NCBI GenBank assembly: GCA_000306725.1
Contig: CP003083.1
Span: forward strand, 2,840,042-2,904,041
Direction of reading: 5' to 3'
Source: Methanolobus psychrophilus R15
Lineage (GTDB): Archaea > Halobacteriota > Methanosarcinia > Methanosarcinales > Methanosarcinaceae
DNA: 64,000 nucleotides
Part shown: positions 1 through 64,000 of the stretch, one piece after another
Layout: each line of letters opens with the position of its first letter
Numbering within the stretch: the first letter of the stretch is position 1
Translations under genes and position numbers: made by a program
Notes under the pieces: model-generated
Told to the model about the DNA's origin: nothing
Seen by the model: only the letters and a program-made list of their open reading frames with translations
Database searches by the model: none

Positions 1-400
1 GGCTCATTCCCCACGACCCGCAATACCTATTAAATCACTTTTTTATTTAACTCAAACTGCTCTTAAAATAAAACCCAATGATATTTTTGATGGGAATGAT
101 ATTTTTGATTATGGTCATAAAGTCAGATGCAAGCTGATATTGTAAAAGCATCAAATAATCTAATACATTGTAATTGTTGTTTACTTTAATATTGATATAA
201 ATAAAACATTCAATTTACTGGTTATTTTTGATATATTTGGCTTAGATGGTAAATATTCTCTAGATTTATCTAAAAACTAGTTTTGCATCGTATACTATAT
301 AAAGTAGGATTATTGTAACTATACTATATACACTTATGTATTATTATAACATTTTTTTATTTAAGTACTCATATATACTAGTACATAACCACTGAGGTAT
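1..400. other. AT-rich stretch without a gene
   Basis: No open frame with coding character and no RNA gene is visible here. The stretch is strongly AT-rich. Near 370-378 it holds a TATA-like element (catatatac), placed to drive the DUF2795-like gene that follows. Confidence 0.6.
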
Positions 401-416
401 GGAAGTAAGTACTTCC
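401..416. promoter_or_regulatory. Operator-like palindrome in the leader of the DUF2795-like gene
   Basis: The sequence GGAAGTA-AG-TACTTCC is a perfect 7+7 bp inverted repeat. It lies about 25-30 nt downstream of the TATA-like element at 370-378, close to the expected transcription start, and just upstream of the ribosome binding site. That is a typical place for an archaeal repressor to bind. The binding protein is unknown. Confidence 0.4.
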
Positions 417-438
417 AAAAGTGGGTAAGGTGAAATAT

Positions 439-627
439 ATGAAAAGCAATGTTATTGAAGTACAGGAAGCATTAAAGGGCATAGACTATCCGAAAGCGAA
501 AAAAGAAGTAATTAAGTATGCCAAGGACAACAAAGCTTCCAAGGATGTCATGGCAGACTTGAAAAAGATCTCGGACCGGAAATATGAGACTGCAGCAGAG
601 CTCAGCAAGGAGTTCTCAGGAAAATAA
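439..627 (+). CDS. DUF2795-like small protein
   Basis: A 62-residue soluble protein rich in Lys and Glu, beginning MKSNVIEVQEALKG. The arrangement (short helix, Tyr-Pro-Lys turn, Ala-rich helix, 'RKYETAAELSKEF' ending) resembles DUF2795, a small helical family of unknown function often annotated as stress-related. The ATG at 439 is preferred over the in-frame GTG at 421 because aaggtga at 427-433 forms a ribosome binding site for it. The gene stands alone, with an operator-like palindrome upstream. Family assignment is from recollection of the motif pattern. Confidence 0.7.
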   Translation: MKSNVIEVQEALKGIDYPKAKKEVIKYAKDNKASKDVMADLKKISDRKYETAAELSKEFSGK

Positions 628-786
628 AGTTATATAACATACGTTGGCTTACATATTGTCACTGTGAACTTCAAATAGGGGCCGACAGGATTACAGTCGG
701 TCTTAAAAACAGTATATGTGAATGATTATTTTTCAGATGAAACTCACATGAAGATGAGGTTTCCTTTGCACTAATTACCAATATTA

Positions 787-816
787 GGCTCTGTAGAAAT
801 CCTCGATATTCTAACA
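787..816. repeat. Solo end of the GGCTCTGTAGAAATCC repeat family
   Basis: The 17 bases at the start, ggctctgtagaaatcct, also occur at 30629, where they form one end of a roughly 130-bp element with inverted ends, and a close version is at 31534. Here only one end is visible. It is probably a remnant of a small non-autonomous element. Confidence 0.5.
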
Positions 817-830
817 AATATCTAAATTTC

Positions 831-1070
831 TCATTTTACCTGATATTTCTGTATTTCGTGTTTCGCCAGCATATTGGAACCGAAAGTGTATACAAGAATC
901 ACAACACCCAGCCAGATGAAATGGCTTCCTATTTCAGGCATACCTAAGTATTTCAAGACAAGACCAATACCGAAGATCAGCAAATTTGCCATGCCTATCT
1001 TTTTATTTCGTTTTACAGTCTGCTCATATATCTGTTTGTGCACTAGATACTCTTTTTTTTCAGTTTTCAC
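831..1070 (-). CDS. Small two-TM membrane protein of unknown function
   Basis: A 79-residue protein with a basic/acidic N-terminal helix (about residues 1-24), two hydrophobic segments (about 26-43 and 49-66) separated by a short Gly/Pro turn, and a Lys/Gln-rich tail. The layout resembles small 2TM proteins with both ends on the same side of the membrane. I do not recognise the family. No operon partner is visible. Upstream of its start (1100-1130) gagctagcagctc forms a short hairpin. Confidence 0.55.
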   Translation of the reverse strand: MKTEKKEYLVHKQIYEQTVKRNKKIGMANLLIFGIGLVLKYLGMPEIGSHFIWLGVVILVYTFGSNMLAKHEIQKYQVK

Positions 1071-1206
1071 TTATTCACGTCCTCTGACATGTAGGTTATA
1101 GAGCTAGCAGCTCAAAATCTTTTTGGCAAATAGAATTGCTGCAGTTACATTTTATGCATTGTGGAATATCCACAATTTAGAAGGAACCTCCTTTCTCGTG
1201 TTTCTA

Positions 1207-2811
1207 CCCAACTTTGACAGTCAAAAGTAATAATAGTGTTCTTAGTCTTGATGTATTCGACCAAAAATGCAACAAAAACTAAGAACATACGAGATTATTC
1301 CTAATGAGAATATATGCTTTCCTATCGGAACTATCCTGGCTGTAGAACAACTTTATGATGTACTTGACTTTTCCACTGTTTTTGGCAAACACAAAAAGAA
1401 TGGATTTGACATCAACTACCTGCTGAAAGCTCTTGTAAGCTACAAGCTTACAGATAATTTCAGCATAAGTAAAGCTCATGATTGGATCAACCGTGATGAG
1501 GTACTTGAGATCTTCAATCTTGAAGAATTCAGTGAACGAACACTTTACAGGATTCTTGAAACCCTGGGAAATAATCGTGAAACGATTATTTCCGATATCC
1601 AGGACAGATTGTTTGGCAGATACGATTTCGAACATACTAACATCAACATGGACTGGACAAGTATTGTCCTGCACGGTGATAAATCGCCATTGGGTAAATA
1701 TGGTTATAGTCGTGACCATAGGCCGGATAAGAAACAGATAACTTTAGGCATAGCAGAACTTGCTGATCCTATCAATGTGCCAATTGGCATCACAGTAGAA
1801 CAAGGAAATCTACATGATCAAAAGCACTTCAGGAAAACGTATCAACAGGTTAACAAGAGGTTGAAGCAGGGATCACTTGTTGTTTTCGATAAAGGAGCTC
1901 ATAGTACAGAGAACACTGCCATGATAAGGGCAGATGATATGCAGTATCTGACTGCAAGAAAGCTCAATAAGAGCGATGACAAGATAATTGCAAACTTCGG
2001 GAACTATTCTCTTGAGATCGTTGATTCAGAAGATGGTATCTATGGCCTGAAAATCGTTAAACCAAGTAGTGTCAACTACTTCTACTTCTCTGAAAAGCTC
2101 AAGAAGGAGCAACTTGAATCAAGAGCCAGGAAGATCATGAGGCAGATCCAGGAAGCAAAAGAGATACAAGAATCTATTGACAAAAACAAAAAGCTGCCTA
2201 AAAAGTTCAGGATTAACAATGTCCTTGTTGATGTCGTTTATTCTCTGCAGACAAAACTGACGGATATTGATGAAGAAGAAGCTATCAAACTTCTTGAGGA
2301 ACATTTGATAACAGGCAGAGAAGGATTTTTCTGTCTGAAATCGAGTAAGAATTTGACACTAAAACAGGCTCTTCAAACATACAGGAAAAAGGATTCTATC
2401 GAGAAGATCATCAATTCTCTCAAGAATGAGATTGAGATAAAACCGTTGAGAGTGTGGTCCGATGCTAGTGTTTATGGAGCTATTATTATTGGGTTCATTG
2501 CACAGTTGTTCATATCGCTGATGCGATATGAGTTCAATGAACTCAAGCATAAGTCCACAAAGTTCATCAAAAAAAGCTTATTGAATTTGACAGTTACCGT
2601 AGATTTCCTGAAAGATCGGTCGAAAAAGTACATTTACGCCAATTTTGATGCCATAAATACACTGATTTTAAGGCAAAAATGGGCAAAATCGTAGAATTTT
2701 GCATGAAATTGTTTAAACTGTCAAATAGGTTTTCCTGACAAAAAAAAGAAAATTCTAGGTCCGAAGAGAAGACATTCTCTTCATCAAGGAGTGAAAACTG
2801 TCAAACTTGGG
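1207..2811 (+). mobile_element. IS1634-type insertion sequence, copy 1 (intact)
   Basis: A complete element of 1605 bp. The left end is cccaactttgacagt and the right end, read on the other strand, is cccaagtttgacagt: 15-bp inverted repeats with one mismatch. It is flanked by the 6-bp direct repeat tttcta (1201-1206 and 2812-2817), the expected target duplication. It carries one transposase gene. A second copy with the same ends lies at 37740-40092, which fixes the boundaries independently. Confidence 0.93.
1267..2694 (+). CDS. IS1634/IS4-superfamily DDE transposase
   Basis: A 475-residue DDE transposase that catalyses transposition of its own element. The N-terminal 130 residues are helical and probably bind the ends. 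Asp residues in 'NMDWTS' (near residue 128) and 'VVFDKGAH' (near 207) fit the first two catalytic positions, and an acidic residue in the C-terminal 'RYEFNEL' helix (near 422) is a candidate for the third. Length and layout match IS1634 members. The frame is intact, unlike the copy at 37800, so this copy is potentially active. Confidence 0.9.
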   Translation: MQQKLRTYEIIPNENICFPIGTILAVEQLYDVLDFSTVFGKHKKNGFDINYLLKALVSYKLTDNFSISKAHDWINRDEVLEIFNLEEFSERTLYRILETLGNNRETIISDIQDRLFGRYDFEHTNINMDWTSIVLHGDKSPLGKYGYSRDHRPDKKQITLGIAELADPINVPIGITVEQGNLHDQKHFRKTYQQVNKRLKQGSLVVFDKGAHSTENTAMIRADDMQYLTARKLNKSDDKIIANFGNYSLEIVDSEDGIYGLKIVKPSSVNYFYFSEKLKKEQLESRARKIMRQIQEAKEIQESIDKNKKLPKKFRINNVLVDVVYSLQTKLTDIDEEEAIKLLEEHLITGREGFFCLKSSKNLTLKQALQTYRKKDSIEKIINSLKNEIEIKPLRVWSDASVYGAIIIGFIAQLFISLMRYEFNELKHKSTKFIKKSLLNLTVTVDFLKDRSKKYIYANFDAINTLILRQKWAKS

Positions 2812-2996
2812 TTTCTACTCTGAGCTCTTGCAACTGAAGTTGCAGGCATTCTTCCTCAATTTACGTGAATCGAGTAAAAATATTAATGGACATTAAAGTA
2901 CTGTCCCCACAGATCCTTCACCTGCTCACTAAGATTCCCCCTGAGATGGTTTCTGACGGTGGCCGCCTTATCAAGTTATGTTGCTAGAGCCATCAT
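2812..2996. other. Gap between IS1634-type copy 1 and the propeller gene
   Basis: The gap is 185 bases long. It starts with the right-hand target duplication and contains the short inverted repeat gcaactgaagttgc (about 2828-2841). No coding frame is convincing. It lies downstream of the surface-protein gene and probably holds its 3' untranslated region. Confidence 0.4.
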
Positions 2997-4349
2997 TTAA
3001 TCATCATTATCGTCGTCCTGATCATCGTTGTCATCATCTAGGTCGTCATTATCATCGTCCCGATCATCGTTGTTATCATCTAGGTTATCATTGTCGTCGT
3101 CCCGGTTATCGTTATCGTCATCCCTGTCATCAAAGTCATCGTCCCGGTCGTCAAAGTCGTCATCCCTATCATCAAAGTCGTCATCTCGGACGGCTATAGG
3201 CGGAATGATCGGACCGGACTCTCCGGAGGACAGATCGAAAACGTAAATATCCTGGTTTCCATTGCGGTAATCGGTCCATACGATCCTGTCTTCGTAGATA
3301 TCAGGAGCTTCCTGCCAGAAACTATCTTCCGTGATCAGCTCTTCCTCTCTTGTGGAAAGATCATACATGCGGATATCCCCGGTACCGTTGCGAAGGTCTT
3401 CCCACACTATCCTGTCGCCATGGATTGCAGGGTTTATCTGGGCTGATGCGTTTGAGGTGATCCTCGTTTCTTCCCTGGTGGACAGATTGTACATATGGAT
3501 ATTGATATCCAGCTGCGTGAAGTTCTCCGGTGTCATATTGTCCATATCTTCCGACAGGTTGACATTGGTGTGATCTTCCCATACGATCACATCGCCATAG
3601 ATAGCAGGAGATACCTGATCCGAAGTGTTATTGGTAATCCGCATCCCCTCTCCGCTGGATAGGTCATACATGTAGATATCAGAGTTGCCGTTGCGGAGGT
3701 CTTCCCATACAATCCTGTCACCATAGACAGCAGGGTGCATCTGGTTCGATTCGTTCCCGGTTATTTGCATTTCCTCTCCGGAGGACAGGTTATACGCGTA
3801 AATATCAAAGTTGCCGTTACGCAGATCATGCCACACTACCAGCTCACCATAGATCGCAGGGTCTCCCTGCCATGACGGGTTATCCACTATCATCCCGCTC
3901 TCGCCCGAAGATATATTATACATATGGATGTTCACGTCGAATTGAAGCCAGTCATCCAGTGTGATGTTATCCGTGTCCATCTCATCTGCCGGTAAGCTGA
4001 CATTGCTGTAATCCTCCCATATCACGATGTCGCCATAGATTGCGGGAGTCATCTTAGCAGACCCGTTCTCGGATAGTTGCATTTCCTCTCCTGTGGACAG
4101 GTTATACATGTAGATGCCTATATTGGCATCGAATATGTCCTGCAGGGACATGTTCTCAACATCTTCAGTGATATTGACATTGCGGCCATCTGTCCAGACT
4201 ATCGTGTCATTGTAAATAGCCGGATTGTTCTGGTGTGATGCATTCGTTGTGATCTGTACCTCAGAGCCTTCAGTTACCTGTGCAGCTGCACAACCGGCAG
4301 CAAAAGTTATCAGCACTAAGCAAAGTATTAGGTATTGTATAGATTTCAT
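2997..4349 (-). CDS. TolB-like beta-propeller surface protein with Asp-rich tail
   Basis: About 450 residues. A signal peptide (MKSIQYLILCL... ending near AAGCAAAQ, with a possible lipobox Cys) is followed by six to seven repeats of about 45-60 residues built on 'AIYGDxIVWxDxRNGNxDIYxYxLSSGE', the pattern of TolB/DPP-IV-type propeller blades in Methanosarcina surface proteins. The last ~60 residues are a low-complexity acidic tail of 7-residue DDD(F/N)D(D/N)(R/L/Q) units. ATG at 4349 is preferred over 4403 because the signal peptide starts there and gaggt precedes it. Likely secreted; the tail may bind Ca2+ or the cell wall (inference). Confidence 0.85.
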   Translation of the reverse strand: MKSIQYLILCLVLITFAAGCAAAQVTEGSEVQITTNASHQNNPAIYNDTIVWTDGRNVNITEDVENMSLQDIFDANIGIYMYNLSTGEEMQLSENGSAKMTPAIYGDIVIWEDYSNVSLPADEMDTDNITLDDWLQFDVNIHMYNISSGESGMIVDNPSWQGDPAIYGELVVWHDLRNGNFDIYAYNLSSGEEMQITGNESNQMHPAVYGDRIVWEDLRNGNSDIYMYDLSSGEGMRITNNTSDQVSPAIYGDVIVWEDHTNVNLSEDMDNMTPENFTQLDINIHMYNLSTREETRITSNASAQINPAIHGDRIVWEDLRNGTGDIRMYDLSTREEELITEDSFWQEAPDIYEDRIVWTDYRNGNQDIYVFDLSSGESGPIIPPIAVRDDDFDDRDDDFDDRDDDFDDRDDDNDNRDDDNDNLDDNNDDRDDDNDDLDDDNDDQDDDNDD

Positions 4350-4403
4350 TTGAACTACCTCAAGTTTCCCAGTACCACCCAGGATACCTGATTGATAGTT
4401 CAA

Positions 4404-4720
4404 TTGGAAGAACTAAACGTATTGTGAAGCAATGATAAGAAGCCTAGTACATACTTTTAGGACAGGAAATGTCATTCATTGGGGATATTTTCACCATCTT
4501 CCGAACCTGATAAAGGAAGCAGCGCAGCAGTCAAAAAATCATTGGTTGGTATTTTTTGAAATCACTCGACCTTGCTGCGCCACGCTTACTCCAATACCAT
4601 ATAATTATTTATTCCTTTCTAAATAGACTTACTATGACAAGTCAATAATTGATAGCTGTCATAGCCTATTTTCCTATGCTATATTTATAAAGTAAACAAG
4701 ATATAGAGGACATGTTTTCA
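4404..4720. other. Intergenic stretch between divergent genes
   Basis: About 320 bases without a convincing gene; a 64-codon open frame at 4432-4626 is crossed by a strong hairpin and lacks coding character. It should hold divergent promoters. TATA-like tatatttataaag lies at about 4680-4692. Confidence 0.5.
4522..4580. repeat. Nested hairpin element related to the one at 23673
   Basis: Outer arms GCGCAGCA (4522-4529) and TGCTGCGC (4573-4580) enclose a second perfect hairpin, tcaaaaaat (4531-4539) with attttttga (4551-4559). The motif gcagcagtcaaaa in the left arm recurs in the hairpin at 23673-23720. It may be a small dispersed repeat or a transcription terminator. Confidence 0.5.
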
Positions 4721-4733
4721 AGGGGATGATACT

Positions 4734-5735
4734 ATAAAAGCAAAACAGATAATCATACTTGCATTGATAATAGTCGCTGCGTCAGGTTGTGTATCAACAG
4801 AACCTGTTAATCACGATTATATTGAAAGCGACCTACAACCATATATTCCAGACTCCACTGCAGATGATCCTTCAGATGGTTCACAACCATCCTTGTCTGA
4901 ACCAGCAATACCTACCATCAACCAGAGCATCCTAACAGTCCATTTCATTGATGTTGACCAGGGTGGTTCTATCCTCATCCAGATTAACGATAAGAACATG
5001 CTTATCGATGCAGGAGATAACAGGGCAGGAAGCACTGTCGTATCTTACCTTAAAGACAACTGAGTCACTGAGTTAGATGTAGTGGTGGCTACGCATGCAC
5101 ATGCTGACCATATTGGTGGCATGGTGACAATTTTGAACAACTTCAATGTCAAGCGGTTCATTGACAGCGGGAATCCTCATACTACCAAGACCTATGAGAA
5201 CATGCTAATAGCTATCGACAAGAAAGATATACCTTTCAGTCTTGCAGAAGTGGGTCAGACCATAGGCCTTGATCCATCCACCACCATCACTATATTCAAC
5301 CCTTCAGAGCTCACAGGTGACCTCAATGATGATTCGGTGGTCATCAAGTTGACCTATGGTGATGTTTCTTTCCTATTCACAGGAGATACGGAAACACGCG
5401 CTGAGAATAAAATGATTGTTGCAGGATACGATATTAACAGTGACATTCTCAAGGTTGCTCATCATGGAAGCAGGTCATCGACAACCCAGCAATTCCTGCA
5501 AAAGGTCAATCCAGAAGTCTGCATAATCATGGTCGGAACCGACAACCGCTACGGTCACCCGCACCAAGAAATTATCGATAGGCTCAACCTTTTTGGATGC
5601 CAAGTCTACAGAACTGATCTTGATGGTAATACCATTGTCAAGAATGATGGAAAAGAATACAGTGCAGAGACTCAAACCAGCGGATTGGTGTTTCCATTGA
5701 CCGCTATGACCTTTGCACTCATGGCAGAAGCTTAG
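4734..5735 (+). pseudogene. MBL-fold ComEC/Rec2-like lipoprotein, broken by an in-frame TGA
   Basis: The frame encodes a hydrophobic signal with a lipobox-like 'AASGC', a linker, then a metallo-beta-lactamase domain: 'HFIDVDQGGSILI', 'LIDAGDN', the metal ligands 'THAHADHIGG', 'FTGDTE' and 'VAHHGS'. This is the extracellular hydrolase family related to the ComEC C-terminal domain. A TGA at 5061-5063 interrupts 'LKDN|VTELDVVVATH', where relatives usually have Gly (GGA), so one G-to-T change explains it. The expected start after aggggatgat is ATA at 4734, not ATG/GTG/TTG, a second apparent lesion. A short protein could still start at 5082 but would lack the first strands. Confidence 0.85.
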
Positions 5736-5743
5736 GAGGAGTT

Positions 5744-5971
5744 ATGACAAGCTTCAAGGTATCACTTGACAGAGTTGAAGGTGACATAGCAGTGCTTCTT
5801 GTGAGGGATGAGGAGTCGATAAAAATAGATTTCCCCTTGTCCCTTCTTCCAGATAGCTCAAGAGAAGGGGATATTCTGGATATCAGTATTCTGAGAGATG
5901 AGAAGGAAACTGAGGATGCTAAGAAGCGAGTTTCATCGTTGATTGAAAAGTTGAAGAACAAGAAACAATAA
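5744..5971 (+). CDS. DUF3006-like protein
   Basis: A 75-residue acidic protein. 'KVSLDRVEGDIAVLLVRDE' forms the beta-rich core, followed by 'FPLSLLPDSSREGDILDI', then a charged C-terminal helix. This pattern matches DUF3006, small proteins that usually sit directly after MBL-fold ComEC-like genes, as here. The start is 8 nt after the pseudogene stop and is preceded by a strong aggagga. Function unknown. It seems intact although its partner gene is broken. Confidence 0.8.
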   Translation: MTSFKVSLDRVEGDIAVLLVRDEESIKIDFPLSLLPDSSREGDILDISILRDEKETEDAKKRVSSLIEKLKNKKQ

Positions 5972-6079
5972 GTGAATATGCAGCTCAGTAGGAATCCTCA
6001 TTTGAATTCAGACAACCATACCTATTTATACCATAGCCATTCTTCAAATGAAGGTTCTTACAAACCCTAAAAAGTTATT

Positions 6080-9000
6080 CTATACTTTTTTAAGCTGATC
6101 GACCAAGATATCAAACTGTTTTTCCATATCTTGCATAACAGTGGTTGTTTTATTGTACTCACCTTGCATGGCAGCTTGCTCCATCTCAGAGGCCAAAGAA
6201 CTAAGAACCATACCACCAAGATTCGCAGAGGTACCTTTGATCTTATGGGCATACCAGAAGATATTTTTCATCTCTCTTTTATCTACATTTTCTCTAAGTT
6301 CCCGAATCTGTTCCGGCACTTGTTTCAGGAATATTGCAATCAAACTCCTGGCAAGTTCTTCATCATCCATTATCCGTTCAAAGAGAGCTTCTCTGTCAAA
6401 CACCAATGGCTTTGCAGGGGTTTCCGTATCACCTGGAGATGAACTATCCTCCTGTACATCTTTTTGAATCATTGTAAGCCATTTATCCAGCAATTCAATC
6501 AGGGACTTCAATGAAACGGGTTTTGAAATATAATCGTCCATGCCAGCTTCTATAAATCGTTCCCTGTCACCTTTCATGGCATGTGCTGTCATTGCAATTA
6601 TCGGGATCTCACGATTCAAGACTGCTGATCCCGGCTGTCGGATGAGCCTTGTGGCTTCCATGCCATCCATTTCGGGCATCTGCACATCCATGAGCACAAG
6701 GTCATATGGCAATGTTTCAAGGGCTTTTACTGCTTCTGCACCATTGGCTACAGTATCTGCACGGAAGCCCAGTTTCTTTAGCATGCTCTGGGCTACTTTC
6801 TGGTTGACGATGTTGTCCTCAGCCAGCAGTACCCTTACATTATTGATACCCCGTTTCGAAGTAAGATTCATGGTAAGAGGAGAATGGGACATTTGTTTCT
6901 CCGTTTCCATGCTCAGAATCGATGACAATTTATCAAGAAGGCTTGATTGCCTTACCGGTTTGGTAAGATAAGCTTCAAAGTAACTCTTTTCGAGCTGTTG
7001 GGAGGCTGACCACTGCCCCATAGATGAAAGCATTATAAGGTGAGTATTTTTCAGTTTTTCATCAGACTTTATGATTCTTGCAAGGGTTGCACCATCCATA
7101 CCCGGCATCTGCATGTCCAGGAGCGCTACCTGAAACGGCTCATTATCCTCATATGCTTTGTAAAGAGCCTGGAGTGCCATTGGGCCGTCAACAGCTTCCT
7201 TTGCCCGTGAGCCCCATGAAGATAGCTGGTTGATAAGAATCTCACGGTTGGTAGCGTTATCGTCCACAACGAGTATGCGTGCACTTTGGATATCTCCTGA
7301 CATGATTTTCTTCCTATCACAGTCTGGCTGTTTGGCAAAGTGGGCTGTGAACCAGAACTCTGAACCCTTGCCTTCCTCACTTCTCACTCCTATTTCTCCA
7401 CCCATCATCTCCACAAGTTGCTTGGAGATAGCAAGACCAAGCCCTGTACCACCATATTGGCGAGTTGTTGAAGCATCTACCTGGTAGAACTGGCCAAAAA
7501 GAGAGCCTATTTTATCCTTAGGGATACCAATTCCAGTGTCCCGGACAGAGAAACGTAAGAGAGCCCCGGCATCTGTTTCGGACTCAAGGGTCACACGTAC
7601 AGCCACTTCTCCCTGATGCGTGAACTTAACTGCATTGCCGGTCAGGTTTACCAGTACCTGCTGCAGGCGTCCTGTATCACCCCTTATATAAGCAGGCACA
7701 GCCGGTTCTGCGGCGCAGATAAATTCCAGTCCCTTGTCATGAGCTCGTATGGATAACATGGAAGCAAAGTCATCCAGCAAGCTGTGAAGGTCAAAATCCA
7801 GCACCTCCAGCTCTAGCTTACCTGCCTCTATCTTTGAGAAGTCCAGTATATCATTGATTATCTCTAGCAGCGCCTCTCCACTTGCCTGCACCGTTTCAAC
7901 ATAATGTCGTTGCTCTTCATTGAGCTCTGTGTCAAGAAGCAGACCTGTCATGCCGATCACACCGTTCATGGGCGTGCGTATCTCATGGGACATGTTGGCC
8001 AGGAACTCACTCTTGGCTTTGGTGGCCTCTTCTGCCCTTGCCAAAGCCATGTCAAGTTCCTTGTTTTTCATTTCCACTTCTTCAGCGTATGCAAGAAGCT
8101 TTTCTTCTGCTAACTTGCGCTCGGTTATATTTATGTGAGAAATGACGACTTTACACGGGAAGGAGTCGGCACCCTGAAAAGGACGTACCTTGCCGATGAA
8201 CCATCGCTCTTCTTCCGGGGAATGACAAGGATATTCAAGTTCGAAACTCTCAGCTGATCCATTCATCACATCTTCAATACCCCTGGCAAATTGCAATGCT
8301 AAGTCACTATCTGGGCCCTTGGCATATTTTGCAATTTTAATGTAATTTGTACCTTCACTTACTTTTTCAAGGTCAGCAGAATTGGCAATGGCAAAATCAT
8401 TCCAGGATTTATTTGTTTTTATTATGGTTCCCGTCTCGTCCAGTACACAAATATTAGCATCCAAGGAATCAAGGGTTGATTGGTTAAGCAGATTTAACTC
8501 TTTGATAGTTTGTTTTGCATACCACTTATCTGTAATATCACGACCCACACCCACCAGTCCAATCATCTTTCCCGTAGAACTACATAAAGGTGCTTTGAGT
8601 GTGTCAAGTAGAATTTTTTTACCGCCAGGATAATCGACCCATTCTTCATTATGTCTGCCTTTACCTTCTTCCACCATAATTGCGTCATTCTCTCTGAAGA
8701 AGTCGGCAAGCTCCTTACTGAACAGATCGTAATCGGTATTGCCAATAATTTCTTCCCTGTCCCTGCCTACAAAATTTGAGAATTCAGGATTGCATCCCAA
8801 ATAGGTTCCATCAAGGTCTTTGAAGAATATCATATCAGGTATTGAATCAAGAAGACTTTTTAGCAGGGACCTCTTCTTCTCAAGGTTTTCTTCTGCCTGT
8901 TTACGCTCTGTAATGTCTCTAGCTATCCCTTCCAAGGCAGTCAGATTTCCTTCTTCATCATAGAGCAATATGTTTTTTTGCTCTGCCCATATAACCTGTC

Positions 9001-11398
9001 CATCTTTTCTTACCCAGCGGAGTGTGACAGTAGTTCTATCGTTGTCTCTTCCTTTTGATAGACTCTCCAGAAGGTGGCGGTCATCAGGATGCACAAGCTT
9101 AAAGCCAAGATCCAGGTCTTCATAGTGTTCCTCCGGAGTATAGCCTGTGATCTTAGTGGCTGCGGGGCTAACATAAGTGAATCCTCTTTTAGGTGTAAAT
9201 TCATAACGGTATATTATATCATCTGCATTTTCAGATAATCTTCTGAAGCGTTGCTCGCTTTCCACTAACTTCCGATATATATTTTTGCGCTCTGTGATGT
9301 CCTGGAACACGGTTGCAAAGATATCCTTGTCTATCCGATATGCATTGATGCTATAATATCGCTGCAATGGTTCAGAGAACTCCTCAAAGCTAACCGGTAT
9401 CCCGGTTAGTGTGACTTTCCCATATCTCTCTATAAAAGATGCTTTTTCAATACCGGGAAGAACTTCGGTTACCCGCCTTCCCAGGACATCGGCGATTTTC
9501 AATCCGGTCTGCTTCTCAAATGCATCATTTGCTTCAAGGAATACATAGTCCATCGGGTTGCCTTCTTCATCCAGAACTATCTCATGGATAGCCACGCCAC
9601 TAAGAGCATTCTTAAAGAGGCCGCGATACTTTTCTTCACTTTCACACATTGCTTCTTCAGCAGCTATCTGACTCAAGATATTCCATACAGAGTCCATAAG
9701 CAGCGTCAGCTGGAGCGTATCATTTCCTGTATAGTCGGATCCCTTGTTGGCAACTCCGACCACAGCGACTATTTTATCATTTCTGAAAATTGGTATGGTC
9801 ATGAACCTGTGAAGTTCGACATATCCCTGCGGATATCCTTTCTTTAGTGGATCTGGAGCATGAAAGTCATTGACTATTATTGTCTTGCGTTGCCTGACGG
9901 CTTCTCCCCATATGCCTGTATCTTCCAGTTTATATATTGTCTGAGGCTGGACAATCGAACACTCCTTCATCACATCTTTGGACCAGTTATTTAGAGCAAA
10001 CTCTTTTCGGTTCTCATTGTAATGATATATGTAACCGATTTTGCTCTCTGTAAGCTTTATGGCCTCATTAAGTGCAAGATCAAGGAATTCATGAACCGAA
10101 TCGTGCCTAGACTGCAGGATATCCACGAGGCTTTTTAGCCGTTCTTCCCTTAGGCGCAACTCCTCCACAGCCTTTTTGATTTCGGTTATATCTGAATGAG
10201 AGCCCGCCATTCTGTAAGGGACGCCATCTTTATCCCGAAGTGCTTCTCCCCTTGCCAGTATCCAGATGTATGAGCCATTTTTATGCTGAAGCCGGAATTC
10301 AATGTTGTATGTAGGAATCTCTCCTTTGAGATACTTGTTCAGATTCTCCTGTATACGTATACTGTCATCCGGATGGATCCTGTCTTCAAAGGTAGAAAAC
10401 ATGTTTGGCAATTCATTATCCTCGTACCCTATCATCTGTTTCCATTTGGCAGACAGGTAAAGGGTGTTGTTGCGCAGGTCCCAGTCCCATATGCCATCAT
10501 TGGAACCGTTGACTGCCAGCATGAATTGTTCGCGGCTCTTTTCTAACTCCTCAATTACTTGTTTACGCTCAGTAATATCTGTTGAATACTCGATGATACT
10601 ATCAAGGTTTCCCAACTCATCAAAGATCGGATAGGCATTGACCTCCACATGCATAGATTTTCCATTTGAATCGATGTGAAGGTGTTCTACTTTTATAGGT
10701 TCTCCAGTCTGTTTTATCTCATTCATTGGGCATGGATGTCCTGAGCCACAACAAGGTTCACAAAGTCCGTGGCTTGCCTCGTAGCACTTGCTATTGAGGG
10801 CAATATTGTAAGAAGATCTGGCGAAAGAATTTGAAAGCTTAATGGTATAATCGTTGGCATCAATGACCATAAAAGGATGGGTAAGTGCATCCAGCAGAAT
10901 GTTGAGCATATCCTGTTGTTTACACGCATCCAGTTCGGCTTGTTTTGCCTGTGTGATATCTGAGATTACACCAACAATACCTTCCACTCTGCCACTTGTG
11001 CCTGTTATGGTTGCTTTATCGAAGATAACATATCTGATATTTCCATCTTTGTCCTTAACACGCCCTTCATATCGTTGCTTACCAGGCTTTTCAAAGAGCT
11101 CTTGATCCTTCTCAGAATACTGGTCGGTTATTTCCTTTGGCCCCATGTCATACACAGTCTTATTGAGTATCTCTTCTTGTTTTAGTCCAAGCAGTTCCTC
11201 AAAAGCTTTATTGCAACCAGTGTACTTTCCTTGAGCATCTTTACAGAATGCAGGGTTAGGTATGGTTTCCAGAAGGGTGATAAATAACTTCGATTGGCAG
11301 TCTGACAGGTTTTCAATAACTGATTGCTCTATAGACCTTTCATCTTGAGACAATATAGAGGATTGATTCCGATTAGGCAGTTGTGAGATTTTTTTCAT
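6080..11398 (-). CDS. Giant hybrid sensor histidine kinase (multi-PAS, GAF, HisKA, HATPase, REC-REC-Hpt)
   Basis: 1772 residues, no TM segment, so a cytoplasmic sensor. In order: PAS domains at about 40-155, 165-280 (with a Cys-rich '[12 protein letters not shown]' insert), 290-410; GAF about 423-600; four more PAS domains to about 1110; HisKA with '[10 protein letters not shown]' (His near 1138); HATPase with 'DTGIGIP' and '[11 protein letters not shown]'; receiver 1 (Asp near 1429 in '[11 protein letters not shown]'); receiver 2 (Asp near 1570); Hpt (His near 1718 in '[12 protein letters not shown]'). The BarA-like phosphorelay tail is of bacterial style. ATG is preceded by ggaagga. Divergent from a second giant kinase that shares the MKKIS start. 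The signal is unknown; the Cys-rich PAS could hold metal or heme. Confidence 0.92.
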
Positions 11399-11817
11399 TA
11401 GCTTCCTTCCGGTTCATGTGGGGACAAAAATATTAGTTATAGGAATGAAAGGAACATACGCCATAGGTATTCATAGTTTTATTTAAGAGATATATTTATC
11501 CACATATATAATTTGTCAGTAGCGTATATGTTCAATTGTTACCAACATAAGTATGACATTTTTAATATTATATTTAAAACTACCATGAATTTAATGAATT
11601 TACACAAATATAAATAAGAGAAACACAGATGTAATATTAAAGTAAATATCGGAGCGCTCATATTTCACCTCTCAATATATACCCCTGGATGTGAAAATAC
11701 AGTTCGAGCTCAATTACTTCTGTTTACTTATATGAAGAAGTATATAGATACACATAGCCATATATAGTCACATCGTGGGAAATGCTGTTACCACTAGGCA
11801 GAAACCAAAGTGATCAT
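11399..11817. promoter_or_regulatory. Divergent promoter region between two giant kinases
   Basis: About 420 AT-rich bases with no gene. It must carry both promoters. Several TATA-like stretches are present (atatatttat near 11489, tatatagat near 11740, catatatag near 11760). The ATG at 11782 opens the same frame as 11818 but has no proper ribosome binding site. Confidence 0.55.
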
Positions 11818-14800
11818 ATGAAAAAAATATCTGACTTCAGCAGGCAACCAAATGAAAAATTGTCTGGAAAAAAGGATTCAACTTCTACAGAAGACATTTA
11901 TGCTGAAAATAAGTTGGATCTGAGATCACTGTCCATTATTCTGCAAACTATTCCTGCACCAATCTTTTATAAAGATATCATTGGGAGATATCTGGGCTGT
12001 AACCTGGAGTTTGAGAAATTCATCGGAAAGCCCAGTGAGGACATTATTGGTAAAACGATTTATGAAATAGTACCAAGTGACGTTGCTAAAATATATGAAG
12101 CTCGGGACAAAGAATTATATAAGCACCCAGGAACTCAGATATATGAGTGTAAAGTCCAAGGTCCGGATGGCTCAGAGAGGAATGTCGTTTTCCATAAAGC
12201 TTCTTTTAAGGATTCATCCGGGGAAACAGCAGGCCTTATTGGAGTCATAATAGACACAACTGACTTCAAGCAGGCAATTGATGCTTTGAAAGAAAGTGAA
12301 AGAGATGTAAAGGCCATCCTGAATGCATCAACAGAGTCAGTCCTGCTTATTGACACTTCTGGAATTGTCCTTGCTGCCAACGAAGCCGTAGCTCACCGCT
12401 TAGGAACGGATGTCGAAACACTGAAAGGAAAGAATGTTTATGATTTTATTTCTCCTGATGTTGCGCAAAGAAGAAAAAAAGAAGCTGATAAGGTCATAGA
12501 AAAAGGCGAGCCGGTTCACTTTGAAGATGTACGCGGCGGACGGGATATGTTAAACTCAATATATCCGGTATTCAATTCCAAAAAAGAAGTGGAGAGACTG
12601 GCCATCTTTGGTATTGATATCACCGCTGTCACGAGAGCCGAGGACGCCCTGAGAAAGAGTGAAGAACTCTATAGAACAACAATAGAGACCGCTCTTGATG
12701 GGTACGTACATATTGGCATAGATGGCACGATCCTGGGAGTGAATGAAGCATACTGCAAGCTCAGCGGCTATACGCGTGACGAACTGCTTAGTATGCAGAT
12801 ATCCAACCTTGATGCACTTGAGAGCCCTGAACAGACAGCAGCCCGAATCCAGAAAATCATCAGAAGCGGAAGTGGCCTTTTTGAAATAAAGCATCGCACA
12901 AAAGACGGTAGTATCCTGGATGTAGAGGTCAGTGCGACTTACTCGGAAAGCGCAGGTCCGGGCTTCTTCTGTTTTTTCAGAGACATCACACAGTACAAGC
13001 GGGCTGAAAAGCGTGAACTACACCTCAAGAACGTACTTCTGGCAATAAGGAATGTGAACCAGTTAATAGTTCGTGAGAATGACCCGCACCGCCTCATCGA
13101 GAAGGCATGTGCGAATCTTACAGAAACGCTTGGTTATTTTGATGCATGGATAGCATTGCTGGATAAGAAAGGTTCCGTTGCTGCCACTGCTGCCTCATAC
13201 CATGACGGCGGATTTACTGAAATGCTCACGCAACTGGAAAGCGGGAAGTTCCCAGAATGCATGATCTCGGCCCTGGAGCGAGAAGAGATTATTATTATCA
13301 ACAACCCAAGCCGTAATTGCCAGGATTGTCCTCTGTCAGGTAACTATCCGAAGAGATCCGGGCTGGCATACAGGCTGCAATTTGAAGGTAATATCTATGG
13401 AGTAATGGCAGTTTCGATCCCTTATTACTTTGCTCATGATAAAGAAGAACAGGAGCTATTTACTGAGATTGCTGATGACCTTGGTTTTGCCATTCACAAG
13501 ATCAATACGGCAAGGGCACTGATAGAGAGCGAACAGAATTACCGTACATTAGCTGATAGCGGTCAGGCCTTGATATGGACTTCTGGAACGGACAAACTCT
13601 GCAACTACTTCAACCTGCCATGGCTACAATTCACCGGACGCAAACTGGAACAGGAGTTAGGCAACGGATGGCTTGAGGGTGTTCACCCTGATGATAGGGA
13701 TTACTGTGGGAGGATCTATACCGATGCCTTTGACAAACACGAGCAGTTCACGATGGAATATCGCTTACTTCGGCATGACGGCGAATACAGATGGATTCTT
13801 GATGACGGTTCCCCTCGTTACGACAGCACGGGGAAATTCATTGGATATATAGGTCACTGCCTGGATATCACCGAACGTAAATTGGCAGAGGATGAACGTG
13901 AGGTCACCATCAAGCTGTTAAGCCTTCTAAACGCCTCCAATGATATGCAGGGACTCATCTCTTCGGTAACACAACTACTCCAGGACTGGTCAGGATGCGA
14001 AGCTGTGGGTGTCAGGCTAAAGGAGGGAGAAGACTATCCATATTACTATACAGAAGGGTTCCCTGCTGTTTTTGTAGAGGCGGAGAATTACTTATGCTCC
14101 CGCGACCTCGACAACCAGATCCTCCGGGATGAAGATGGTAACCCGGTTCTGGAATGCATGTGCGGTAACATTATTTGTGGACACTTCAGCCCTCAGCTGC
14201 CATTCTTTACCGGGCACGGCAGTTTCTGGACTAACTCCACCTCGGAACTTCTGGCCAGCACAAGTGAATCTGACAGGCAGGCACGTACACGCAACCGTTG
14301 CAACGGCGAAGGCTATGAGTCAGTAGCCCTTATACCGCTCCGTGCTCATGGAGTCACTTTCGGACTGATGCAGTTGAACGATGCCCGGAAAGGCCTATTC
14401 ACAGAGGAAAATATTGCTTTGTTTGAGCGTCTTGGCGACAGCATTGCCATTGCACTTGCACAGCGGCAGGCACAGAAAGAGCTTAAAAAGAGCGAAGAAA
14501 GGACACAAAGCATCTTAAGAGCCGCACCTGCTGGAATTGGTGTCGTGGTCGACCGTATGTTCACAGAGGTGAACCTGCAAGTGTGTGAGATGACTGGATA
14601 CAGCCGCAATGAACTTACTGGCTCCCTTTCACGCATGCTATATACCACACAGGAAGACTTTGATTATGTTGGCACGGAAAAGTATCGGCAGATAGCTGGA
14701 AATGGTACGGGAATTGTAGAGACAAGATGGATGAGAAAAGATGGCACTATAATTGACGTTCTCTTATCCTCAACACCTATCGATACTTCCGATCTGTCAA

Positions 14801-17505
14801 AAGGTGTGACGTTTACTGCGCTAGACATCACTGAGAGAAAAGAAGCAGAAAAGAAACTAGCAGAAGAAGCTATATGCCACCGTATCCTAATCGAACAGTC
14901 CAGTGATGGGATCGTTGTCCTGGATGATAACGGTAAGGTTTACGAGGCTAACCAGCGCTATGCTGATATGCTCGGCTATTCCCCGGAAGAAATTCTCCAG
15001 TTGCATGTTTGGGACTGGGATACTCAATGGACACGCGAAGAACTGCTGGATATTATCAGAAAAACTGAAGAATCGGGCGATCATTTTGAGACACGCCAAC
15101 GACGCAAGGACGGTACTTTGCTCGATGTTGAGATCAGCACTAACGGGGCGATATGCAACGGAGAAAAACTGGTCTTTTGTGTATGCAGGGATATTTCTGA
15201 GCGAAAGCGCATGGAAGAAGAGCTTCGCAAGAGCGAAGAGAAGTACCGTGAACTGGTACAGAACGCTAACAGCATCATCCTGAAATGGGACCGCAGCGGA
15301 GAAGTTCTGTTTCTCAACGAGTTCGGGCAGCAGTTTTTCGGATACAGCGAAAAGGAGATCATAGGCAAGACTGTCATGGGTACGATCGTGCCGGAACAGG
15401 CGACGAGCGGACGCAACCTTTCGTTACTAATGGACGAGGTCTTCGAGCACCCGCAAGAGCACGCGAGGAACATCAACGAGAACATATGCAAGGATGGCAG
15501 GCGCGTTTGGATCTCATGGTCGAACAATCCCATATATGACTCAGAGGGTCTAGTGATTGAGATGTTTAGTGTAGGAACAGACATCACTGCGCAAAAACTG
15601 GCCGAAGAAGCACTCCGGCAGACAACTGATCGCCTGATGCTGGCGACACGTGCCGGAGGTGTTGGCATATGGGACTACGATATTGTTAATAATTACCTCT
15701 TCTGGGACGAGCAGATGTTCCGTCTCTATGGTATCAAGCCTGATCAGTTTGGAGGTGCATATGAAGCATGGCGGGGGGGAGTTCATCCAGAAGACGTATC
15801 AAGAGCCGATACTGAAACTCAGATGGCGCTTCGAGGTGAAAATGATTTCAATACCGAGTTCCGGGTTATCTGGCCCAACGGAAATGTCCGCTACATCCGT
15901 GCACTTTCCATCGTCCAGCGTAATGATTCCGGCCAGCCTCTACGTATGATAGGCACGAACTGGGACGTTACTGATCAAAAGATGGCAGAAGATGATTTAA
16001 AACAGCGTGAGAAGCTTCTCAATAAGATATTTGAAATACTCCCGATCGGGTTATGGTTTGCTGACAATAAAGGCAGACTATTGAAAGGAAATCCTGCCGG
16101 AGTTAAAATATGGGGTGCTGAGCCACATGTAGCAATTGAGGAATATGGCGTATTCAAAGCCCGCCGGCTTCCATCCGGAAAAGAAATCGCACCTGATGAC
16201 TGGGCGCTTGCTCACACTATAAATGAAGTAGCAACTGTTGAAAATGAATTGCTTGAGATAGATGCTTTTGACGGTACGAAAAAGACGATACTGAACTATA
16301 CGGCTCCTGTGGTGGATGATGAGGGGAATCTGATGGGTGCGATTATAGTCAACAATGATATAACAGACCTCAAAAATACAGAGAAAGCCCTAAGAGAGAA
16401 CGAAGAGAGGCTATCACTATCAATGGAAGCTTCAGAGTATGGTTTTTGGGATGTCGATCTTGACACCGGAAAAATGTATCTGAGCCCGCAAATATATGCC
16501 ATGAACGGATACGAAGACGGAGAATTATCTGAAAGTATAGAATCTGTAGTGAACCTGGCACACCCGGATGACATAGAAACTGTTATGTCTACGGTCAGTG
16601 AATCTATTGTTGATGTAAAACCATTCAATGTGGACTTCAGAGCCAAACATAAATCTGGAGAATGGATATGGATATCTGCCAAAGGTAAACCTGTTGAAAT
16701 TGATGAGAATGGGAAACCACACCGCCTTATAGGGACGCAGGTCAATATCACTGACAGGGTCATGGCAGAAGAATCTCTTCTATATACCAAGATTGCTGCT
16801 GAAGAAGCTAATCGCATGAAGGATGAATTATTAAACAATATATCTCATGAATTCAGGACGCCGCTGAGTGCAGTACTAGGTTTTTCGGATCTGCTGCTCA
16901 GTGATGACGGTGAAAGCCTTAGCGCTTCACATAGGGAATATGTGGGGCACATTCATCAGAGTGGGAAAAATCTTTTGAGTATGGTCGAAAGGATACTTGA
17001 TTACTCAAATGCCAAATACGGCAGTATGAGCTCTCTTGAGCTGCAGTCTATTAATGTGAGTGAACTTGTCCTGGAAACAGTACATATCCTCTCAAAGAAA
17101 GCACTAAAAAAGAACATTAAAATCAATACCATCCCAGCTCCTGATCTCAAAACTATTGTTGCAGATCGTCAGAAACTTCAGAAGATCCTGTACAACCTTC
17201 TGGAAAATGCTATCAAGTTCACAGACCCCAATGGTTTTGTAAAAATAGAAGTGAAAAGCAGAAATGATTCAGTCCAGTTTTTGGTACAGGATACTGGGAT
17301 AGGTATTGAACGGGAGAAGATTGAGACTTTGTTTGAACCATTTGTACAGATAGATGGATCGATATCCAGAAGATATGGAGGTACAGGGCTTGGGCTTGCC
17401 TTGGTTAAAAAGCTGATTGAAATGCACAATGGGCGCATCTGGATTGAGAGTGAGGTCGGAAGAGGTAGTGCATTTATTTTTGAACTACCCCTTAACAGGG
17501 AATAA
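11818..17505 (+). CDS. Giant PAS/GAF sensor histidine kinase
   Basis: About 1895 residues, soluble. It starts MKKIS like its divergent neighbour, which with the weak gtgat before it favours 11818 over 11782. It has three PAS domains (to about residue 395), a GAF domain (about 405-565), a PAS, a second GAF with Cys motif 'CMCGNIICGHF', then six or so PAS/PAC repeats, each ending in a 'DITERK'-like linker. HisKA has 'NNISHEFRTPLSAVLGF' (His near 1678), then HATPase with 'NLLENAIKF', 'DTGIGIE' and '[12 protein letters not shown]'. There is no receiver or Hpt, so phosphate would pass to a separate regulator, possibly receivers of the neighbour (inference). Confidence 0.92.
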   Translation: MKKISDFSRQPNEKLSGKKDSTSTEDIYAENKLDLRSLSIILQTIPAPIFYKDIIGRYLGCNLEFEKFIGKPSEDIIGKTIYEIVPSDVAKIYEARDKELYKHPGTQIYECKVQGPDGSERNVVFHKASFKDSSGETAGLIGVIIDTTDFKQAIDALKESERDVKAILNASTESVLLIDTSGIVLAANEAVAHRLGTDVETLKGKNVYDFISPDVAQRRKKEADKVIEKGEPVHFEDVRGGRDMLNSIYPVFNSKKEVERLAIFGIDITAVTRAEDALRKSEELYRTTIETALDGYVHIGIDGTILGVNEAYCKLSGYTRDELLSMQISNLDALESPEQTAARIQKIIRSGSGLFEIKHRTKDGSILDVEVSATYSESAGPGFFCFFRDITQYKRAEKRELHLKNVLLAIRNVNQLIVRENDPHRLIEKACANLTETLGYFDAWIALLDKKGSVAATAASYHDGGFTEMLTQLESGKFPECMISALEREEIIIINNPSRNCQDCPLSGNYPKRSGLAYRLQFEGNIYGVMAVSIPYYFAHDKEEQELFTEIADDLGFAIHKINTARALIESEQNYRTLADSGQALIWTSGTDKLCNYFNLPWLQFTGRKLEQELGNGWLEGVHPDDRDYCGRIYTDAFDKHEQFTMEYRLLRHDGEYRWILDDGSPRYDSTGKFIGYIGHCLDITERKLAEDEREVTIKLLSLLNASNDMQGLISSVTQLLQDWSGCEAVGVRLKEGEDYPYYYTEGFPAVFVEAENYLCSRDLDNQILRDEDGNPVLECMCGNIICGHFSPQLPFFTGHGSFWTNSTSELLASTSESDRQARTRNRCNGEGYESVALIPLRAHGVTFGLMQLNDARKGLFTEENIALFERLGDSIAIALAQRQAQKELKKSEERTQSILRAAPAGIGVVVDRMFTEVNLQVCEMTGYSRNELTGSLSRMLYTTQEDFDYVGTEKYRQIAGNGTGIVETRWMRKDGTIIDVLLSSTPIDTSDLSKGVTFTALDITERKEAEKKLAEEAICHRILIEQSSDGIVVLDDNGKVYEANQRYADMLGYSPEEILQLHVWDWDTQWTREELLDIIRKTEESGDHFETRQRRKDGTLLDVEISTNGAICNGEKLVFCVCRDISERKRMEEELRKSEEKYRELVQNANSIILKWDRSGEVLFLNEFGQQFFGYSEKEIIGKTVMGTIVPEQATSGRNLSLLMDEVFEHPQEHARNINENICKDGRRVWISWSNNPIYDSEGLVIEMFSVGTDITAQKLAEEALRQTTDRLMLATRAGGVGIWDYDIVNNYLFWDEQMFRLYGIKPDQFGGAYEAWRGGVHPEDVSRADTETQMALRGENDFNTEFRVIWPNGNVRYIRALSIVQRNDSGQPLRMIGTNWDVTDQKMAEDDLKQREKLLNKIFEILPIGLWFADNKGRLLKGNPAGVKIWGAEPHVAIEEYGVFKARRLPSGKEIAPDDWALAHTINEVATVENELLEIDAFDGTKKTILNYTAPVVDDEGNLMGAIIVNNDITDLKNTEKALRENEERLSLSMEASEYGFWDVDLDTGKMYLSPQIYAMNGYEDGELSESIESVVNLAHPDDIETVMSTVSESIVDVKPFNVDFRAKHKSGEWIWISAKGKPVEIDENGKPHRLIGTQVNITDRVMAEESLLYTKIAAEEANRMKDELLNNISHEFRTPLSAVLGFSDLLLSDDGESLSASHREYVGHIHQSGKNLLSMVERILDYSNAKYGSMSSLELQSINVSELVLETVHILSKKALKKNIKINTIPAPDLKTIVADRQKLQKILYNLLENAIKFTDPNGFVKIEVKSRNDSVQFLVQDTGIGIEREKIETLFEPFVQIDGSISRRYGGTGLGLALVKKLIEMHNGRIWIESEVGRGSAFIFELPLNRE

Positions 17506-17542
17506 ACAAGGATAACTAAAAAAAGAGAGGAAGTTTAAAAAA

Positions 17543-18055
17543 TTACGCAGGAATGGGGCCTGCGTTTTCCAATCGGCCAATTTGCGCTTTTTGTTCTTGA
17601 GTGAATATCTTATCGATATCAAGCAATATGAGCAGCCTATCATCGATCTTACCTACGCCCTGGATGTATCTCTCCGTGATCTTAGATGCTATAACTTCAG
17701 GTGCAGGTTCGATATTTTCACTAGATATCCTTAATACCTCGGTAACTGAGTCGACGACCATTCCAGCAACCATATTTCCGATCTCTACAACCATTATACG
17801 GGAATCATCACTCATTTCTTCATGAGCAAGATTGAACTTTGCTGCAAGGTTGATGATGGGAATTATGCTGCCACGGAGGTTTATGATGCCCTCAACATAA
17901 CTGGGCACCTGAGGGATCTTAGTGATGCTAGGTATACGAATTATCTCTTTGACCCGGGATATCTCAATGCCGAACTCTTCATTGGAAAGCTGGCATATGA
18001 CCAATTGAAGCAGCTCTTTAGAAGAGCTGCTGTCCACTATAACCGATTCTGCCAT
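17543..18055 (-). CDS. cheW: Chemotaxis coupling protein CheW
   Basis: 170 residues with the full CheW fold: 'LLQLVICQLSNEEFGIEISRVKEIIR', 'IPQVPSYVEGIINLRGSIIPIINLAAKF', 'ESNMVVEIGN'-like strand and 'VDSVTEVLRI'. CheW links chemoreceptors to CheA. It begins 17 nt after the chemoreceptor gene on the same strand, with a gaggt ribosome binding site, so the two form an operon. No cheA, cheY or cheR/B is in the window, so the pair must work with a chemotaxis core elsewhere or serve as an accessory signalling unit. Confidence 0.93.
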   Translation of the reverse strand: MAESVIVDSSSSKELLQLVICQLSNEEFGIEISRVKEIIRIPSITKIPQVPSYVEGIINLRGSIIPIINLAAKFNLAHEEMSDDSRIMVVEIGNMVAGMVVDSVTEVLRISSENIEPAPEVIASKITERYIQGVGKIDDRLLILLDIDKIFTQEQKAQIGRLENAGPIPA

Positions 18056-18072
18056 TTGAAAACCTCACTGCA

Positions 18073-21000
18073 TCAGACTAATGCTTTCTTTGAAGAGCCT
18101 GATGGCTTTGCATGCACCTTTGAAGGTGGCGTTGGTCCTCTTTTCCTTGCAGCATCGGATTCCCGCGCAGTTTCGGCACCTTCAGTGTCTAACCTGAACT
18201 TAGATACCACTGACTGCATATTGGCCGCTACTTCTGCAAGTTCCTGAGCAGACTTTGAGAGCTCCTGCATAGAAGCGGTCTGTTCCTGAACAGAGGCTGA
18301 GGCCTCCTGTGCTCCTGCTGCGGATTGCTCAGATATGGCAGATACCTCTTCCACAGAGGAGGTGACCTCTTCAATAGAAGCGGATTGTTCTTCTGCTGCT
18401 GCAGCGATCTCCTGGACCATCCGTACAATAGTATTTCCAGCCTCGACCACGCCTCCGATCGCAACGACCGACTTCTCAAGAGAAGCAGCTCCAGTATCAA
18501 CTTCATCTGCACCAATCTTCATGGAAGCGACTGCATTCTGGGTCCCGCTCTGCATCTGATGAATGAGCTGTGCTATCTGCTTGGCTGCATTACCCGAATC
18601 CTCAGCAAGTTTGCGAACCTCGTCTGCAACCACAGCAAACCCGCGGCCATGTTCTCCTGCCCTTGCAGCTTCTATTGCTGCATTAAGAGCAAGTAGGTTG
18701 GTCTGGTCTGCAATGCTTGTGATGAGGCTGACGATCTCTCCGATCTGCTTGGATTTACCGTCAAGTTCCTTGATGACATCGGAAGAATCCCCTACAGCAG
18801 ATTTAATGCCGTTCATCTTTATCATGAGGTCCTGGGACATCTTTCCGAGGCTCTGGATAAGATCATTGGATTCAACAGCGCTTTGTGCAGCTTTCCCGGA
18901 GTTGTTAGCGACTTCCTGAACAGTGCTGTTCATATCGGCCATTGCCCTTGAGACCTCTTCGGCTTTGGCAGACTGCATCTGTGTACCCTTGGATATCTCA
19001 TTCACAGTACTGCTTATTTGTTCGGAAGCAGCTGTCAATTCCTCACTTGATGAGGATATCTCCTCGGCAGTGGATGCAATGTTATCAGCGTTGGCACTTA
19101 CGAGAGTAACTATCTCATTAAGGGACAATCTGCAATTTTCCACACCTTCTGTGAGTTGTATGAAGTCTCCAACTCCACGAACAGTTACCTTCCTTGTCAG
19201 ATCATTGGATGAAATGGAGTTCAGGACCTCACATGAATCATTGATAATGCTCTGCAGGGTATCTCCAAATCCGTCAAGCGTGTCACCTAATAGTTTGAAA
19301 TCGCCCTTCGCATCTATTGTCACTCTCGTGTCCAGGTCACCTTCAGCATAGGCTGTGATCACTCTTGCAGTTTCGTTCACAGGGCCTACAACAGCATCCA
19401 GGCAATTGTTGACACCTTGCACGATCTTGCGATAGTCTCCATTGTGTTTGGAGGCGTCTGCACGGGTACTCAGCTGTCCGTTTGCTCCTGCCTGAGCCAG
19501 CATATCAGCATCTTTGACTAAACTATTGATTGCATCGATACACTGGTTGAGGTTATTCTTGATCTTGTTGAAATCACCATTGTACTGGTCAGTTATCCTG
19601 GAAGGGATCGCACCATCTGAAATGCGGTCAACATAGTCAGCAGCCACATTAAGTGGGCCAATAACTGCATCCAGAGTACCGTTAACACCCTCGATGATCT
19701 TTTTAAAGTCTCCTTTGTGTTTTGAAGCGTCAGCTCTTGTACCAAGCTTACCTTCAATAGCAGCGGCAGACAGCATGTTGGCATCAAGGATCAAACCCTT
19801 AAGGTTAGTTCGGACCTCTTCGATAGTATTATTGATAAAGGCTTTTTTGCCCGGGAACTTCTCAAGAGGTGCTTCAAAGTTACCTTCCCCGAATTCTTTT
19901 ACGCATGCCATTGCTTTTTTCTTGACCGCGATGTGGCCGTTGACCATATCGTTAACACCTTTGGCCATTTCAGCATAAACACCGCTGAATTCCTGTTCCG
20001 GCATAACGACATCAATATCACCTGCGTTATGCTCACGGCTCATTTTGTTCATTTCCTTAACAAATGAGTTCAGCTCGTTCATTAATTGGTTGAGGTTGTT
20101 CTTTATCTCGTTGAAATCACCATTATAATTGTCAGTAATCTTTTCCGGAATCTCCCCGTGTGAAATCCGGTCAACATATTCGGCAGCTACATTAAGTGGA
20201 CCTATCACTGAATCCAGGGTATTATTGACACCTTCGACAATTGCCCTGTAATCTCCCTGGTGTTTAGAGGCATCAGCACGGGTATCAAGTTTACCCTCGA
20301 CAGCTGCCTTTGACAGCATATTGGCATCAGCAACAAGAGCATTGACTGCATCGATACACTGATTAAGGTTGTTCTTTATCTCGTTGAAATCACCATTATA
20401 ATTGTCAGTGATTTTTTCCGGGATCTCCCCGTGTGAAATCCGGTCAACATATTCGGCAGCTACATTAAGTGGACCTATTACTGAATCCAGGGTATTATTG
20501 ACACCTTCAACAATTGCCCTGTAATCCCCCTGGTGCTTGGAAGCATCAGCACGGGTATCAAGTTTACCCTCAACAGCTGCCTTTGACAGCATATTGGCAT
20601 CAGCGACAAGAGCATTTACTGCATCGATACACTGGTTAAGGTTGTTCTTGATCTCATTGAAATCACCCTTGTATTCATCTGTGATCTTATGAGGTATCTC
20701 CCCTTTGGATATGCGATCAACATATTCAGCAGCGACATTGAGTGGGGCTATTACAGCATCCAGTACCTGGTTAAAACCTCTGGGTATTGCCTCAAAGTCA
20801 ACTCTTACATCAGAGTTCGCCCTTCTGTCAAGTTTACCTTCAAGAGTATCATTAGCTACCTGATTAAAGTTATCTACAATATAAGTTATTGATTTTGATA
20901 TCATTCTGGAGATGAATAGGGATGCGACAATGCCAATAATTGTATCTATCAGAGTAATCACAAGTAAACTACTCTGTGAACTTGCCATCCCGTCCTCCAT

Positions 21001-21858
21001 CTTTGACAACTGATCCACACGTGCTTCATTAGCAAGTTCCTCAACAATCCTTGCAGATTCAATAATCTGCGTGGTAGCCAGCTCCTGCTGCCTTTGATTT
21101 GCGACAATCTGGTTAAATTCAGTCTTGTACTCAGTTGCAGCTGCTCCTATCTCCCTGAGAGCCTCCTTATCTGCCTGATCATTGAGTTGGGATTCAAGGG
21201 TTTTTGCAAGGGAAATTATATTATCCATCCGAGAATTGACATTATCAGCATAGATCTGATCGGTGTGAACCATGAACCTAAGTCTTTCTCCACGGGATTC
21301 AAGGTTCCATATTGCCATTTGGTTGGCAGCATCAACTGTTGCAAGCTTGGCCTGTATAAGGTCCGGGTTTGCATTTTCAGATACCAGCGCCTCATACTCG
21401 GCCCTTTGCTCACTTTGCAGTTTTCCTGTCGTGCTGTCTAGCAAAAGCCCCGTTTCTATCAATAAGCTTTCAATGGCGTTCTTTTCATTTTGAAGCGTAA
21501 CATATGTATTAAATGCTGAATGATACGTTATTACTGCATCTTTGATGTCATCCATTTGCTGAGCATTCACAGGATCCTCAAAATACTCCTTTGATTCAGC
21601 AGTCTGAAGCTCTATTTTAGTAACAAGATCACTGACTTCATTGACATAAGATATGTCTCCCCTCATGATGTAGTTTTTCTCAGCAACTCTGGCACTTTCC
21701 ATATCCATTACTATACTGCCCATGTCATTTGAGGATTCAACTCTTAAGTCCGTATCCGACATTCCCGAATAGCCAGAATATGCAACACCAGCCATTAATA
21801 ATAGCAAAACTGCAAAGCTTCCCACCAGCAGTTTATTTATTTTCACATTTTCAAACAT
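18073..21858 (-). CDS. Methyl-accepting chemotaxis protein with a poly-HAMP tandem array
   Basis: 1261 residues. TM1 at about 10-30, an extracytoplasmic helical sensor (about 31-290, four-helix-bundle style), TM2 about 293-313, then HAMP. The following ~550 residues are 91-residue HAMP-like modules of the pattern '[27 protein letters not shown]...[24 protein letters not shown]'. The C-terminal ~290 residues are the MCP signalling coiled coil with the hairpin tip '[21 protein letters not shown]'. Ribosome binding site ggag. It is followed directly by cheW. Two modules are nearly identical at DNA level (see the repeat entry). Confidence 0.93.
20093..20638. repeat. Two near-identical 273-bp tandem modules inside the chemoreceptor gene
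   Basis: The sequence starting aggttgttctttatct at 20093 recurs at 20366 and, more diverged, at 20639: a period of exactly 273 bp (91 codons). The first two units differ at only a few positions, pointing to recent duplication or homogenisation of a HAMP-like module. Confidence 0.85.
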
Positions 21859-22263
21859 ATTTAATTCTCCACGTCAAACGCATTAATATAATTCAGCCTC
21901 TTGTGGGTTATTGATCATTAATTGATCAGAAAACAACAGATTAATTAATGAGCAAATTAGCAACAATTACTATAAGTACTATAAACATATAAATAATAAT
22001 ATATAAATGTGGCGTATACAAGTATTCGGCTATACTCCACCCAATTTTACCTCTGACAACTGTTGCCCGTGCAACCATGATTGCCCTTCATGTGCTAATT
22101 GAAGAAAAATAAGGTCTTTATTATGTCAGAGGGTGCTGGAAAATTATTGAGCCAGTTCTACCCAACAAAACCTATGATTCCCGCTATTAAATTTCCTTAA
22201 TTAAAGTTAATTAAGCCATAGAAAAGTAACTATTGATAAGTAGCACAGCAAATACTCTTAAAA
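21859..22263. other. Intergenic stretch upstream of the chemoreceptor gene
   Basis: No gene seen. It holds the promoter side of the MCP-cheW operon. Near 21908-21931 ttgatcattaattgatcag forms a palindrome-like pair of TGATC motifs that could bind a regulator. Confidence 0.4.
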
Positions 22264-22382
22264 AATTGCATTGAATAACTTAATCACCGCAGGAACTGCA
22301 GGAAGAGCCTATGAACTTACTGGCGGTGGTCAGAAGAATGAAGTAGGAAGCCGGTTAGTCTTTAGCTGAGCGGTAGTTCACT
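22264..22382 (+). mobile_element. Remnant of an IS200/IS605-type element (TnpB 3' end)
   Basis: Reading 22270-22369 gives 'NNLITAGTAGRAYELTGGG' followed by 'QKNEVGSRLVFS' and stop. This is the typical last ~30 residues of TnpB, where 'TAGTAGRA' precedes the IS end. The following gtagttcac is the usual right end of IS200/IS605 elements, after a small imperfect hairpin (ccggttag/ctgagcgg). The rest of tnpB is missing, so this is a dead fragment. Confidence 0.75.
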
Positions 22383-22386
22383 TAAC

Positions 22387-22426
22387 TCAAACCCACTTTA
22401 ATATTGAACGTGGGGTTCTTTTTGTT
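22387..22426 (+). terminator. Hairpin followed by a T run
   Basis: aaacccac pairs with gtggggttct across a short AT-rich loop and is followed by ttttt. It could terminate transcription in the plus direction. No active gene is upstream, so it may be a leftover of the decayed IS. Confidence 0.35.
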
Positions 22427-22714
22427 GAAGCCATGTTTTTCAATTACAATTGGAATTGTAAATAGTCTACAATACTTACATTTCATCCATTTATTCAATG
22501 GAATTGTAATTTCAATAAGCATTTACTCCTTATTTATTTCCAAATAAGATAATGTGTTTTGTCAGATAATTGAATAACTTGTGATTTAAGATAGGCTTCT
22601 GAATTTAAACACGGTTTATATTAAGTAAAAATATGTAGTTACATGTTAAGTGTCAGGATGGGGTTTCATCAATCGTGTTGAGAAAAAGTTACTGATACAA
22701 GCGGGGTGAATAAG

Positions 22715-22948
22715 TTGAAGCAATTAAATAAATGTCCTGAATGTAAGGCACGTCTGCGTGACCTTTACCATAATATACAGCATTGTGCAACATGTGGATA
22801 CCGGACCCATAAGGGGACAGCCAAACTGGACTCTTTGATGGTATTTCATAGGGGTGGTAATATACCAAAACGGGGAAAGAAAATCTGTTCGAAGTGTAAA
22901 AAGGCATTCAGGGAGATTCTGTTGGGAACGGACATAATCTACCAGTGA
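22715..22948 (+). CDS. Small zinc-ribbon protein
   Basis: A 77-residue basic protein with three Cys pairs: 'CPEC' (near residue 6), 'CATCGYRTHKG' (near 25) and 'CSKCKKAF' (near 59). Two pairs can form a zinc ribbon; the third may be half of another. TTG at 22715 is chosen over GTG at 22706 because ggggtga lies 6 nt before it. The 3' end abuts the IS5-type remnant (TGAGCCT starts at its stop), so the gene may have been clipped by that insertion. Function unknown; nucleic-acid binding is possible. Confidence 0.55.
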   Translation: MKQLNKCPECKARLRDLYHNIQHCATCGYRTHKGTAKLDSLMVFHRGGNIPKRGKKICSKCKKAFREILLGTDIIYQ

Positions 22949-23400
22949 GCCTATTTCATAACTTCTCTGAATCCTCTTTTCCAGCACAACATGAAACATG
23001 CAATATCTAAGAATCCTTTGAAAACGATGTTAAGTCTTTCATATCTGGTTGCTAATTTTCTAAATCCCATCTTCAGCCATGCAAAGAATCGTTCTATTGC
23101 TCCTCTTTTAACATAAGTTTCTGGATTGAATCTTGTAGGTCTTCCTCTTTTTCTTGTTTTAGTATTCCTCGGATTTATCGGAATGTTGCTTTGTATTCCT
23201 CTAGACCTTAAATGTTTTCTTATGTCTACATCATCGTAAGCTGCATCTGCCAGTACCTGTAAGGGTCTTGTTCTCGGTCTTCTTTTAATCTTGATCTTGA
23301 TATCTTCGATTACTTCAATGAAATGTTTTCTATCGTGCTCTGTTCCATAAGCTGTGAAGGATTTCCTTTGACCATTCAAGTATCTAATGGAGTAGAGCAT
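22949..23400 (-). pseudogene. IS5-family transposase, C-terminal half only
   Basis: The 149-codon frame encodes 'LADAAYDDVDIRKHLRSRG', 'IPINPRNTKTRKRGRPTRF' and 'RGAIERFFAWLKMGFRKLATRYERL', the second Asp and the catalytic Glu region of IS5-type DDE transposases. The N-terminal half with the first Asp is missing, and a TAA lies just upstream of the first ATG. The sequence gagcctatttcataact at 22948 looks like a terminal end; the 7-mer TGAGCCT also occurs at 23434, just past the truncation. Confidence 0.85.
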
Positions 23401-23498
23401 GGATTGTTATTGTGATTTCTTTGACTTTATACTGAGCCTGTAGATAAGTAATTGTTTAATCCATGATATAATTATCAGGTTTACTAAGAGGAGTTTAA

Positions 23499-23642
23499 AT
23501 GCAGAAATAAGAATACAAATGTGTTTTGATATTAGGCATAGGCGAAAGAACTACAAGAAAACTAAATGATTATGGTCAACATGGATGGCAGCTCATTGAA
23601 GTTGTATGGGCATGGCATTATTTCAAAAGGCCGATTGAATGA
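23499..23642 (+). pseudogene. DUF4177-like gene copy with a nonsense codon
   Basis: Reads M-Q-K-stop-E-Y-K-C-V-L-I-L-G and continues in frame to 'KRPIE'-stop. It is a close paralog of the intact gene at 30318-30461, where the fourth codon is Tyr. The TAA at 23508-23510 is the only clear lesion. A good ribosome binding site (gaggag) precedes the ATG, so loss is probably recent. Confidence 0.85.
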
Positions 23643-23672
23643 TTTTAAATATACTCTCTTAGAGACAATAGC

Positions 23673-23720
23673 AGTGCAGCAGTCAAAACAAGGTAGTTAG
23701 TGTGCATGCACTGCTGCACT
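23673..23720. repeat. Hairpin with 11-bp perfect arms
   Basis: AGTGCAGCAGT (23673-23683) pairs with ACTGCTGCACT (23710-23720). The left arm and following bases (gcagcagtcaaaa) match the element at 4522. It lies between convergent units (the DUF4177 pseudogene and the GNAT gene) and could act as a terminator for both. Confidence 0.5.
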
Positions 23721-23736
23721 AAATCATGGAAATATG

Positions 23737-24216
23737 CTAGTTGCTAAAAAATAACTCCATTTGGTAACACTGCTTTCCAGGGCCACATACATCCATCACT
23801 TCTTCTGTAGCCTTAAATCCCATTTTTTCATACAGGCCGATTGCAGGTTCATTGTCTGCTGCAACGTATAATATAACACGATCGATTGAATGCAATTGCA
23901 TCTCGAGTAAACTTTTTTCAAGAAGCTTGGTCCCAATACCCAATCCTTGGTACTTGTTATCAACTGTGAAGGAGTAAAGAGTTGCTACTCTTGCAAGCCC
24001 TCTCTTCGATAAAGAAGCCATCACATAGTAAAGACAGTAACCTCTAACTTCGTTTTCATCTACATATACATAAGTTGTTCTTTTGAAAAAGCGAGTATAT
24101 AACTTGAATCTAGCTTCGTTTATCTCCGTGAAATTTTCCCTGTAGAGTTTCAGAACTCCATTTAATGTCTCTTCGCTAACATTGGCAACATTCTTATCTG
24201 TGATTTTCTTCCACAT
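23737..24216 (-). CDS. GNAT-family N-acetyltransferase
   Basis: About 159 residues from the likely start MWKKITDKN. The GNAT fold is clear: 'YVYVDENEVRGYCLYYV', then 'LARVATLYSFTVDNKYQGLGIGTKLLEKSL', which carries the acetyl-CoA loop (Q-G-L-G-I-G), and 'VILYVAADNEPAIGLYEKMGF'. It would transfer an acetyl group to an unknown amine or protein N-terminus. The open frame extends upstream to 24327, but that part is Arg-rich without coding character, so 24216 is preferred; the ribosome binding site is weak (gtaaag). Confidence 0.8.
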   Translation of the reverse strand: MWKKITDKNVANVSEETLNGVLKLYRENFTEINEARFKLYTRFFKRTTYVYVDENEVRGYCLYYVMASLSKRGLARVATLYSFTVDNKYQGLGIGTKLLEKSLLEMQLHSIDRVILYVAADNEPAIGLYEKMGFKATEEVMDVCGPGKQCYQMELFFSN

Positions 24217-24545
24217 CTTTACAATAAGACTGCCGACTATTAGCTTGGGCACTGCTACTGACCGCCTTCTACCCACTTGCAGTTTTCCAGCAAGTCCACT
24301 TCTACACGCCACCGTTGTCATAACCAAGTACAGCTTTTAAAAGACATCAAGTACGATGTTAACCCCGTTAACAACACAGGACACAATTAGAATTAAACCT
24401 TTGCATCACAATTCTCTCTGTTAAAGAAAGAATGCACCCTCAGAAACAAAGAGAATCTCAGCAATCAAAAAAAGACATTAGTTGACTCAAGTTTTAGATG
24501 TAGGCGCACTATTTGTCATGTTTGGGAGATTCAAACAACTTTATT
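24217..24545. other. Intergenic stretch, no gene seen
   Basis: About 330 bases upstream of the GNAT gene. It contains only short open frames and no convincing RNA or repeat. It must hold the GNAT promoter. Confidence 0.4.
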
Positions 24546-24612
24546 CATGTTAGTATCAGTAACTAGTGAATCAATATGAGCCACTGTCGTGCAGACAGGG
24601 CTCTTCCAAAAC
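24546..24612 (-). pseudogene. Fragment of an unidentified gene end, related to 24970-25255
   Basis: The minus strand reads 'FWKSPVCTTVAHIDSLVTDT', matching 'FWKVPLCTTVAHVDSLVTYS' encoded at 24970-25040. Both copies run in the same direction and flank the DUF5654-like gene. Only this C-terminal scrap is visible here. I do not recognise the parent protein. Confidence 0.5.
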
Positions 24613-24653
24613 ATTTCTCTAATGGAAAATAAGTCTGTTCCAATATTTATTTT

Positions 24654-24884
24654 TTAAGCGTTCTTTTTTGACTTTTCTGCAAGTTTTCCTATCCAGAGGG
24701 TCATTATAACGGCAAGGATAGTCACAAAGACTGCATATGCCCAGATGCCTGAGGAAGCAAGGAAATATAGTGGTCCTCCCTCTGCAAATAATGACTTTAT
24801 GGCATCGTTCCATGCCAGTGCAGCTATCAATCCAAATGCTGCAGTTATGAGTGCAGCCAACTTCTCAATCACTTCTTGATTCAA
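24654..24884 (-). CDS. DUF5654-like membrane protein
   Basis: A 76-residue protein: 'EVIEKLAALITAAFGLIAALAWNDAIKSLF' forms an amphipathic start and TM1, then a Gly-Pro loop, then TM2 'IWAYAVFVTILAVIMTLWI', and a Lys-rich tail. The pattern matches DUF5654, small archaeal two-TM proteins of unknown role. It starts at TTG with a strong aggagg 8 nt before it. The flanking remnant repeats show it sits in a rearranged area, but the gene itself is intact. Confidence 0.75.
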   Translation of the reverse strand: MNQEVIEKLAALITAAFGLIAALAWNDAIKSLFAEGGPLYFLASSGIWAYAVFVTILAVIMTLWIGKLAEKSKKNA

Positions 24885-24969
24885 TAAAATTCCTCCTTTT
24901 AGTTTCAGAACTTACATATAATGATACTTAGATACATTTAAAGATTATCTAGTTCCCTAACTTTTTTAG

Positions 24970-25255
24970 TTTGAATAAGTAACCAGTGAATCCACATGAG
25001 CCACTGTTGTGCAGAGGGGAACTTTCCAGAACTGCATATCCTGGTTGTCGACCGGACCTTTGGTGCCATCCAGAACCGCCGGTGTTCCATAACCTGCCAG
25101 GGTTATGTTTGCGGCTTTTCCCTAGTATTCTACAAGCAGCCATCTGCGGTCGTACATGGCATTCTGGGTGAATAATTGAAAGACGCCGTTTTCCGGGTTG
25201 ACCTGACCCATGATGTCCCTGTCCGGGACGCTGTTGCTCTCCAGGATAATCTTAT
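24970..25255 (-). pseudogene. Decayed fragment of an unidentified (possibly secreted) protein
   Basis: The minus strand reads 'KIILESNSVPDRDIMGQVNP' then 'ENGVFQLFTQNAMYDRRWLL', 'VEY', a stop, 'GKAANITLAGYGTPAVLDG', 'TKGPVDNQDMQFWKVPLCTT' and 'VAHVDSLVTYSN'. The composition is clearly protein-like with one internal TAG, and no start remains. The last part recurs at 24546-24612. I cannot name the family. Confidence 0.55.
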
Positions 25256-26232
25256 ATGCGCCTTCGGCTCATGAATAAGTATGCCGATAATCAAATGAAG
25301 CATATATCTGCAGCTGCGATCGAAGAGTCATACATGCTTACAGAAGAGGCTGTGAAGCTATCCACTGGTCTTGCAGAAAACGTTGTAGAATCTATAATCC
25401 AGATGCTCAAGGATGAAGCTATCTATACAACACATCCCAACCATCTGGCAAAAAGGAGAGAAGATCTCTGGGGAGGAGAACGATACAAAGCTGTAAGATT
25501 TGCCAGGACTTTCACTGCAGATGTCGCCACCAACACAAATGTGTATCGGTATCGTCAGCGTGGAGCGGAATATGTTGAGTTCGATGCAGAGCTTGATGAC
25601 AGGACTACAGATCAGTTCAGGGCCTTACATGGGACTATTTTTGATCTGTCAAATGGAGATACTTATATCATCCTCCACTTTATCACCATTGCCGCAGTGG
25701 TCTGATGCCAATCCCCATCACCAAAGAGATAGATGAGAGCCTGTTATTCGAGAACAGGGACGTTAGTGGCTTTGAGAAGGCTCTTGATGATTCAGTCGCC
25801 TAGAATCGAGTCCAGCGTAAGGAGGTACGAGGTCAAAATCAAGAAAAAGAATTATGAGAACTGTTTTGCCTTCGACTTTAATGGAAGTATCGTCTTAGAT
25901 AAATCAGGAACAAGAAACCAGATAGAGATAACAGAAGCTGAAGGGTGCTTACCCCGGGGACGGTGTTCACTCACAATCACTCAGGTGGAAGTTCGTTCTC
26001 CATGGAGGACATCCTGACAGGATCCTACTTCGCGGTACGTGAAATATTTGCAACTGGGAAATACCGTACATATGTGATGGAAACCTCTGATGGGTCTAAC
26101 CTAGACTATGCATTATGGCGGGAACGTGGGTATCGAACTTTCCAGGAAGCAAGATATGAAGTCACGATAAATCATCAGAGAAGATATGCAGCTGGCCTAT
26201 TGGCAGAAGAGGAGTCAACAAAGACTTTCTGA
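25256..26232 (+). pseudogene. Phage head morphogenesis (MuF/SPP1 gp7-like) gene, broken by frameshifts
   Basis: Three consecutive frames make one protein. Frame 1 (25256-25705) ends with 'RQRGAEYVEFDAELDDRTTD' and 'FRALHGTIFDLSNGDTY', the MuF-type core. The expected 'PPLHYHHCRSGLMPI' continues in another frame through about 25803. After that, 'CFAFDFNGSIVLDKSGTRNQ' leads into 'LTPGTVFTHNHSGGSSFS', a C-terminal domain with a metal-binding-like HNH(S) motif seen in some gp7-type minor capsid proteins. At least two indels (near 25690 and 25945) plus a TAG (25801) disrupt it. It is a remnant of an integrated virus. Confidence 0.75.
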
Positions 26233-26296
26233 CATGATATTTGCAGAAAGTATCAAATATTATTCCTGGATATAAATATACGTGGATTGATGAACA

Positions 26297-26533
26297 ATGA
26301 CGGTTAGTGAACCACAAATGATAATCGACAATCGTTCCTTGGAAGAGGTTATCATCAGCCCAACTTGTGGCAAATGTATTCATCTACGGATAGGTATTCG
26401 AGTTTCAGGGGTCAACGCACGTGATGCTTTCCCCGATGGTATCCCTGCAGAAATCTGGCACGGTGACAATGACCACAGAAGGCCTTACCCTATAGATCAT
26501 GGTATTCGTTTTTACCCTGCAAAGTTTAAATAA
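26297..26533 (+). CDS. Small phage-associated protein, function unknown
   Basis: 78 residues: 'LEEVIISPTCGKCIHLR', then 'DAFPDGIPAEIWHGDNDHRR' and 'PYPIDHGIRFYPAKF'. This resembles short proteins that often follow phage head-morphogenesis genes and normally carry additional Cys in the central part ('CxxCKHL...CDAFPDGIP'). Here the second Cys pair seems lost (residues read GVNARDAF), so it may be decaying with its neighbour. No ribosome binding site is obvious. Linked to the prophage remnant by position (65 nt downstream). Confidence 0.5.
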   Translation: MTVSEPQMIIDNRSLEEVIISPTCGKCIHLRIGIRVSGVNARDAFPDGIPAEIWHGDNDHRRPYPIDHGIRFYPAKFK

Positions 26534-26719
26534 TAAAATGCATTCCTCCCTATGAGGAATAACACTTTTCAAGGCAATTATTCTCATAATTCAGGCCGTT
26601 TTGGCTCGCTTGCTCGCCCTCTTGACTAATGGACGGGGCGTGTGTAAATTTTGCCCCGCTTGCAAGACTCAGTTGGCTTTAAATGCTCGCCAACCTCGTC
26701 TAACAAGCGTGTGAAACTA

Positions 26720-27815
26720 TAGTCCCTAACTCAACAATTCACACTTTTTATTTGTGCATTAAATGTTTCTATCCATTTTTTTGCAAACGATAATGAGCTC
26801 TCTACCCTCATAAATTCCATTTTGATAATATCCCTCAAATGTTCTTTTGATCTGACAAATTTGACTGACACTTCTCTTTTGATTGTTTTCCAGACAAATT
26901 CTACTGGATTTAGATCAGGTGAATAAGGTGGTAGGAACACAAGTGTTATTTTTAAATCTCTCGCTTTACTTATCGTTTTCTTTGCATGATGCGATCTTGC
27001 ATTATCGAGAACAAGAATTATTCTTTTCCCTGGGTTTTGCTCTACAATTTTTTCCAGGAATTCACACACATCTTCTGTTTTTGAGCTTTTCATAAAATCA
27101 ATGATACTGTTCCCGTTGATCGAATAAAACGCAAATGCATTTGCTTTAACGTAATCCGTATTTTTTATTATCAACGGTTTTTTAAATGACCATAATCTTT
27201 GCGTGTTTGCTTTTGTTTGTGGTGAAGATTCATCCAGAAAACCTATGATATACTGCTCATCTTGACCAATATGTTTTGGAATTGCTTCGGTTAGTTTTTT
27301 TAAGATCTCTTCAGCGTTTTTAGGTCTTCTGTAGTCAAGGGGATATGGCTTTGAGTGATACATGTTAAAACTGTGAAGTATAACTCCTACTTGTTTCTCT
27401 GAATATTCTACGCCATATTTTTCCTTTATTAACTTCCAGACTTCTCTTGTAGTCCAGTAATCCTTATTTTCCAACAAAGCTCTTAATTCCTTTTTTTGTT
27501 CATCAGTAAGTTTGGATTTCCTACCTCCGCCAAAATTTGGCATTAAGGCGGCATAGCCGCCTTTATTCCAACTTTCTTGCCAGCAATATCCTGTTTTCTT
27601 AGTCACTCCTACTTTAGTAGCAGCTTCTTCTACAGAATCCCCTAAATATCTAAATTTAACAAAATAGAGCCTTTTCAACACTCTTGAATTGTTCTCGTGT
27701 GTGATCAAATCGTTAATCTCGTCGAGAATTACCTTTCGGTCAATCAGAATTTGTTCTTTCCCCGCCATAAGATAAGATAAACATTAATACGTGTAGTAAG
27801 TTGCGTTGAACACTA
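26720..27815 (-). mobile_element. IS630-family element, copy 1 (intact)
   Basis: 1096 bp, starting tagtccctaactcaac and ending gttgaacacta (other strand tagtgttcaacgcaac), flanked by a TA on each side, the standard IS630/Tc1 target. Boundaries are confirmed by the second copy at 40193-41289, which diverges exactly outside these points. It carries one intact transposase. Confidence 0.9.
26731..27768 (-). CDS. IS630-family transposase
   Basis: 345 residues. The N-terminal ~150 residues hold two helix-turn-helix units ('SVEEAATKVGVTKKTGYCW', 'YSEKQVGVILHSFNMYHSKP'). The DDE core follows: 'IIGFLDESSP' (first Asp), 'IILVLDNARSHHAK' (second Asp) and 'LPPYSPDLNPVEFVWKTIKR' (Glu). All catalytic residues are present, so the element may be active. 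The other copy carries a one-base insertion. Confidence 0.93.
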   Translation of the reverse strand: MAGKEQILIDRKVILDEINDLITHENNSRVLKRLYFVKFRYLGDSVEEAATKVGVTKKTGYCWQESWNKGGYAALMPNFGGGRKSKLTDEQKKELRALLENKDYWTTREVWKLIKEKYGVEYSEKQVGVILHSFNMYHSKPYPLDYRRPKNAEEILKKLTEAIPKHIGQDEQYIIGFLDESSPQTKANTQRLWSFKKPLIIKNTDYVKANAFAFYSINGNSIIDFMKSSKTEDVCEFLEKIVEQNPGKRIILVLDNARSHHAKKTISKARDLKITLVFLPPYSPDLNPVEFVWKTIKREVSVKFVRSKEHLRDIIKMEFMRVESSLSFAKKWIETFNAQIKSVNC

Positions 27816-27881
27816 TAAATTGAATCGGTGAAGAATTCACTGGCTTTTTCACCTCTTCAACTTCGCTTACACGCCCCGTCC

Positions 27882-28630
27882 GTTAGCTGAAATGGCTTAA
27901 AAATAAGAAAGGAATGATAAAATGAGTGAATTAGAAAAACCAGTTATTGTTGAATTCCCTTTAAGAGGAGAGTGGATGGCTCCCAATACTCCGGGGACAA
28001 AAGTGCCAAGCCATGGCACAGAGCAATTTGGTCAAAAGTATGCATTTGATTTTCTTCAGATTGATTGGGATAAAAAAGGAATGCATTTTTATAATGCTAG
28101 TAAACTAAGATACTTTTTATTAGGTGTCCCTTTGAGTAAATGTTTTTGCTGGGATAAAGAAGTATATGCTCCATGTGATGGAAAAGTAATTGAGTGTGAA
28201 GATGGTTTTAACGAAAGACGCATAGTCCATTTATTTACTGACATGGCTGTTGTAATAAAGAATGCGCTGTTTTTTAACCTAAAAAGAGGATGGCAACCTG
28301 TGTTAGGAAACTATTTGATTATGGACTGCGGAAATGAAGTATATGCATTCTTTGCTCATTTCAGGAAAGGCTCAATTAATGTTTCAGTTGGGGAAAATGT
28401 AAAAAAAGGGCAATTAATAGGGAAAGTAGGACATTCCGGAAATTCAACTGCCCCACATTTGCATTTTCATCTTATGGATAATAGTGACCTGTTGGAAGCA
28501 AATGGAATTCCATGTGCTTTTGAAGACTATGAAGTTTTTCTGGAAAACACCTGGGTTACTGTCACTAAAAGAATACCAGCTGCAAAAGATAAGATTAGAT
28601 TTTTTAAATAGTAGAGCCACTTCAGCTAAC
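27882..28630 (+). other. Cassette-like unit: one gene between 16-bp inverted repeats
   Basis: GTTAGCTGAAATGGCT (27882-27897) is mirrored by AGCCACTTCAGCTAAC (28615-28630) with one mismatch. They enclose a single gene with 24 nt before its start and 3 nt after its stop. In integron cassettes the cassette start (GTTRRRY side) is complementary to the 5' arm of its own attC, which is the relation seen here. The right-hand hairpin seems truncated, and no intI is present. Confidence 0.5.
27922..28611 (+). CDS. M23-family (LytM-like) metallopeptidase domain protein
   Basis: 229 residues, no signal peptide. The N-terminal part has 'VPSHGTEQFGQKYAFDF' (first His and Asp ligands), then an inserted segment, 'YAPCDGKVIE', 'GNYLIMDCGNEVYAFFAHF', 'VSVGENVKKGQLIGKVGHSG' and 'NSTAPHLHFHLMD' with the HxH zinc ligand. 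This is the M23 fold that cleaves Gly-containing peptides in bacterial walls; in a methanogen without murein it may be a defence or fitness factor. The gene is AT-richer than its surroundings and sits alone in a cassette-like frame, which suggests transfer. Confidence 0.85.
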   Translation: MSELEKPVIVEFPLRGEWMAPNTPGTKVPSHGTEQFGQKYAFDFLQIDWDKKGMHFYNASKLRYFLLGVPLSKCFCWDKEVYAPCDGKVIECEDGFNERRIVHLFTDMAVVIKNALFFNLKRGWQPVLGNYLIMDCGNEVYAFFAHFRKGSINVSVGENVKKGQLIGKVGHSGNSTAPHLHFHLMDNSDLLEANGIPCAFEDYEVFLENTWVTVTKRIPAAKDKIRFFK

Positions 28631-28683
28631 AGCATGTATGTGGCAATAGCGGGGAAAGTGATGAAAACCTGAAGTTTGTGACT

Positions 28684-28881
28684 CATTTGTACTATATATC
28701 TAACAATCGTGGAAGGTATTGATGTTGTTTGCGTAATGAAGTTAGTCGATGTTCTTCTTCCCTCCTGAGGGGGTATCTCAACGGACTCCTTAAAGGTTCC
28801 ATTTCCGATGAATACTTCGTTCGCATAACTGCTATAGTTCATTCTTTCAAGTCTGGCAGTAACGTTGTTGGGATTTTTTAC
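28684..28881 (-). pseudogene. LEA14-like (water-stress) protein fragment
   Basis: The minus strand reads 'VKNPNNVTARLERMNYSSYA' then 'NEVFIGNGTFKESVEIPPQE', 'GRRTSTNFITQTTSIPSTIV' and 'RYIVQM'. This fits the LEA-2/WHy beta-sandwich fold, in which 'VxNPN' starts the domain. Both ends are missing; the left break meets the cassette-like unit near 28680, and a TAA/TGA-rich stretch precedes the fragment. Confidence 0.6.
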
Positions 28882-29214
28882 TGTTGTTCAAAAATAATAG
28901 TATTTATGTTATGTAACCAGTAAAACAGGGCAATTCCATGCATTACTGGCTTTTTCTGAATGTCGCAGTAACAGATAAATCGAGCTCATACTCTAACGGC
29001 CAAGAATATGTAGGTAATATGTGTGAGCTTTTCAGCATCCGAAATACATAAATCTAGCAATAAGGAAGATAGTATATGGAGTTTAGAAAAAACCTTTATG
29101 TATCTTCTTTTGTTGGTGCATCGCTTTCCTATATATTCACGATTAATAAGTGTAGCAACTAATCGGGGAATATCATGAAAAATAAACTGCTATTCTATTT
29201 TTCGGGGAGAAAAG
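28882..29214. other. Intergenic stretch upstream of the DUF4097 gene
   Basis: About 330 bases, no gene seen. TATA-like ctatatattc near 29128-29140 and a ggggag just before 29215 belong to the following gene. Confidence 0.45.
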
Positions 29215-30186
29215 ATGATGGGATCAGATAAAATCATACTTTTAATATCTTGCCTATTGCTGATAACTTTATTTTCCGGATGTGTTATGCCGGGAATGGA
29301 GGAAAGTGAGAATTTCAATGAAGAATATCAGGCAAGCAACGAGACTATCCTCAAGATAAGCAATGAGAATGGCCGGGTTAACATCAGCAGTTGGGATGGA
29401 GATACAGTTGTAGTAAACGCTACAAAATGGACGTATAGTACGAAATGGAATAGGGATGGTACGGATGAACTCGAAAAAGTAGAGATAGTAGTTACTGAAA
29501 GAGCAAAGGAACTTGAAATTAAGACAATTTTCCCCCCTGAGGGTGCCAAGGTTGCTGTACATATGGATATAATGGTTCCTAAGAGAGCTTTTTTGGACTT
29601 TGTCGAATCATCGAACGGATTTATAAAGGTCACAGGTACAAAAGGTGATACTAGGATACAGACATCCAATGCCCCAATAGATGTATCAGCCGTTGTTGGC
29701 AACATTTCTGCAACGACCTCGAATGGAAATATAGTAATAGACGATGTCAACGGATATGCAGAAGCAATAACCAGCAATGCTGACATAGATGTAAGGGGAA
29801 CAGGAGGTATTGGTAACCTTCAGACATTTAACGGGGATATCCGCGCAGAGATATTCGATCTGAGGGATGATATTAACATAGTGTCTGGGAATGGGAATAT
29901 AATTATTTATACAGCTCTATCACTCAATGCTGACCTCGTGATCAAGACCTCCAATGCTGATATAATGGTTAATGATAGGATAACGGTTAATGATAGGATA
30001 CTGAAAAATGAAAGGTCTGATGGAAATCACCTAGAAGGAAGACTTAGGGATATAATATCCACGGCTGCTCGGTGGATGAATCGGTGGTCTGGTGGAAATC
30101 ACCTAGAAGGAAGACTTGGGGATGGCGGATATCTGATGTCGATAGAAACAAATAATGGTGATGTGAAAATAGACATAATCTCATGA
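29215..30186 (+). CDS. DUF4097-type beta-helix lipoprotein
   Basis: 323 residues. A signal peptide with lipobox 'LFSGC' (Cys near residue 22) anchors it outside the membrane. The rest is a repetitive right-handed beta fold: 'SSNGFIKVTGTKGDTRIQTSN', 'ATTSNGNIVIDDVNGYAEAIT', 'TFNGDIRAEIFD', 'SGNGNIIIYT' and 'ETNNGDVKIDI', as in DUF4097 putative adhesins. Near the C-terminus there is an internal duplication ('GNHLEGRLRD'/'GNHLEGRLGD', DNA repeated at about 30019 and 30092) that interrupts the fold. Start ATG with ggggag. Function unknown, cell-surface. Confidence 0.85.
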   Translation: MMGSDKIILLISCLLLITLFSGCVMPGMEESENFNEEYQASNETILKISNENGRVNISSWDGDTVVVNATKWTYSTKWNRDGTDELEKVEIVVTERAKELEIKTIFPPEGAKVAVHMDIMVPKRAFLDFVESSNGFIKVTGTKGDTRIQTSNAPIDVSAVVGNISATTSNGNIVIDDVNGYAEAITSNADIDVRGTGGIGNLQTFNGDIRAEIFDLRDDINIVSGNGNIIIYTALSLNADLVIKTSNADIMVNDRITVNDRILKNERSDGNHLEGRLRDIISTAARWMNRWSGGNHLEGRLGDGGYLMSIETNNGDVKIDIIS

Positions 30187-30317
30187 TTTCGTTTTTGTTT
30201 ACTAAAGAGGTATTTAAAGTTTAGCTCTGTAAGAACCTGTTCAAATCGTTATCTATTGGAAGTATCTAGCATATTCCACAGACCTGCAATTTACTTTTCG
30301 AATACAATATATTCATC

Positions 30318-30461
30318 TCATTCAATTGGCCTTTTGAAATAATGCCATGCCCATAAAACTTCAATGAGCTCCCATCCCTGTTGACCATATTCATTTAGTT
30401 TTTTTGTAGTTCTTTCGCCTATACCTAATATCAAAACACATTTGTATTCGTATTTTTGCAT
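30318..30461 (-). CDS. DUF4177-like small protein
   Basis: 47 residues, 'MQKYEYKCVLIL' then 'TTKKLNEYGQQGWELIEVL' and 'HYFKRPIE'. The beta strand, helix and 'GxxGWEL' turn are those of DUF4177, small proteins of unknown function. ATG at 30461 is chosen because gtggagg lies 9 nt before it; the frame extends to 30569 but without coding character. A nonsense copy lies at 23499-23642. Confidence 0.75.
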   Translation of the reverse strand: MQKYEYKCVLILGIGERTTKKLNEYGQQGWELIEVLWAWHYFKRPIE

Positions 30462-30628
30462 TGAAAAACCTCCACGATTAAAGAAAGGCTTGCTCATTAA
30501 CAACCTAAAAATAAAAAAGCAATCATTAGCAATTATTTCAATATAAAGATGGGGATATTCTTCTTTCAACCTTAGCTTAATATTTTTTTCATTTGAGTTA
30601 AATCTTGCTTATCAATTGTTGAAGTTTT

Positions 30629-30760
30629 GGCTCTGTAGAAATCCTCTTAAAATCACTATCATTCAGATTAATTCAGTATATATAAGCAATATCAAAGAGC
30701 ACATCTGAAAATATTCAGAGCATAATAAATTGTTTGATTATCGAGATTTTCTACAGAACT
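30629..30760. repeat. MITE-like element with GGCTCTGTAGAAA inverted ends
   Basis: Starts ggctctgtagaaatcctc and ends gagattttctacagaac, whose complement gttctgtagaaaatctc matches the start. It is about 132 bp with no coding frame. Single ends of the same family occur at 787 and 31534. The parent IS is not in the window. Confidence 0.65.
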
Positions 30761-30766
30761 AAAAGA

Positions 30767-31000
30767 TCAAACATTCCTGATCAACTCATTATATTCTTCA
30801 ATCGAAATATTGATCTCATTAAGAATAACTCTTATCAGAGGTCTGGCAAGCTCTTTACTAGAATGGAAGGGAACAGTAGTTGTCCTGCCGTCTACATGCC
30901 TGTAAAAAGCATGACTGCCCTTTTGCCTTGTTTTTTCAAACCCAAGCCGATACAATATCTTTTCCATAGTTTTGGCATCTACCAGTGGTAGCCTGCTCAT
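30767..31000 (-). CDS. hicA: HicA-type mRNA interferase toxin
   Basis: 77 residues of the HicA/YcfA double-stranded RNA-binding-like fold: 'VDAKTMEKILYRLGFEKTRQKGSHAFYRH' with the catalytic His in 'GSHAFYRH', then 'TTTVPFHSSKELARPLIRVILNEI'. It would cleave mRNA when free of HicB. Its start overlaps the hicB stop by 4 bases (ATGA), so both are made from one transcript with the antitoxin first. Confidence 0.93.
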   Translation of the reverse strand: MSRLPLVDAKTMEKILYRLGFEKTRQKGSHAFYRHVDGRTTTVPFHSSKELARPLIRVILNEINISIEEYNELIRNV

Positions 31001-31221
31001 ACGGTGACCTCTATCTGCTGAAGACCAACAAACTCAGGTATTGATCCTTTTTCCTCAGGGTCCATTTCTTCAAGGCAGAGTTCGATCACTTCCTTTAACC
31101 TTACATGCAATTCATCCAGTGTATCAGCCTGGGTATGAGCTCCGGGAATGCCCGGGACAATCGCAACGTAGCAACCTGTTTCTACATCTTTCTCGATGTA
31201 AGCGGTGAATCTGGTAATCAT
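30997..31221 (-). CDS. hicB: HicB-type antitoxin
   Basis: 74 residues: 'FTAYIEKDVETGCYVAIVPGIPGAHTQADTLDEL' is the HicB partial RNase-H-like fold that binds and blocks HicA; 'VRLKEVIELCLEEM' is its last helix. There is no separate DNA-binding C-terminal domain, so autoregulation would need another protein or the complex. Directly upstream of and coupled to hicA. Confidence 0.93.
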   Translation of the reverse strand: MITRFTAYIEKDVETGCYVAIVPGIPGAHTQADTLDELHVRLKEVIELCLEEMDPEEKGSIPEFVGLQQIEVTV

Positions 31222-31730
31222 CTTTGATCTCTATAATATCTACGTTTGTACTATATATGGACTCTGCAATAAAGGACCGTGTCCTTGAGTGATTGACTTT
31301 TTCTTTATATATTTGTAAATCACTTTTCAAGGAGGGAAAGTGAAAGGACTCCTGAAATAGATTTGTTACACTTTTGGTGTTTAAGTATTGGTAGTAATGT
31401 TATCATATGTCCTATCACATCAAGTGTTCCACGTAACTTTCTTCCTTCTGGACGGGCATGTTCTCTATGTCTTTAAATCATAATAACTTTAAAAGTTAAA
31501 AGGTTAAAAGATTATAATAATGGTTGCTTTAAAGGCTCTGTAGAAAACCTATTGTGATTATCGGCTGTAGATCACAACTAACAAATATCATCAACAACTG
31601 ACAGTACACTTTGAGTTATTATGAGCTTTAATTATTGTCAGGCTACAGGGAATTTCTACGGAAGTCCTCGGAATCTTCCAGCATTACACAGTACAGGGTA
31701 CGTTGACTTTTCAAGTATGATTGTCGGCTC
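31222..31730. other. Intergenic stretch with a MITE end
   Basis: About 500 bases. It contains the hicBA promoter (TATA-like ctatatatgg near 31250 on the minus strand), a solo MITE end at 31534-31549 (ggctctgtagaaaacc), and a direct repeat aaaagttaaaaggttaaaag near 31490. A 72-codon open frame at 31621 lies antisense to the 3' end of the regulator pseudogene and is not credible. Confidence 0.45.
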
Positions 31731-32104
31731 TCAAGTTGTTTCTTTCAGTTTTGTTATAATCCTGAAAGTTTCTTGTTGCTCCTGGAGGAACTGCTTCTCA
31801 AGTTTTTCGATGATTGTTTTCAATGGATATTTTAACTGATATATGTTATGTGCCTGCCTTTTTTCTCAGTAAATGGAGATTGCTGTACGCTTACCCAATC
31901 CTTCTTTCTGAGGTTATGCATTGTGTTACTTACATCTGGCTGGCAAAGGCCAGTCACTTCTTCGATCTCAAATGATTTCAGTTCTCTCCGGTCAGCAAGT
32001 GCTACGATCACCAGCGCGTGAGATTTTTTTACTTTGAGATTTTGTAACATTTTGACTACATTGTATTCTTTTTCGTTCAGCTTTTGGAGAGATTTGTTTT
32101 GCAT
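31731..32104 (-). pseudogene. Winged-helix transcriptional regulator, frameshifted near its C-terminus
   Basis: The first 85 residues form a winged helix: 'EKEYNVVKMLQNLKVKKSHALVIVAL', 'KSFEIEEVTGLCQPDVSNTMHNLRKK' (recognition helix) and 'FTEKKGRH'. The frame then reads out at 31832. In another frame the coding clearly continues with 'NIYQLKYPLKTIIEKLEKQF' to a stop at 31731, the normal tail of such regulators. One lost base around 31850-31858 (e.g. CCAC to CAC in 'KKGRP') explains it. Either a recent mutation or an assembly error. Confidence 0.75.
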
Positions 32105-32366
32105 TTAATCACTCATATATATCATTTTAATTATTATAATTATAACATTGTTTGTTAATATATTTTTGTCCTTCATAAAAGAGGAACTTATGGTAGAATA
32201 GAAAAATTGAGGGGATGGTATGATGCAGAAACACCCAGAAGCGCGTAGGGCGCCCGAATCATACCTGCGTACAGTTAGTCATTGTTTTGCAAATATATAT
32301 TGATATTGTAAGTATGGTGAAAGTATTGTAGATTGTGTCATGAAGGTTCACAAATAAAGAAAGGGC
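32105..32366. other. Intergenic stretch
   Basis: No gene seen. It holds the promoter of the regulator above (TATA-like tatatatcat near 32117) and the 3' flank of the NosD-like gene. gcgcgtagggcgcc (32240-32253) forms a short GC-rich palindrome in an otherwise AT-rich area. Confidence 0.4.
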
Positions 32367-34925
32367 TTAAAGCCCCTTGTTATTCTTTTTCTTATTTCCA
32401 TAGATGAGCCCCAGACCAATCACAAGCACAATTCCAATTACCCATGGAACGAAACCAAATCCTTTTTCATCAGTGGATTCTTCTGTAGGAGTTTCTTCAA
32501 CCAAAGCCTGTTCAGTAGTTTCTGGAGCTGGCTCTAATGAGACTTCTTTTACAGGCTCAGCATTAGTTCCAAACAGTGCATATAGTGAGAAATGACTGAT
32601 ATAAGCTGTTGCTCTGCCGTTCTCCCAGTCCACGGTTGTTTCCAGGGCGATCCAGCCATCTTCTGACGTGTATGTGTAGATCACAGGAGTCCTGCCTTCA
32701 AAGTCTGCAGGGTCGAAGTCCATTGTTACCATCACGTCCTGGCTGAATGTGGTTCCTGAGGGACCGAACCTGAAGTACAGGCCGGATTCAACTACTTCTC
32801 TTGGAGTATCTGAAGGCAGGGAGGAAGGAGTAGTCACTATGATACTGTTCACAGGGTTACCTAATGGGTCAAGAGCTTTTGTTCCCGCAAATAGTGTCAG
32901 GGTGGTGGTTGAATCCGAAGAGTAAACAAAAGTATCTTTGCTCAGTCCTCCATCACTTCCCCGAGGCAGATCGGTTATAGTTCCCTGGCTTCTTTCCCTT
33001 GCGACAACTGAACTGCCGGTTCGTTGTGAATCCTTGAAAAGTGCCAATGTAACTATACGTGGAGCGGGTGCGAGTACTGTTCCACCACCAATGGTAATTT
33101 CAGGTGCATCGATGCTTGCAGATACATAGTTGTGCTGGGTATTGAGTGTAGAGCCCGGAACTTTAACCCACTCACTGCCACTGAGATTATACAGGTCTAT
33201 TGACGATTCTCCGGCAGTGCTCATTCCCGAATCATCATATGAGAATTTGATGTCCATACCCATAGGAACATACATGGCCATACTTGCTATACCATAATTC
33301 AAATAGGCAATGTCCACATAACCATTTACATTCGTTTTTCCTGACGGAGATGCAGGAGCTGAGGATCTTTCGCTTAGGTGTATATCATAAAAGTTTCCAG
33401 CAAAAGAAATCCCGGCAAGACCACCGGTAACCACCAGTTTATTGACAGTTATGTTTTCCGTTTCCCTGACACGCAATGCATAGTCACTGCCGGTTGCATG
33501 GTTTTCGGATAACGTTGTGTTGTAACAAAACAAAACTTCTATGCCATATGAAACAGGGTCACTTACCATAATGGACGCGTAGTTATCCAGAAGAACAAAA
33601 TCCTGTAAAGCATCGCGTTTTGAATTTCTTTCAATTCCGTATGTAGTCAACCAGAAGTTCTCGACGGGTTCACTATTCATATTACGGACTGCAGTTATCA
33701 TGGAGTTACTGTTGCTATCGTCAGCAGTATTCCCGATAAGCAGATTATCACGAGAGTCACTGATTCTAATGCCTGCACGAGCATTTCTATTTGCAGTGTT
33801 GCTACTTAGGGTGTTATTGTTTGAGTCATAAAGACCAAGGCCAATATAATTTTCATTAGCCGTATTACCGGACAGAATAATACCAGTTGAGTCATAGGCA
33901 CCTATTCCTTGATAGCCATTTCCACTGACGGTATTGCTGCTCATAGTAATGTTATTTGAAGAACAGAGCTGAACTCCTGTGTCCTCATTGTTATTTATTG
34001 TATTGCTGATCAAACGATTGTTATCGGAGTTATGATTGTGAATTCCGTAGTAACTATCATTGACTGTTATGCCGGTGACAGTATTGAAGTTGGAATTCAA
34101 CAGTAAAATGCCGTCATCACAAAATGATATGTCAACATTCTCGATTTTTGAATTGCTAGTATTTATAAATGCTATGCCATCTATAGCATGGGATACTGTA
34201 ATATCCTTAACAGTAATGTTGCTGGAATTTACAGCGTACACCTGTCCGGCATCGGAAAACACTTCTATGTTTGCTTCATTGACCAGATAATATAATACTT
34301 TTCCATTAACTTGGTTGCTGGAATCAATATTATGTAAATAATACTCCAGATTGTCCGGGTCCGAGGTCAAAACACCAAAATTATAGTCGACAGATGACAT
34401 TGTATTATTACTAAGTGTACAATTTATGGAATCTATCAGAATAATAGAAACGGAATTAGAACTAAATGAGTTATTGTTCAAAGTCATGTTCTTTGAATCC
34501 AAGATGACAATACCACTCGTGTATTGAGATAGTTCATTGTTTATTATAGTGCCGTTAGAAACAGAGTGTGCTAAAACGCTAATCGTTGAGCTTGTACCAC
34601 TTTTAATATGGAATCCGTCAATAGTTACATTGTTGGCAGCTATAACAAATACCGATGTGTCAGAGTCAGGCTGAATTATTGTGCTGGCAGAACCATTCTC
34701 AGAGCGAATCGTAATTGGTTTCTGGATGCTAATATTTTCAGTGTAAATCCCATCTCCGACAATAATAACATCATAATAACTTGCACTATTATATGCTTCA
34801 GTAATAGTCGAGTATGTTTCACTTTCACCGACTCGGATTTCGGCACCGGACACCGTATTGATGCATAAAGCCAGTACAAACAATAGTACTAAGTATTTAA
34901 ATATTACGTTTCTGTCTATTTTCAT
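32367..34925 (-). CDS. NosD-type right-handed beta-helix surface protein
   Basis: 852 residues. Signal peptide (about 1-28, ending 'VSGA'). 'YSTITEAYNSASYYDVIIVGDGIYTENISI' starts a pectate-lyase-like helix with about 20 PbH1 turns of the pattern 'NSNxNTITxNTxxxNxxGIxLxxS' to about residue 510. A beta-sandwich region follows ('YVDIAYLNYGIASMAMYVPM'), then a domain ending 'GRATAYISHFSLYALFG', a Glu/Thr-rich linker and a C-terminal TM anchor 'GFVPWVIGIVLVIGLGLIY' plus KKK. Many N-x-S/T sites suggest N-glycosylation. Expected at the S-layer; binding partner unknown. Confidence 0.88.
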   Translation of the reverse strand: MKIDRNVIFKYLVLLFVLALCINTVSGAEIRVGESETYSTITEAYNSASYYDVIIVGDGIYTENISIQKPITIRSENGSASTIIQPDSDTSVFVIAANNVTIDGFHIKSGTSSTISVLAHSVSNGTIINNELSQYTSGIVILDSKNMTLNNNSFSSNSVSIILIDSINCTLSNNTMSSVDYNFGVLTSDPDNLEYYLHNIDSSNQVNGKVLYYLVNEANIEVFSDAGQVYAVNSSNITVKDITVSHAIDGIAFINTSNSKIENVDISFCDDGILLLNSNFNTVTGITVNDSYYGIHNHNSDNNRLISNTINNNEDTGVQLCSSNNITMSSNTVSGNGYQGIGAYDSTGIILSGNTANENYIGLGLYDSNNNTLSSNTANRNARAGIRISDSRDNLLIGNTADDSNSNSMITAVRNMNSEPVENFWLTTYGIERNSKRDALQDFVLLDNYASIMVSDPVSYGIEVLFCYNTTLSENHATGSDYALRVRETENITVNKLVVTGGLAGISFAGNFYDIHLSERSSAPASPSGKTNVNGYVDIAYLNYGIASMAMYVPMGMDIKFSYDDSGMSTAGESSIDLYNLSGSEWVKVPGSTLNTQHNYVSASIDAPEITIGGGTVLAPAPRIVTLALFKDSQRTGSSVVARERSQGTITDLPRGSDGGLSKDTFVYSSDSTTTLTLFAGTKALDPLGNPVNSIIVTTPSSLPSDTPREVVESGLYFRFGPSGTTFSQDVMVTMDFDPADFEGRTPVIYTYTSEDGWIALETTVDWENGRATAYISHFSLYALFGTNAEPVKEVSLEPAPETTEQALVEETPTEESTDEKGFGFVPWVIGIVLVIGLGLIYGNKKKNNKGL

Positions 34926-35037
34926 AAAAACACCTATGTAATTTGAACTAGAATTTATATATAATATTGTAATATAAAAAACGTTGTATGTAAGTAAAAT
35001 GCTTTTCTGCCATCACCGAAAGCAGAAGGATGGTATA

Positions 35038-35199
35038 TTATTTCTTAAGAAAAGACTCCTTATTTGGAGCAAAGATTTCGAATGTTACTTCAGAATCTAC
35101 AGCATCATGATCAGCGATCGTAAACAGAGAAGTTAGTGCTCCAGCAAAAGCGAATGGTAAGGCTACAAAGAAAAACACTAATACGATTACAAGCCCCAT
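35038..35199 (-). CDS. Small membrane protein (53 residues)
   Basis: Reads 'MGLVIVLVFFFVALPFAFAG' then 'ALTSLFTIADHDAVDSEVTF' and 'EIFAPNKESFLKK'. One TM or signal segment followed by an outward acidic domain. No good ribosome binding site precedes the ATG; the frame stays open a little further up (…IIKKSYKII) but without a normal start codon, so the start is uncertain. Composition and amino-acid order look coding. Unknown family. Confidence 0.5.
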   Translation of the reverse strand: MGLVIVLVFFFVALPFAFAGALTSLFTIADHDAVDSEVTFEIFAPNKESFLKK

Positions 35200-35535
35200 A
35201 ATTATTTTATAAGATTTTTTGATTATATCCTCTAGGAAATTCTATTGATAATCAGAGAGAAAATATATAATGTTTGCGTATGTGCAATATTGGTGGCAAA
35301 TCTTAATTCCATACTATCAGAACCTACCAAAAAGTAATGAATTAGTAGTTGACCTTGTACCAAGAAAATTACCATTTTAATGGGAGGATATCGGGCAGTT
35401 GATCTGAGTAATTGCCTGTGGATTAGAAAGTTGTTTACTTCGACAAAGGGGTTCCTTCCTGTCGGAGTGAACAATATAGATAATCTCAGAAAAAGACTAC
35501 ACCAATTAATATATTAATAGTGTATAGTTATATTT
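35200..35535. other. Intergenic stretch upstream of the RNase III-like gene
   Basis: No convincing gene. Near its right end, aattaatatattaatagtg provides a TATA-like element about 30 nt before the start at 35536, which has no ribosome binding site; the RNase III-like mRNA may be nearly leaderless. Confidence 0.45.
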
Positions 35536-36651
35536 ATGATGAACAGGGATGAGCTCCAGAGATTATTCCATCTTGAAAATGATCCGATGCTGTTTGAGAC
35601 AGCTCTCAGCCCTCGGTCATGTGGAGGGAATGCAAAGTATGAACGGCTTGCTTTATATGGAGATTCCGTACTCGACATGCACTTGTACGATTATTTGTTC
35701 GACAAGGGACTGATACTGAAAGGACAGGTCTCATATTATAAAGGAACAATACACCAAAAACCTGTTATCAAAGCATTTGCAGAGGAAGTTTTAGGCCTTT
35801 CGGCAATTATGTCTCCTCTGGACAAAACATATAGTCCGGAAGAACGGGATATGGCTGAAACCTTTGAGGCCTTGCTTGGATCTTCTTTTCAGGTCAATGG
35901 GCTTGGGGCATGCAAGGAAATTGTTTATTCTTTTATCGAATTTGCTCTGAATGAACAGAGAAGGTTGCAGGAAGAAGGCATGTTTGACCTGTCGAGAAAC
36001 TACATTGGAGAGCTTCTGGAGATGTTCCCAGGTAAAAAATTGAATGAACTGCTTGGCGAACCAACAGAATATCGTTTGCCCACTGGAAGGACTGCTTATC
36101 AGATCGCTGGCAGCACTACTATAGAGGGCATAACCTATGATATTTGCACTTCTCAGTATCCTAGAAAGAGAATGGCTCAGCAGGAAGCTGCGTACATTGT
36201 TCTCTGTAAAATCAACGGAGAAGACCCCAAGTTTGATCCTGCATATGATATCATACCAGTGCAAGAAAAGACAGTCACCGTAAAAACATCCATTACTAGC
36301 GAAGAGCTTGTATTCTGCAAACCTTCCTCCGGAAGCGGATCCATGGAGGTGAGCACTGATAATGGAGAGTTGCTGGTAGATTGGGCAGAACGCAAGGCTA
36401 AGAAAGATGCTTACAAGATGCTGGTTCTACTCAGTAGCAGAGCGGATGACGTTAGAGGGGCACCTTGGATATGCGATACTTCTGAAGGCGTATTGGCCCT
36501 TGTCACTATAAAACTTGGAGATGAGATGCACTTTGCGATCGGTGTCGGGCCCAGCAATTCAAAAGCCAGAACGAGCGCAGCGGAAAAATTGATTCTGGAG
36601 TCAAATATCTTCAGGTGGCTTGAGGAGCACTATCCAGCTGCAAAGATATGA
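35536..36651 (+). CDS. RNase III-like protein with dsRNA-binding domains
   Basis: 371 residues. Residues 1-145 are an RNase III domain: signature 'YERLALYGDSVLDMHLYDYLF' and 'AETFEALLGSSFQ'. Against the usual 'NERLEFLGD' and 'ADTVEALIG', the second Glu is Ala and the Asp of the second motif is Glu, so two of four metal-binding positions differ. Residues ~152-228 form a dsRBD ending 'PRKRMAQQEAAYIVLCKI', and ~250-365 holds one or two further dsRBD-like units ('WAERKAKKDAYKML', 'GPSNSKARTSAAEKLIL'). RNase III is uncommon in archaea. It may bind and not cut dsRNA, or cut with altered chemistry. Confidence 0.75.
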   Translation: MMNRDELQRLFHLENDPMLFETALSPRSCGGNAKYERLALYGDSVLDMHLYDYLFDKGLILKGQVSYYKGTIHQKPVIKAFAEEVLGLSAIMSPLDKTYSPEERDMAETFEALLGSSFQVNGLGACKEIVYSFIEFALNEQRRLQEEGMFDLSRNYIGELLEMFPGKKLNELLGEPTEYRLPTGRTAYQIAGSTTIEGITYDICTSQYPRKRMAQQEAAYIVLCKINGEDPKFDPAYDIIPVQEKTVTVKTSITSEELVFCKPSSGSGSMEVSTDNGELLVDWAERKAKKDAYKMLVLLSSRADDVRGAPWICDTSEGVLALVTIKLGDEMHFAIGVGPSNSKARTSAAEKLILESNIFRWLEEHYPAAKI

Positions 36652-36682
36652 ATTGGAGATAGCAACAGATATTTATTGAAAA

Positions 36683-36880
36683 ATGAAATATCTAGTAATC
36701 ATGACTCAAAACAAACACCCACATTCAATAACACGCAAATGCAGGCCAAGTAGTGTAGGTGTTGATTCAATTCCTTTAAGCTCTGAAACACTCAAACGTA
36801 TCGAAGAGGCAAAAGAAGACCTCAAAACGGGTAATGTTTGGACGCTCAAGGAGCTTAAAGAGAAGTATGGTCTAGAATGA
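36683..36880 (+). CDS. RelB-like antitoxin
   Basis: 65 residues. The C-terminal half, 'PLSSETLKRIEEAKEDLKTG' then 'NVWTLKELKEKYGLE', is the helical toxin-binding part typical of small archaeal RelB-type antitoxins. ATG at 36683 or 36701 are both possible; neither has a clear ribosome binding site. Its stop overlaps the toxin start (ATGA), as in most type II pairs. Confidence 0.7.
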   Translation: MKYLVIMTQNKHPHSITRKCRPSSVGVDSIPLSSETLKRIEEAKEDLKTGNVWTLKELKEKYGLE

Positions 36881-37227
36881 GTTATGAAGCAACTTTTACT
36901 AATTCTTTTGACAAGGATTTAGAAGCGATTTGTAAAAAACATCCAAAAGATGTGAAAAACATTCTTTACTCCATTGAAAATACTCTGTTACTGAATGCGT
37001 TTTCTACTGATACAAAACAATTGGAGTGCTTTAAGTATTATAGGTATCGGGGAGGAAAATATAGGATTGTATTTGATTTCCAAGACGAAAACAAGATTAT
37101 TTTTTTGGCAGTGGATGATCGGTCATCAATATCCGCATCTAAAGCATCGATAGTATATAGAACAGGAGTCATTCTATCAACTACCAGTTTTCCAATAGTT
37201 GTTAACTCATATGTATCCCTATCATGA
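36877..37227 (+). CDS. RelE/ParE-type toxin with a replaced 3' end
   Basis: Residues 1-83 are RelE-like: 'SYEATFTNSFDKDLEAICKK', 'HPKDVKNILYSIENTLL', 'KYYRYRGGKYRIVFDFQD' and 'KIIFLAVDDRSSI'. Relatives end a few residues later ('...YKRL'). Here the frame runs on from about 37130 into the antisense of a regulator gene, adding ~33 foreign residues. The last strand or helix with possible catalytic residues is lost, so activity is doubtful. Confidence 0.7.
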   Translation: MSYEATFTNSFDKDLEAICKKHPKDVKNILYSIENTLLLNAFSTDTKQLECFKYYRYRGGKYRIVFDFQDENKIIFLAVDDRSSISASKASIVYRTGVILSTTSFPIVVNSYVSLS

Positions 37228-37397
37228 GAAACAAGATGATGCTCTTCCAGTACTCTTATTTGAGGAAGTAATGCCTGCCTGTTGGTGTCGAGTGACTTGA
37301 GGAGATATCCCATTTCTTGAGGTCCATCTTTTAGTAATAAAATGAAATTCTTCCTCTTTTCAGATGCAAATATCACATCAAGCAATGGCTTTTTCAT
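37038..37397 (-). pseudogene. Winged-helix regulator, truncated at the relE junction
   Basis: Residues 1-90 read 'MKKPLLDVIFASEKRKNFIL' then 'LLKDGPQEMGYLLKSLDTNR', 'QALLPQIRVLEEHHLVSHDR' and 'YELTTIGKLVVDRMTPVLYTIDALDADID'. This is the start of the methanogen family with an HTH plus a C-terminal DUF1724-like domain (about 250 residues in full). After 'DALDADID' (about 37126) the frame continues antisense to relE, so the whole C-terminal effector domain is gone. Confidence 0.75.
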
Positions 37398-37739
37398 ATG
37401 AAGTATATCCTTTCATATATTTGTAATTTCATTTAATTCCACTCCCATATTAGTATTTATCTTAACTACTACTTATAAAGATTCCATTCAACTGTTGAAA
37501 TACATATATAGTTTATTCTGACGTATTTGAAAAATCTTAAATGAAAAACTTGGAAGTACTATTCACTTGAATAGTAAGAATATGTGTAAAATATTTATAG
37601 CGACAAATGATATATAATGTAACGCCGTTAACATCATAATATAGAGGTGTGTGTCTTTTTCTACCACCAACCCCCACTCCCAATTACACACACCTCATTC
37701 AAAATATTTCTGCGTTGATAAATCACGTTAGTGTTAATT
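37398..37739. other. Intergenic stretch left of IS1634-type copy 2
   Basis: About 340 bases without a gene. It holds the promoter of the truncated regulator and a strong inverted repeat (next entry). Ends with the left target duplication ttaatt (37734-37739). Confidence 0.5.
37644..37696. repeat. Inverted repeat with 11-bp perfect arms
   Basis: GAGGTGTGTGT (37644-37654) pairs with ACACACACCTC (37686-37696). The loop is a pyrimidine/C-rich 31-base stretch (ctttttctaccacc…). It could be a terminator or a small structured RNA; no gene reads into it from the left. Confidence 0.5.
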
Positions 37740-38614
37740 CCCAACTTTGACAGTCAAAAGTAATAATAGTGTTCTTAGTCTTGATGTATTCGACAAAAAA
37801 TGCAACAAAAACTAAGAACATATGACATTATTCCTAACGAGAATATATGCTTTCCTGTCGGAACTATTGTGGCAGTAAACCAACTTTATGATATCCTTGA
37901 CTTTCCTACTGTTTTCGGTAAACACAAAAAGAATGGTATTGATATCAACAACCTGCTGAAGGCTCTTGTAAGCTACAAGCTTACAGATAATTTCAGCATA
38001 AGTAAAGCTCATGACTGGATAAACCGTGATGAGGTACTTGATATCTTCGATCTCGAAGATTTCAGTGAAAGGACACTTTACAGGGTTCTTGAAATCCTGG
38101 GAAATAATCGTGAAACGATTATTTCCGACATTCAGGATAGACTGTTTGACAGGTATGACTTCGAACATACCAACATCAATATGGATTGGACGAGTATCGT
38201 TCTGTATGGGGATAAATCTCCTCTCGGAAAGTATGGATATAGCAGAGATTACAGGCCTGACAAAAAACAGATAACTTTGGGTATAACTGAACTTGCAGAT
38301 CCCATAAACGTGTCTATAGGCATCACCGTAGAACAGGGAAATATGCATGATCAGAAACACTTCAGGAAAACGTATCAACAAGTAAACAAAAGGATCAAGC
38401 AAGGATCACTTGTTGTTTTCGATAAAGGAGCTCACAGCATAGAGAACACTGCCATGATAAGGGCAGATGATATGCAGTATCTGACTGCAAGGAAGCTCAA
38501 TAAGAGTGACGATAAGATAATAGCTAATTTCGGGGACTATTCTCTTGAAACCATTGACTCTGATGATGGCATGTATGGAATGAAGATAGTAAAACCAAGT
38601 AGTGTTAACTATTT

Positions 38615-39355
38615 GGCATTGTTAATTAAGTATAGTTAGTTCATTATTTCTATACTTCATCAAAAGAAGAACAGAGTATTTTAGCATTTCAAGACTCTTA
38701 GTATAACATTTTGTTTTTCTTCGTAATCTTGCCAGAAAGTGCCTGAATATGCTGTTATATCCTTCCACTGTATAGGTTTCTGCTTTTGATCGTGTATGAA
38801 CCTCATCTGGAAGAAACTCTGCATATGCTTTCCAGTTATCGGTCATCACTTTCCCTATCTCTTTCTTCTCTAGTTTCTCCCAGAGCTTTTGTCCTGTTTT
38901 GGTTCCCCTGCTACCAAAAGAGCAGTTGATGAATTTTTTCCCAGCTCTATCAACAGCAATCCAGATCCAACAATATTTTTTTTGTTTCCAATATAAGTAT
39001 GCATTTCGTCTAATTCAACGATCTCTATCTCGTTTTCGCTTTTTAGATCCTCTAATTCCTGTCCGAATGTCTTTATCCAATTTTGAACCGAAACATGACT
39101 TACTCCTAAAAAACGTCCTATTGAACGAAATCCCAATCCTTCAAGGTATAGCTGTAAAGCTTGTCTTTTAACGGAGGGAGGAGAGGCAGTAGACTTAAGT
39201 TCTACTGTATAATTGTATCTACATTCATGGCATTGATAGCGTTGGAGTCCATTGATTTTACCGTTCTTTTTGTTATTAAAGCTATTGCACTTGGGACAAT
39301 TCACGCTTTATGTGTAGGCTATCATAATATATAACTATATATACTTACCAATGCC
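38615..39355 (-). mobile_element. IS1-family element
   Basis: 741 bp with inverted ends ggcattgttaatt / ggcattggtaagt and an 8-bp target duplication aactattt (38607-38614, 39356-39363), typical of IS1. It lies inside the IS1634-type transposase. It encodes an InsA-like and an InsB-like frame on the minus strand. Confidence 0.92.
38622..39304 (-). CDS. IS1-family transposase (InsA-InsB) joined across an A8 run
   Basis: The first frame (39304 down to 38870) gives a zinc-finger/HTH: 'MNCPKCNSFNNKKNG', 'RYQCHECRYNY', 'SIGRFLGVSHVSVQNWI' and 'IVELDEMHTYIG' with the first Asp. After AAAAAAAA (plus positions 38976-38983) the real sequence continues in the -1 frame: 'YCWIWIAVDRAGKKFINCSF', 'KVMTDNWKAYAEFLPDE' and 'VEGYNSIFRHFLARLRRKTK' to the stop at 38622. 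A -1 shift on the A8 run, as IS1 elements are known to use on A-rich slippery sites, or a lost A would join them. I cannot tell which. Confidence 0.75.
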
Positions 39356-40192
39356 AACTATTTTTATTTTTCTGAAAAACTCCAGATAGAGCAACTTGAA
39401 TCAAGAACAAGGAAAATAATGAGGCAGATAGAGGAAGCAAAAGAGATACAGGAATCTATTGATAAGAATAAGAAGCTGCCTAAAAAGTTCAGGATCAATA
39501 ATGCCCTTGTTGATGTTGTTTATTCATTGCAGACAAAGCTGGTGAATCTTGATGAAGAAGAAGCTATCAAACTTCTCGAAGAACATCTGATCACAGGCAG
39601 AGAGGGATTTTTCTGCCTGAGATCAAGCAAGAATTTGACACTGAAACAAGCTCTTCAAACATACAGGAAAAAGGACTCAATAGAAAAGATCATCCATTCC
39701 CTGAAGAATGAGATTGAGATCAAACCGCTAAGAGTGTGGTCGGATGCTAGTGTTTATGGAGCTATTATTATCGGGTTCATTGCACAATTGTTCATATCGC
39801 TGTTGCGATATGAGTTCAATGAACTCAAACATAAGTCCACAAAATTCATTAAAAATAGCTTATTGAATTTGACAGTTACCGTCGATTTCATGAAAGAAGG
39901 GTCGAAAAAGTACATTTATGCCAACTTTGATGCTATAAATAACTGATCTTAAGGCAAAAAAGGGCAAAATCGTAGAATTTTGCATGAAATTGTTTAAACT
40001 GTCAAATAGGTTTTCCTGACAAAAAAAAGAAAATTCTAGGTCCGAAGAGAAGACATTCTCTTCATCAAGGAGTGAAAACTGTCAAACTTGGGTTAATTCT
40101 TATGGCATTTTCAACCTGTTTTAAATACTCATGCTTTCAGTAAGTCTTTTTTGTATCTCCAGTAGTCACTTTCACTTAACTCGGCTTATTTA

Positions 40193-41289
40193 TAGTCCCT
40201 AACTCAACAAATCACACTTTTTATTTGTGCATTAAATGTTTCTATCCATTTTTTTGCAAACGATAATGAGCTCTCTACCCTCATAAATTCCATTTTGATA
40301 ATATCCCTCAAATGTTCTTTTGATCTGACAAATTTGACTGACACTTCTCTTTTGATTGTTTTCCAGACAAATTCTACTGGATTTAGATCAGGTGAATAAG
40401 GTGGTAGGAACACAAGTGTTATTTTTAAATCTCTCGCTTTACTTATCGTTTTCTTTGCATGATGCGATCTTGCATTATCGAGAACAAGAATTATTCTTTT
40501 CCCTGGGTTTTGCTCTACAATTTTTTCCAGGAATTCACACACATCTTCTGTTTTTGAGCTTTTCATAAAATCAATGATACTGTTCCCGTTGATCGAATAA
40601 AACGCAAATGCATTTGCTTTAACGTAATCCGTATTTTTTATTATCAACGGTTTTTTAAATGACCATAATCTTTGCGTGTTTGCTTTTGTTTGTGGTGAAG
40701 ATTCATCCAGAAAACCTATGATATACTGCTCATCTTGACCAATATGTTTTGGAATTGCTTCGGTTAGTTTTTTTTAAGATCTCTTCAGCGTTTTTAGGTC
40801 TTCTGTAGTCAAGGGGATATGGCTTTGAGTGATACATGTTAAAACTGTGAAGTATAACTCCTACTTGTTTCTCTGAATATTCTACGCCATATTTTTCCTT
40901 TATTAACTTCCAGACTTCTCTTGTAGTCCAGTAATCCTTATTTTCCAACAAAGCTCTTAATTCCTTTTTTTGTTCATCAGTAAGTTTGGATTTCCTACCT
41001 CCGCCAAAATTTGGCATTAAGGCGGTATAGCCGCCTTTATTCCAACTTTCTTGCCAGCAATATCCTGTTTTCTTAGTCACTCCTACTTTAGTAGCAGCTT
41101 CTTCTACAGAATCCCCTAAATATCTAAATTTAACAAAATAGAGCCTTTTCAACACTCTTGAATTGTTCTCGTGTGTGATCAAATCGTTAATCTCGTCGAG
41201 AATTACCTTTCGGTCAATCAGAATTTGTTCTTTCCCCGCCATAAGATAAGATAAACATTAATACGTGTAGTAAGTTGCGTTGAACACTA
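40193..41289 (-). mobile_element. IS630-family element, copy 2
   Basis: 1097 bp, almost identical to copy 1 (a few substitutions plus one extra T), flanked by TA. It sits 100 bp right of the IS1634-type copy and about 180 bp left of the tubulin-like operon, so three elements have landed within 3.6 kb. The near identity to copy 1 indicates recent transposition. Confidence 0.9.
40204..41242 (-). pseudogene. IS630-family transposase with a one-base insertion
   Basis: Identical in layout to the gene at 26731, but the T run at 40768-40775 has eight T where copy 1 has seven. The frame breaks after 'NAEEILKK' (about residue 155), before the catalytic core; 'IIKNTDYVKANAF...' continues in another frame to the stop at 40204. 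Confidence 0.9.
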
Positions 41290-41344
41290 TAATTGCATTC
41301 ATTCTTTATATCTTTTTTAATATTTTACACTAAAATCAGAATGG

Positions 41345-41352
41345 TTATATAG
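41345..41352 (+). promoter_or_regulatory. TATA-like element of the tubulin-like operon
   Basis: ttatatag lies between the IS630 end and the first gene. Transcription would begin near 41375, giving a leader of roughly 95 nt to the ATG at 41470. The operon thus seems to keep its own promoter despite the IS next to it. Confidence 0.4.
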
Positions 41353-41469
41353 TTAGATGGGGAAATAGTAGAAACTTGAATACTAATCTATAATCGAAAA
41401 TAAGCTGTATTAATGCCACGTCCGACAAAGCAAAACCAGCATTTGATAACTTCTATAAGGGCTGAAATT

Positions 41470-42201
41470 ATGAAAACAGGAAATGTATCATTTGTTAAAT
41501 CGATAATCTACTTATTTATTCTTCTAGCACTAATTCCAACAGTTTCGGCTATAGCTGTAGACATAGATGGCGATTTACCCGCTGAGGCAAAAGAAGGGGA
41601 TATTGTTGAATTCAACCTGACCATCTCAGGTATACCAAAAGCAGCCGGGTTAATTTCCTTTGAGACAGACCTGGGAGCTTATGGTAATTCTCCGCTTTAT
41701 TATTTCCCGGATCATAATGTTACAACCAATTCGAGTAGCTATGTTCTTGATCTGAATGATACCGATGGTACAGTGGTTATACAGGTAAACGGCAGAGTAC
41801 CTGTGATCAAGGAAGTTGTACAGGTAGACAAATTAACTCTTGTAAAGCTGGATTCAAAACGAACAGGTTATGCCTACTACCGCGTTAAGCTCATGGATGA
41901 TAAAAGGAATCCATTGAAAGACGGTGACACAAAAACATTTTCAATATCCGTCCCCGAAATCGAGTCTTTTCAAAGTAAGCTGGTTACGATCGAAGATCCA
42001 TTTTTCAGAACCTACCTCACAAGCATGTTCGATAAAGGTTTGGTTTATGAGTCCAATGAACTTGCCGATCATTTGAATTCAAGGGACGAAGGTTCTGTAG
42101 TTCCACTAATTTGGGCAGCAATAGGGTTGGTACTTGCATTAGTAGTAGGCGTTATAATTGGCATCAGGTTGAGCAATTCAGAGGAAGATGATGAACTATG
42201 A
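41470..42201 (+). CDS. Secreted/anchored membrane protein, first gene of the tubulin-like operon
   Basis: About 243 residues. An N-terminal signal segment ('FVKSIIYLFILLALIPTVSA'), an extracytoplasmic part of ~180 residues with beta character ('DLPAEAKEGDIVEFNLTISG', 'TDGTVVIQVNGRVPVIKEVV') and N-x-S/T sites, then a C-terminal TM 'PLIWAAIGLVLALVVGVIIG' and the acidic tail 'RLSNSEEDDEL' inside. ATG 41470 is preferred over 41413 because the signal segment starts there. Its stop overlaps the next start (ATGA). Family unknown. The acidic tail could contact the tubulin-like protein (inference). Confidence 0.7.
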   Translation: MKTGNVSFVKSIIYLFILLALIPTVSAIAVDIDGDLPAEAKEGDIVEFNLTISGIPKAAGLISFETDLGAYGNSPLYYFPDHNVTTNSSSYVLDLNDTDGTVVIQVNGRVPVIKEVVQVDKLTLVKLDSKRTGYAYYRVKLMDDKRNPLKDGDTKTFSISVPEIESFQSKLVTIEDPFFRTYLTSMFDKGLVYESNELADHLNSRDEGSVVPLIWAAIGLVLALVVGVIIGIRLSNSEEDDEL

Positions 42202-45200
42202 GTTTCCGAAAGATCCCGGCTCCATTGCAATTGCCTACAGACCTCACCATTGTTGGTGTGGGAGGCTGTGGGAAAAGGCTTGCAATGGAAATATGCAGCA
42301 ACGACTGGTTCTTAGAACATTATACTGTTGACGGAAGGCGTCTTAAAGTCTACACAATGGATGCAGATGCAAATGAAAAGATGGGAGATGAGGAACGTAA
42401 TGGTCAGCTTTCTGCAAAAATTGTTTCCAGCGTCGCCCAGGGAAGTATAGAGAGCAAGTTCTATTATTTGCCTTCCCTTGCGAACATAAGTCAGGTTTCG
42501 GATCTGGCAAGCATGGAAATTGCTGAAAAGGTCAGGAATAAAAGGTCGGAACCAAAGGTGACAAACTGGTGGTTGAACGACACTACCGAAGGCGGTGTAT
42601 CCTTTGAAGAACTGGCCAAAATAGATCCTTTTGTCATGGATGATTTTGGTGGTGGAGTCCATAGAAGGAGGGCTATCTCCAAAGCTATATTCTACAAAGT
42701 CATCACTGAAGGTGAAGCCAGTGGTTTTCCTACCTTCTCAAGCAGAGGCAGTGTAGCTATTGTTGTAGGACTTGGCGGAGGAACAGGGTCGGGCATGTTC
42801 ATCGATCTTGCAAGATATATCCGTTCTTTTAAAGGTGATTCTACTCAGCTATGTCTTTTTGTTGTGCTGCCGACCACAAAAGAAGGAGAAAAAGAACAGC
42901 TGAATGCTGCGATCGCTTTGACCGAGCTTGAATATCTTAATATGAACGAGAGGCTTTTCAATAACATTATAGTGACATCTCTGGGACCCACCGGATATAA
43001 GAAAGGTGAAGAAGCCCGGGAAGAGGTACATGAGTTCGACTCAATGTTCCCCAATGTATTTATTAACTTTTTCCATGTCGAAAGAGGAGACATCAATATA
43101 AGTGACGTGAAGGGTTCTTATTCTTCTTTTATCTTTGCGGATTCCCATGTGATAGAATATCCTATAGAAGACCTGAAGGGACTAAAGAACCAATACGAAG
43201 AGATCATTAATTCTCTTGAGATGATAACTCTTTCCAGGAAAGACCTCAACCAGCATGTTTCATCTTTCCTGGAGAACTATTCTTCTTTTAATGATATGCC
43301 CCCTACCAGGGAGAATTTCGAATACATTAAGAAGGAATACAAGAATGTTGAAAATGTTTTGAAACATGAGATTGGCAGATTGCTTAACTATAAGAGCGTG
43401 GATACGATCGAGTATTTCATTGCAAACCAGATCCCTCCTGAAATGCAGATCGACAAAATAAAGACCTTCGATGAGATGATCGACTATCTCTCCAAGGTTA
43501 AAGCAGGATCACTAAATGTAAAGGAAAGTGAGCTGATCGATGAGAACGATAAGAAATTGGCAAGACTGATCCCTGAAACCCTGCATGTCCTGGAAGATAC
43601 TGCCATTCTGTTCAAGAGAGTATCCGGGATCAATGAAGAGTCTGCAAGGTCAACGCTTATTGATATGCTTAAAGGGAACCAGAATATGGTTTCGACTATA
43701 AGCAATATGAACTCAAAGGCAAAGAAACTGAAAGATGAGATCCGCAATGCTGAGAACGATATCCTGACCCTGGAAGATGAACATAAGCAGACAGAGCTGC
43801 TCAGGAGCCAGATATTGAAGAAAGCAGAGCAAAAATGGTATGACAACGAGAAAGACATTGAACAGCATCTCGTGATAAACAGGAAGATCCAGTTCCTTGA
43901 TGAGAAAGAAAAGGACTTGAAATTAAAGCTGGATCAGTTCATTGCCCGGCTCAAAAGTGATGAGATCAAGGCGCGGGATAAAAGCACCTGGTTACGACTG
44001 GCAAATGTTCCCGCAATGCAGCAGGAAGTCAAAGACCTTTCAGATGAGATTGGCGCTAGCACTGATGGGCTGATAAGCTTAATTGAGTCAATAGCTCTGT
44101 ATTATTTCTATGATTCGGAAAGGACAAAACAGGAAAAGGGCGGTCTGGTAAGTTTAATAAAAGGGGATAAAAAGAAGAAGGTCCGGAAATATGAAGCACT
44201 GAAGAAGGAAAAAGAGGATTACATAAAATCAAATGTAAAACACTGGAATATCCAGATCAACAGTCCTTTTGAGTTTTACATCCCCGATGATTTTTTGAAC
44301 AAGGGTCTCGCTAAAAAATCAGGCATACTTAAGGATCAGATACTCGCATCTCTGGTATCCGATGTTGGCAGAGATTCAGTGGATCATGATAACCTGAATG
44401 CTATTTTTGATCTAAGCGATAAAAATGAGCTGAAGAACGCTTTAAAAGAGCATGTTCAAAAAATGTACCTCCAAAAGGATGGTTACTTCACCAGGTCCAA
44501 GACAATCTCTGATGAGATCCAAAGTCTTAAGGGTACTATCAGTGAGAAAAAATCCCTGTCCGATATGATGTCAAGTGCTGATGAACTTCATGAAAGGACC
44601 TTTGACTCCAGAAGGAATCTTAACCGACAATATGAGACATTCTACCAGTTCCTGTCTTCGATTAACGAAAAAGCAAAATCTCAGAACAAGACCGATAAGG
44701 GCTTGTATAAGACCAGAATAGGGGAGATCAATCCAAAGATCTTATCCCTTATAGGGGAAACGTCCGATCTCACCAACCTTGACAACGATGAGAATGGAAT
44801 AAAGGAACTCAATAACTTACTACACCAGGTTAAGTCAACTTATCCGTCGTTGCTTGAAAACTACAAGCTTGGAATCCATAATCAAATGATCCCTATAAGT
44901 GCTACTGAAAGGTGGAACTTTGGTAAGGTTGGCTTAGTGATAGGTTCAAGGTCCTCTTATATTTCCTCTTTAGTAGCGAACAGTACGATATCTTCGGATA
45001 TCAATGATATTTTGTCCCTTAAGAGCTCTCAGGATGCCCATGTGATAACCCATAACCATGCTAAACCATGGGAAATAACATTGACTTTCTTTGCAGCCAC
45101 AAGTTTCCTTGACAATATCTCCCCCCTGACCTCAGGCGGAGGATACTGGAAAATATATGAACGAAATTGTGATAATATCCTGCATCACGTTCTGAAACTG

Positions 45201-45344
45201 CAGAATGGCCAGTATATCGTCAGGAAAAAATTGCTAGATGTAAAATCAGCAGGCGAAATAGCTAACTCCGAAAGGATTTCCCAGAATGTTGTCCCTTTTA
45301 TTGAGAATCTCTATGAGATCAAAAAGCTCCGTGAGGCTCTTTAA
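42198..45344 (+). CDS. Tubulin/FtsZ-like protein with a long coiled-coil region
   Basis: 1048 residues. 'LTIVGVGGCGKRLAMEI' (residues 16-32) resembles the first loop of FtsZ. 'VVGLGGGTGSGMFIDLARYI' carries the tubulin signature GGGTGSG at 193-199, which contacts GTP phosphates. Residues to about 340 form the GTPase-like domain; a large charged region follows, with likely coiled coil at about 500-600 ('KLKDEIRNAENDILTLEDEH') and 770-830. Far longer than FtsZ, CetZ or TubZ. It resembles the broad 'tubulin-like' group (Pfam Tubulin_2) as I recall it. I did not find a clear T7 catalytic loop, so polymerisation-linked hydrolysis is uncertain. Confidence 0.8.
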   Translation: MSFRKIPAPLQLPTDLTIVGVGGCGKRLAMEICSNDWFLEHYTVDGRRLKVYTMDADANEKMGDEERNGQLSAKIVSSVAQGSIESKFYYLPSLANISQVSDLASMEIAEKVRNKRSEPKVTNWWLNDTTEGGVSFEELAKIDPFVMDDFGGGVHRRRAISKAIFYKVITEGEASGFPTFSSRGSVAIVVGLGGGTGSGMFIDLARYIRSFKGDSTQLCLFVVLPTTKEGEKEQLNAAIALTELEYLNMNERLFNNIIVTSLGPTGYKKGEEAREEVHEFDSMFPNVFINFFHVERGDINISDVKGSYSSFIFADSHVIEYPIEDLKGLKNQYEEIINSLEMITLSRKDLNQHVSSFLENYSSFNDMPPTRENFEYIKKEYKNVENVLKHEIGRLLNYKSVDTIEYFIANQIPPEMQIDKIKTFDEMIDYLSKVKAGSLNVKESELIDENDKKLARLIPETLHVLEDTAILFKRVSGINEESARSTLIDMLKGNQNMVSTISNMNSKAKKLKDEIRNAENDILTLEDEHKQTELLRSQILKKAEQKWYDNEKDIEQHLVINRKIQFLDEKEKDLKLKLDQFIARLKSDEIKARDKSTWLRLANVPAMQQEVKDLSDEIGASTDGLISLIESIALYYFYDSERTKQEKGGLVSLIKGDKKKKVRKYEALKKEKEDYIKSNVKHWNIQINSPFEFYIPDDFLNKGLAKKSGILKDQILASLVSDVGRDSVDHDNLNAIFDLSDKNELKNALKEHVQKMYLQKDGYFTRSKTISDEIQSLKGTISEKKSLSDMMSSADELHERTFDSRRNLNRQYETFYQFLSSINEKAKSQNKTDKGLYKTRIGEINPKILSLIGETSDLTNLDNDENGIKELNNLLHQVKSTYPSLLENYKLGIHNQMIPISATERWNFGKVGLVIGSRSSYISSLVANSTISSDINDILSLKSSQDAHVITHNHAKPWEITLTFFAATSFLDNISPLTSGGGYWKIYERNCDNILHHVLKLQNGQYIVRKKLLDVKSAGEIANSERISQNVVPFIENLYEIKKLREAL

Positions 45345-45358
45345 TTGGGGTGACAGTT

Positions 45359-46810
45359 ATGAGGATAAGGGGAAAACGAAGCTTATACAGCCCATTAATT
45401 TTTTTATTGTGCTGCTTCTTATCGGTCAGTTTTTTTGTTGTAACCGGCCAGTATATCGTTTCATCTATCACATGGTATCTGGCTGCAATATTAAGCTTCT
45501 TTCTGGCCCTGTTCCTCTCAAGCGGTCTTGGGATGCTGTTTGAAGAAAGGTCAAAGCTCGGTGGAATTCTGTTACTGACTGTTTTCTTACCGTATTTATA
45601 TGTATTCGGGTATCAGGGCAATGTTCTAAGACTTGATGGTATGGTTCCGGGTCTGCTGTTAGGAGTGGGTTTCATTTTGCACGCTTTTGTCAATAATCGA
45701 TTTGACATCGTTGCTGAAAAAACACGGTCCTTATTTAAGGTATTCTTTGTCGGAATGCTGCTTTACTTGTTCTACGTCTTTGTGAGACTGATCGATGCAG
45801 AAAGCGCAAGAGGGGCAGCCCGGTATACTCTGACAGGTTCAAATGATCTGTTCATGTTCATATTAAGTTTTTTCATTCTTTTGATCTTATTTGCGGTCCT
45901 GATGAGACATTTGCATGGGATCAAAGCTTCTGATGTCTTTGTATATGGTCCTTCAAAATCAGGGAAAACGTTGCTGTTGCTCGCATTATACAATCAGTTT
46001 GTCCATTATTATCATGGGCAAAGAAGCGAAACCATAATTTCCTCATCAGGGGATGAAGACTATTACAGGATTGAGAATATGCTGGCTGAGCTGAGAAAAG
46101 GCAAACAGCCAAAAAGCAATCAAAAAACGGATATGGCACTGTATACTCTCAAGGGCAAGAAATTCATAAAACCCATAGAGTTCTCTTTTGTTGACTATGG
46201 CGGGGAATTCACTGAAAATCTAAATCAGGAGGAATATCTCAAAGCTATCCTTGAGATGAGTAACCAGGTTCCCGGAATCAATAAAACCACATTAGATGAA
46301 AAGATCAGCAACCATGAGTTCATAAAAGAGCTGAAAGATAATCATTCTGATGAACTTGTGTATATATTGGACCAGCTGGTACTGGCACATGTCTACAAAA
46401 AGCTCCAGCGCGCCGGGAAAGTTATTTTTCTCGTTGATGGAGAACATATCCTTTCATATCATGAAGATGGTGCAAGTTATCTGACTAGATTATTTGGTCA
46501 GTATTCAAGGATAATGGAGCAGTTTGGAGACGGTAAATCCTATGCTATTGTGGTCACAAAAGCAGATAAAATAAAGAATATCTCTGATGTCATGGATAAT
46601 TCTAAAGAGGCAAACCTCATTGAAAAGGAGATATATAATATGCTGACCGAGATCGATACTTTCAAAGAGATACAGAACCGGGCATCCAAGGAACCTATAC
46701 ATTTCTATGCGGTCAGTGCAAATGCCCTTCGCAGTGTTGGCAACCAGGAAGAGACGATGAAAAACATTTACCCATGGAGAGTTGAGCAAATTGCAAAGTT
46801 TGGTTTCTGA
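45359..46810 (+). CDS. Six-TM membrane protein with a P-loop GTPase domain
   Basis: About 483 residues. Six hydrophobic segments in the first 185 residues ('PLIFLLCCFLSVSFFVV' to 'FMFILSFFILLILFAVL'). Then a cytoplasmic P-loop domain: 'VYGPSKSGKTLLLLALYNQF' (Walker A GPSKSGKT near 197), 'FVDYGGEF' (switch II-like), 'KVIFLVDGEHIL', 'IVVTKADKI' (G4-like TKAD) and 'YAVSANAL' (G5-like). This is a TRAFAC-type GTPase layout. ATG 45359 is chosen because ggggtga precedes it by 5 nt; it follows the tubulin-like gene by 14 nt. It could gate or anchor the tubulin-like protein at the membrane. Confidence 0.8.
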   Translation: MRIRGKRSLYSPLIFLLCCFLSVSFFVVTGQYIVSSITWYLAAILSFFLALFLSSGLGMLFEERSKLGGILLLTVFLPYLYVFGYQGNVLRLDGMVPGLLLGVGFILHAFVNNRFDIVAEKTRSLFKVFFVGMLLYLFYVFVRLIDAESARGAARYTLTGSNDLFMFILSFFILLILFAVLMRHLHGIKASDVFVYGPSKSGKTLLLLALYNQFVHYYHGQRSETIISSSGDEDYYRIENMLAELRKGKQPKSNQKTDMALYTLKGKKFIKPIEFSFVDYGGEFTENLNQEEYLKAILEMSNQVPGINKTTLDEKISNHEFIKELKDNHSDELVYILDQLVLAHVYKKLQRAGKVIFLVDGEHILSYHEDGASYLTRLFGQYSRIMEQFGDGKSYAIVVTKADKIKNISDVMDNSKEANLIEKEIYNMLTEIDTFKEIQNRASKEPIHFYAVSANALRSVGNQEETMKNIYPWRVEQIAKFGF

Positions 46811-48674
46811 TTTTTTCATCTATAACTCTACTGGCCGTCTCATCAGCGGAGGCCAGGATACAAATGAATTCAGCAGCCTCGCTAAGCAAATAGATGCTAA
46901 AAGGAATGCCTTGTACTTCGAACTGATGAAAAACGGCACGGTTTTGATCTTAGGGTGCAGTGTCAGAGTAGAACAGATTGGCGGAAGAGAAGAAAGGATC
47001 GTCTGTATAGGAGTATGCTCCGGTTTCCACGGCCATGAGAATGATGTGATAACAGGATTTTACGAAAAGGTCATAGCAGAAATAAAGAGCATCCCAAAGT
47101 TTGATTACAGGATAGTTGGCCTGTGGAATGAGAACGATCTTCATGACTTTGGGACATTGCGGGATATCGATCTAAATGAAGATGTAACAGAATTTATCTA
47201 TGGGAAGCTGGTTGCAAACGAGCATGTTTCTATCAAGTCCAAAGATACTCTGGCTGCAGTTTCGGTAATAAACAATATTTTCAATAAATTGCAGGGTTTT
47301 TCGGGGTATGACCTTAAATTCACCGCATCTCAATATCCTTACGAAACAGATATGTCTGTCTGCCCCATAGAACCAAATCCGGACCTTGAACTGGACATGT
47401 CTGGTCTGAGCTGGAAAGCTGCTCCTGCATACAATGACTATTATCGGATAATCTCGAAGGTCTTTTGGGAGTATCTGGCAGATGACGAGAATCAACAAAC
47501 ATCCAAAACCCGGGATGCTTTATCATCAGACATTAAGAAACTGGCCTTCCACCTTTACAAAAAAGAGATGCTGGGCCTTTTCTCTACTTCTCAGTCAATG
47601 AACAAATTGTTTAATCTTTACAAACATGATAAAGATGTGCTGATGGAAGTATTCAAAGAGAAGCCTTATCAGATAGAGTCAATGACGATAGAGGATGAAA
47701 TCGCGGTAGCAAACATAATTATACTGTGTAGTCTTCAAAGCTCATCAAATCTCTCCTTTTTAGACCATAATTCTCATGAAAACGCGTCAATAAAGAGCTT
47801 GTTTTCGAAAATAAGGAATCAAAAGATCAAGAGAAATCTGGAGATCAAACTACTTGAGAATGGTATTTTCTTGAGTTATGCTATAAAGGATGCTGTCTCC
47901 AGAATATATAACGAGGATACGGTATTGTTGAATAGCTTGTGCAGGATCCAGTTCAAACAAAATGATCGCAGGAAAGAAAAATTTAAACAATACGTCACTG
48001 CTGCTTTATCGTCACTTCAAAATGAGCAATTGATCGAGGTCCTGAGATTTACCGCAAACTCACTTGAAACCACTCCTGCTGAAGGAGGCAGGATCTTTCA
48101 TGATTCCATTAGAACATTGCTGTACACCCACGCACATGATTTCGCACATAAATTGAGCCTAAATGAGGCTAAACTTCTGGATTCCTATTTTGGATCTAGT
48201 TATTCCTCTCAAAAGAAAAGCAGAAATAACAAGAGCAGAAAAAAGGTATTGACCATTGGGTCATTCATTCTCATATTTTGCCTGTTCGTCGCAATAATGA
48301 CATATTTCCTGATGCCTGGTGTATTCCCTGGTGAGAATTCTTCAACCAAAGATGCTCGAATCAGTGACTTTACAGACAAACTTGGCTCATTCATTCCATT
48401 TTTAGCAGGCAAAGAAGTTTCCGGGAACGAGTCTGTTAATTTTACTGCTCACAATACTTCAAACCCATTTGAGTTCCAGTTCACAGATCATACCCTGAAT
48501 GCAACTGAATGGGAATGGGATGTTGATGGAGACGGAAACACAGATTCCCGTGACAGTAATTTTACTTACATTTATAATGAGACCGGGATATATAATGCGA
48601 GTTTGAATGTTTTAGTTGATAACAACATATCTTTAAGTCGCACTTTAATAATCAATGTTCCGGAAGAATCTTAA
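46782..48674 (+). CDS. Single-TM protein with an extracellular PKD domain, last gene of the operon
   Basis: About 630 residues. The N-terminal 480 residues are cytoplasmic and of unknown fold ('DFFIYNSTGRLISGGQDTNE', 'GTVLILGCSVRVEQIGG'), similar in style to GTPase-associated regulatory subunits but not assignable. A basic stretch, one TM ('VLTIGSFILIFCLFVAIMTY', about 487-508) and a C-terminal PKD domain follow ('NATEWEWDVDGDGNTDS', 'YNETGIYNASLNV'). Start TTG at 46782 with ggag 3 nt before it, or TTG 46791; the gene overlaps the GTPase gene by 29 nt, so translation is coupled. Confidence 0.75.
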   Translation: MSKLQSLVSDFFIYNSTGRLISGGQDTNEFSSLAKQIDAKRNALYFELMKNGTVLILGCSVRVEQIGGREERIVCIGVCSGFHGHENDVITGFYEKVIAEIKSIPKFDYRIVGLWNENDLHDFGTLRDIDLNEDVTEFIYGKLVANEHVSIKSKDTLAAVSVINNIFNKLQGFSGYDLKFTASQYPYETDMSVCPIEPNPDLELDMSGLSWKAAPAYNDYYRIISKVFWEYLADDENQQTSKTRDALSSDIKKLAFHLYKKEMLGLFSTSQSMNKLFNLYKHDKDVLMEVFKEKPYQIESMTIEDEIAVANIIILCSLQSSSNLSFLDHNSHENASIKSLFSKIRNQKIKRNLEIKLLENGIFLSYAIKDAVSRIYNEDTVLLNSLCRIQFKQNDRRKEKFKQYVTAALSSLQNEQLIEVLRFTANSLETTPAEGGRIFHDSIRTLLYTHAHDFAHKLSLNEAKLLDSYFGSSYSSQKKSRNNKSRKKVLTIGSFILIFCLFVAIMTYFLMPGVFPGENSSTKDARISDFTDKLGSFIPFLAGKEVSGNESVNFTAHNTSNPFEFQFTDHTLNATEWEWDVDGDGNTDSRDSNFTYIYNETGIYNASLNVLVDNNISLSRTLIINVPEES

Positions 48675-48801
48675 TTTCCCGGCCCTTAAGAAGTATCACT
48701 CCAAGCTTACTTTTTTGAATAATGAGATTCTTGCTGTTTTTTTCAGTTTCAATGAATCCCCAGTTCTTTAACTTTTTAAGGTGATGGCTAAGGCGTGCCC
48801 T
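48652..48801 (-). pseudogene. Winged-helix regulator, C-terminal fragment
   Basis: The minus strand reads 'RARLSHHLKKLKNWGFIETE' then 'KNSKNLIIQKSKLGVILLKG' and 'REIKILPEH'-stop: the recognition helix, wing and tail of an ArsR-like or similar HTH. A TAA precedes it and the N-terminal half is missing. Its tail overlaps the end of the PKD-protein gene on the other strand by about 20 bases. Confidence 0.6.
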
Positions 48802-48995
48802 TTAATTGCCAAAAAATAAATAGGCTTCGTGCATTTATAGAGACCGTGGGAGAGATCTTCAGGATAGAATGAGGTCAATGCATGGATGTATGATGGCGGG
48901 AATTATAGGAGATTATAGAGGGTGATAGGTAGTATCAAAAGATACTACCATTGATTCAATCATTGAATACTATACCCTTTTCAAAGGATTCCTAA
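48802..48995. other. Gap between HTH fragment and mch
   Basis: About 190 bases; nothing coding. It holds the hairpin at 48928 described separately. Confidence 0.4.
48928..48949. terminator. Hairpin downstream of mch
   Basis: GGTAGTATC-aaaa-GATACTACC is a perfect 9-bp stem with a four-base loop, 47 nt after the mch stop. It probably marks or protects the mRNA 3' end. Confidence 0.55.
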
Positions 48996-49958
48996 TTATA
49001 CCTCTTTTACCTTGAAGGATTCCAGGAGGATACCCGGATTGATCTTTCCGCTGGTGAAGGACTTCTTGGACTTGAGGTCATTTATTGTGATCTTTGCTGG
49101 GGCGAACATGCCTGCATCCACCTTGAAGAAGTCAAAGCCGGCCTCTTTGAAAGTGTTATAGAAGGGTTTACCGAAGTCCTTAGAGGTTGTGGATGGCGCC
49201 TTCTTTACAAATTCCTCGAGCTTCTCGGCATCTCCGTACTCTACGGTATAATAGGTCTCACCACAATAGATGATACAGTCGTTGGTGGAGCCCATGCACT
49301 TTGTATCGTCTCCTACTATCGGTGCTATGGGAGCAACACCAAAGCCACTCTTAATGGTGTTAATGTCAAAGCCGATGGATTCAAGCTTGTGTATGCCTGT
49401 CTCAACTACGCGGGCTGATATCTGCACGCAGCCTGCGATGGAAGCGGTGGGTGCAACAGCAATGTAAACATTCTCTGTGTCGACACTGCAATGCTTGGCT
49501 ATATATTCGACTACCTCTTCGGTTGGAAGGGCACTTGATTCCATAACAAGTACCGCAAATTCGGAATCATCCTTGTAACCGATCTCCTCGTAGAGCTCCT
49601 TTGGCTTGAGACCAAGTGCTCTTGCAGGACCGGAGCCCATTCCGAAGTATTTACCCACGGAGATTCTCCAGCCTGCATACTGGGAGGCCATGCATGCAAT
49701 TGTAGGATGATCAGTGGCAACCTGTATTGCAGGCATTGGGAGCCCGCCAATATCGAATTTAGTGTAACTGAGATCTGCAAGGTCAGCAACACATAAGCGT
49801 GACAGGTACATGCCCGCATCATAGCCGCCTTCCATATCGACACCACAGTCGATGATCGTTGCACCGTTGTCAAGCTCAGTGGATTTTATCTTAAGTTCTT
49901 CTTCCCAGTCAAGCATCTCATCGATGATCGCAATTCCCTTTTCGTTGACACTTATCAC
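48996..49958 (-). CDS. mch: Methenyltetrahydromethanopterin cyclohydrolase
   Basis: About 320 residues. Mch (EC 3.5.4.27) interconverts N5-formyl-H4MPT and N5,N10-methenyl-H4MPT in the cytoplasmic C1 pathway of methanogens. Recognised from '[14 protein letters not shown]', '[18 protein letters not shown]', '[18 protein letters not shown]', 'GSGPARAL' and '[11 protein letters not shown]'. The GTG at 49958 is chosen: relatives begin with I-S-V-N-E, and a TATA box at 50004-50012 predicts a start site near 49983, which excludes the frame's first ATG at 50033. No operon partner, as usual for mch. Confidence 0.95.
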
Positions 49959-50003
49959 ATTATCACTCTTATACAGTTGATTGCCTGTCATTGTACAGGT
50001 AAG

Positions 50004-50012
50004 CATATATAA
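50004..50012 (-). promoter_or_regulatory. TATA box of mch
   Basis: Read on the minus strand, ttatatatg preceded by a purine-rich BRE-like stretch (cgaaac). Spacing of about 25 nt to the expected transcription start puts the GTG start of mch in a short leader of about 25 nt. Confidence 0.6.
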
Positions 50013-50071
50013 GTTTCGAAAATCAGCATGCACGCGAGCACAGGGATGCCGCGGTTATAATTGCAGAACCC

Positions 50072-51550
50072 TTATTCTGCTTTTTTCAGGGTCAGCCAGA
50101 AAACACTCCCCTGACCTTGCGGGTTGTCAAGCACCCCAACCTGCTCGTTATGCAGGTCAATTATCCTCTTGACAATTGCAAGCCCTATACCAGTGCCTCT
50201 TACGCTGTCTTTATGCAGGCGTTTGAAGCGCTCAAATACAGCAAGCTTGTCCTTGTCAGGAATACCATCTCCCTGGTCCGTGAAACTTATTTTCCACTTG
50301 TCACCCACATCATCTATCTTTACTTTGATGCTACTTTCATAAGCGGTATATTTCACGGCGTTTGACACCAGATTGCTGAATACTCTTTCTATCATAGGGT
50401 TGACTACAGCAGGATATGCTCCCTCGAACAGAAGATCGATATTAACTCCTTTATTTTGCATGTCCAGTGAGAAATTGTGGACAGAATCCGTTAACATAGA
50501 AGCAACATCCATCCTTACAAATCCTATTTCATCAATTGATTCCAGTTTTGCGAGATGAGCGGCACCTTCTATAAGATCGATGAGTTTGTTAGTTGATTTT
50601 GAGATATTTTCAATGATGGATTTCTTGCTTTCATCCATCTCGACATCTATCAGGAGCTCACTGAAAGACTTTATAAGTCCTGCAGGATTCAAAAGATCAT
50701 GCCGCAGAATATCAGTAAAGAGATCCTTAAGTTCATTGGAGCGCTCCAGCTGACGGGCGTATTCATGCAACTGGACCTCTGCCTTCCTCCTTTCAGTTAC
50801 ATCTTCACCGGATATCAGAATCCCGGAGAAGTTGCCCTCCTCATCCCTGAGCAGAGAATCATACCATAGGAAAAGTCGCTCCTCGCCGCTGCTTACTATA
50901 AGGGGATACTCCTGATACTCATTCTTTTTAGTGAAGCCACTCAACAGGTCATCATAGGACCTTCTCACTTCTGAAGAATAATTTTCAGGTACGAAAGAAC
51001 TTATCCAGTTCTTATTAACTACCCTTTCTTTTTTGTATCCGAGGAAGTCCGAACCTTTCTTATTGATGTGCACAAGATTGTAGTTCTTATCCAGTACTGC
51101 AATCAGCACACCTACGTAATCCATATAGTCATAAGCTTTATTGCGATCCATGAGCAAAGCATCATGCTGCTGCTTAATCCTTAAAAGAGATGATAGTTTC
51201 CGGTCCAGTTCGAACTTGCCAACTGGCTTTTTCAAGAACTCATCAGCACCTGCCTCAATTCCTTTCTGGTGATCTTCCTTTGAGGTAAGTGCCGTTATCA
51301 TAATTATCGGGATAAAATCTATCTTGTAATCGTGCCTGATAATTCTGCAAACTTCATAGCCATCCATGTCAGGCATCATCACATCAAGTAAAATAATGTC
51401 CGGTTCTTCAGTTTTGACTTTTCCAAGCGCATCTTTGCCATTGTAGGCAGTAATAACATCATAGTCGTTACTAAGGTATGCACGCATAAGCTCTACATTC
51501 AGCAGCTCATCATCGACAACGAGTATTTTATACTTGGTTCTGGAAATCAT
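50072..51550 (-). CDS. Response regulator-PAS-histidine kinase fusion
   Basis: 492 residues, soluble. Residues 1-125 are a receiver: 'VVDDE' acidic pocket, phospho-Asp D56 in 'DIILLDVMMPDMDG', 'MITAL' and 'KKP'. Residues ~140-255 are a PAS/PAC domain ('VLIAVLDKNYNLVHINKKGS'). HisKA has 'ILRHDLLNPAGLIKSF' (His 284), and HATPase has 'NLVSNAVKYT', 'DQGDGIP' and 'GTGIGLAIVKRI'. A receiver placed first suggests it is an intermediate that receives phosphate from another kinase. Located upstream of mch with 40 nt between its stop and the mch promoter area, transcribed the same way. A TATA-like ttatatataa lies about 25 nt upstream of its start. Confidence 0.93.
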   Translation of the reverse strand: MISRTKYKILVVDDELLNVELMRAYLSNDYDVITAYNGKDALGKVKTEEPDIILLDVMMPDMDGYEVCRIIRHDYKIDFIPIIMITALTSKEDHQKGIEAGADEFLKKPVGKFELDRKLSSLLRIKQQHDALLMDRNKAYDYMDYVGVLIAVLDKNYNLVHINKKGSDFLGYKKERVVNKNWISSFVPENYSSEVRRSYDDLLSGFTKKNEYQEYPLIVSSGEERLFLWYDSLLRDEEGNFSGILISGEDVTERRKAEVQLHEYARQLERSNELKDLFTDILRHDLLNPAGLIKSFSELLIDVEMDESKKSIIENISKSTNKLIDLIEGAAHLAKLESIDEIGFVRMDVASMLTDSVHNFSLDMQNKGVNIDLLFEGAYPAVVNPMIERVFSNLVSNAVKYTAYESSIKVKIDDVGDKWKISFTDQGDGIPDKDKLAVFERFKRLHKDSVRGTGIGLAIVKRIIDLHNEQVGVLDNPQGQGSVFWLTLKKAE

Positions 51551-51652
51551 ATATGGAGCATAGTATAAACTTAGATTTATATATAATTACCGTGATAAAT
51601 GCACTTTTGCGCGTAAACTTTAAAAAGTCAATGCCAAACTACCAATAAAATT

Positions 51653-52117
51653 CTACGGATGATCAACTATTTCTGTAGATCTGACCGCTACACGATCAAT
51701 AAAAGGCTCAAACCCGAAGATATCTTCTTTTGTTAGGCCTGTTGTATCAAAAACGACTTGTCCTTCAACTGTGATAGAGGAATCGGGACTGACGGTCCTA
51801 TTAATATCGAGTGACTTATTCTCTGTAATAATCCTGCTTGCAATGTCCGCTCCAAAAACAGGCTCAACAGTATCAATGTGTACAGACTGGTCTCTTCCAT
51901 TATGGAGTAGAAAACTATAGGAGTAAAGTTGCTGATCACTATTGCTCTCATTGAACATTCCTATTGCAGCCGAACTCTCAGTGATCCTTAGCTCTTTAAG
52001 CATGACAGGCTCAGCAACGAGCATGGCCGGTCCCAGTCCAATCAGAATACCTGCAGCAAATGTAATAATACAGTAAAGGAAACTCTTATTTATGCGCATC
52101 TTAAGAGAAGATAGCAC
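51653..52117 (-). CDS. Membrane-anchored protein of unknown function
   Basis: 154 residues if started at the GTG 52117, 148 from ATG 52099 (MRINKSF). One N-terminal TM ('YCIITFAAGILIGLGPAML') then an outside beta-rich domain ('YSYSFLLHNGRDQSVHIDTV', 'RTVSPDSSITVEGQVVFDTTG', 'GFEPFIDRVAVRS'). The layout resembles a small immunoglobulin-like exported domain. Not recognised. No ribosome binding site is strong for either start. Confidence 0.6.
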   Translation of the reverse strand: MLSSLKMRINKSFLYCIITFAAGILIGLGPAMLVAEPVMLKELRITESSAAIGMFNESNSDQQLYSYSFLLHNGRDQSVHIDTVEPVFGADIASRIITENKSLDINRTVSPDSSITVEGQVVFDTTGLTKEDIFGFEPFIDRVAVRSTEIVDHP

Positions 52118-52396
52118 AAAATTACATAAGCTCTTTGGAGGTCAGGACCAAAACAAGTTCATTGTGGGTAAGAGGCGCGAAACTGAGATAACTTTATACT
52201 TAATGCTAGTTGGTCTGTTAGCACTACTGTTGGTTGGTCTGCATATATCTCAGAAAAGTGTCTCAATGGACATTTCGCACCCCGTTCTCCCCATTCTAAT
52301 ACTGGCAGGGTACTATATATAATTACTCAGCATCTCATAATAACAGTTGCAATAACAGTTGCGAATAAGAACGCTGCAAATTATTTATAATATAGG

Positions 52397-52669
52397 ATGT
52401 ATAATAGTTCATGCACAGATTCGATTCTTCCACATACAACCGGAGATGATAATATACACTGTTCAATATGCAATTATAGAAAATCCATACCATTGTACAC
52501 CAAATGTGCAGGGATTGCTGGAAGGACCAGAGCCGGGACATCATATTATTGCAGTCATCCCGATATTGACAATCCGGTGCCTGTCATTCCTGAAGATTGC
52601 AGGGTGCTTAATGACTGCCCTGTGACAGATCAACTCAATGATGTTTCAATAGGGAACAGGACAGCCTGA
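52397..52669 (+). CDS. Cys-rich small protein
   Basis: Up to 90 residues. The Cys pattern 'CSICNYRK', 'YTKCAGIAGRTRAGTSYYCS' and 'PEDCRVLNDCP' looks like a metal-binding domain, and the 'V-I-P-E-D-C-R…C-P' ending is protein-like. The N-terminal ~20 residues look less convincing, so the real start may be later. A TATA-like tttataatatagg precedes it. Function unknown. Confidence 0.5.
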   Translation: MYNSSCTDSILPHTTGDDNIHCSICNYRKSIPLYTKCAGIAGRTRAGTSYYCSHPDIDNPVPVIPEDCRVLNDCPVTDQLNDVSIGNRTA

Positions 52670-52704
52670 TGACATCTGGCCATGGATGCACTGTGCAGCC
52701 TTAT

Positions 52705-52935
52705 TCAATCCGCTAGTTCTCCGATGATCTTATACTCCTCAAAGACCTCGTCTGCATGAGGTGCATCATCCATCTGTTGAGTAAGGTCGCGTCCGCCTTC
52801 ATGATCGTAATGCTCCCCGTCCATCCAGGTACCACTGCCGGTCATATCATAGACATTCCCTTTGTAAGCTACATATATTTCTTTTGATGTCTTTCCGTCA
52901 TACTTTGAAAGTTCTTCTCTTGTGAATTTTCTCAT
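52705..52935 (-). CDS. Cytochrome b5-like heme-binding domain protein
   Basis: 76 residues: 'KFTREELSKYDGKTSKEIYV', 'AYKGNVYDMTGSGTWMDGEH', 'YDHEGGRDLTQQMDDAPHAD' and 'EVFEEYKIIGELA'. This is the short cytochrome b5/steroid-binding fold found in many prokaryotes. The His in 'GEHYDHEGG' fits one heme ligand and 'APHADEVF' the other. Start at ATG 52935 with ggggtaag before it; the ATG at 52953 is less likely. No TM, so cytoplasmic. Possibly an electron or heme carrier. Confidence 0.88.
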   Translation of the reverse strand: MRKFTREELSKYDGKTSKEIYVAYKGNVYDMTGSGTWMDGEHYDHEGGRDLTQQMDDAPHADEVFEEYKIIGELAD

Positions 52936-52953
52936 CTTCTTACCCCATTTCAA

Positions 52954-53184
52954 CCTGACATCTGTTTGTGCTTGTAAAGCTCATATCTCTTTCGCCAACA
53001 TAGTAATTTTTGATGTGCTTCTTTTGCTGGTCAGGAATAGTCGAAATAAGAAGGAAAATGAAGCTCGACTGACTATTATATTTTCTTTTACCCTTTTTAT
53101 CATTTTGAGTCTGGAAATATCAGGCTGAGTAAATCTATATAGAGGAATTTTTTATATTTAAACATCTATATAGGTATCTTTTTG
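52954..53184. other. Intergenic stretch
   Basis: No gene. TATA-like ttttatatttaaac (53149-53162) and ctatatagg (53165-53173) lie just left of the structured segment and could start a plus-strand transcript. Confidence 0.4.
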
Positions 53185-53190
53185 TAGGAT

Positions 53191-53354
53191 AGGCACAATC
53201 TGTGCGTTATACCACTAATCCGGGAAAATTATTTTCCTGGGTGGTTGGTCGCAAAAACGAATAGGAATGAAAAACGGTACATTGGAAAAACGGAAAAACG
53301 GAGATCAAGGAAAAGGTGAGGCACCCTGAAAACCACCACGCTTTTGGGTGCCTC
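53191..53354 (+). ncRNA. Candidate structured non-coding RNA
   Basis: No coding frame, but dense secondary structure: hairpin GCAC-aatct-GTGC (53193-53205); a long arm ACCAC + CCGGGAAAA paired with TTTTCCTGG + GTGGT (53211-53245) with a TAAT bulge and a three-base loop; and a perfect 9-bp hairpin GAGGCACCC/GGGTGCCTC (53318-53354). The loop of the last hairpin has AACCAC (53331-53336), complementary to GTGGTT at 53241-53246, so a pseudoknot is possible. TATA-like elements lie 20-40 nt upstream. The strand is not certain. Confidence 0.45.
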
Positions 53355-53422
53355 TGTCCTTACAGATCATGGATACAGATAATCTCACTTTTTAATTAAT
53401 TATACTTGCTGCCCTATCTGCA

Positions 53423-53617
53423 TTACTTCCTGGGGCGCTCATTATCTTTGTTATTGGTTCGTGATCCTTTGCACCATGCATCTATTGCAAGGTCATCGGC
53501 ACTTTTTGTATCCGGGCCTTCCTCAGGCACTTCACACCAGCTATCTATTTCACTGTCAATAGACGGTACTTCAATATCCTTTACAGATGTTTCCTTTTTC
53601 GTGTCTTTGTTATTCAT
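53423..53617 (-). CDS. Small acidic protein of unknown function
   Basis: 64 residues from ATG 53617 (gggag 8 nt before it): 'MNNKDTKKETSVKDIEVPSI' then 'DSEIDSWCEVPEEGPDTKSA' and 'DDLAIDAWCKGSRTNNKD'. Very hydrophilic and probably disordered, with a repeated '(D/E)IDxWC' motif giving two Cys. No family recognised. No partner in the same operon is evident. Confidence 0.5.
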   Translation of the reverse strand: MNNKDTKKETSVKDIEVPSIDSEIDSWCEVPEEGPDTKSADDLAIDAWCKGSRTNNKDNERPRK

Positions 53618-53730
53618 CTGACTTTCTCCCGATAGATACTTCTTCTGCAAGTTAAAAATATTCCCTGATAAGTATTAACTGAAAGTTGCCTGCCTGCAGG
53701 GTAGTGCTGCAGACAGGTCATTCATTTTCA

Positions 53731-54444
53731 TTATGCAGCTGATTGAATAGACCTTATCTCTACTAGCTGACCCCACATCCTGATACTCATCATATCCTCT
53801 ACCGGATATGCAGTGAACTCTACTTCTAGTCCGTCTTCCCTGAACTCCTCTTCAAGGTTCACTGGATCGTAGTTTGTGTTATCCTCACCTGCTATCCCAT
53901 AAAATCCTCCTTCAAGGTCAACATAGATTACAGTACCTGTTGCAATTATCATGCTTTCTTGAGGCACGACATGAACAGTGAGCTCGAAAGTATCTTCTTC
54001 ACCGGTGATATCCTCCCACGGGCGTTTGTAGACGGCTGAAATTTCCTGGGCACCATCCTCAATGACATCGAAAGTCCAGACATGGACGCCACCGACACCT
54101 GTCATCCCCTCTTCTGCAGAGTCCTGCACATACTTGTCATCCACCAGTGAAAGGCCGGAACTTGCCGAAAGGTTCCACGAATACCCTGTAGTTGGGTTCT
54201 CCTTAAGTTCGATTATTATAGTATCTCCTTTTAGAGCTCTGGCAGTTTCTGTGTTGTTATCGTCTGTGTACACGGAAGTTATAGGTTCAAGAGCTGGGAC
54301 ATCGTTTGCCGGCGCATCCTGCCCACCCGGAACATCTGCTCCGCCATTATCCTCAATCCCTCTGCTGTTATCAGTGCATCCCGATGTCAGGACTGCAACT
54401 GCAACAATCCCAATAATAAGTAATATACCTGATGTCTTTTTCAT
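53731..54444 (-). CDS. Chagasin-type (I42) protease inhibitor lipoprotein
   Basis: 237 residues. A signal peptide with lipobox 'LTSGC' anchors it outside. The chagasin fold has its three binding loops: 'NPTTGYSW', 'GMTGVGGVHVWTF' and 'YKRPWED'. These block papain-like cysteine proteases. The C-terminal ~75 residues ('SMIIATGTVIYVDLEGGFYG' on) form a small beta domain seen in other archaeal chagasin fusions. ATG 54444 is used because the signal peptide begins there; aggag lies 10 nt upstream. The target may be a cell-surface or competitor protease. Confidence 0.9.
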   Translation of the reverse strand: MKKTSGILLIIGIVAVAVLTSGCTDNSRGIEDNGGADVPGGQDAPANDVPALEPITSVYTDDNNTETARALKGDTIIIELKENPTTGYSWNLSASSGLSLVDDKYVQDSAEEGMTGVGGVHVWTFDVIEDGAQEISAVYKRPWEDITGEEDTFELTVHVVPQESMIIATGTVIYVDLEGGFYGIAGEDNTNYDPVNLEEEFREDGLEVEFTAYPVEDMMSIRMWGQLVEIRSIQSAA

Positions 54445-54685
54445 ATTGCATTTTCTCCTATACATTAAGAATGGCGTTCTGGATATTTATGCATTGTTTA
54501 AGCTACAGCTAAGCTCGCACTCTTTACATCCCAAAGATGCCTGCTTATATAATAGCACTAACAAACAGTTTAGAGTAGATATTAGAGTACAACCAGAGTA
54601 CAACTATCCGGACATTTTCATCTAATAGCTACAAGGGGATAGGGAGCTTGACAGGAATGGATGAGATACAGGTAGTGATAGCAGT

Positions 54686-56716
54686 ATGAATCAAAATCAT
54701 GAACACATGCATGAAGATAAAACAGATAAGCAGGAGCCTGAAAAACAAAAGGAGATAATGAAGCAGGCTCACCACAAAGACCATCATACAAGTATGATGG
54801 AAGATTTCAAAAGAAGATTCATTATCTCTCTGGTCATTACCGTTCCGGTCCTTATTCTATCGCCCCCCATACAGGGCTTCTTCGGCTTTGAATTAACATT
54901 TCCAGGCTTTGAACTTGTGCTGTTTGGACTTTCCTCGCTGATATATTTCTACGGAGGGTTCCCCTTCCTTACAGGATTTATCAGTGAGCTTAAGAACAGA
55001 ACTCCCGGAATGATGACATTGATAGCGGTAGCCATAACTGTGGCTTACATATACAGTTCTGCAGTGGTATTCGGGCTTGAAGGGGAGATGTTCTTCTGGG
55101 AACTGGTCACCCTTATAGATATCATGCTGCTTGGGCATTGGCTTGAGATGCGCTCTGTGATGGGGGCTTCAAGGGCGCTTGAAGAACTGGTAAGGATAAT
55201 GCCTTCTGTGGCCCACCTGATAAAAGATGATGAGATTGTGGACGTGCAGGTTGACGAGCTTGAAGTGGGCGATCGGGTACTTGTCAAGCCCGGAGAAAAA
55301 GTGCCTGTAGATGGCGTTGTTACCAAAGGCGGGACCAGTGTTAATGAAGCCATGCTTACAGGTGAATCCCTGCCGGTTTCAAAAAAAGACGGGGATGAAG
55401 TCATTGGGGGGTCTATAAATGGTGAAGGGTCTATTGATGTAGAGGTCCGCAAGACAGGAAAGGATACATACCTGAATCAGGTCATCGAGCTTGTGAGGAG
55501 TGCACAGGGCAGCAGGTCCAAGACGCAGGACCTGGCAAACCGAGCGGCGCTGGTGCTTACAATAATAGCCCTGAGCGTGGGCATACTGACCCTTTCAGCG
55601 TGGGTATACTTTGGCAGTCCTTTTGTCTTTGCATTGGAGAGGGCAGTGACTGTTATGGTTATTGCCTGCCCTCATGCCCTCGGGCTTGCCATACCCTTAG
55701 TTGTGGCAGTATCCACTTCCCTTGCAGCTAATTCCGGCCTCTTGATAAGAGACCGGCAGGCATTTGAAAGAGCAAAAGACCTGCAAGCCATAATATTTGA
55801 TAAGACCGGAACTCTGACTGAAGGGAAGTTCGGGGTAACCGATATTGTAACACTGGCAGATATCAGCCAGGACGAGATACTGAAACTTACCGCCTCACTT
55901 GAATCAAATTCAGGGCACCCGATTGCTGCGGGAATCGTTAATAGTGCCAAAATAAAAGGGCTTGAGATCAAAGGCCCGGAGAATTTCAATTCCCTTCCTG
56001 GGAAAGGTGTTGAGGGGCTCGTTGGGGGTAGAAGGTTAAAAGTTGTCAGTCCTGGCTATCTCCGCGAGAAAGGAATAAACGTAAATGATGAGAACATAGG
56101 AAGAGTAGAAGGGCAGGGTAAAACAGTTGTATTCCTTCTTGAGGACGACAGACTGCTTGGGGCTCTGGGACTTGCAGATATTGTCAGGGTAGAATCAAAG
56201 GAAGCCATAGACCAACTTAAGTCCATGGGAATAAAGTGCATGATGCTTACAGGAGATAATGAGTTCGTTGCGAGGTGGGTGGCTGAAGAGCTTGGACTTG
56301 ACGAATACTTTGCAGGGGTGTTGCCACATCAGAAAGCTGAGAAAGTAAAGGAAGTGCAGCAGAAATATATTGTCGGGATGGTCGGAGACGGTGTGAACGA
56401 TGCCCCCGCACTTGTACAGGCAGATGTGGGAATAGCTATAGGTGCAGGTACGGATGTAGCTATTGAAAGCGCAGACATCGTACTGGTGAAGAACGACCCT
56501 CGCAATGTTGCGGATATCGCAGTGCTGGCAAGAAAAACGTATTCCAAGATGTTCCAGAACCTGCTATGGGCCACCGGCTATAATGCCTTTGCAATTCCTC
56601 TGGCTGCAGGTGTGCTTTACACTTCCGGCATACTTCTCTCACCTGCAGCCGGAGCTTTCCTGATGAGCATCAGTACGGTTATTGTTGCCATTAATGCAAA
56701 AACACTTCGAATGTAA
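54686..56716 (+). CDS. copB: CopB-type copper-exporting P1B ATPase
   Basis: 676 residues. A His-rich N-terminal tail ('NHEHMHEDK', 'AHHKDHHTS') replaces the CxxC metal-binding domain. Eight TM segments with 'ACPHALGLAIP' in TM6: CPH, not CPC, marks P1B-3 pumps thought to carry Cu2+ or Cu+. 'MLTGESLP' is the actuator motif, 'DKTGTLTEG' the phosphorylated Asp, 'SGHPIA' the nucleotide HP motif and 'GDGVNDAPAL' the hinge. It would export copper from the cytoplasm. No CopY/CopZ-like gene is adjacent. Confidence 0.93.
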   Translation: MNQNHEHMHEDKTDKQEPEKQKEIMKQAHHKDHHTSMMEDFKRRFIISLVITVPVLILSPPIQGFFGFELTFPGFELVLFGLSSLIYFYGGFPFLTGFISELKNRTPGMMTLIAVAITVAYIYSSAVVFGLEGEMFFWELVTLIDIMLLGHWLEMRSVMGASRALEELVRIMPSVAHLIKDDEIVDVQVDELEVGDRVLVKPGEKVPVDGVVTKGGTSVNEAMLTGESLPVSKKDGDEVIGGSINGEGSIDVEVRKTGKDTYLNQVIELVRSAQGSRSKTQDLANRAALVLTIIALSVGILTLSAWVYFGSPFVFALERAVTVMVIACPHALGLAIPLVVAVSTSLAANSGLLIRDRQAFERAKDLQAIIFDKTGTLTEGKFGVTDIVTLADISQDEILKLTASLESNSGHPIAAGIVNSAKIKGLEIKGPENFNSLPGKGVEGLVGGRRLKVVSPGYLREKGINVNDENIGRVEGQGKTVVFLLEDDRLLGALGLADIVRVESKEAIDQLKSMGIKCMMLTGDNEFVARWVAEELGLDEYFAGVLPHQKAEKVKEVQQKYIVGMVGDGVNDAPALVQADVGIAIGAGTDVAIESADIVLVKNDPRNVADIAVLARKTYSKMFQNLLWATGYNAFAIPLAAGVLYTSGILLSPAAGAFLMSISTVIVAINAKTLRM

Positions 56717-56815
56717 AATACTTTAAATGTGAATCAGACATCAAAAGATATATCAGATATTAAAATAGATTAATAATGTAAAAAAGGAGTTTGTTACTCA
56801 GGGGGAATAGAAGAA

Positions 56816-56944
56816 ATGATACAAGCATTATTAACGGGTTGGTTAGCGAAGAAATTGATGCTTCTTCCAAAGTGGCTTTTGATGAGCATTGGCGCTGTTT
56901 TACTTGCGAAGTGGATCCGCGAGCGTAAGAAAGGTACCGATTAA
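56816..56944 (+). CDS. Tiny basic membrane-associated protein (42 residues)
   Basis: Reads 'MIQALLTGWLAKKLMLLPKW' then 'LLMSIGAVLLAKWIRERKKG' and 'TD'. It has one hydrophobic helix with Lys/Arg/Trp belts, like small membrane or amphipathic peptides. ggggg lies about 10 nt before the ATG, and gaaaggtacc…ggtgccctttc forms a hairpin across the stop. About 100 bp after copB, the same strand. Confidence 0.6.
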   Translation: MIQALLTGWLAKKLMLLPKWLLMSIGAVLLAKWIRERKKGTD

Positions 56945-57038
56945 GGTGCCCTTTCTTTCGATTTTATTGTGATGTACGCATGCGTCTGGTGAACTGGCGT
57001 ACAGAGGGATATTACAGTTTTTTACTTATAATGGGCTC

Positions 57039-57206
57039 ACTTCGGAGGAACACGCAGGACACGAGCCATACACTGAAGAAACTATCAGAAGAGCTATAAG
57101 ATCAGGAGTCGATCATGAAGGCCGCCCTCTTGACCCGACTATGCCAAGGTGGGATATGAAGGATGAGGACATGAGCGATCTGATAGACTATCTGAAAGCG
57201 CTATAA
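57039..57206 (+). pseudogene. Cytochrome c, C-terminal fragment
   Basis: The frame reads 'TSEEHAGHEPYTEETIRRAI' then 'RSGVDHEGRPLDPTMPRWDM' and 'KDEDMSDLIDYLKAL'. This is the second half of a small class I cytochrome c, including the distal Met region ('MPRW'). The CxxCH heme motif and any start codon are missing. Truncation is complete; no left boundary element is visible. Confidence 0.7.
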
Positions 57207-57275
57207 ATTGTGAACAATATTTGAATAGCCCATAATATTTATATATCAATATTAAAAACAATAAAAATGTAAAAA

Positions 57276-57293
57276 TTACCTGAAAACAGGTAA
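57276..57293. terminator. Hairpin downstream of the zinc-ribbon gene
   Basis: TTACCTG-aaaa-CAGGTAA is a perfect 7-bp stem with a tetraloop, 45 nt past the end of the minus-strand gene at 57338 and followed in that direction by a T-rich run (tttttacattttt). Confidence 0.5.
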
Positions 57294-57337
57294 CTTTGCT
57301 GGTTCCTACCTGTCAGAGAAACAGGATTTAAAGCAGC

Positions 57338-57466
57338 TTATCTGCCTTTTTCATGTTTCCCTTCTTCTACCATACTTAGCTTGGCACCGCAGGTGTCACA
57401 TTTCCCCTCAGCAGTAATTCGGGGCTGCTTTTCAACATCATGGTTGCATACTCCGCACTTTTCCAT
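57338..57466 (-). CDS. Tiny zinc-ribbon protein (42 residues)
   Basis: Reads 'MEKCGVCNHDVEKQPRITAE' then 'GKCDTCGAKLSMVEEGKHEK' and 'GR'. The two CxxC knuckles (residues 4-7 and 23-26) can bind one metal. A very strong ggaggtgaa precedes the ATG. Similar tiny Cys4 proteins occur near metal-handling genes; copB is 600 bp away on the other strand. Function unknown. Confidence 0.7.
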   Translation of the reverse strand: MEKCGVCNHDVEKQPRITAEGKCDTCGAKLSMVEEGKHEKGR

Positions 57467-57676
57467 ATCTTTCACCTCCCCCCATTAGATAAGGATACAT
57501 TCAAAGTCTATCCTTATCAGGTATAAACCTAATCACTCTAATAGAGTCACATGAACATTGTTCCTGCACAGAAAATGTAAGTATTGCCATTAAAGAGGGT
57601 GCATCAGAACTTATGTGAAAATAAGTACATGAAGGATATTTATCCATGAAGATGGCTTGTGTCCTTTCAGGGATCC

Positions 57677-58678
57677 CTAGTATTTTTCCATGTAATCAAG
57701 GATCTCTTTCATGCTTGCTGTTGCCAATGCCACACAGGTGTCTGCGCCTCCGTAATACATCCTGACATCATCCCCGTCAGCGATCCAGCCACATGGGAAA
57801 ACAACCTCATTTACATCACCAACCCTTTCATAATGCTCATGTGGTCCGAATATCCATTCATCTGTTCTTTTCAGCACTATAGTAGGGTCCTCCAGGTCCA
57901 GCAAAGCAAGTCCGAGCTTGTAACTCATCTTTGATGCAGTATGCCTTACGCCATGATACATTACAAGCCAGCCTTTTTCAGTTCTCAGAGGCTGAGGAGA
58001 GAGACCTATCTTATTTGCATCCCACCAGCCACCTTCACGGGCATACAGGAGAACCTGATGATCTCCCCACTGCTTCATATCTGACGAGAAGGATATCCAC
58101 ATATTGGCTTTGGTCAGACCACCTGCAACAGGCCTGTGGATAAGGGCCCATTTACCTTTAAACTTTACAGGGAACAACGCTGCATCCTTATTCTCAGGCG
58201 GCAGGACTGCACCAATGCGTTCGAACTTTTTGAAATCCCTGGTCCTGGCAAGTGAGGGCAGAGGACCTGAAGAAGAAAATGATGTATAGGCTATATACCA
58301 CTGCTTCTCGTCTTCAATATAAGTTATGCGTGCATCCTCTATACCATATTCTTCCTCGGGATAGTTATCAGGGTCAGCCGTGAAAGTCGGATGGTCATCT
58401 ATCTTCCAGTCATCGTAACCGTTCCTGCTTCTGGCTACTGTAAGGTGTGAGAAACCCCTGTGGTCCTCGACCCTAACCATGAGTAGTGTTTCCCCGTTCA
58501 CCAATACAGCTGCCGGATTGAAAACAGAATTGGCCGGATAGGGCCAGTCTTCTGCTTTAAGTATAGGATTCCCATCATATCTTGTGAAAAGCCTGTGGTT
58601 TCCTGCAGGCTTCCAGAAGATACCGGGCTTTGTTTTGCTGCTTCCGTTGTGTAATGCACATTCTTCTTCCAGTCCCAT
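57677..58678 (-). CDS. GH130-like beta-mannoside phosphorylase/hydrolase
   Basis: 333 residues, five-bladed propeller: 'RYDGNPILKAEDWPYPANSV' and 'FNPAAVLVNGETLLMVRVED' are the first blade with the GH130 'NP' start; 'YGIEDARITYIEDEKQWYIA' contains the E-D-x-R motif; then 'KDAALFPVKFKGKWALIHRP', 'WWDANKIGLSPQPLRTEKGW' and 'YHGV'. Such enzymes cleave or phosphorolyse beta-mannosides. ATG with gggag. A paralog in reverse orientation starts at 63348 and shares a near-identical DNA patch. Probably acts on a surface or storage glycan made by the neighbouring genes. Confidence 0.85.
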   Translation of the reverse strand: MGLEEECALHNGSSKTKPGIFWKPAGNHRLFTRYDGNPILKAEDWPYPANSVFNPAAVLVNGETLLMVRVEDHRGFSHLTVARSRNGYDDWKIDDHPTFTADPDNYPEEEYGIEDARITYIEDEKQWYIAYTSFSSSGPLPSLARTRDFKKFERIGAVLPPENKDAALFPVKFKGKWALIHRPVAGGLTKANMWISFSSDMKQWGDHQVLLYAREGGWWDANKIGLSPQPLRTEKGWLVMYHGVRHTASKMSYKLGLALLDLEDPTIVLKRTDEWIFGPHEHYERVGDVNEVVFPCGWIADGDDVRMYYGGADTCVALATASMKEILDYMEKY

Positions 58679-58767
58679 GCTGATACTCCCGCTATATTAT
58701 CAACGAATACTCAATACTACTTTACTGTTGAGCATAATATAGCAACTTTTTGGGTCTTTATTCTGTA

Positions 58768-60315
58768 TCAAAGATTCCTGAGAGTTCGTGGCACAAAGAA
58801 TCCGATACTACGCCTGACATTTGTGCGTACTTGAGTACGTACCTGTTTAGCTATTGTCCTGTCATCATCATTGATCACACCTGAATACTGGCAGATGGTA
58901 ATGTACACGACTGCGAACACGCCGTAAACCCATAGCAAACCAACTGTAGGGAGTATTAACTTGAATACCATCATGATCGATATGAGTGCTATGCAGATGA
59001 CCGTGAACTTCTTGTAAGCCATTGTGAACGGGTGCATTCCGTGTGTTCTCCATGCTCTCAGGGTCATGAGAAGCTCAATGGTTGCAAATGATGCTGCCGA
59101 TGCTGCAGCTGCCCCTATCATGCCGTATTGGGGTATCATCATGAAATTGAGCACTACATTGATCACAGCACTTGCAGTTGAGCACTTCATGAGGAAACCG
59201 GAGTCACCTACTGCCATTATTGTATGGTAGTTAAACCCGAAGTACGCGTTTGTGATGAAACCAATTGCAAGTATTCTCAATACTGTGGCTCCGGTTGCGT
59301 ATTCAGCTCCGTACAGTCTGGTAAGTATGGCTTCCGGATACACGAACATGAGCGCAAATATGGGGAATGAAAGGACAAAGCACCATTTTGTTACTACCGT
59401 GTAGAGAGAACCAAGGATGTCTTTGCGACCCTCCCCCCAAATCCTGGAAGCTACCGGAATATAAACAAAGCCCATAGAGGTTATTATTATTGTGAGGAAG
59501 CTGACCAGCGGATAAACTGCACTATATATGCCAACGACCTGCGAGGACTTGAAGTATCCCAGCATTATGGTGTCGGTCCAGGTCATAAGGTTGAGCAGAG
59601 TCGCACTTATAAGCAGCGGGAACGAGTACTTTACAAGCTGTTTTGTGGGCTCGCTAAAACGGACCTTGAGCTCTGGCTTAAATGGTGGGTTCTTGATGAA
59701 ATACACCACCATCAGGCCGAATGTGAACACCATTGAGAGGAGATCTGCAAGTACAAATGTGTGCAGGGATACCCCTGTAAGTACTGCTATAGATACAAAG
59801 GCCCACAGGGATACGGGTCTGATTACATCATAGAAGTACATGTTGACGTTGGTACGGTCAAATCCTCTGTATACTGCTATGGCTATGTTCATGAATATCG
59901 TAAGCGGAATTGCAAAGATCATTATCCTTATTATTGCAGAGATATTGTCCTGGGTATCGAACATACCGGCTGCAGCGCGTTCAAATACTATCGGGGAGAT
60001 GAACATAGCCATCACTCCCGCTATAAGGCCCATGAGCAGGCCGGATACGACAATTTCCTGTATTTTGTGGTCTTCGTTCCTTCCCCTGAAGTATGCTATA
60101 TATCTGGGTACACCTTCGTGCAGGCCCAGCGTGGCAATAGCACCTGTGAGGGAAATAACTGTAAGTGCGAGTGAGTAAGTGCCGAAATCTGTCTGGGACA
60201 GGTTCCTTGTCAGCACTCCCTTGATGAGGATGTTCAATAGGAGTCCACTGATCGTACCTGCGAATATAACTCCTGAACCTATTACTATTCTGTTTACGGA
60301 TTCGTTAAGTGACAT
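58768..60315 (-). CDS. Polysaccharide/oligosaccharide flippase (MOP superfamily)
   Basis: 515 residues with about 14 TM helices. The start 'VIFAGTISGLLLNILIKGVL' with 'TRNLSQTDFGTYSLALTVIS' is the RfbX/Wzx-type signature ('G..F....L.R.L....FG.Y'). It flips lipid-linked oligosaccharides across the membrane for surface glycans or N-glycosylation. The C-terminal basic tail (RTQVRTNVRRSIGFF) is cytoplasmic. 90 nt upstream of the GH130-like gene on the same strand, so probably one operon. Confidence 0.88.
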   Translation of the reverse strand: MSLNESVNRIVIGSGVIFAGTISGLLLNILIKGVLTRNLSQTDFGTYSLALTVISLTGAIATLGLHEGVPRYIAYFRGRNEDHKIQEIVVSGLLMGLIAGVMAMFISPIVFERAAAGMFDTQDNISAIIRIMIFAIPLTIFMNIAIAVYRGFDRTNVNMYFYDVIRPVSLWAFVSIAVLTGVSLHTFVLADLLSMVFTFGLMVVYFIKNPPFKPELKVRFSEPTKQLVKYSFPLLISATLLNLMTWTDTIMLGYFKSSQVVGIYSAVYPLVSFLTIIITSMGFVYIPVASRIWGEGRKDILGSLYTVVTKWCFVLSFPIFALMFVYPEAILTRLYGAEYATGATVLRILAIGFITNAYFGFNYHTIMAVGDSGFLMKCSTASAVINVVLNFMMIPQYGMIGAAAASAASFATIELLMTLRAWRTHGMHPFTMAYKKFTVICIALISIMMVFKLILPTVGLLWVYGVFAVVYITICQYSGVINDDDRTIAKQVRTQVRTNVRRSIGFFVPRTLRNL

Positions 60316-61003
60316 CTAGTTACCACCCCTTTGTTGTTAGTAACCAGTCTGTGGATGAGCCATGATCCAGGGGATTGATACAGTCTTTCAATAACCTTTG
60401 GTACTTAGTGGTGGACTTATAGCCACGGCTAGCAAAGACGTTCAGCTGTAATCACTTCTATATGCTCCACGTGGTGGTTTGTTGAGCAATTAGTCGACAA
60501 CATGTACATGATATAAATAGGTTTTTATGGCGCGTCTCTTATAAAATTATAAGTATGTGCTCATATACAATTAATTGTTAATGTAAATACTAAAAAACAT
60601 TCAGGAAAATCTGAGGTATAACCGTGATGCAACTTATATATTTTATTCATAAGTCAATTGAATGCATTCTATTCAGCAGATAACATTACCCCTATAAAAG
60701 TGGTTTTTTCTAAAATATCACCATAATCAGCAAGATTAACTCTCTCAAAAATAAACACGCTTAGAAATTTGTTTGTGAATAAGGTTAAATACGATTTCGC
60801 CCAATATATATTTAGGGTACCTGGCCATCTAAAAACAAAAGCTTGTGGTCGGGTGGGGACGAAAAGACTGATGTTACAATTCAGATAGTATCTTTGAATA
60901 ATGGAATTGTTAGTTGCAACTTCACATACACGATTTTGAGTAGAGTTGACACCTTATTATTTTCAATGGCATATTCAAATTTACTGCAACCGGGGGTAAT
61001 TAG
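60316..61003. promoter_or_regulatory. Divergent promoter region of the glycan cluster
   Basis: 690 bases, AT-rich, no gene seen. It separates the flippase from the glycosyltransferase. TATA-like gatataaatagg (60510-60521) faces the flippase side and atatatttaggg (60804-60815) the other. The leaders would be long. Confidence 0.45.
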
Positions 61004-63322
61004 TTGAAACGAAAATTAAAAGTACTATTTATCGGAACCTATGTTCCGCGAAAGTGTGGGATAGCTACATTCACTTCTGATTTGCTTACTTCCGTATCAC
61101 AGGAAAAGGATCTTGTTGAATGCGAAGTCATAGCTCTCAACGGCATCGGTGAAAACTATGAGTATCCTGATGAAGTCGTTTTTGAGATCAGGAGGGATCA
61201 GCTTGAAGATTACAACCTTGCAGCAGAATATATCAATGGAACAGATATCGATGTGGTGTGTCTTCAGCATGAGTTCGGCCTTTACTGGGGAGATGCCGGC
61301 GATTACATTTTTGAGTTACTCTCAAAAATAGATAAACCAATCATTACAACACTGCATACTGTGATAAAGGACCCGGAGCCTCCATACCGCAGGGCAACAG
61401 AGAAACTGATGCAGTATTCTGATAAAATAATCGTAATGAGCAAAACAGCAAAAAATATACTGCGCGAGGTGTACGATACACCTGCAGACAAGATAGAACT
61501 TGTATATCATGGAATCCCGGACTGCCCTTTTTCAGGCTCAGAGGAACATAAGAAAACGCTCAAATTAGAAGGGTCGCCCCTGATTCTTACCTTTGGCCTT
61601 CTGAACCAGAATAAGGGTATAGAGACCATCCTGGATGCACTGCCTGCGGTGGTTGAAAAGTATCCGGACCTGACTTACCTGATACTGGGGGCCACTCATC
61701 CTGAAGTTAAAAGGAATTTTGGGGAAGTGTATAGAGAGTATCTTATAAACAAAGTTCATGAACTCGGTCTTGAGAAGAATGTTGTTTTCCATGATAAATT
61801 CGTCCAGAAAAGGGAACTGTACAAATATATCCTTGCCAGTGACGTTTACGTATCTCCGTATCTTTCCAAAGAGCAGGTTGTCAGCGGTGCCCTGAGCTAT
61901 GCGATTGGTATGGGTAAGGCAATAGTCTCCACACCTTACTGGTATGCTCAGGAAATGCTGGTGGATGGTCGTGGAATGCTTGTGGGTTTCAAGGATAGCG
62001 ATGGTTTCAGCACTTCATTGCTGCATTTGATAGAAAATCCGCAGGAGTGCAACCAGATGCGCAGGAAAGCCTATGATTTTGGCAGGCAGATGATATGGAA
62101 GAACGTAGGCAAAGAATACGTCAGTTTATTTAAGCAGACACTTGAAAAGAATCCTCAACCTGCTGTTGAGACCATGACTGATTTCTCCATACCTTCCAAC
62201 TTACCCAAAACGAATCTTGAATATCTTATCTCGATGACAGATGATGTCGGCATTTTCCAGCATGCAACCATGGGAGTGCCAAGCCGAAGACACGGTTACA
62301 GTACTGATGATGTAGGGAGGGGACTTGTCGCGCTGACAAAGGCGACATCTGCAGACAATTCACAGGCAGGGGAGATAAAAAGACTTGTTACTGTTTACCT
62401 CAGCTATCTGGACCATGCGCAGACCGAGAGCGGACATTTCCATAATTTCATGAGTTACGACCGGAAATTCCTTGATGATAAAGGCAGTGATGACACATTC
62501 GGGCGTGCATTATACGGGCTGGGGCATGTATGTGCCTCCTCACACCTGCCTCAAAACCTGCGCAACCACGCGCTTGAGATTGTTCGCAGGTCCGGGCCCG
62601 TTATGGAAGATATCCATGCACCCAGGGCAAAAGCTTACACCATGTGCGGTTTGTATGAGATGCTGGATAAGGGAATAGATAAGGCCACATTCCTTCCGGT
62701 GTTTATAAAATATGCTGATTTCCTTGTCAGCTTATACGATAATAACATGCAGGACAAATGGGAATGGTTCGAAACTGAAGTGACCTATGGAAATGCCAAG
62801 ATGTGCGAAGCCCTTATGCTGGCATATAACATTACCGGGAATCCAAGGTACAAGGAAGTAGGGATAAAAGCCCTGGATTTCCTTACGGAAATACAGTGGA
62901 ACGGGGATTTCTTCGATATTATAGGGAATGAAGGCTGGTACAAACAGAAAGGCGATAAGGCGATATTTGGACAACAGCCTATTGATGCCGCTTATCTTAC
63001 GGAGGCTTATGTCACTGCCTATGAGGTTACGCAGGATGAAAAATATCTCCAGCTTGCAAACCGTTCTTTCGAATATTTCCTTGGAAGGAACAGGCTAAAA
63101 GCTATCATGTACGACCACTCCAACGGAGCGGTATGTGACGGACTTGACCTGAAAGGAATGAACCCTAACCAGGGAGCTGAATCGGTCGTGTGCTTCATTA
63201 TGGCTTTAGAGATGCTGGCAAGGTATTCCGACAATATCGCTGTTGATCAACAACATGAAACTGGTAAAGGATTGATGGGAATCTACGAGAAGAGAGAGTT
63301 CTCCTCAAACGGCCTGAGTTAA
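61004..63322 (+). CDS. GT4 glycosyltransferase fused to an all-helical C-terminal domain
   Basis: 772 residues. N-terminal ~385: GT-B fold, 'LFIGTYVPRKCGIATFTSDL', 'VVCLQHEFGLYWGDAG', 'LVYHGIPD', 'ILTFGLLNQNKGIETILDAL' and 'SPYLSKEQVVSGALSYAIG' (donor site with E). It would add a sugar, probably mannose, from a nucleotide-sugar. C-terminal ~400-745: repeated helices with 'RRHGYSTDDVGRGLVAL', 'AKAYTMCGLYEML' and 'TYGNAKMCEALMLAY', an (alpha/alpha)6-barrel style, perhaps glycan-binding or hydrolytic. Start TTG with ggggg. It is followed after 25 nt by the second GH130-like gene, which suggests synthesis and trimming of one beta-mannan-like glycan. Confidence 0.85.
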   Translation: MKRKLKVLFIGTYVPRKCGIATFTSDLLTSVSQEKDLVECEVIALNGIGENYEYPDEVVFEIRRDQLEDYNLAAEYINGTDIDVVCLQHEFGLYWGDAGDYIFELLSKIDKPIITTLHTVIKDPEPPYRRATEKLMQYSDKIIVMSKTAKNILREVYDTPADKIELVYHGIPDCPFSGSEEHKKTLKLEGSPLILTFGLLNQNKGIETILDALPAVVEKYPDLTYLILGATHPEVKRNFGEVYREYLINKVHELGLEKNVVFHDKFVQKRELYKYILASDVYVSPYLSKEQVVSGALSYAIGMGKAIVSTPYWYAQEMLVDGRGMLVGFKDSDGFSTSLLHLIENPQECNQMRRKAYDFGRQMIWKNVGKEYVSLFKQTLEKNPQPAVETMTDFSIPSNLPKTNLEYLISMTDDVGIFQHATMGVPSRRHGYSTDDVGRGLVALTKATSADNSQAGEIKRLVTVYLSYLDHAQTESGHFHNFMSYDRKFLDDKGSDDTFGRALYGLGHVCASSHLPQNLRNHALEIVRRSGPVMEDIHAPRAKAYTMCGLYEMLDKGIDKATFLPVFIKYADFLVSLYDNNMQDKWEWFETEVTYGNAKMCEALMLAYNITGNPRYKEVGIKALDFLTEIQWNGDFFDIIGNEGWYKQKGDKAIFGQQPIDAAYLTEAYVTAYEVTQDEKYLQLANRSFEYFLGRNRLKAIMYDHSNGAVCDGLDLKGMNPNQGAESVVCFIMALEMLARYSDNIAVDQQHETGKGLMGIYEKREFSSNGLS

Positions 63323-63347
63323 GTGAAGTCTGTAAGGGGGAGTTATT

Positions 63348-64000
63348 ATGGAATGGGAAGACCGCGGAGAACTCTTCAAGCGTTATGATGGGAATCCTAT
63401 ACTTAAAGCAGAAGACTGGCCCTATCCGGCCAATTCTGTGTTCAATCCGGCAGCTGTATTGGTGAACGGGGAAACACTACTGATGGTCAGGGTCGAGGAC
63501 CACAGGGGTTTCTCACATCTTACAGTAGCCAGAAGCAGGAACGGTTACGATGACTGGAAGATAGATGACCATCCGACATTCCCGGCTGACCCGGAGAGAT
63601 ATCCTGAAGAGCAGTATGGTATAGAGGACCCACGTATAACCCATATCGAAGAACAGGGTTTGTGGGCTGTGGCATACACGGCTTATTCAGAGTCCGGCCC
63701 TCTGACAGCACTGGCAATGACAAAAGATTTTCAAACATTTGACAGGATAGGAGCCACACTGCCTCCTGAGAACAAGGATGCGGCACTGTTCCCTGTCAGG
63801 TTCAATGGCAGATGGGCGATGCTCCACAGGCCTGTTTCCAGCATATCCAATGCTAAATCCAATATATGGATATCATTCTCTCCGGACATGAGATACTGGG
63901 GAGAACACCAGGTTCTCCTGAATGCCCGTGAAGGTGGCTGGTGGGATGCAAATAAGATCGGTCTCTCTCCTCAGCCAATTCGCACAGATGACGGATGGCT
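63348..64000 (+). CDS. GH130-like protein, cut by the window end
   Basis: The first 217 residues are present: 'MEWEDRGELFKRYDGNPILK', 'YGIEDPRITHIEEQGLWAVA' (the E-D-P-R motif is complete here; the paralog has E-D-A-R), 'KDAALFPVRFNGRWAMLHRP' and 'WWDANKIGLSPQP'. Strong aaggggg before the ATG. Same strand as and 25 nt after the glycosyltransferase. It lacks the ~28-residue N-terminal extension of the paralog at 57677. Confidence 0.85.
   Translation, partial: MEWEDRGELFKRYDGNPILKAEDWPYPANSVFNPAAVLVNGETLLMVRVEDHRGFSHLTVARSRNGYDDWKIDDHPTFPADPERYPEEQYGIEDPRITHIEEQGLWAVAYTAYSESGPLTALAMTKDFQTFDRIGATLPPENKDAALFPVRFNGRWAMLHRPVSSISNAKSNIWISFSPDMRYWGEHQVLLNAREGGWWDANKIGLSPQPIRTDDGW
63384..63577. repeat. 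Near-identical patch shared with 58386-58579 (inverted)
   Basis: 194 bp match the complement of 58386-58579 with only four mismatches that I can count, while the sequence on both sides is clearly diverged. This is a gene-conversion-like tract between the two GH130-like genes. Confidence 0.8.

Follow-up and report, generated by a model that had tools for sequence, protein, structure and literature searches.

A probable relic of a bacterial integron cassette in the chromosome of the methanogen Methanolobus psychrophilus R15

Background

In the chromosome of Methanolobus psychrophilus R15, a single peptidase gene lies between short inverted repeats, and directly upstream of it an insertion sequence interrupts what resembles an attC site. 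Is this an integron cassette in an archaeon, and if so, where might it have come from? A sequence-only reading had proposed a cassette without an integrase, and we followed this proposal through the anatomy of the locus, the relatives of the gene and the rest of the genome. Archaeal integrons and CALINs (attC clusters without an integrase) appear, in the parts of the source cited here, as elements of metagenome-assembled genomes (MAGs) only (Ghaly et al. 2022, PMC9668308), and IntegronFinder 2.0, likewise in the part cited, detected no integron among the archaeal genomes that its own database contains and confirmed elements in the MAGs of the Ghaly study (PMC9024848). Among open-licence PMC papers, only PMC9668308 dealt with archaeal integrons since 2022, none joined integrons, cassettes or attC sites with peptidase M23, and the titles and first lines of abstracts held no integron report for Methanolobus.

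Methods

Relatives of the peptidase were searched in GTDB contigs and the best 80 of the 99 found were kept. Their flanks were scanned for attC sites; the site of one relative (L021) exceeds the length limit of the scan and was read by eye. The complementarity of cassette ends was tested for the window gene (the window being the whole stretch of 64,000 nucleotides that was analysed) and 21 of the best 80 relatives, with a limit of 200 bases for the cassette end; the end of the L012 cassette lies beyond this limit and was read in a comparison of 25 cassettes. A gene tree was built with 29 of the 80 relatives, in which the rows of L021, L031 and L032 include stops (read as X) and are given no weight. 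Two covariance models were used, R1 with 15 sites from four loci (the centre cut out of the longer ones) and R2 with the four sites of L012. Integron integrases were searched with TIGR02249 (cut-off 265 bits).

Results

The gene and the arms that enclose it

The gene and its putative cassette frame comprise the following features:

27922-28611, plus strand: M23 (lysostaphin/LytM-type) peptidase gene, 229 amino acids, open frame intact
27883-28630, plus strand: body of the M23 cassette from the TT of R' to the R'' of its own attC, as given by the arms and their complementarity
27882-27897 and 28615-28630, inverted pair: terminal arms of the M23 cassette, 15 of 16 positions complementary, GTT…AAC form

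The open reading frame matched the Pfam M23 family (E 1.2e-17, 64.3 bits), and structure matches of its M23 domain, which the protein has in common with the M23 peptidases lysostaphin and LytM, pointed to these two (4qp5, E 7.2e-8, and 2b44, E 1.3e-6, respectively). The HLH motif, which we take to play a role in M23 peptidases, and the adjoining residues were conserved in all seven aligned rows. None of 26 congeners has the gene, and it was also missing in 32 of 33 other genomes of the family and order, the remaining one having a weak M23 match. In the viral collection, no relative of the peptidase was found: one pattern matched seven stretches resembling unrelated phage sequence, and two longer patterns gave zero matches. 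Among the plasmid and phage matches listed there were only M23 proteins with less than 60% identity to the window peptidase, and plasmid DNA gave no match to the left part and one 59-base M23 match to the right part.

That the gene is tightly enclosed by inverted copies, as had been noticed from the letters, is borne out by the arms (GTTAGCTGAAATGGCT), whose score exceeded that of every one of 300 flank shuffles. The left arm begins exactly at the R' box of the upstream site (site 1, described below), while the right arm terminates in AGCTAAC. In the rest of the genome, the left arm matched, with up to two mismatches, its partner and one further stretch (two mismatches); a control pattern also had one such match. 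In the 25 cassettes from three arrays, start and end were complementary over 3-15 bases, again in GTT…AAC form (mean score 9.7), and scores of at least 10 were reached by 14 of these 25 vs. 3 of 234 mismatched start/end pairs; the window arms scored 13.5. The window thus holds what characterizes an integron cassette, i.e., one gene with GTT…AAC boundaries and a start complementary to its own R'' end. In the arm test, the window gene stood out together with L026 and L028 (p 0.0033 each) and L021 (p 0.0066); the arms of L017 (p 0.027) and L025 (p 0.013), which had no site in the scan, were taken as chance. Among the relatives, the arms have nothing but the GTT…AAC form in common, as would suit cassettes rather than the ends of a transposon.

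A split upstream site and a halved downstream site

Upstream of the gene, the following features were recognized:

26698-26719, plus strand: 5' half of attC-like site 1, consisting of R'' GTCTAAC, spacer aa and L'' GCGTGTGAA, ending at the IS630 target TA
26720-27815, minus strand: IS630-family insertion that splits site 1 (transposase 26731-27768; TA at 26718-26719 and 27816-27817)
27818-27888, plus strand: 3' half of site 1, …TTACACGC (L'), cccgtcc and R' GTTAGCT
26626-26643, plus strand: left arm of an outer 18-base inverted repeat
27869-27886, plus strand: right arm of the outer repeat, overlapping the end of site 1

With the IS630 set aside, the outer unit measures 163 bases and its ends are paired at 17 of 18 positions, in agreement with the unit of about 165 bases with 18-bp inverted ends that had been described from the sequence. 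The inner unit, i.e., the IS-free site 1 (91 bases), reads GTCTAAC aa GCGTGTGAA…TTACACGC cccgtcc GTTAG, or abbreviated GTCTAAC-aa-GCGTGT…ACACGC-cccgtcc-GTTAGCT. Measured against the attC consensus (R'' RYYYAAC, R' GTTRRRY, as given in the part of PMC12901181 cited here), its R'' matches and its R' is off at one position (C for R); the crossover is expected between G27882 and T27883 in this R'. The bottom strand of the IS-free site folds at -15.5 kcal/mol; its R boxes pair, GACGG stays unpaired on one side, and a single C is extrahelical. Taken alone, the inner pair that had been pointed out is only moderately unusual: the inner site scored 16.9, which is close to the top when 100 shuffles are ranked by their best scores (maximum 17.1, 91st-ranked 13.7), and its top-strand fold (z -1.66) was equalled by 12 of 200 shuffles. 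No recognizable cassette gene precedes site 1.

The outer repeat speaks against an attC reading in that, unlike in a usual attC, it pairs the spacer too. It was not preferred as the real attC, as its spacer is fully paired and its left end, GACTAAT, lacks AAC; possibly it arose when the end of site 1 was duplicated in inverted orientation. A genome-wide search for the 18-mer with up to three mismatches returned its two arms and, besides them, only a copy in a duplicate of the left half that is linked to the IS630. In this duplicate, the IS630 together with some 480 bases to its left (window 26239-27817) recurs with 99.6% identity at 2950010 of the chromosome (locus L098, 6926-8505), next to pieces that by eye resemble sensor genes. 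It is probably an IS-linked duplication and looks like one-ended or recombination-driven IS spread. Near-identical copies of the IS630 lie at window 40191-41295 and in L098 (99.6% and 99.3-99.6%).

Downstream, the right arm of the gene leads into a second site:

28624-28660, plus strand: 5' half of attC-like site 2, AGCTAAC AGCATGTATGTGGCAATAGCGGGG AAAGTG, its 3' half missing

The AGCTAAC of the arm, followed by AGCATGTATGTGGCAATAGCGGGGAAAGTG, constitutes this half; as an R'' it is off the consensus at one position. A complete R''-L''-L'-R' was not found at site 2, whose 3' half is absent, and the lack of a clear 3' arm in the second hairpin, raised earlier as a point against the cassette, corresponds to a truncated site. 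The expected 3' letters occurred genome-wide only as the complement of the site's own 5' half and in one match with three mismatches, where attC features were not seen. Sites 1 and 2, the former split by the IS and the latter halved, are about 0.74 kb apart (in a CALIN, two or more attC lie within 4 kb).

Relatives of the gene in integron arrays

The closest among the best 80 of 99 relatives, L012, belongs to a Kapabacteria MAG (CALBDO010000038.1) and is identical at 198 of 229 amino acids (86%) and 597 of 687 nucleotides (87%). The sites on either side of it are of attC type, have spacers of 1-2 and 5 bases and end in CCGTT; site 1 of the window ends in CCGTT as well, like all four L012 sites. 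The start of the L012 cassette is present twice in its contig, after two different sites, and the two copies are 147/148 identical from AACCGTT on, which has the appearance expected of a cassette boundary, so that movement as a unit between attC sites can be seen for the start of this relative, though not for the window copy. The array further resembles the window in that one of its sites (L012d) is similar to the 5' half of site 2: over 33 bases, none of 2000 shuffles was as good, and for the four L012 sites summed, one of 2000 was (singly, L012a, b and c were equalled by 100, 35 and 16 of 2000 shuffles). Unlike the window, it has several intact sites, and its cassette arms are GTTGCCATTAATTT/AAACTAATGGCAAC.

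Two more relatives lie in arrays. The one in Lysobacter spongiicola (L028, NZ_FUXP01000023.1) is, with 49% identity, a cassette of a chromosomal integron with 12-base arms and 14 sites read; unlike the window, its attC are of the type ATTCAAGCCGA…TCGGCTTAAT, and elsewhere in its genome there is an IntI above the cut-off (494 bits). The one in a gammaproteobacterial MAG (L026) is a cassette with 10 sites read and no genome integrase above the cut-off. L012, L026 and L028 are real integron cassettes. The relative in an Anaerolineae MAG (L021), with an arm pair, a long site read by eye and a genome IntI of 458 bits, is probably one too. The scan found an upstream site in these first three and in none of the other 77 of the 80 relatives; the second-closest one, L013 (Bacteroidales, 78% identity), had no site within 400 bases, and five downstream-only matches in high-GC actinobacterial flanks (scores 16.4-17.9) were taken as chance. 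Of seven relatives' genomes tested, those of L028, L021 and L022 had an integrase above the cut-off and those of L026, L012, L013 and L031 were below it; no site was seen beside the L022 gene. This M23 family is thus a repeated integron passenger, though 77 of 80 relatives are without an upstream site in the scan. In the gene tree, the window gene is nearest to L012 and L013 by path and falls in no starred clade, so the tree agrees with a link to the Kapabacteria type by path length, without strong support.

Kapabacteria are members of the Bacteroidetes/Chlorobi group. From this group, the cited part of PMC9024848 reports complete integrons. In the Kapabacteria genome of L012, another contig (C33, locus L119) carries an integrase-like gene with an in-frame stop (best piece 100 bits, below the cut-off), followed by an attC-like site, as well as a further L012-type site detected by R2. 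We regard L119 (898-1635 and 2288-2371) as a decaying integron. By eye, the integrase-like gene is followed there by a short acetyltransferase-like ORF, the attC-like site and a DUF3800-like ORF.

Integrase and attC searches in the archaeal genome

The host genome is a single contig of 3,072,769 bases. A paper on strain R15 assigns position 26,651 to Mpsy_0031, a kinase with PAS/PAC, HisKA and REC domains (PMC5378194), and in this genome the position lies in an ORF of 1200 amino acids in which PAS, histidine kinase and receiver domains were recognized by eye. TIGR02249 gave six partial matches, the best with 42 bits, i.e., no integrase above the cut-off; similar partial matches, none above the cut-off, were found in 14 of 14 control genomes. 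R1 had zero matches in the window and R2 zero at either site as they stand (its weak matches in the window lie elsewhere, the strongest of them, at 27528 within the IS, reaching 11.4 bits). Genome-wide, no further site was found by R1 with all 142 candidates scored, nor by R2 among the 150 of 298 first-look candidates scored. In Rfam, there was one weak match below the gathering score.

A missing attC score had been named beforehand as a sign against the cassette. Taken literally, both models are indeed silent at the two sites, but this is expected, because site 1 is split by the IS and site 2 lacks a half; the attC call consequently rests on anatomy and homology. R1 recovered the Lysobacter, gammaproteobacterial and Anaerolineae sites but missed the Kapabacteria sites though three of them had trained it, and its silence in the archaeon therefore tells little about that type. 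In the Kapabacteria genome, R2 gave six matches, four on contig C38, which are taken as the training sites (contig size and site spacing are as in L012), and two new ones on C33 and C41; it missed the attC-like site in L119.

Boundaries of the foreign piece

The flanks of the locus include two stretches with counterparts elsewhere:

25476-26600, plus strand: phage-like genes, recurring with a deletion at a paralogous locus of the same genome (G000:C1:11852)
28700-28875, minus strand: 176-base remnant of host sequence, 96% identical to congener G022

The likeness to the paralogous locus stops at CAGGCCGTT (26600), and that to G022 begins at CTAACAATCG, so that on the right the foreign piece would end at 28700 or close to it. 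Both boundary points touch GTT/AAC, which is suggestive only. By eye, 28700-28875 is a remnant of a LEA14-like host gene, and in G022 the sequence continues past both ends.

Discussion

By far the best reading of this locus is a degraded integron cassette without an integrase. Probably, the M23 gene is a cassette of bacterial origin, most like that of the Kapabacteria MAG, which now sits immobile in a methanogen chromosome. The earlier proposal of a cassette without an integrase is supported by the cassette-type arms, by the relatives that are cassettes themselves and by the failure of any integrase to exceed the cut-off, and the sequence comparisons suggest that the peptidase came from bacteria via the integron system. 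In a bacterium, an integrase would have recombined the folded bottom strand of the attC between the G and the TT of R', and the gene with its own attC would have been circularized and then have joined an array. What reached the archaeon would have been either part of an array of this kind or one or two cassettes; there, the IS630 presumably interrupted site 1, and site 2 lost its 3' half through a deletion. These two events would have frozen the cassette, with the gene itself remaining open.

As to other origins, the gene could be an ordinary horizontally acquired one with chance (e.g., terminator-like) arms and no integron history in its lineage. This fits the 77 relatives without an upstream site, L013 and the Bacillota ones included, but it leaves unexplained that the arms beat every shuffle and begin exactly at the R' of an attC-like site, and that the closest relative is a cassette; we consider it improbable. 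Terminal inverted repeats around one gene, with several IS630 copies nearby, would also suit a non-autonomous transposon, either a MITE or a mobile insertion cassette, that has the arms as its ends and carries the peptidase as a passenger. By eye, however, there is no target duplication beside the arms, and the arms of the relatives differ in sequence beyond their common form. The sequence-only reading had itself named repeats that move without the gene, as in a MITE, as grounds for giving up the cassette, and this objection failed, neither inverted pair having a second copy that moves alone in the genome. The transposon is thus largely refuted already and has very little probability left.

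The closest competitor keeps the cassette but not the array: an integrase acting in trans, from a transient plasmid or phage, would have inserted a single cassette directly at an attG-like site. The left likeness ends as expected of a G|TT junction and the right one starts with what the opposite strand reads as G|TTAG. Yet 97 unassigned bases and site 1 separate the left junction from the gene, the right junction is wrongly oriented for the M23 cassette, and an agreement over three bases can be chance; moreover, a search of 27 genomes from the genus never showed the two flanks together (in G022, both have matches, but these lie on separate contigs). We judge such a direct insertion unlikely, though it deserves more weight than the other two alternatives. 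Its extended form, in which a Kapabacteria-like cassette was placed at an attG-like G|TT by an in-trans integrase and archaea without integrons are targets of direct insertion, is a tentative idea that we also doubt.

For the array-derived relic that we prefer, the cited parts of Ghaly et al. 2022 offer both a parallel and a difference: the archaeal cassettes there are mostly without an integrase and some are common to bacteria, as in the window, but the elements have an integrase, two or more attC, or both, whereas the window, which is part of a single-contig genome, has one cassette whose two sites are damaged (PMC9668308). As the chromosome is a single contig, mis-binning is unlikely for this cassette, and the value of the relic lies here and in the fact that its closest bacterial relative (87% at the DNA level) is itself a cassette, which together give independent support for cross-domain cassette transfer. 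The relic also illustrates how detection can be escaped: when an IS interrupts one site and a deletion halves the second, cassettes such as this one go unrecognized.

The dN/dS between the window gene and L012 is about 0.11 (0.066/0.575), a low value that fits selection, a large share of the path being possibly bacterial. Compared with lysostaphin and LytM, no signal peptide was seen by eye in the window protein, and the host is a methanogen, a group that to our knowledge has no murein, so the target of the peptidase would be bacterial, or its role is another; an anti-bacterial role is a guess. Near the cassette, a HicA/HicB-like toxin-antitoxin pair (30767-31221, minus strand) was recognized by eye. 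In the window, 23494-23642 and 30318-30466 form a 149-base inverted pair (93% identical) that overlaps a small ORF, by eye DUF4177-like (30318-30569).

Follow-up and report, generated by a model that had tools for sequence, protein, structure and literature searches.

What a tubulin-type protein, a membrane GTPase, and two membrane-anchored proteins do together, when they are encoded in one run of archaeal genes, is the question raised by this locus of Methanolobus psychrophilus R15. The genome consisted of one contig of 3.07 Mb. The window, which is the whole stretch of 64,000 nucleotides that was analysed, contained a set of four ORFs (P1 to P4) on the forward strand, all of which were intact and overlapping or closely spaced according to the window ORF calls. 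The operon and its candidate promoter were distributed as follows.

41345–41353, forward strand: candidate operon promoter, a TATA-like sequence TTATATAG matching the consensus, in the gap that separates P1 from the left insertion element
41470–42201, forward strand: P1, starting from ATG 41470; homologs begin at the same position
42198–45344, forward strand: P2, an FtsZl1/Tubulin_2 protein of 1048 aa
45359–46810, forward strand: P3; the ORF is open from GTG 45350, and ATG 45359 agrees with homologs
46782–48674, forward strand: P4, with a cytosolic N-domain, a second alpha/beta domain, a helical region, one transmembrane (TM) segment, and an extracellular PKD tail

The junction of P1 and P2 was a 4-nt ATGA overlap, P3 followed P2 after 14 nt when counted from ATG 45359, and P3 and P4 overlapped by 29 nt; the stop/start overlaps and the 14-nt spacing reported in the first-pass annotation could thus be confirmed from the ORF coordinates. 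The hydrophobic-segment layout of P1 also bore out its earlier description, with an N-terminal signal-type segment, an extracellular domain, one TM segment (42109–42165), and an acidic cytosolic tail. In Methanosarcinaceae, in Methanogenium, and in relatives at the order level, P1 likewise stood at the head of the operon. Its assignment to the vWA proteins or to another known family was dropped, as no convincing match was obtained.

Pfam analysis of P2 revealed a Tubulin_2 match of 51.1 bits (cut-off 27), and a T1-like loop, GVGGCGKRL, started at residue 20. The parts of the protein were located as listed below.

42240–43157, forward strand: predicted tubulin-type GTP-binding domain, residues 15–320 (AlphaFold2 secondary structure)
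42774–42794, forward strand: T4 loop GGGTGSG, residues 193–199, with little or no variation among 21 homologs
43689–43955, forward strand: predicted long coiled-coil helix, residues 498–586 (AlphaFold2)
44928–45326, forward strand: predicted C-terminal alpha/beta domain, residues 911–1043 (AlphaFold2 strand/helix order, conservation)

The AlphaFold2 model of P2, which was built from 12 sequences, had a mean pLDDT of 79.4. Foldseek comparison of this model against the PDB gave CetZ2 as the top match (probability 1.00, E 1e-5), and the further matches were tubulins, TubZ, and OdinTubulin, with a probability of 1.00 for those listed. The GTP-binding loops were kept in every archaeal group compared. 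On its predicted structure, P2 is a member of the tubulin superfamily with the tubulin fold. The first-pass annotation had pointed to GGGTGSG and an FtsZ-like first loop in a 1048-residue coiled-coil protein and had left the decision to structure prediction; Pfam, AlphaFold2, and Foldseek agreed with it, and the tubulin fold was found. Between the GTPase and C-terminal domains, AlphaFold2 placed a helical and coiled-coil region. The C-terminal part showed the predicted order strand-helix-strand-strand-helix-strand, which resembles that of the FtsZ/tubulin C-terminal domain, and W958, D972–N973, and R1009 were invariant among homologs. Residues 911–1043 may correspond to the C-terminal domain of tubulin, with the coiled coil as a giant insertion that has displaced it. 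Identification of this region as a tubulin C-domain by sequence was dropped, since its profile search against the PDB matched no solved tubulin.

Other tubulin-type genes were observed at some of the loci compared. Three tubulin-superfamily genes stood abreast, together with an exported TM protein, at L044 (6364–8997, 10551–11825, and 11813–13027) and L045; their products were 877, 424, and 404 aa long with the motifs GGGTGSG and GGGTGNG. Several congeners (L009–L012) encoded a separate tubulin-like protein of 370–400 aa with a SASGGTGSS loop. These proteins gave weak Tubulin_2 matches and were dropped as FtsZl1 candidates, being other tubulin-like proteins.

P3 contained six hydrophobic segments inside residues 10–193, followed by a G domain with three motifs.

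45947–45970, forward strand: G1/P-loop GPSKSGKT; G200, P201, S204, G205, and K206 invariant in 24 homologs
46193–46207, forward strand: Walker B/G3 DYGGE; D282 and G285 invariant in 24 homologs
46556–46567, forward strand: G4 TKAD; T403, K404, and D406 invariant in 24 homologs

The six TM helices and the GPSKSGKT/TKAD motifs named earlier were both recovered, with the key residues invariant among these homologs. The match of P3 to the Pfam family DO-GTPase2 (PF19993) was 28.2 bits, narrowly over the gathering score of 27, and the family was matched at E ≤ 0.1 by 23 of the 24 P3 homologs, a marginal but consistent result. P3 therefore scores as a membrane GTPase of the DO-GTPase2 family in profile comparison. 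The Walker B glutamate was present in the window protein (DYGGE) and in Methanosarcinaceae homologs (D-Y-G/S-G-E); in more distant archaeal homologs, the motif read DYPGE or lacked the glutamate (DYPG or DFPG). A P3-type membrane GTPase also occurred in a genome that lacks FtsZl1 (G517, contig 2:1519297–1520763). At the haloarchaeal loci L078 (10341–13887) and L100 (5270–6964 and 11370–12746), two six-TM GTPase-type proteins were encoded near FtsZl1; one of the pair apparently contains no P-loop, which echoes the double-GTPase theme.

P4 consisted of a cytosolic body, a single TM segment, and an outside tail, in which the following parts could be mapped.

46806–47096, forward strand: conserved N-domain, residues 9–105 (AlphaFold2; hhalign across archaeal groups)
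48237–48311, forward strand: TM helix, residues 486–510 (hydrophobicity, AlphaFold2)
48453–48632, forward strand: PKD domain, residues 558–617 (PKD_4, 29.3 bits; cut-off 27)

This agrees with the cytoplasmic body, one TM segment, and outside PKD domain described earlier, but the PKD domain was found in only one of 22 P4 homologs, that of the window species, and was dropped as a defining part of the system. Most Methanosarcinaceae P4 proteins had Asn/Ser/Thr-rich tails, the ectodomain of Methanohalobium was of the PGF-pre-PGF type, and that of Haloplanus carried a PQQ-propeller annotation. The N-domain was the conserved part of the protein and the ectodomain the variable one. For residues 9–105, AlphaFold2 predicted the order beta-beta-alpha-beta-beta-beta-alpha with a block pLDDT of approximately 66–93, which is the topology of longin/roadblock domains. 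For this domain, Foldseek returned 7kzm_I, a 103-residue chain of an outer dynein arm entry (probability 0.99, with a weak E of 0.16), and also listed TagF (probability 0.97). Sequence-profile comparisons detected no similarity between the N-domain and Robl_LC7, and its identification as a canonical Robl_LC7 domain by sequence was dropped. A longin/roadblock-like N-domain is thus a weak lead, suggested by the predicted fold. The candidacy of P4 as a GAP1 protein was also dropped; Pfam gave no GAP1-N2 match in the window species' own genome, and hhalign of P4 against two archaeal GAP1 proteins gave a Prob of 0.1, a comparison of low power with its two templates. A search for GAP1 on plasmids returned none. 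Apparently complete archaeal GAP1-N2/DO-GTPase/HSP70/GrpE/FNIII systems were seen at two other loci, L076 (genome G025) and L090 (genome G444), with no tubulin gene at the locus; G444 holds both kinds, the GAP1/HSP70 system and an FtsZl1 operon, at separate loci.

All four genes occurred in the same order at approximately 25 loci in the class Methanosarcinia. The order-level clade kept P1-P2-P3 together with a shorter P4 equivalent, and the Halobacteria kept the P2-P3-P4 trio. The survey of the phylum covered 393 genomes, in which 44 of the 47 P3 matches had a P2 match at most 500 bp upstream on the same strand, an adjacency far beyond chance. The neighbourhood comparison proposed in the first-pass annotation hence found the genes conserved together, with P3 directly downstream of P2 in these 44 cases. 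The P4 N-domains of the archaeal groups are homologous by profile comparison; hhalign gave a Prob of 98.8 for the order-level clade against the haloarchaeal group and 94.8 for Methanosarcinaceae against those two groups combined, with control values of 1.3 for P1 and 0.3 for P3. In the order-level clade, a further exported protein was encoded downstream; it had a hydrophobic segment at its C-terminus and, on visual inspection, a plastocyanin-like domain (L019, 411–1043; L070, 13920–14537; L071, 9992–10618; L072, 7864–8490).

In two families of the phylum, most of the genomes sampled carried the operon. Within the genus it was patchy and missing from many congeners, and it is therefore not essential in the genus. 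Its location differed between the window species and congeners, and mch adjoined it in the window species only. Comparison of the window species with a congener revealed synonymous sites near saturation and dN values of 0.14–0.48, and a closer congener pair gave dN/dS ratios of approximately 0.04–0.16 across the four genes, P4 being the fastest-evolving. The low dN/dS and the near-saturated synonymous sites indicate that the genes are maintained by purifying selection. To the left of the operon (37800–41242) lay the transposase genes, or pieces of them, from several insertion elements, and the outer ORF of a two-ORF DDE_3/HTH transposase pair started 228 bp from the P1 start. The accessory island proposed earlier is partly supported, by the patchy occurrence and the changed location in congeners, but all four genes are intact and maintained by purifying selection. 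Elsewhere in the window, two very large ORFs of 1772 and 1907 aa (6080–11398 and 11782–17505) were observed, and the large proteins of the window include PAS, GAF, HAMP, and histidine-kinase domains.

FtsZl1 was defined by Makarova and Koonin (2010; PMC2875224) by an N-terminal FtsZ domain, a coiled coil, and a C-terminal domain; the archaeal founder, Huta_2051, is 1051 aa long, and the alignment includes Methanosarcina acetivorans. According to the same study, FtsZl1 operons carry P-loop GTPases, which are membrane-associated in archaea and have a TxKD-type motif, and a majority encode a vWA-domain protein, which is frequent rather than required. A role in membrane remodelling was predicted from gene context, and the function was questioned by reviewers (PMC2875224). 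P2 fits this family. Since ordinary FtsZ typically co-occurs with FtsZl1 (PMC2875224), P2 is probably not a division protein. DO-GTPases and GAP1 were defined, and conflict systems predicted, by Kaur et al. (2020; PMC7159879), according to whom the tubulin-containing conflict systems occur only in firmicutes and actinobacteria. In a survey from 2023, the Tubulin_2 group is still set apart as a divergent one (PMC9871819). As FtsZl1 and DO-GTPase predictions have been published, and literature searches limited to open-licence papers found no laboratory study of the system, the operon therefore belongs to an already predicted, experimentally uncharacterised kind. The first-pass view that no characterised system holds this set is right as far as experiments are concerned; a similar set had been predicted (PMC2875224) and the GTPase family named (PMC7159879).

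Starting from the gene set, the P2 and P3 folds or motifs, the topology, the linkage, and the selection described above, we infer a physical complex with P4–P3 contact, polymerisation, and a role at the membrane. With middling confidence, the archaeal FtsZl1/DO-GTPase membrane system can be read as a GTPase-gated, membrane-tethered tubulin-like scaffold that spans the envelope. P3 would act as the membrane-embedded GTP switch. P4 would stand beside P3, its cytosolic N-domain probably docking on the G domain as a regulator or effector and its ectodomain turned towards the S-layer or the cell exterior. P2 would bind GTP, and P3 and P4 would control its tethering or assembly at the cytosolic side of the membrane. 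On the outside, P1 would be the partner, able to link to the components within through its short acidic tail in the cytosol. Together, P1–P4 would build a GTP-regulated envelope-spanning cytoskeletal patch that shapes or marks the membrane, rather than a division ring. The GTP-driven envelope-spanning machine of the earlier note remains the best-supported reading of these four genes conserved together, but a similar set had already been predicted; its suggestion of DNA or particle uptake is supported by nothing found here. In a more specific version, which is tentative and somewhat doubtful, P4 would be a TM receptor whose longin/roadblock-like domain regulates P3, which in turn recruits or releases the P2 polymer, unlike the bacterial GAP1-based version.

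The main rival is defence, in which P3 would be a threshold switch triggered via P4 or P1, and P2 polymers would halt viral propagation or bring about cell death. We regard this as unlikely. It draws on Kaur et al. 2020 (PMC7159879), whose predicted conflict systems include DO-GTPases and tubulins, and it would suit an operon that is patchy and relocated within the genus, a P4 that evolves fastest and has a variable ectodomain, and plasmid-borne haloarchaeal copies, which have vWA, Hsp70, or GrpE genes in their vicinity. However, the four operon proteins gave no match to PADLOC-DB models, whereupon a known anti-phage defence system was dropped, and the earlier suggestion of defence keeps an indirect basis in the prediction of Kaur et al. 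The PADLOC matches among flanking ORFs of the window coincided with proteins of kinase, PAS, and transposase type; no defence neighbours or island were evident among the window ORFs. The presence of the system in most genomes sampled from two families, the failure to detect GAP1 for P4, and the loci read, at which no variable effector gene was consistently linked, also argue against defence.

A signalling or transport role likewise appears unlikely. P4 and P1 would then bind or sense surface ligands, and P3/P2 would form a GTP-dependent scaffold for a transporter or sensor array rather than shape the membrane. Such a role was proposed by a reviewer in PMC2875224 and is consistent with ectodomains that vary (PKD, PGF-pre-PGF, PQQ propeller) on a constant cytosolic core, but no transporter gene was consistently linked in the loci read. 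That the operon is a degenerate or selfish remnant without a cellular role, in an accessory island rich in insertion elements, is scarcely credible and largely refuted, for although insertion elements abut its left end and many congeners lack it, the four ORFs are all intact, dN is low with synonymous sites near saturation, and gene order is preserved across families.

The envelope-spanning scaffold reading concerns a protein family that has been ranked among the most divergent in the tubulin/FtsZ superfamily; since 2010, the papers found here have dealt with it through predictions only. The archaeal operon represents a compact minimal version of four genes, with no extra chaperone or vWA genes. 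The new detail is an archaeal version without a detectable GAP1, in whose place stands P4 with its conserved N-domain, TM segment, and variable ectodomain. If P4 is a longin-like regulator, a GTPase-switch logic would be tied to a tubulin-type protein in non-Asgard archaea. The operon is present in the genetically tractable Methanosarcina, so the function of these proteins is testable there; a control search gave a Tubulin_2 match in M. acetivorans.

P2 shares with FtsZl1 the N-terminal FtsZ domain, the coiled coil, and the C-terminal domain, as well as a comparable length (1048 versus 1051 aa) and the GGGTG(S/T)G GTPase domain. The C-terminus of FtsZl1 is mostly helical, as is P2 after residues 498–586, but the last 130 residues of P2 are predicted by AlphaFold2 to be alpha/beta. 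An operonic membrane P-loop GTPase with a TxKD-type motif (P3) and other linked membrane proteins are also shared, and P1 and P4 may correspond to the lineage-associated families A1/A2 of PMC2875224. In contrast, vWA and protein kinase genes were absent from the window operon; Pfam revealed no vWA domain in P1 or the window P4, and one P4 homolog had a sub-threshold VWA match (E 0.02).

The DO-GTPase/GAP1-N2 systems of Kaur et al. share with this operon the DO-GTPase2 match (P3) and a linked tubulin with a coiled-coil or helical C-terminus, and a downstream protein with a TM segment and ectodomain (P4) occupies the position where GAP1 stands. The window operon differs in its single GTPase, where those systems have a pair, and in the lack of a detectable GAP1 and of FNIII, vWA, and Hsp70 genes.

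In SR-beta/SRX and MglA/MglB, a small GTPase is paired with a longin or roadblock partner. The present operon likewise combines a membrane-associated GTPase with a partner that carries a predicted beta-beta-alpha-beta-beta-beta-alpha domain; it differs in that P4 has no sequence similarity to Robl_LC7, and the P3–P4 contact is one that we infer. With CetZ, FtsZ, and tubulin, P2 shares the GTP-binding core and the T4 loop, CetZ2 being its top Foldseek match, whereas the large coiled-coil region of P2 distinguishes it from them.
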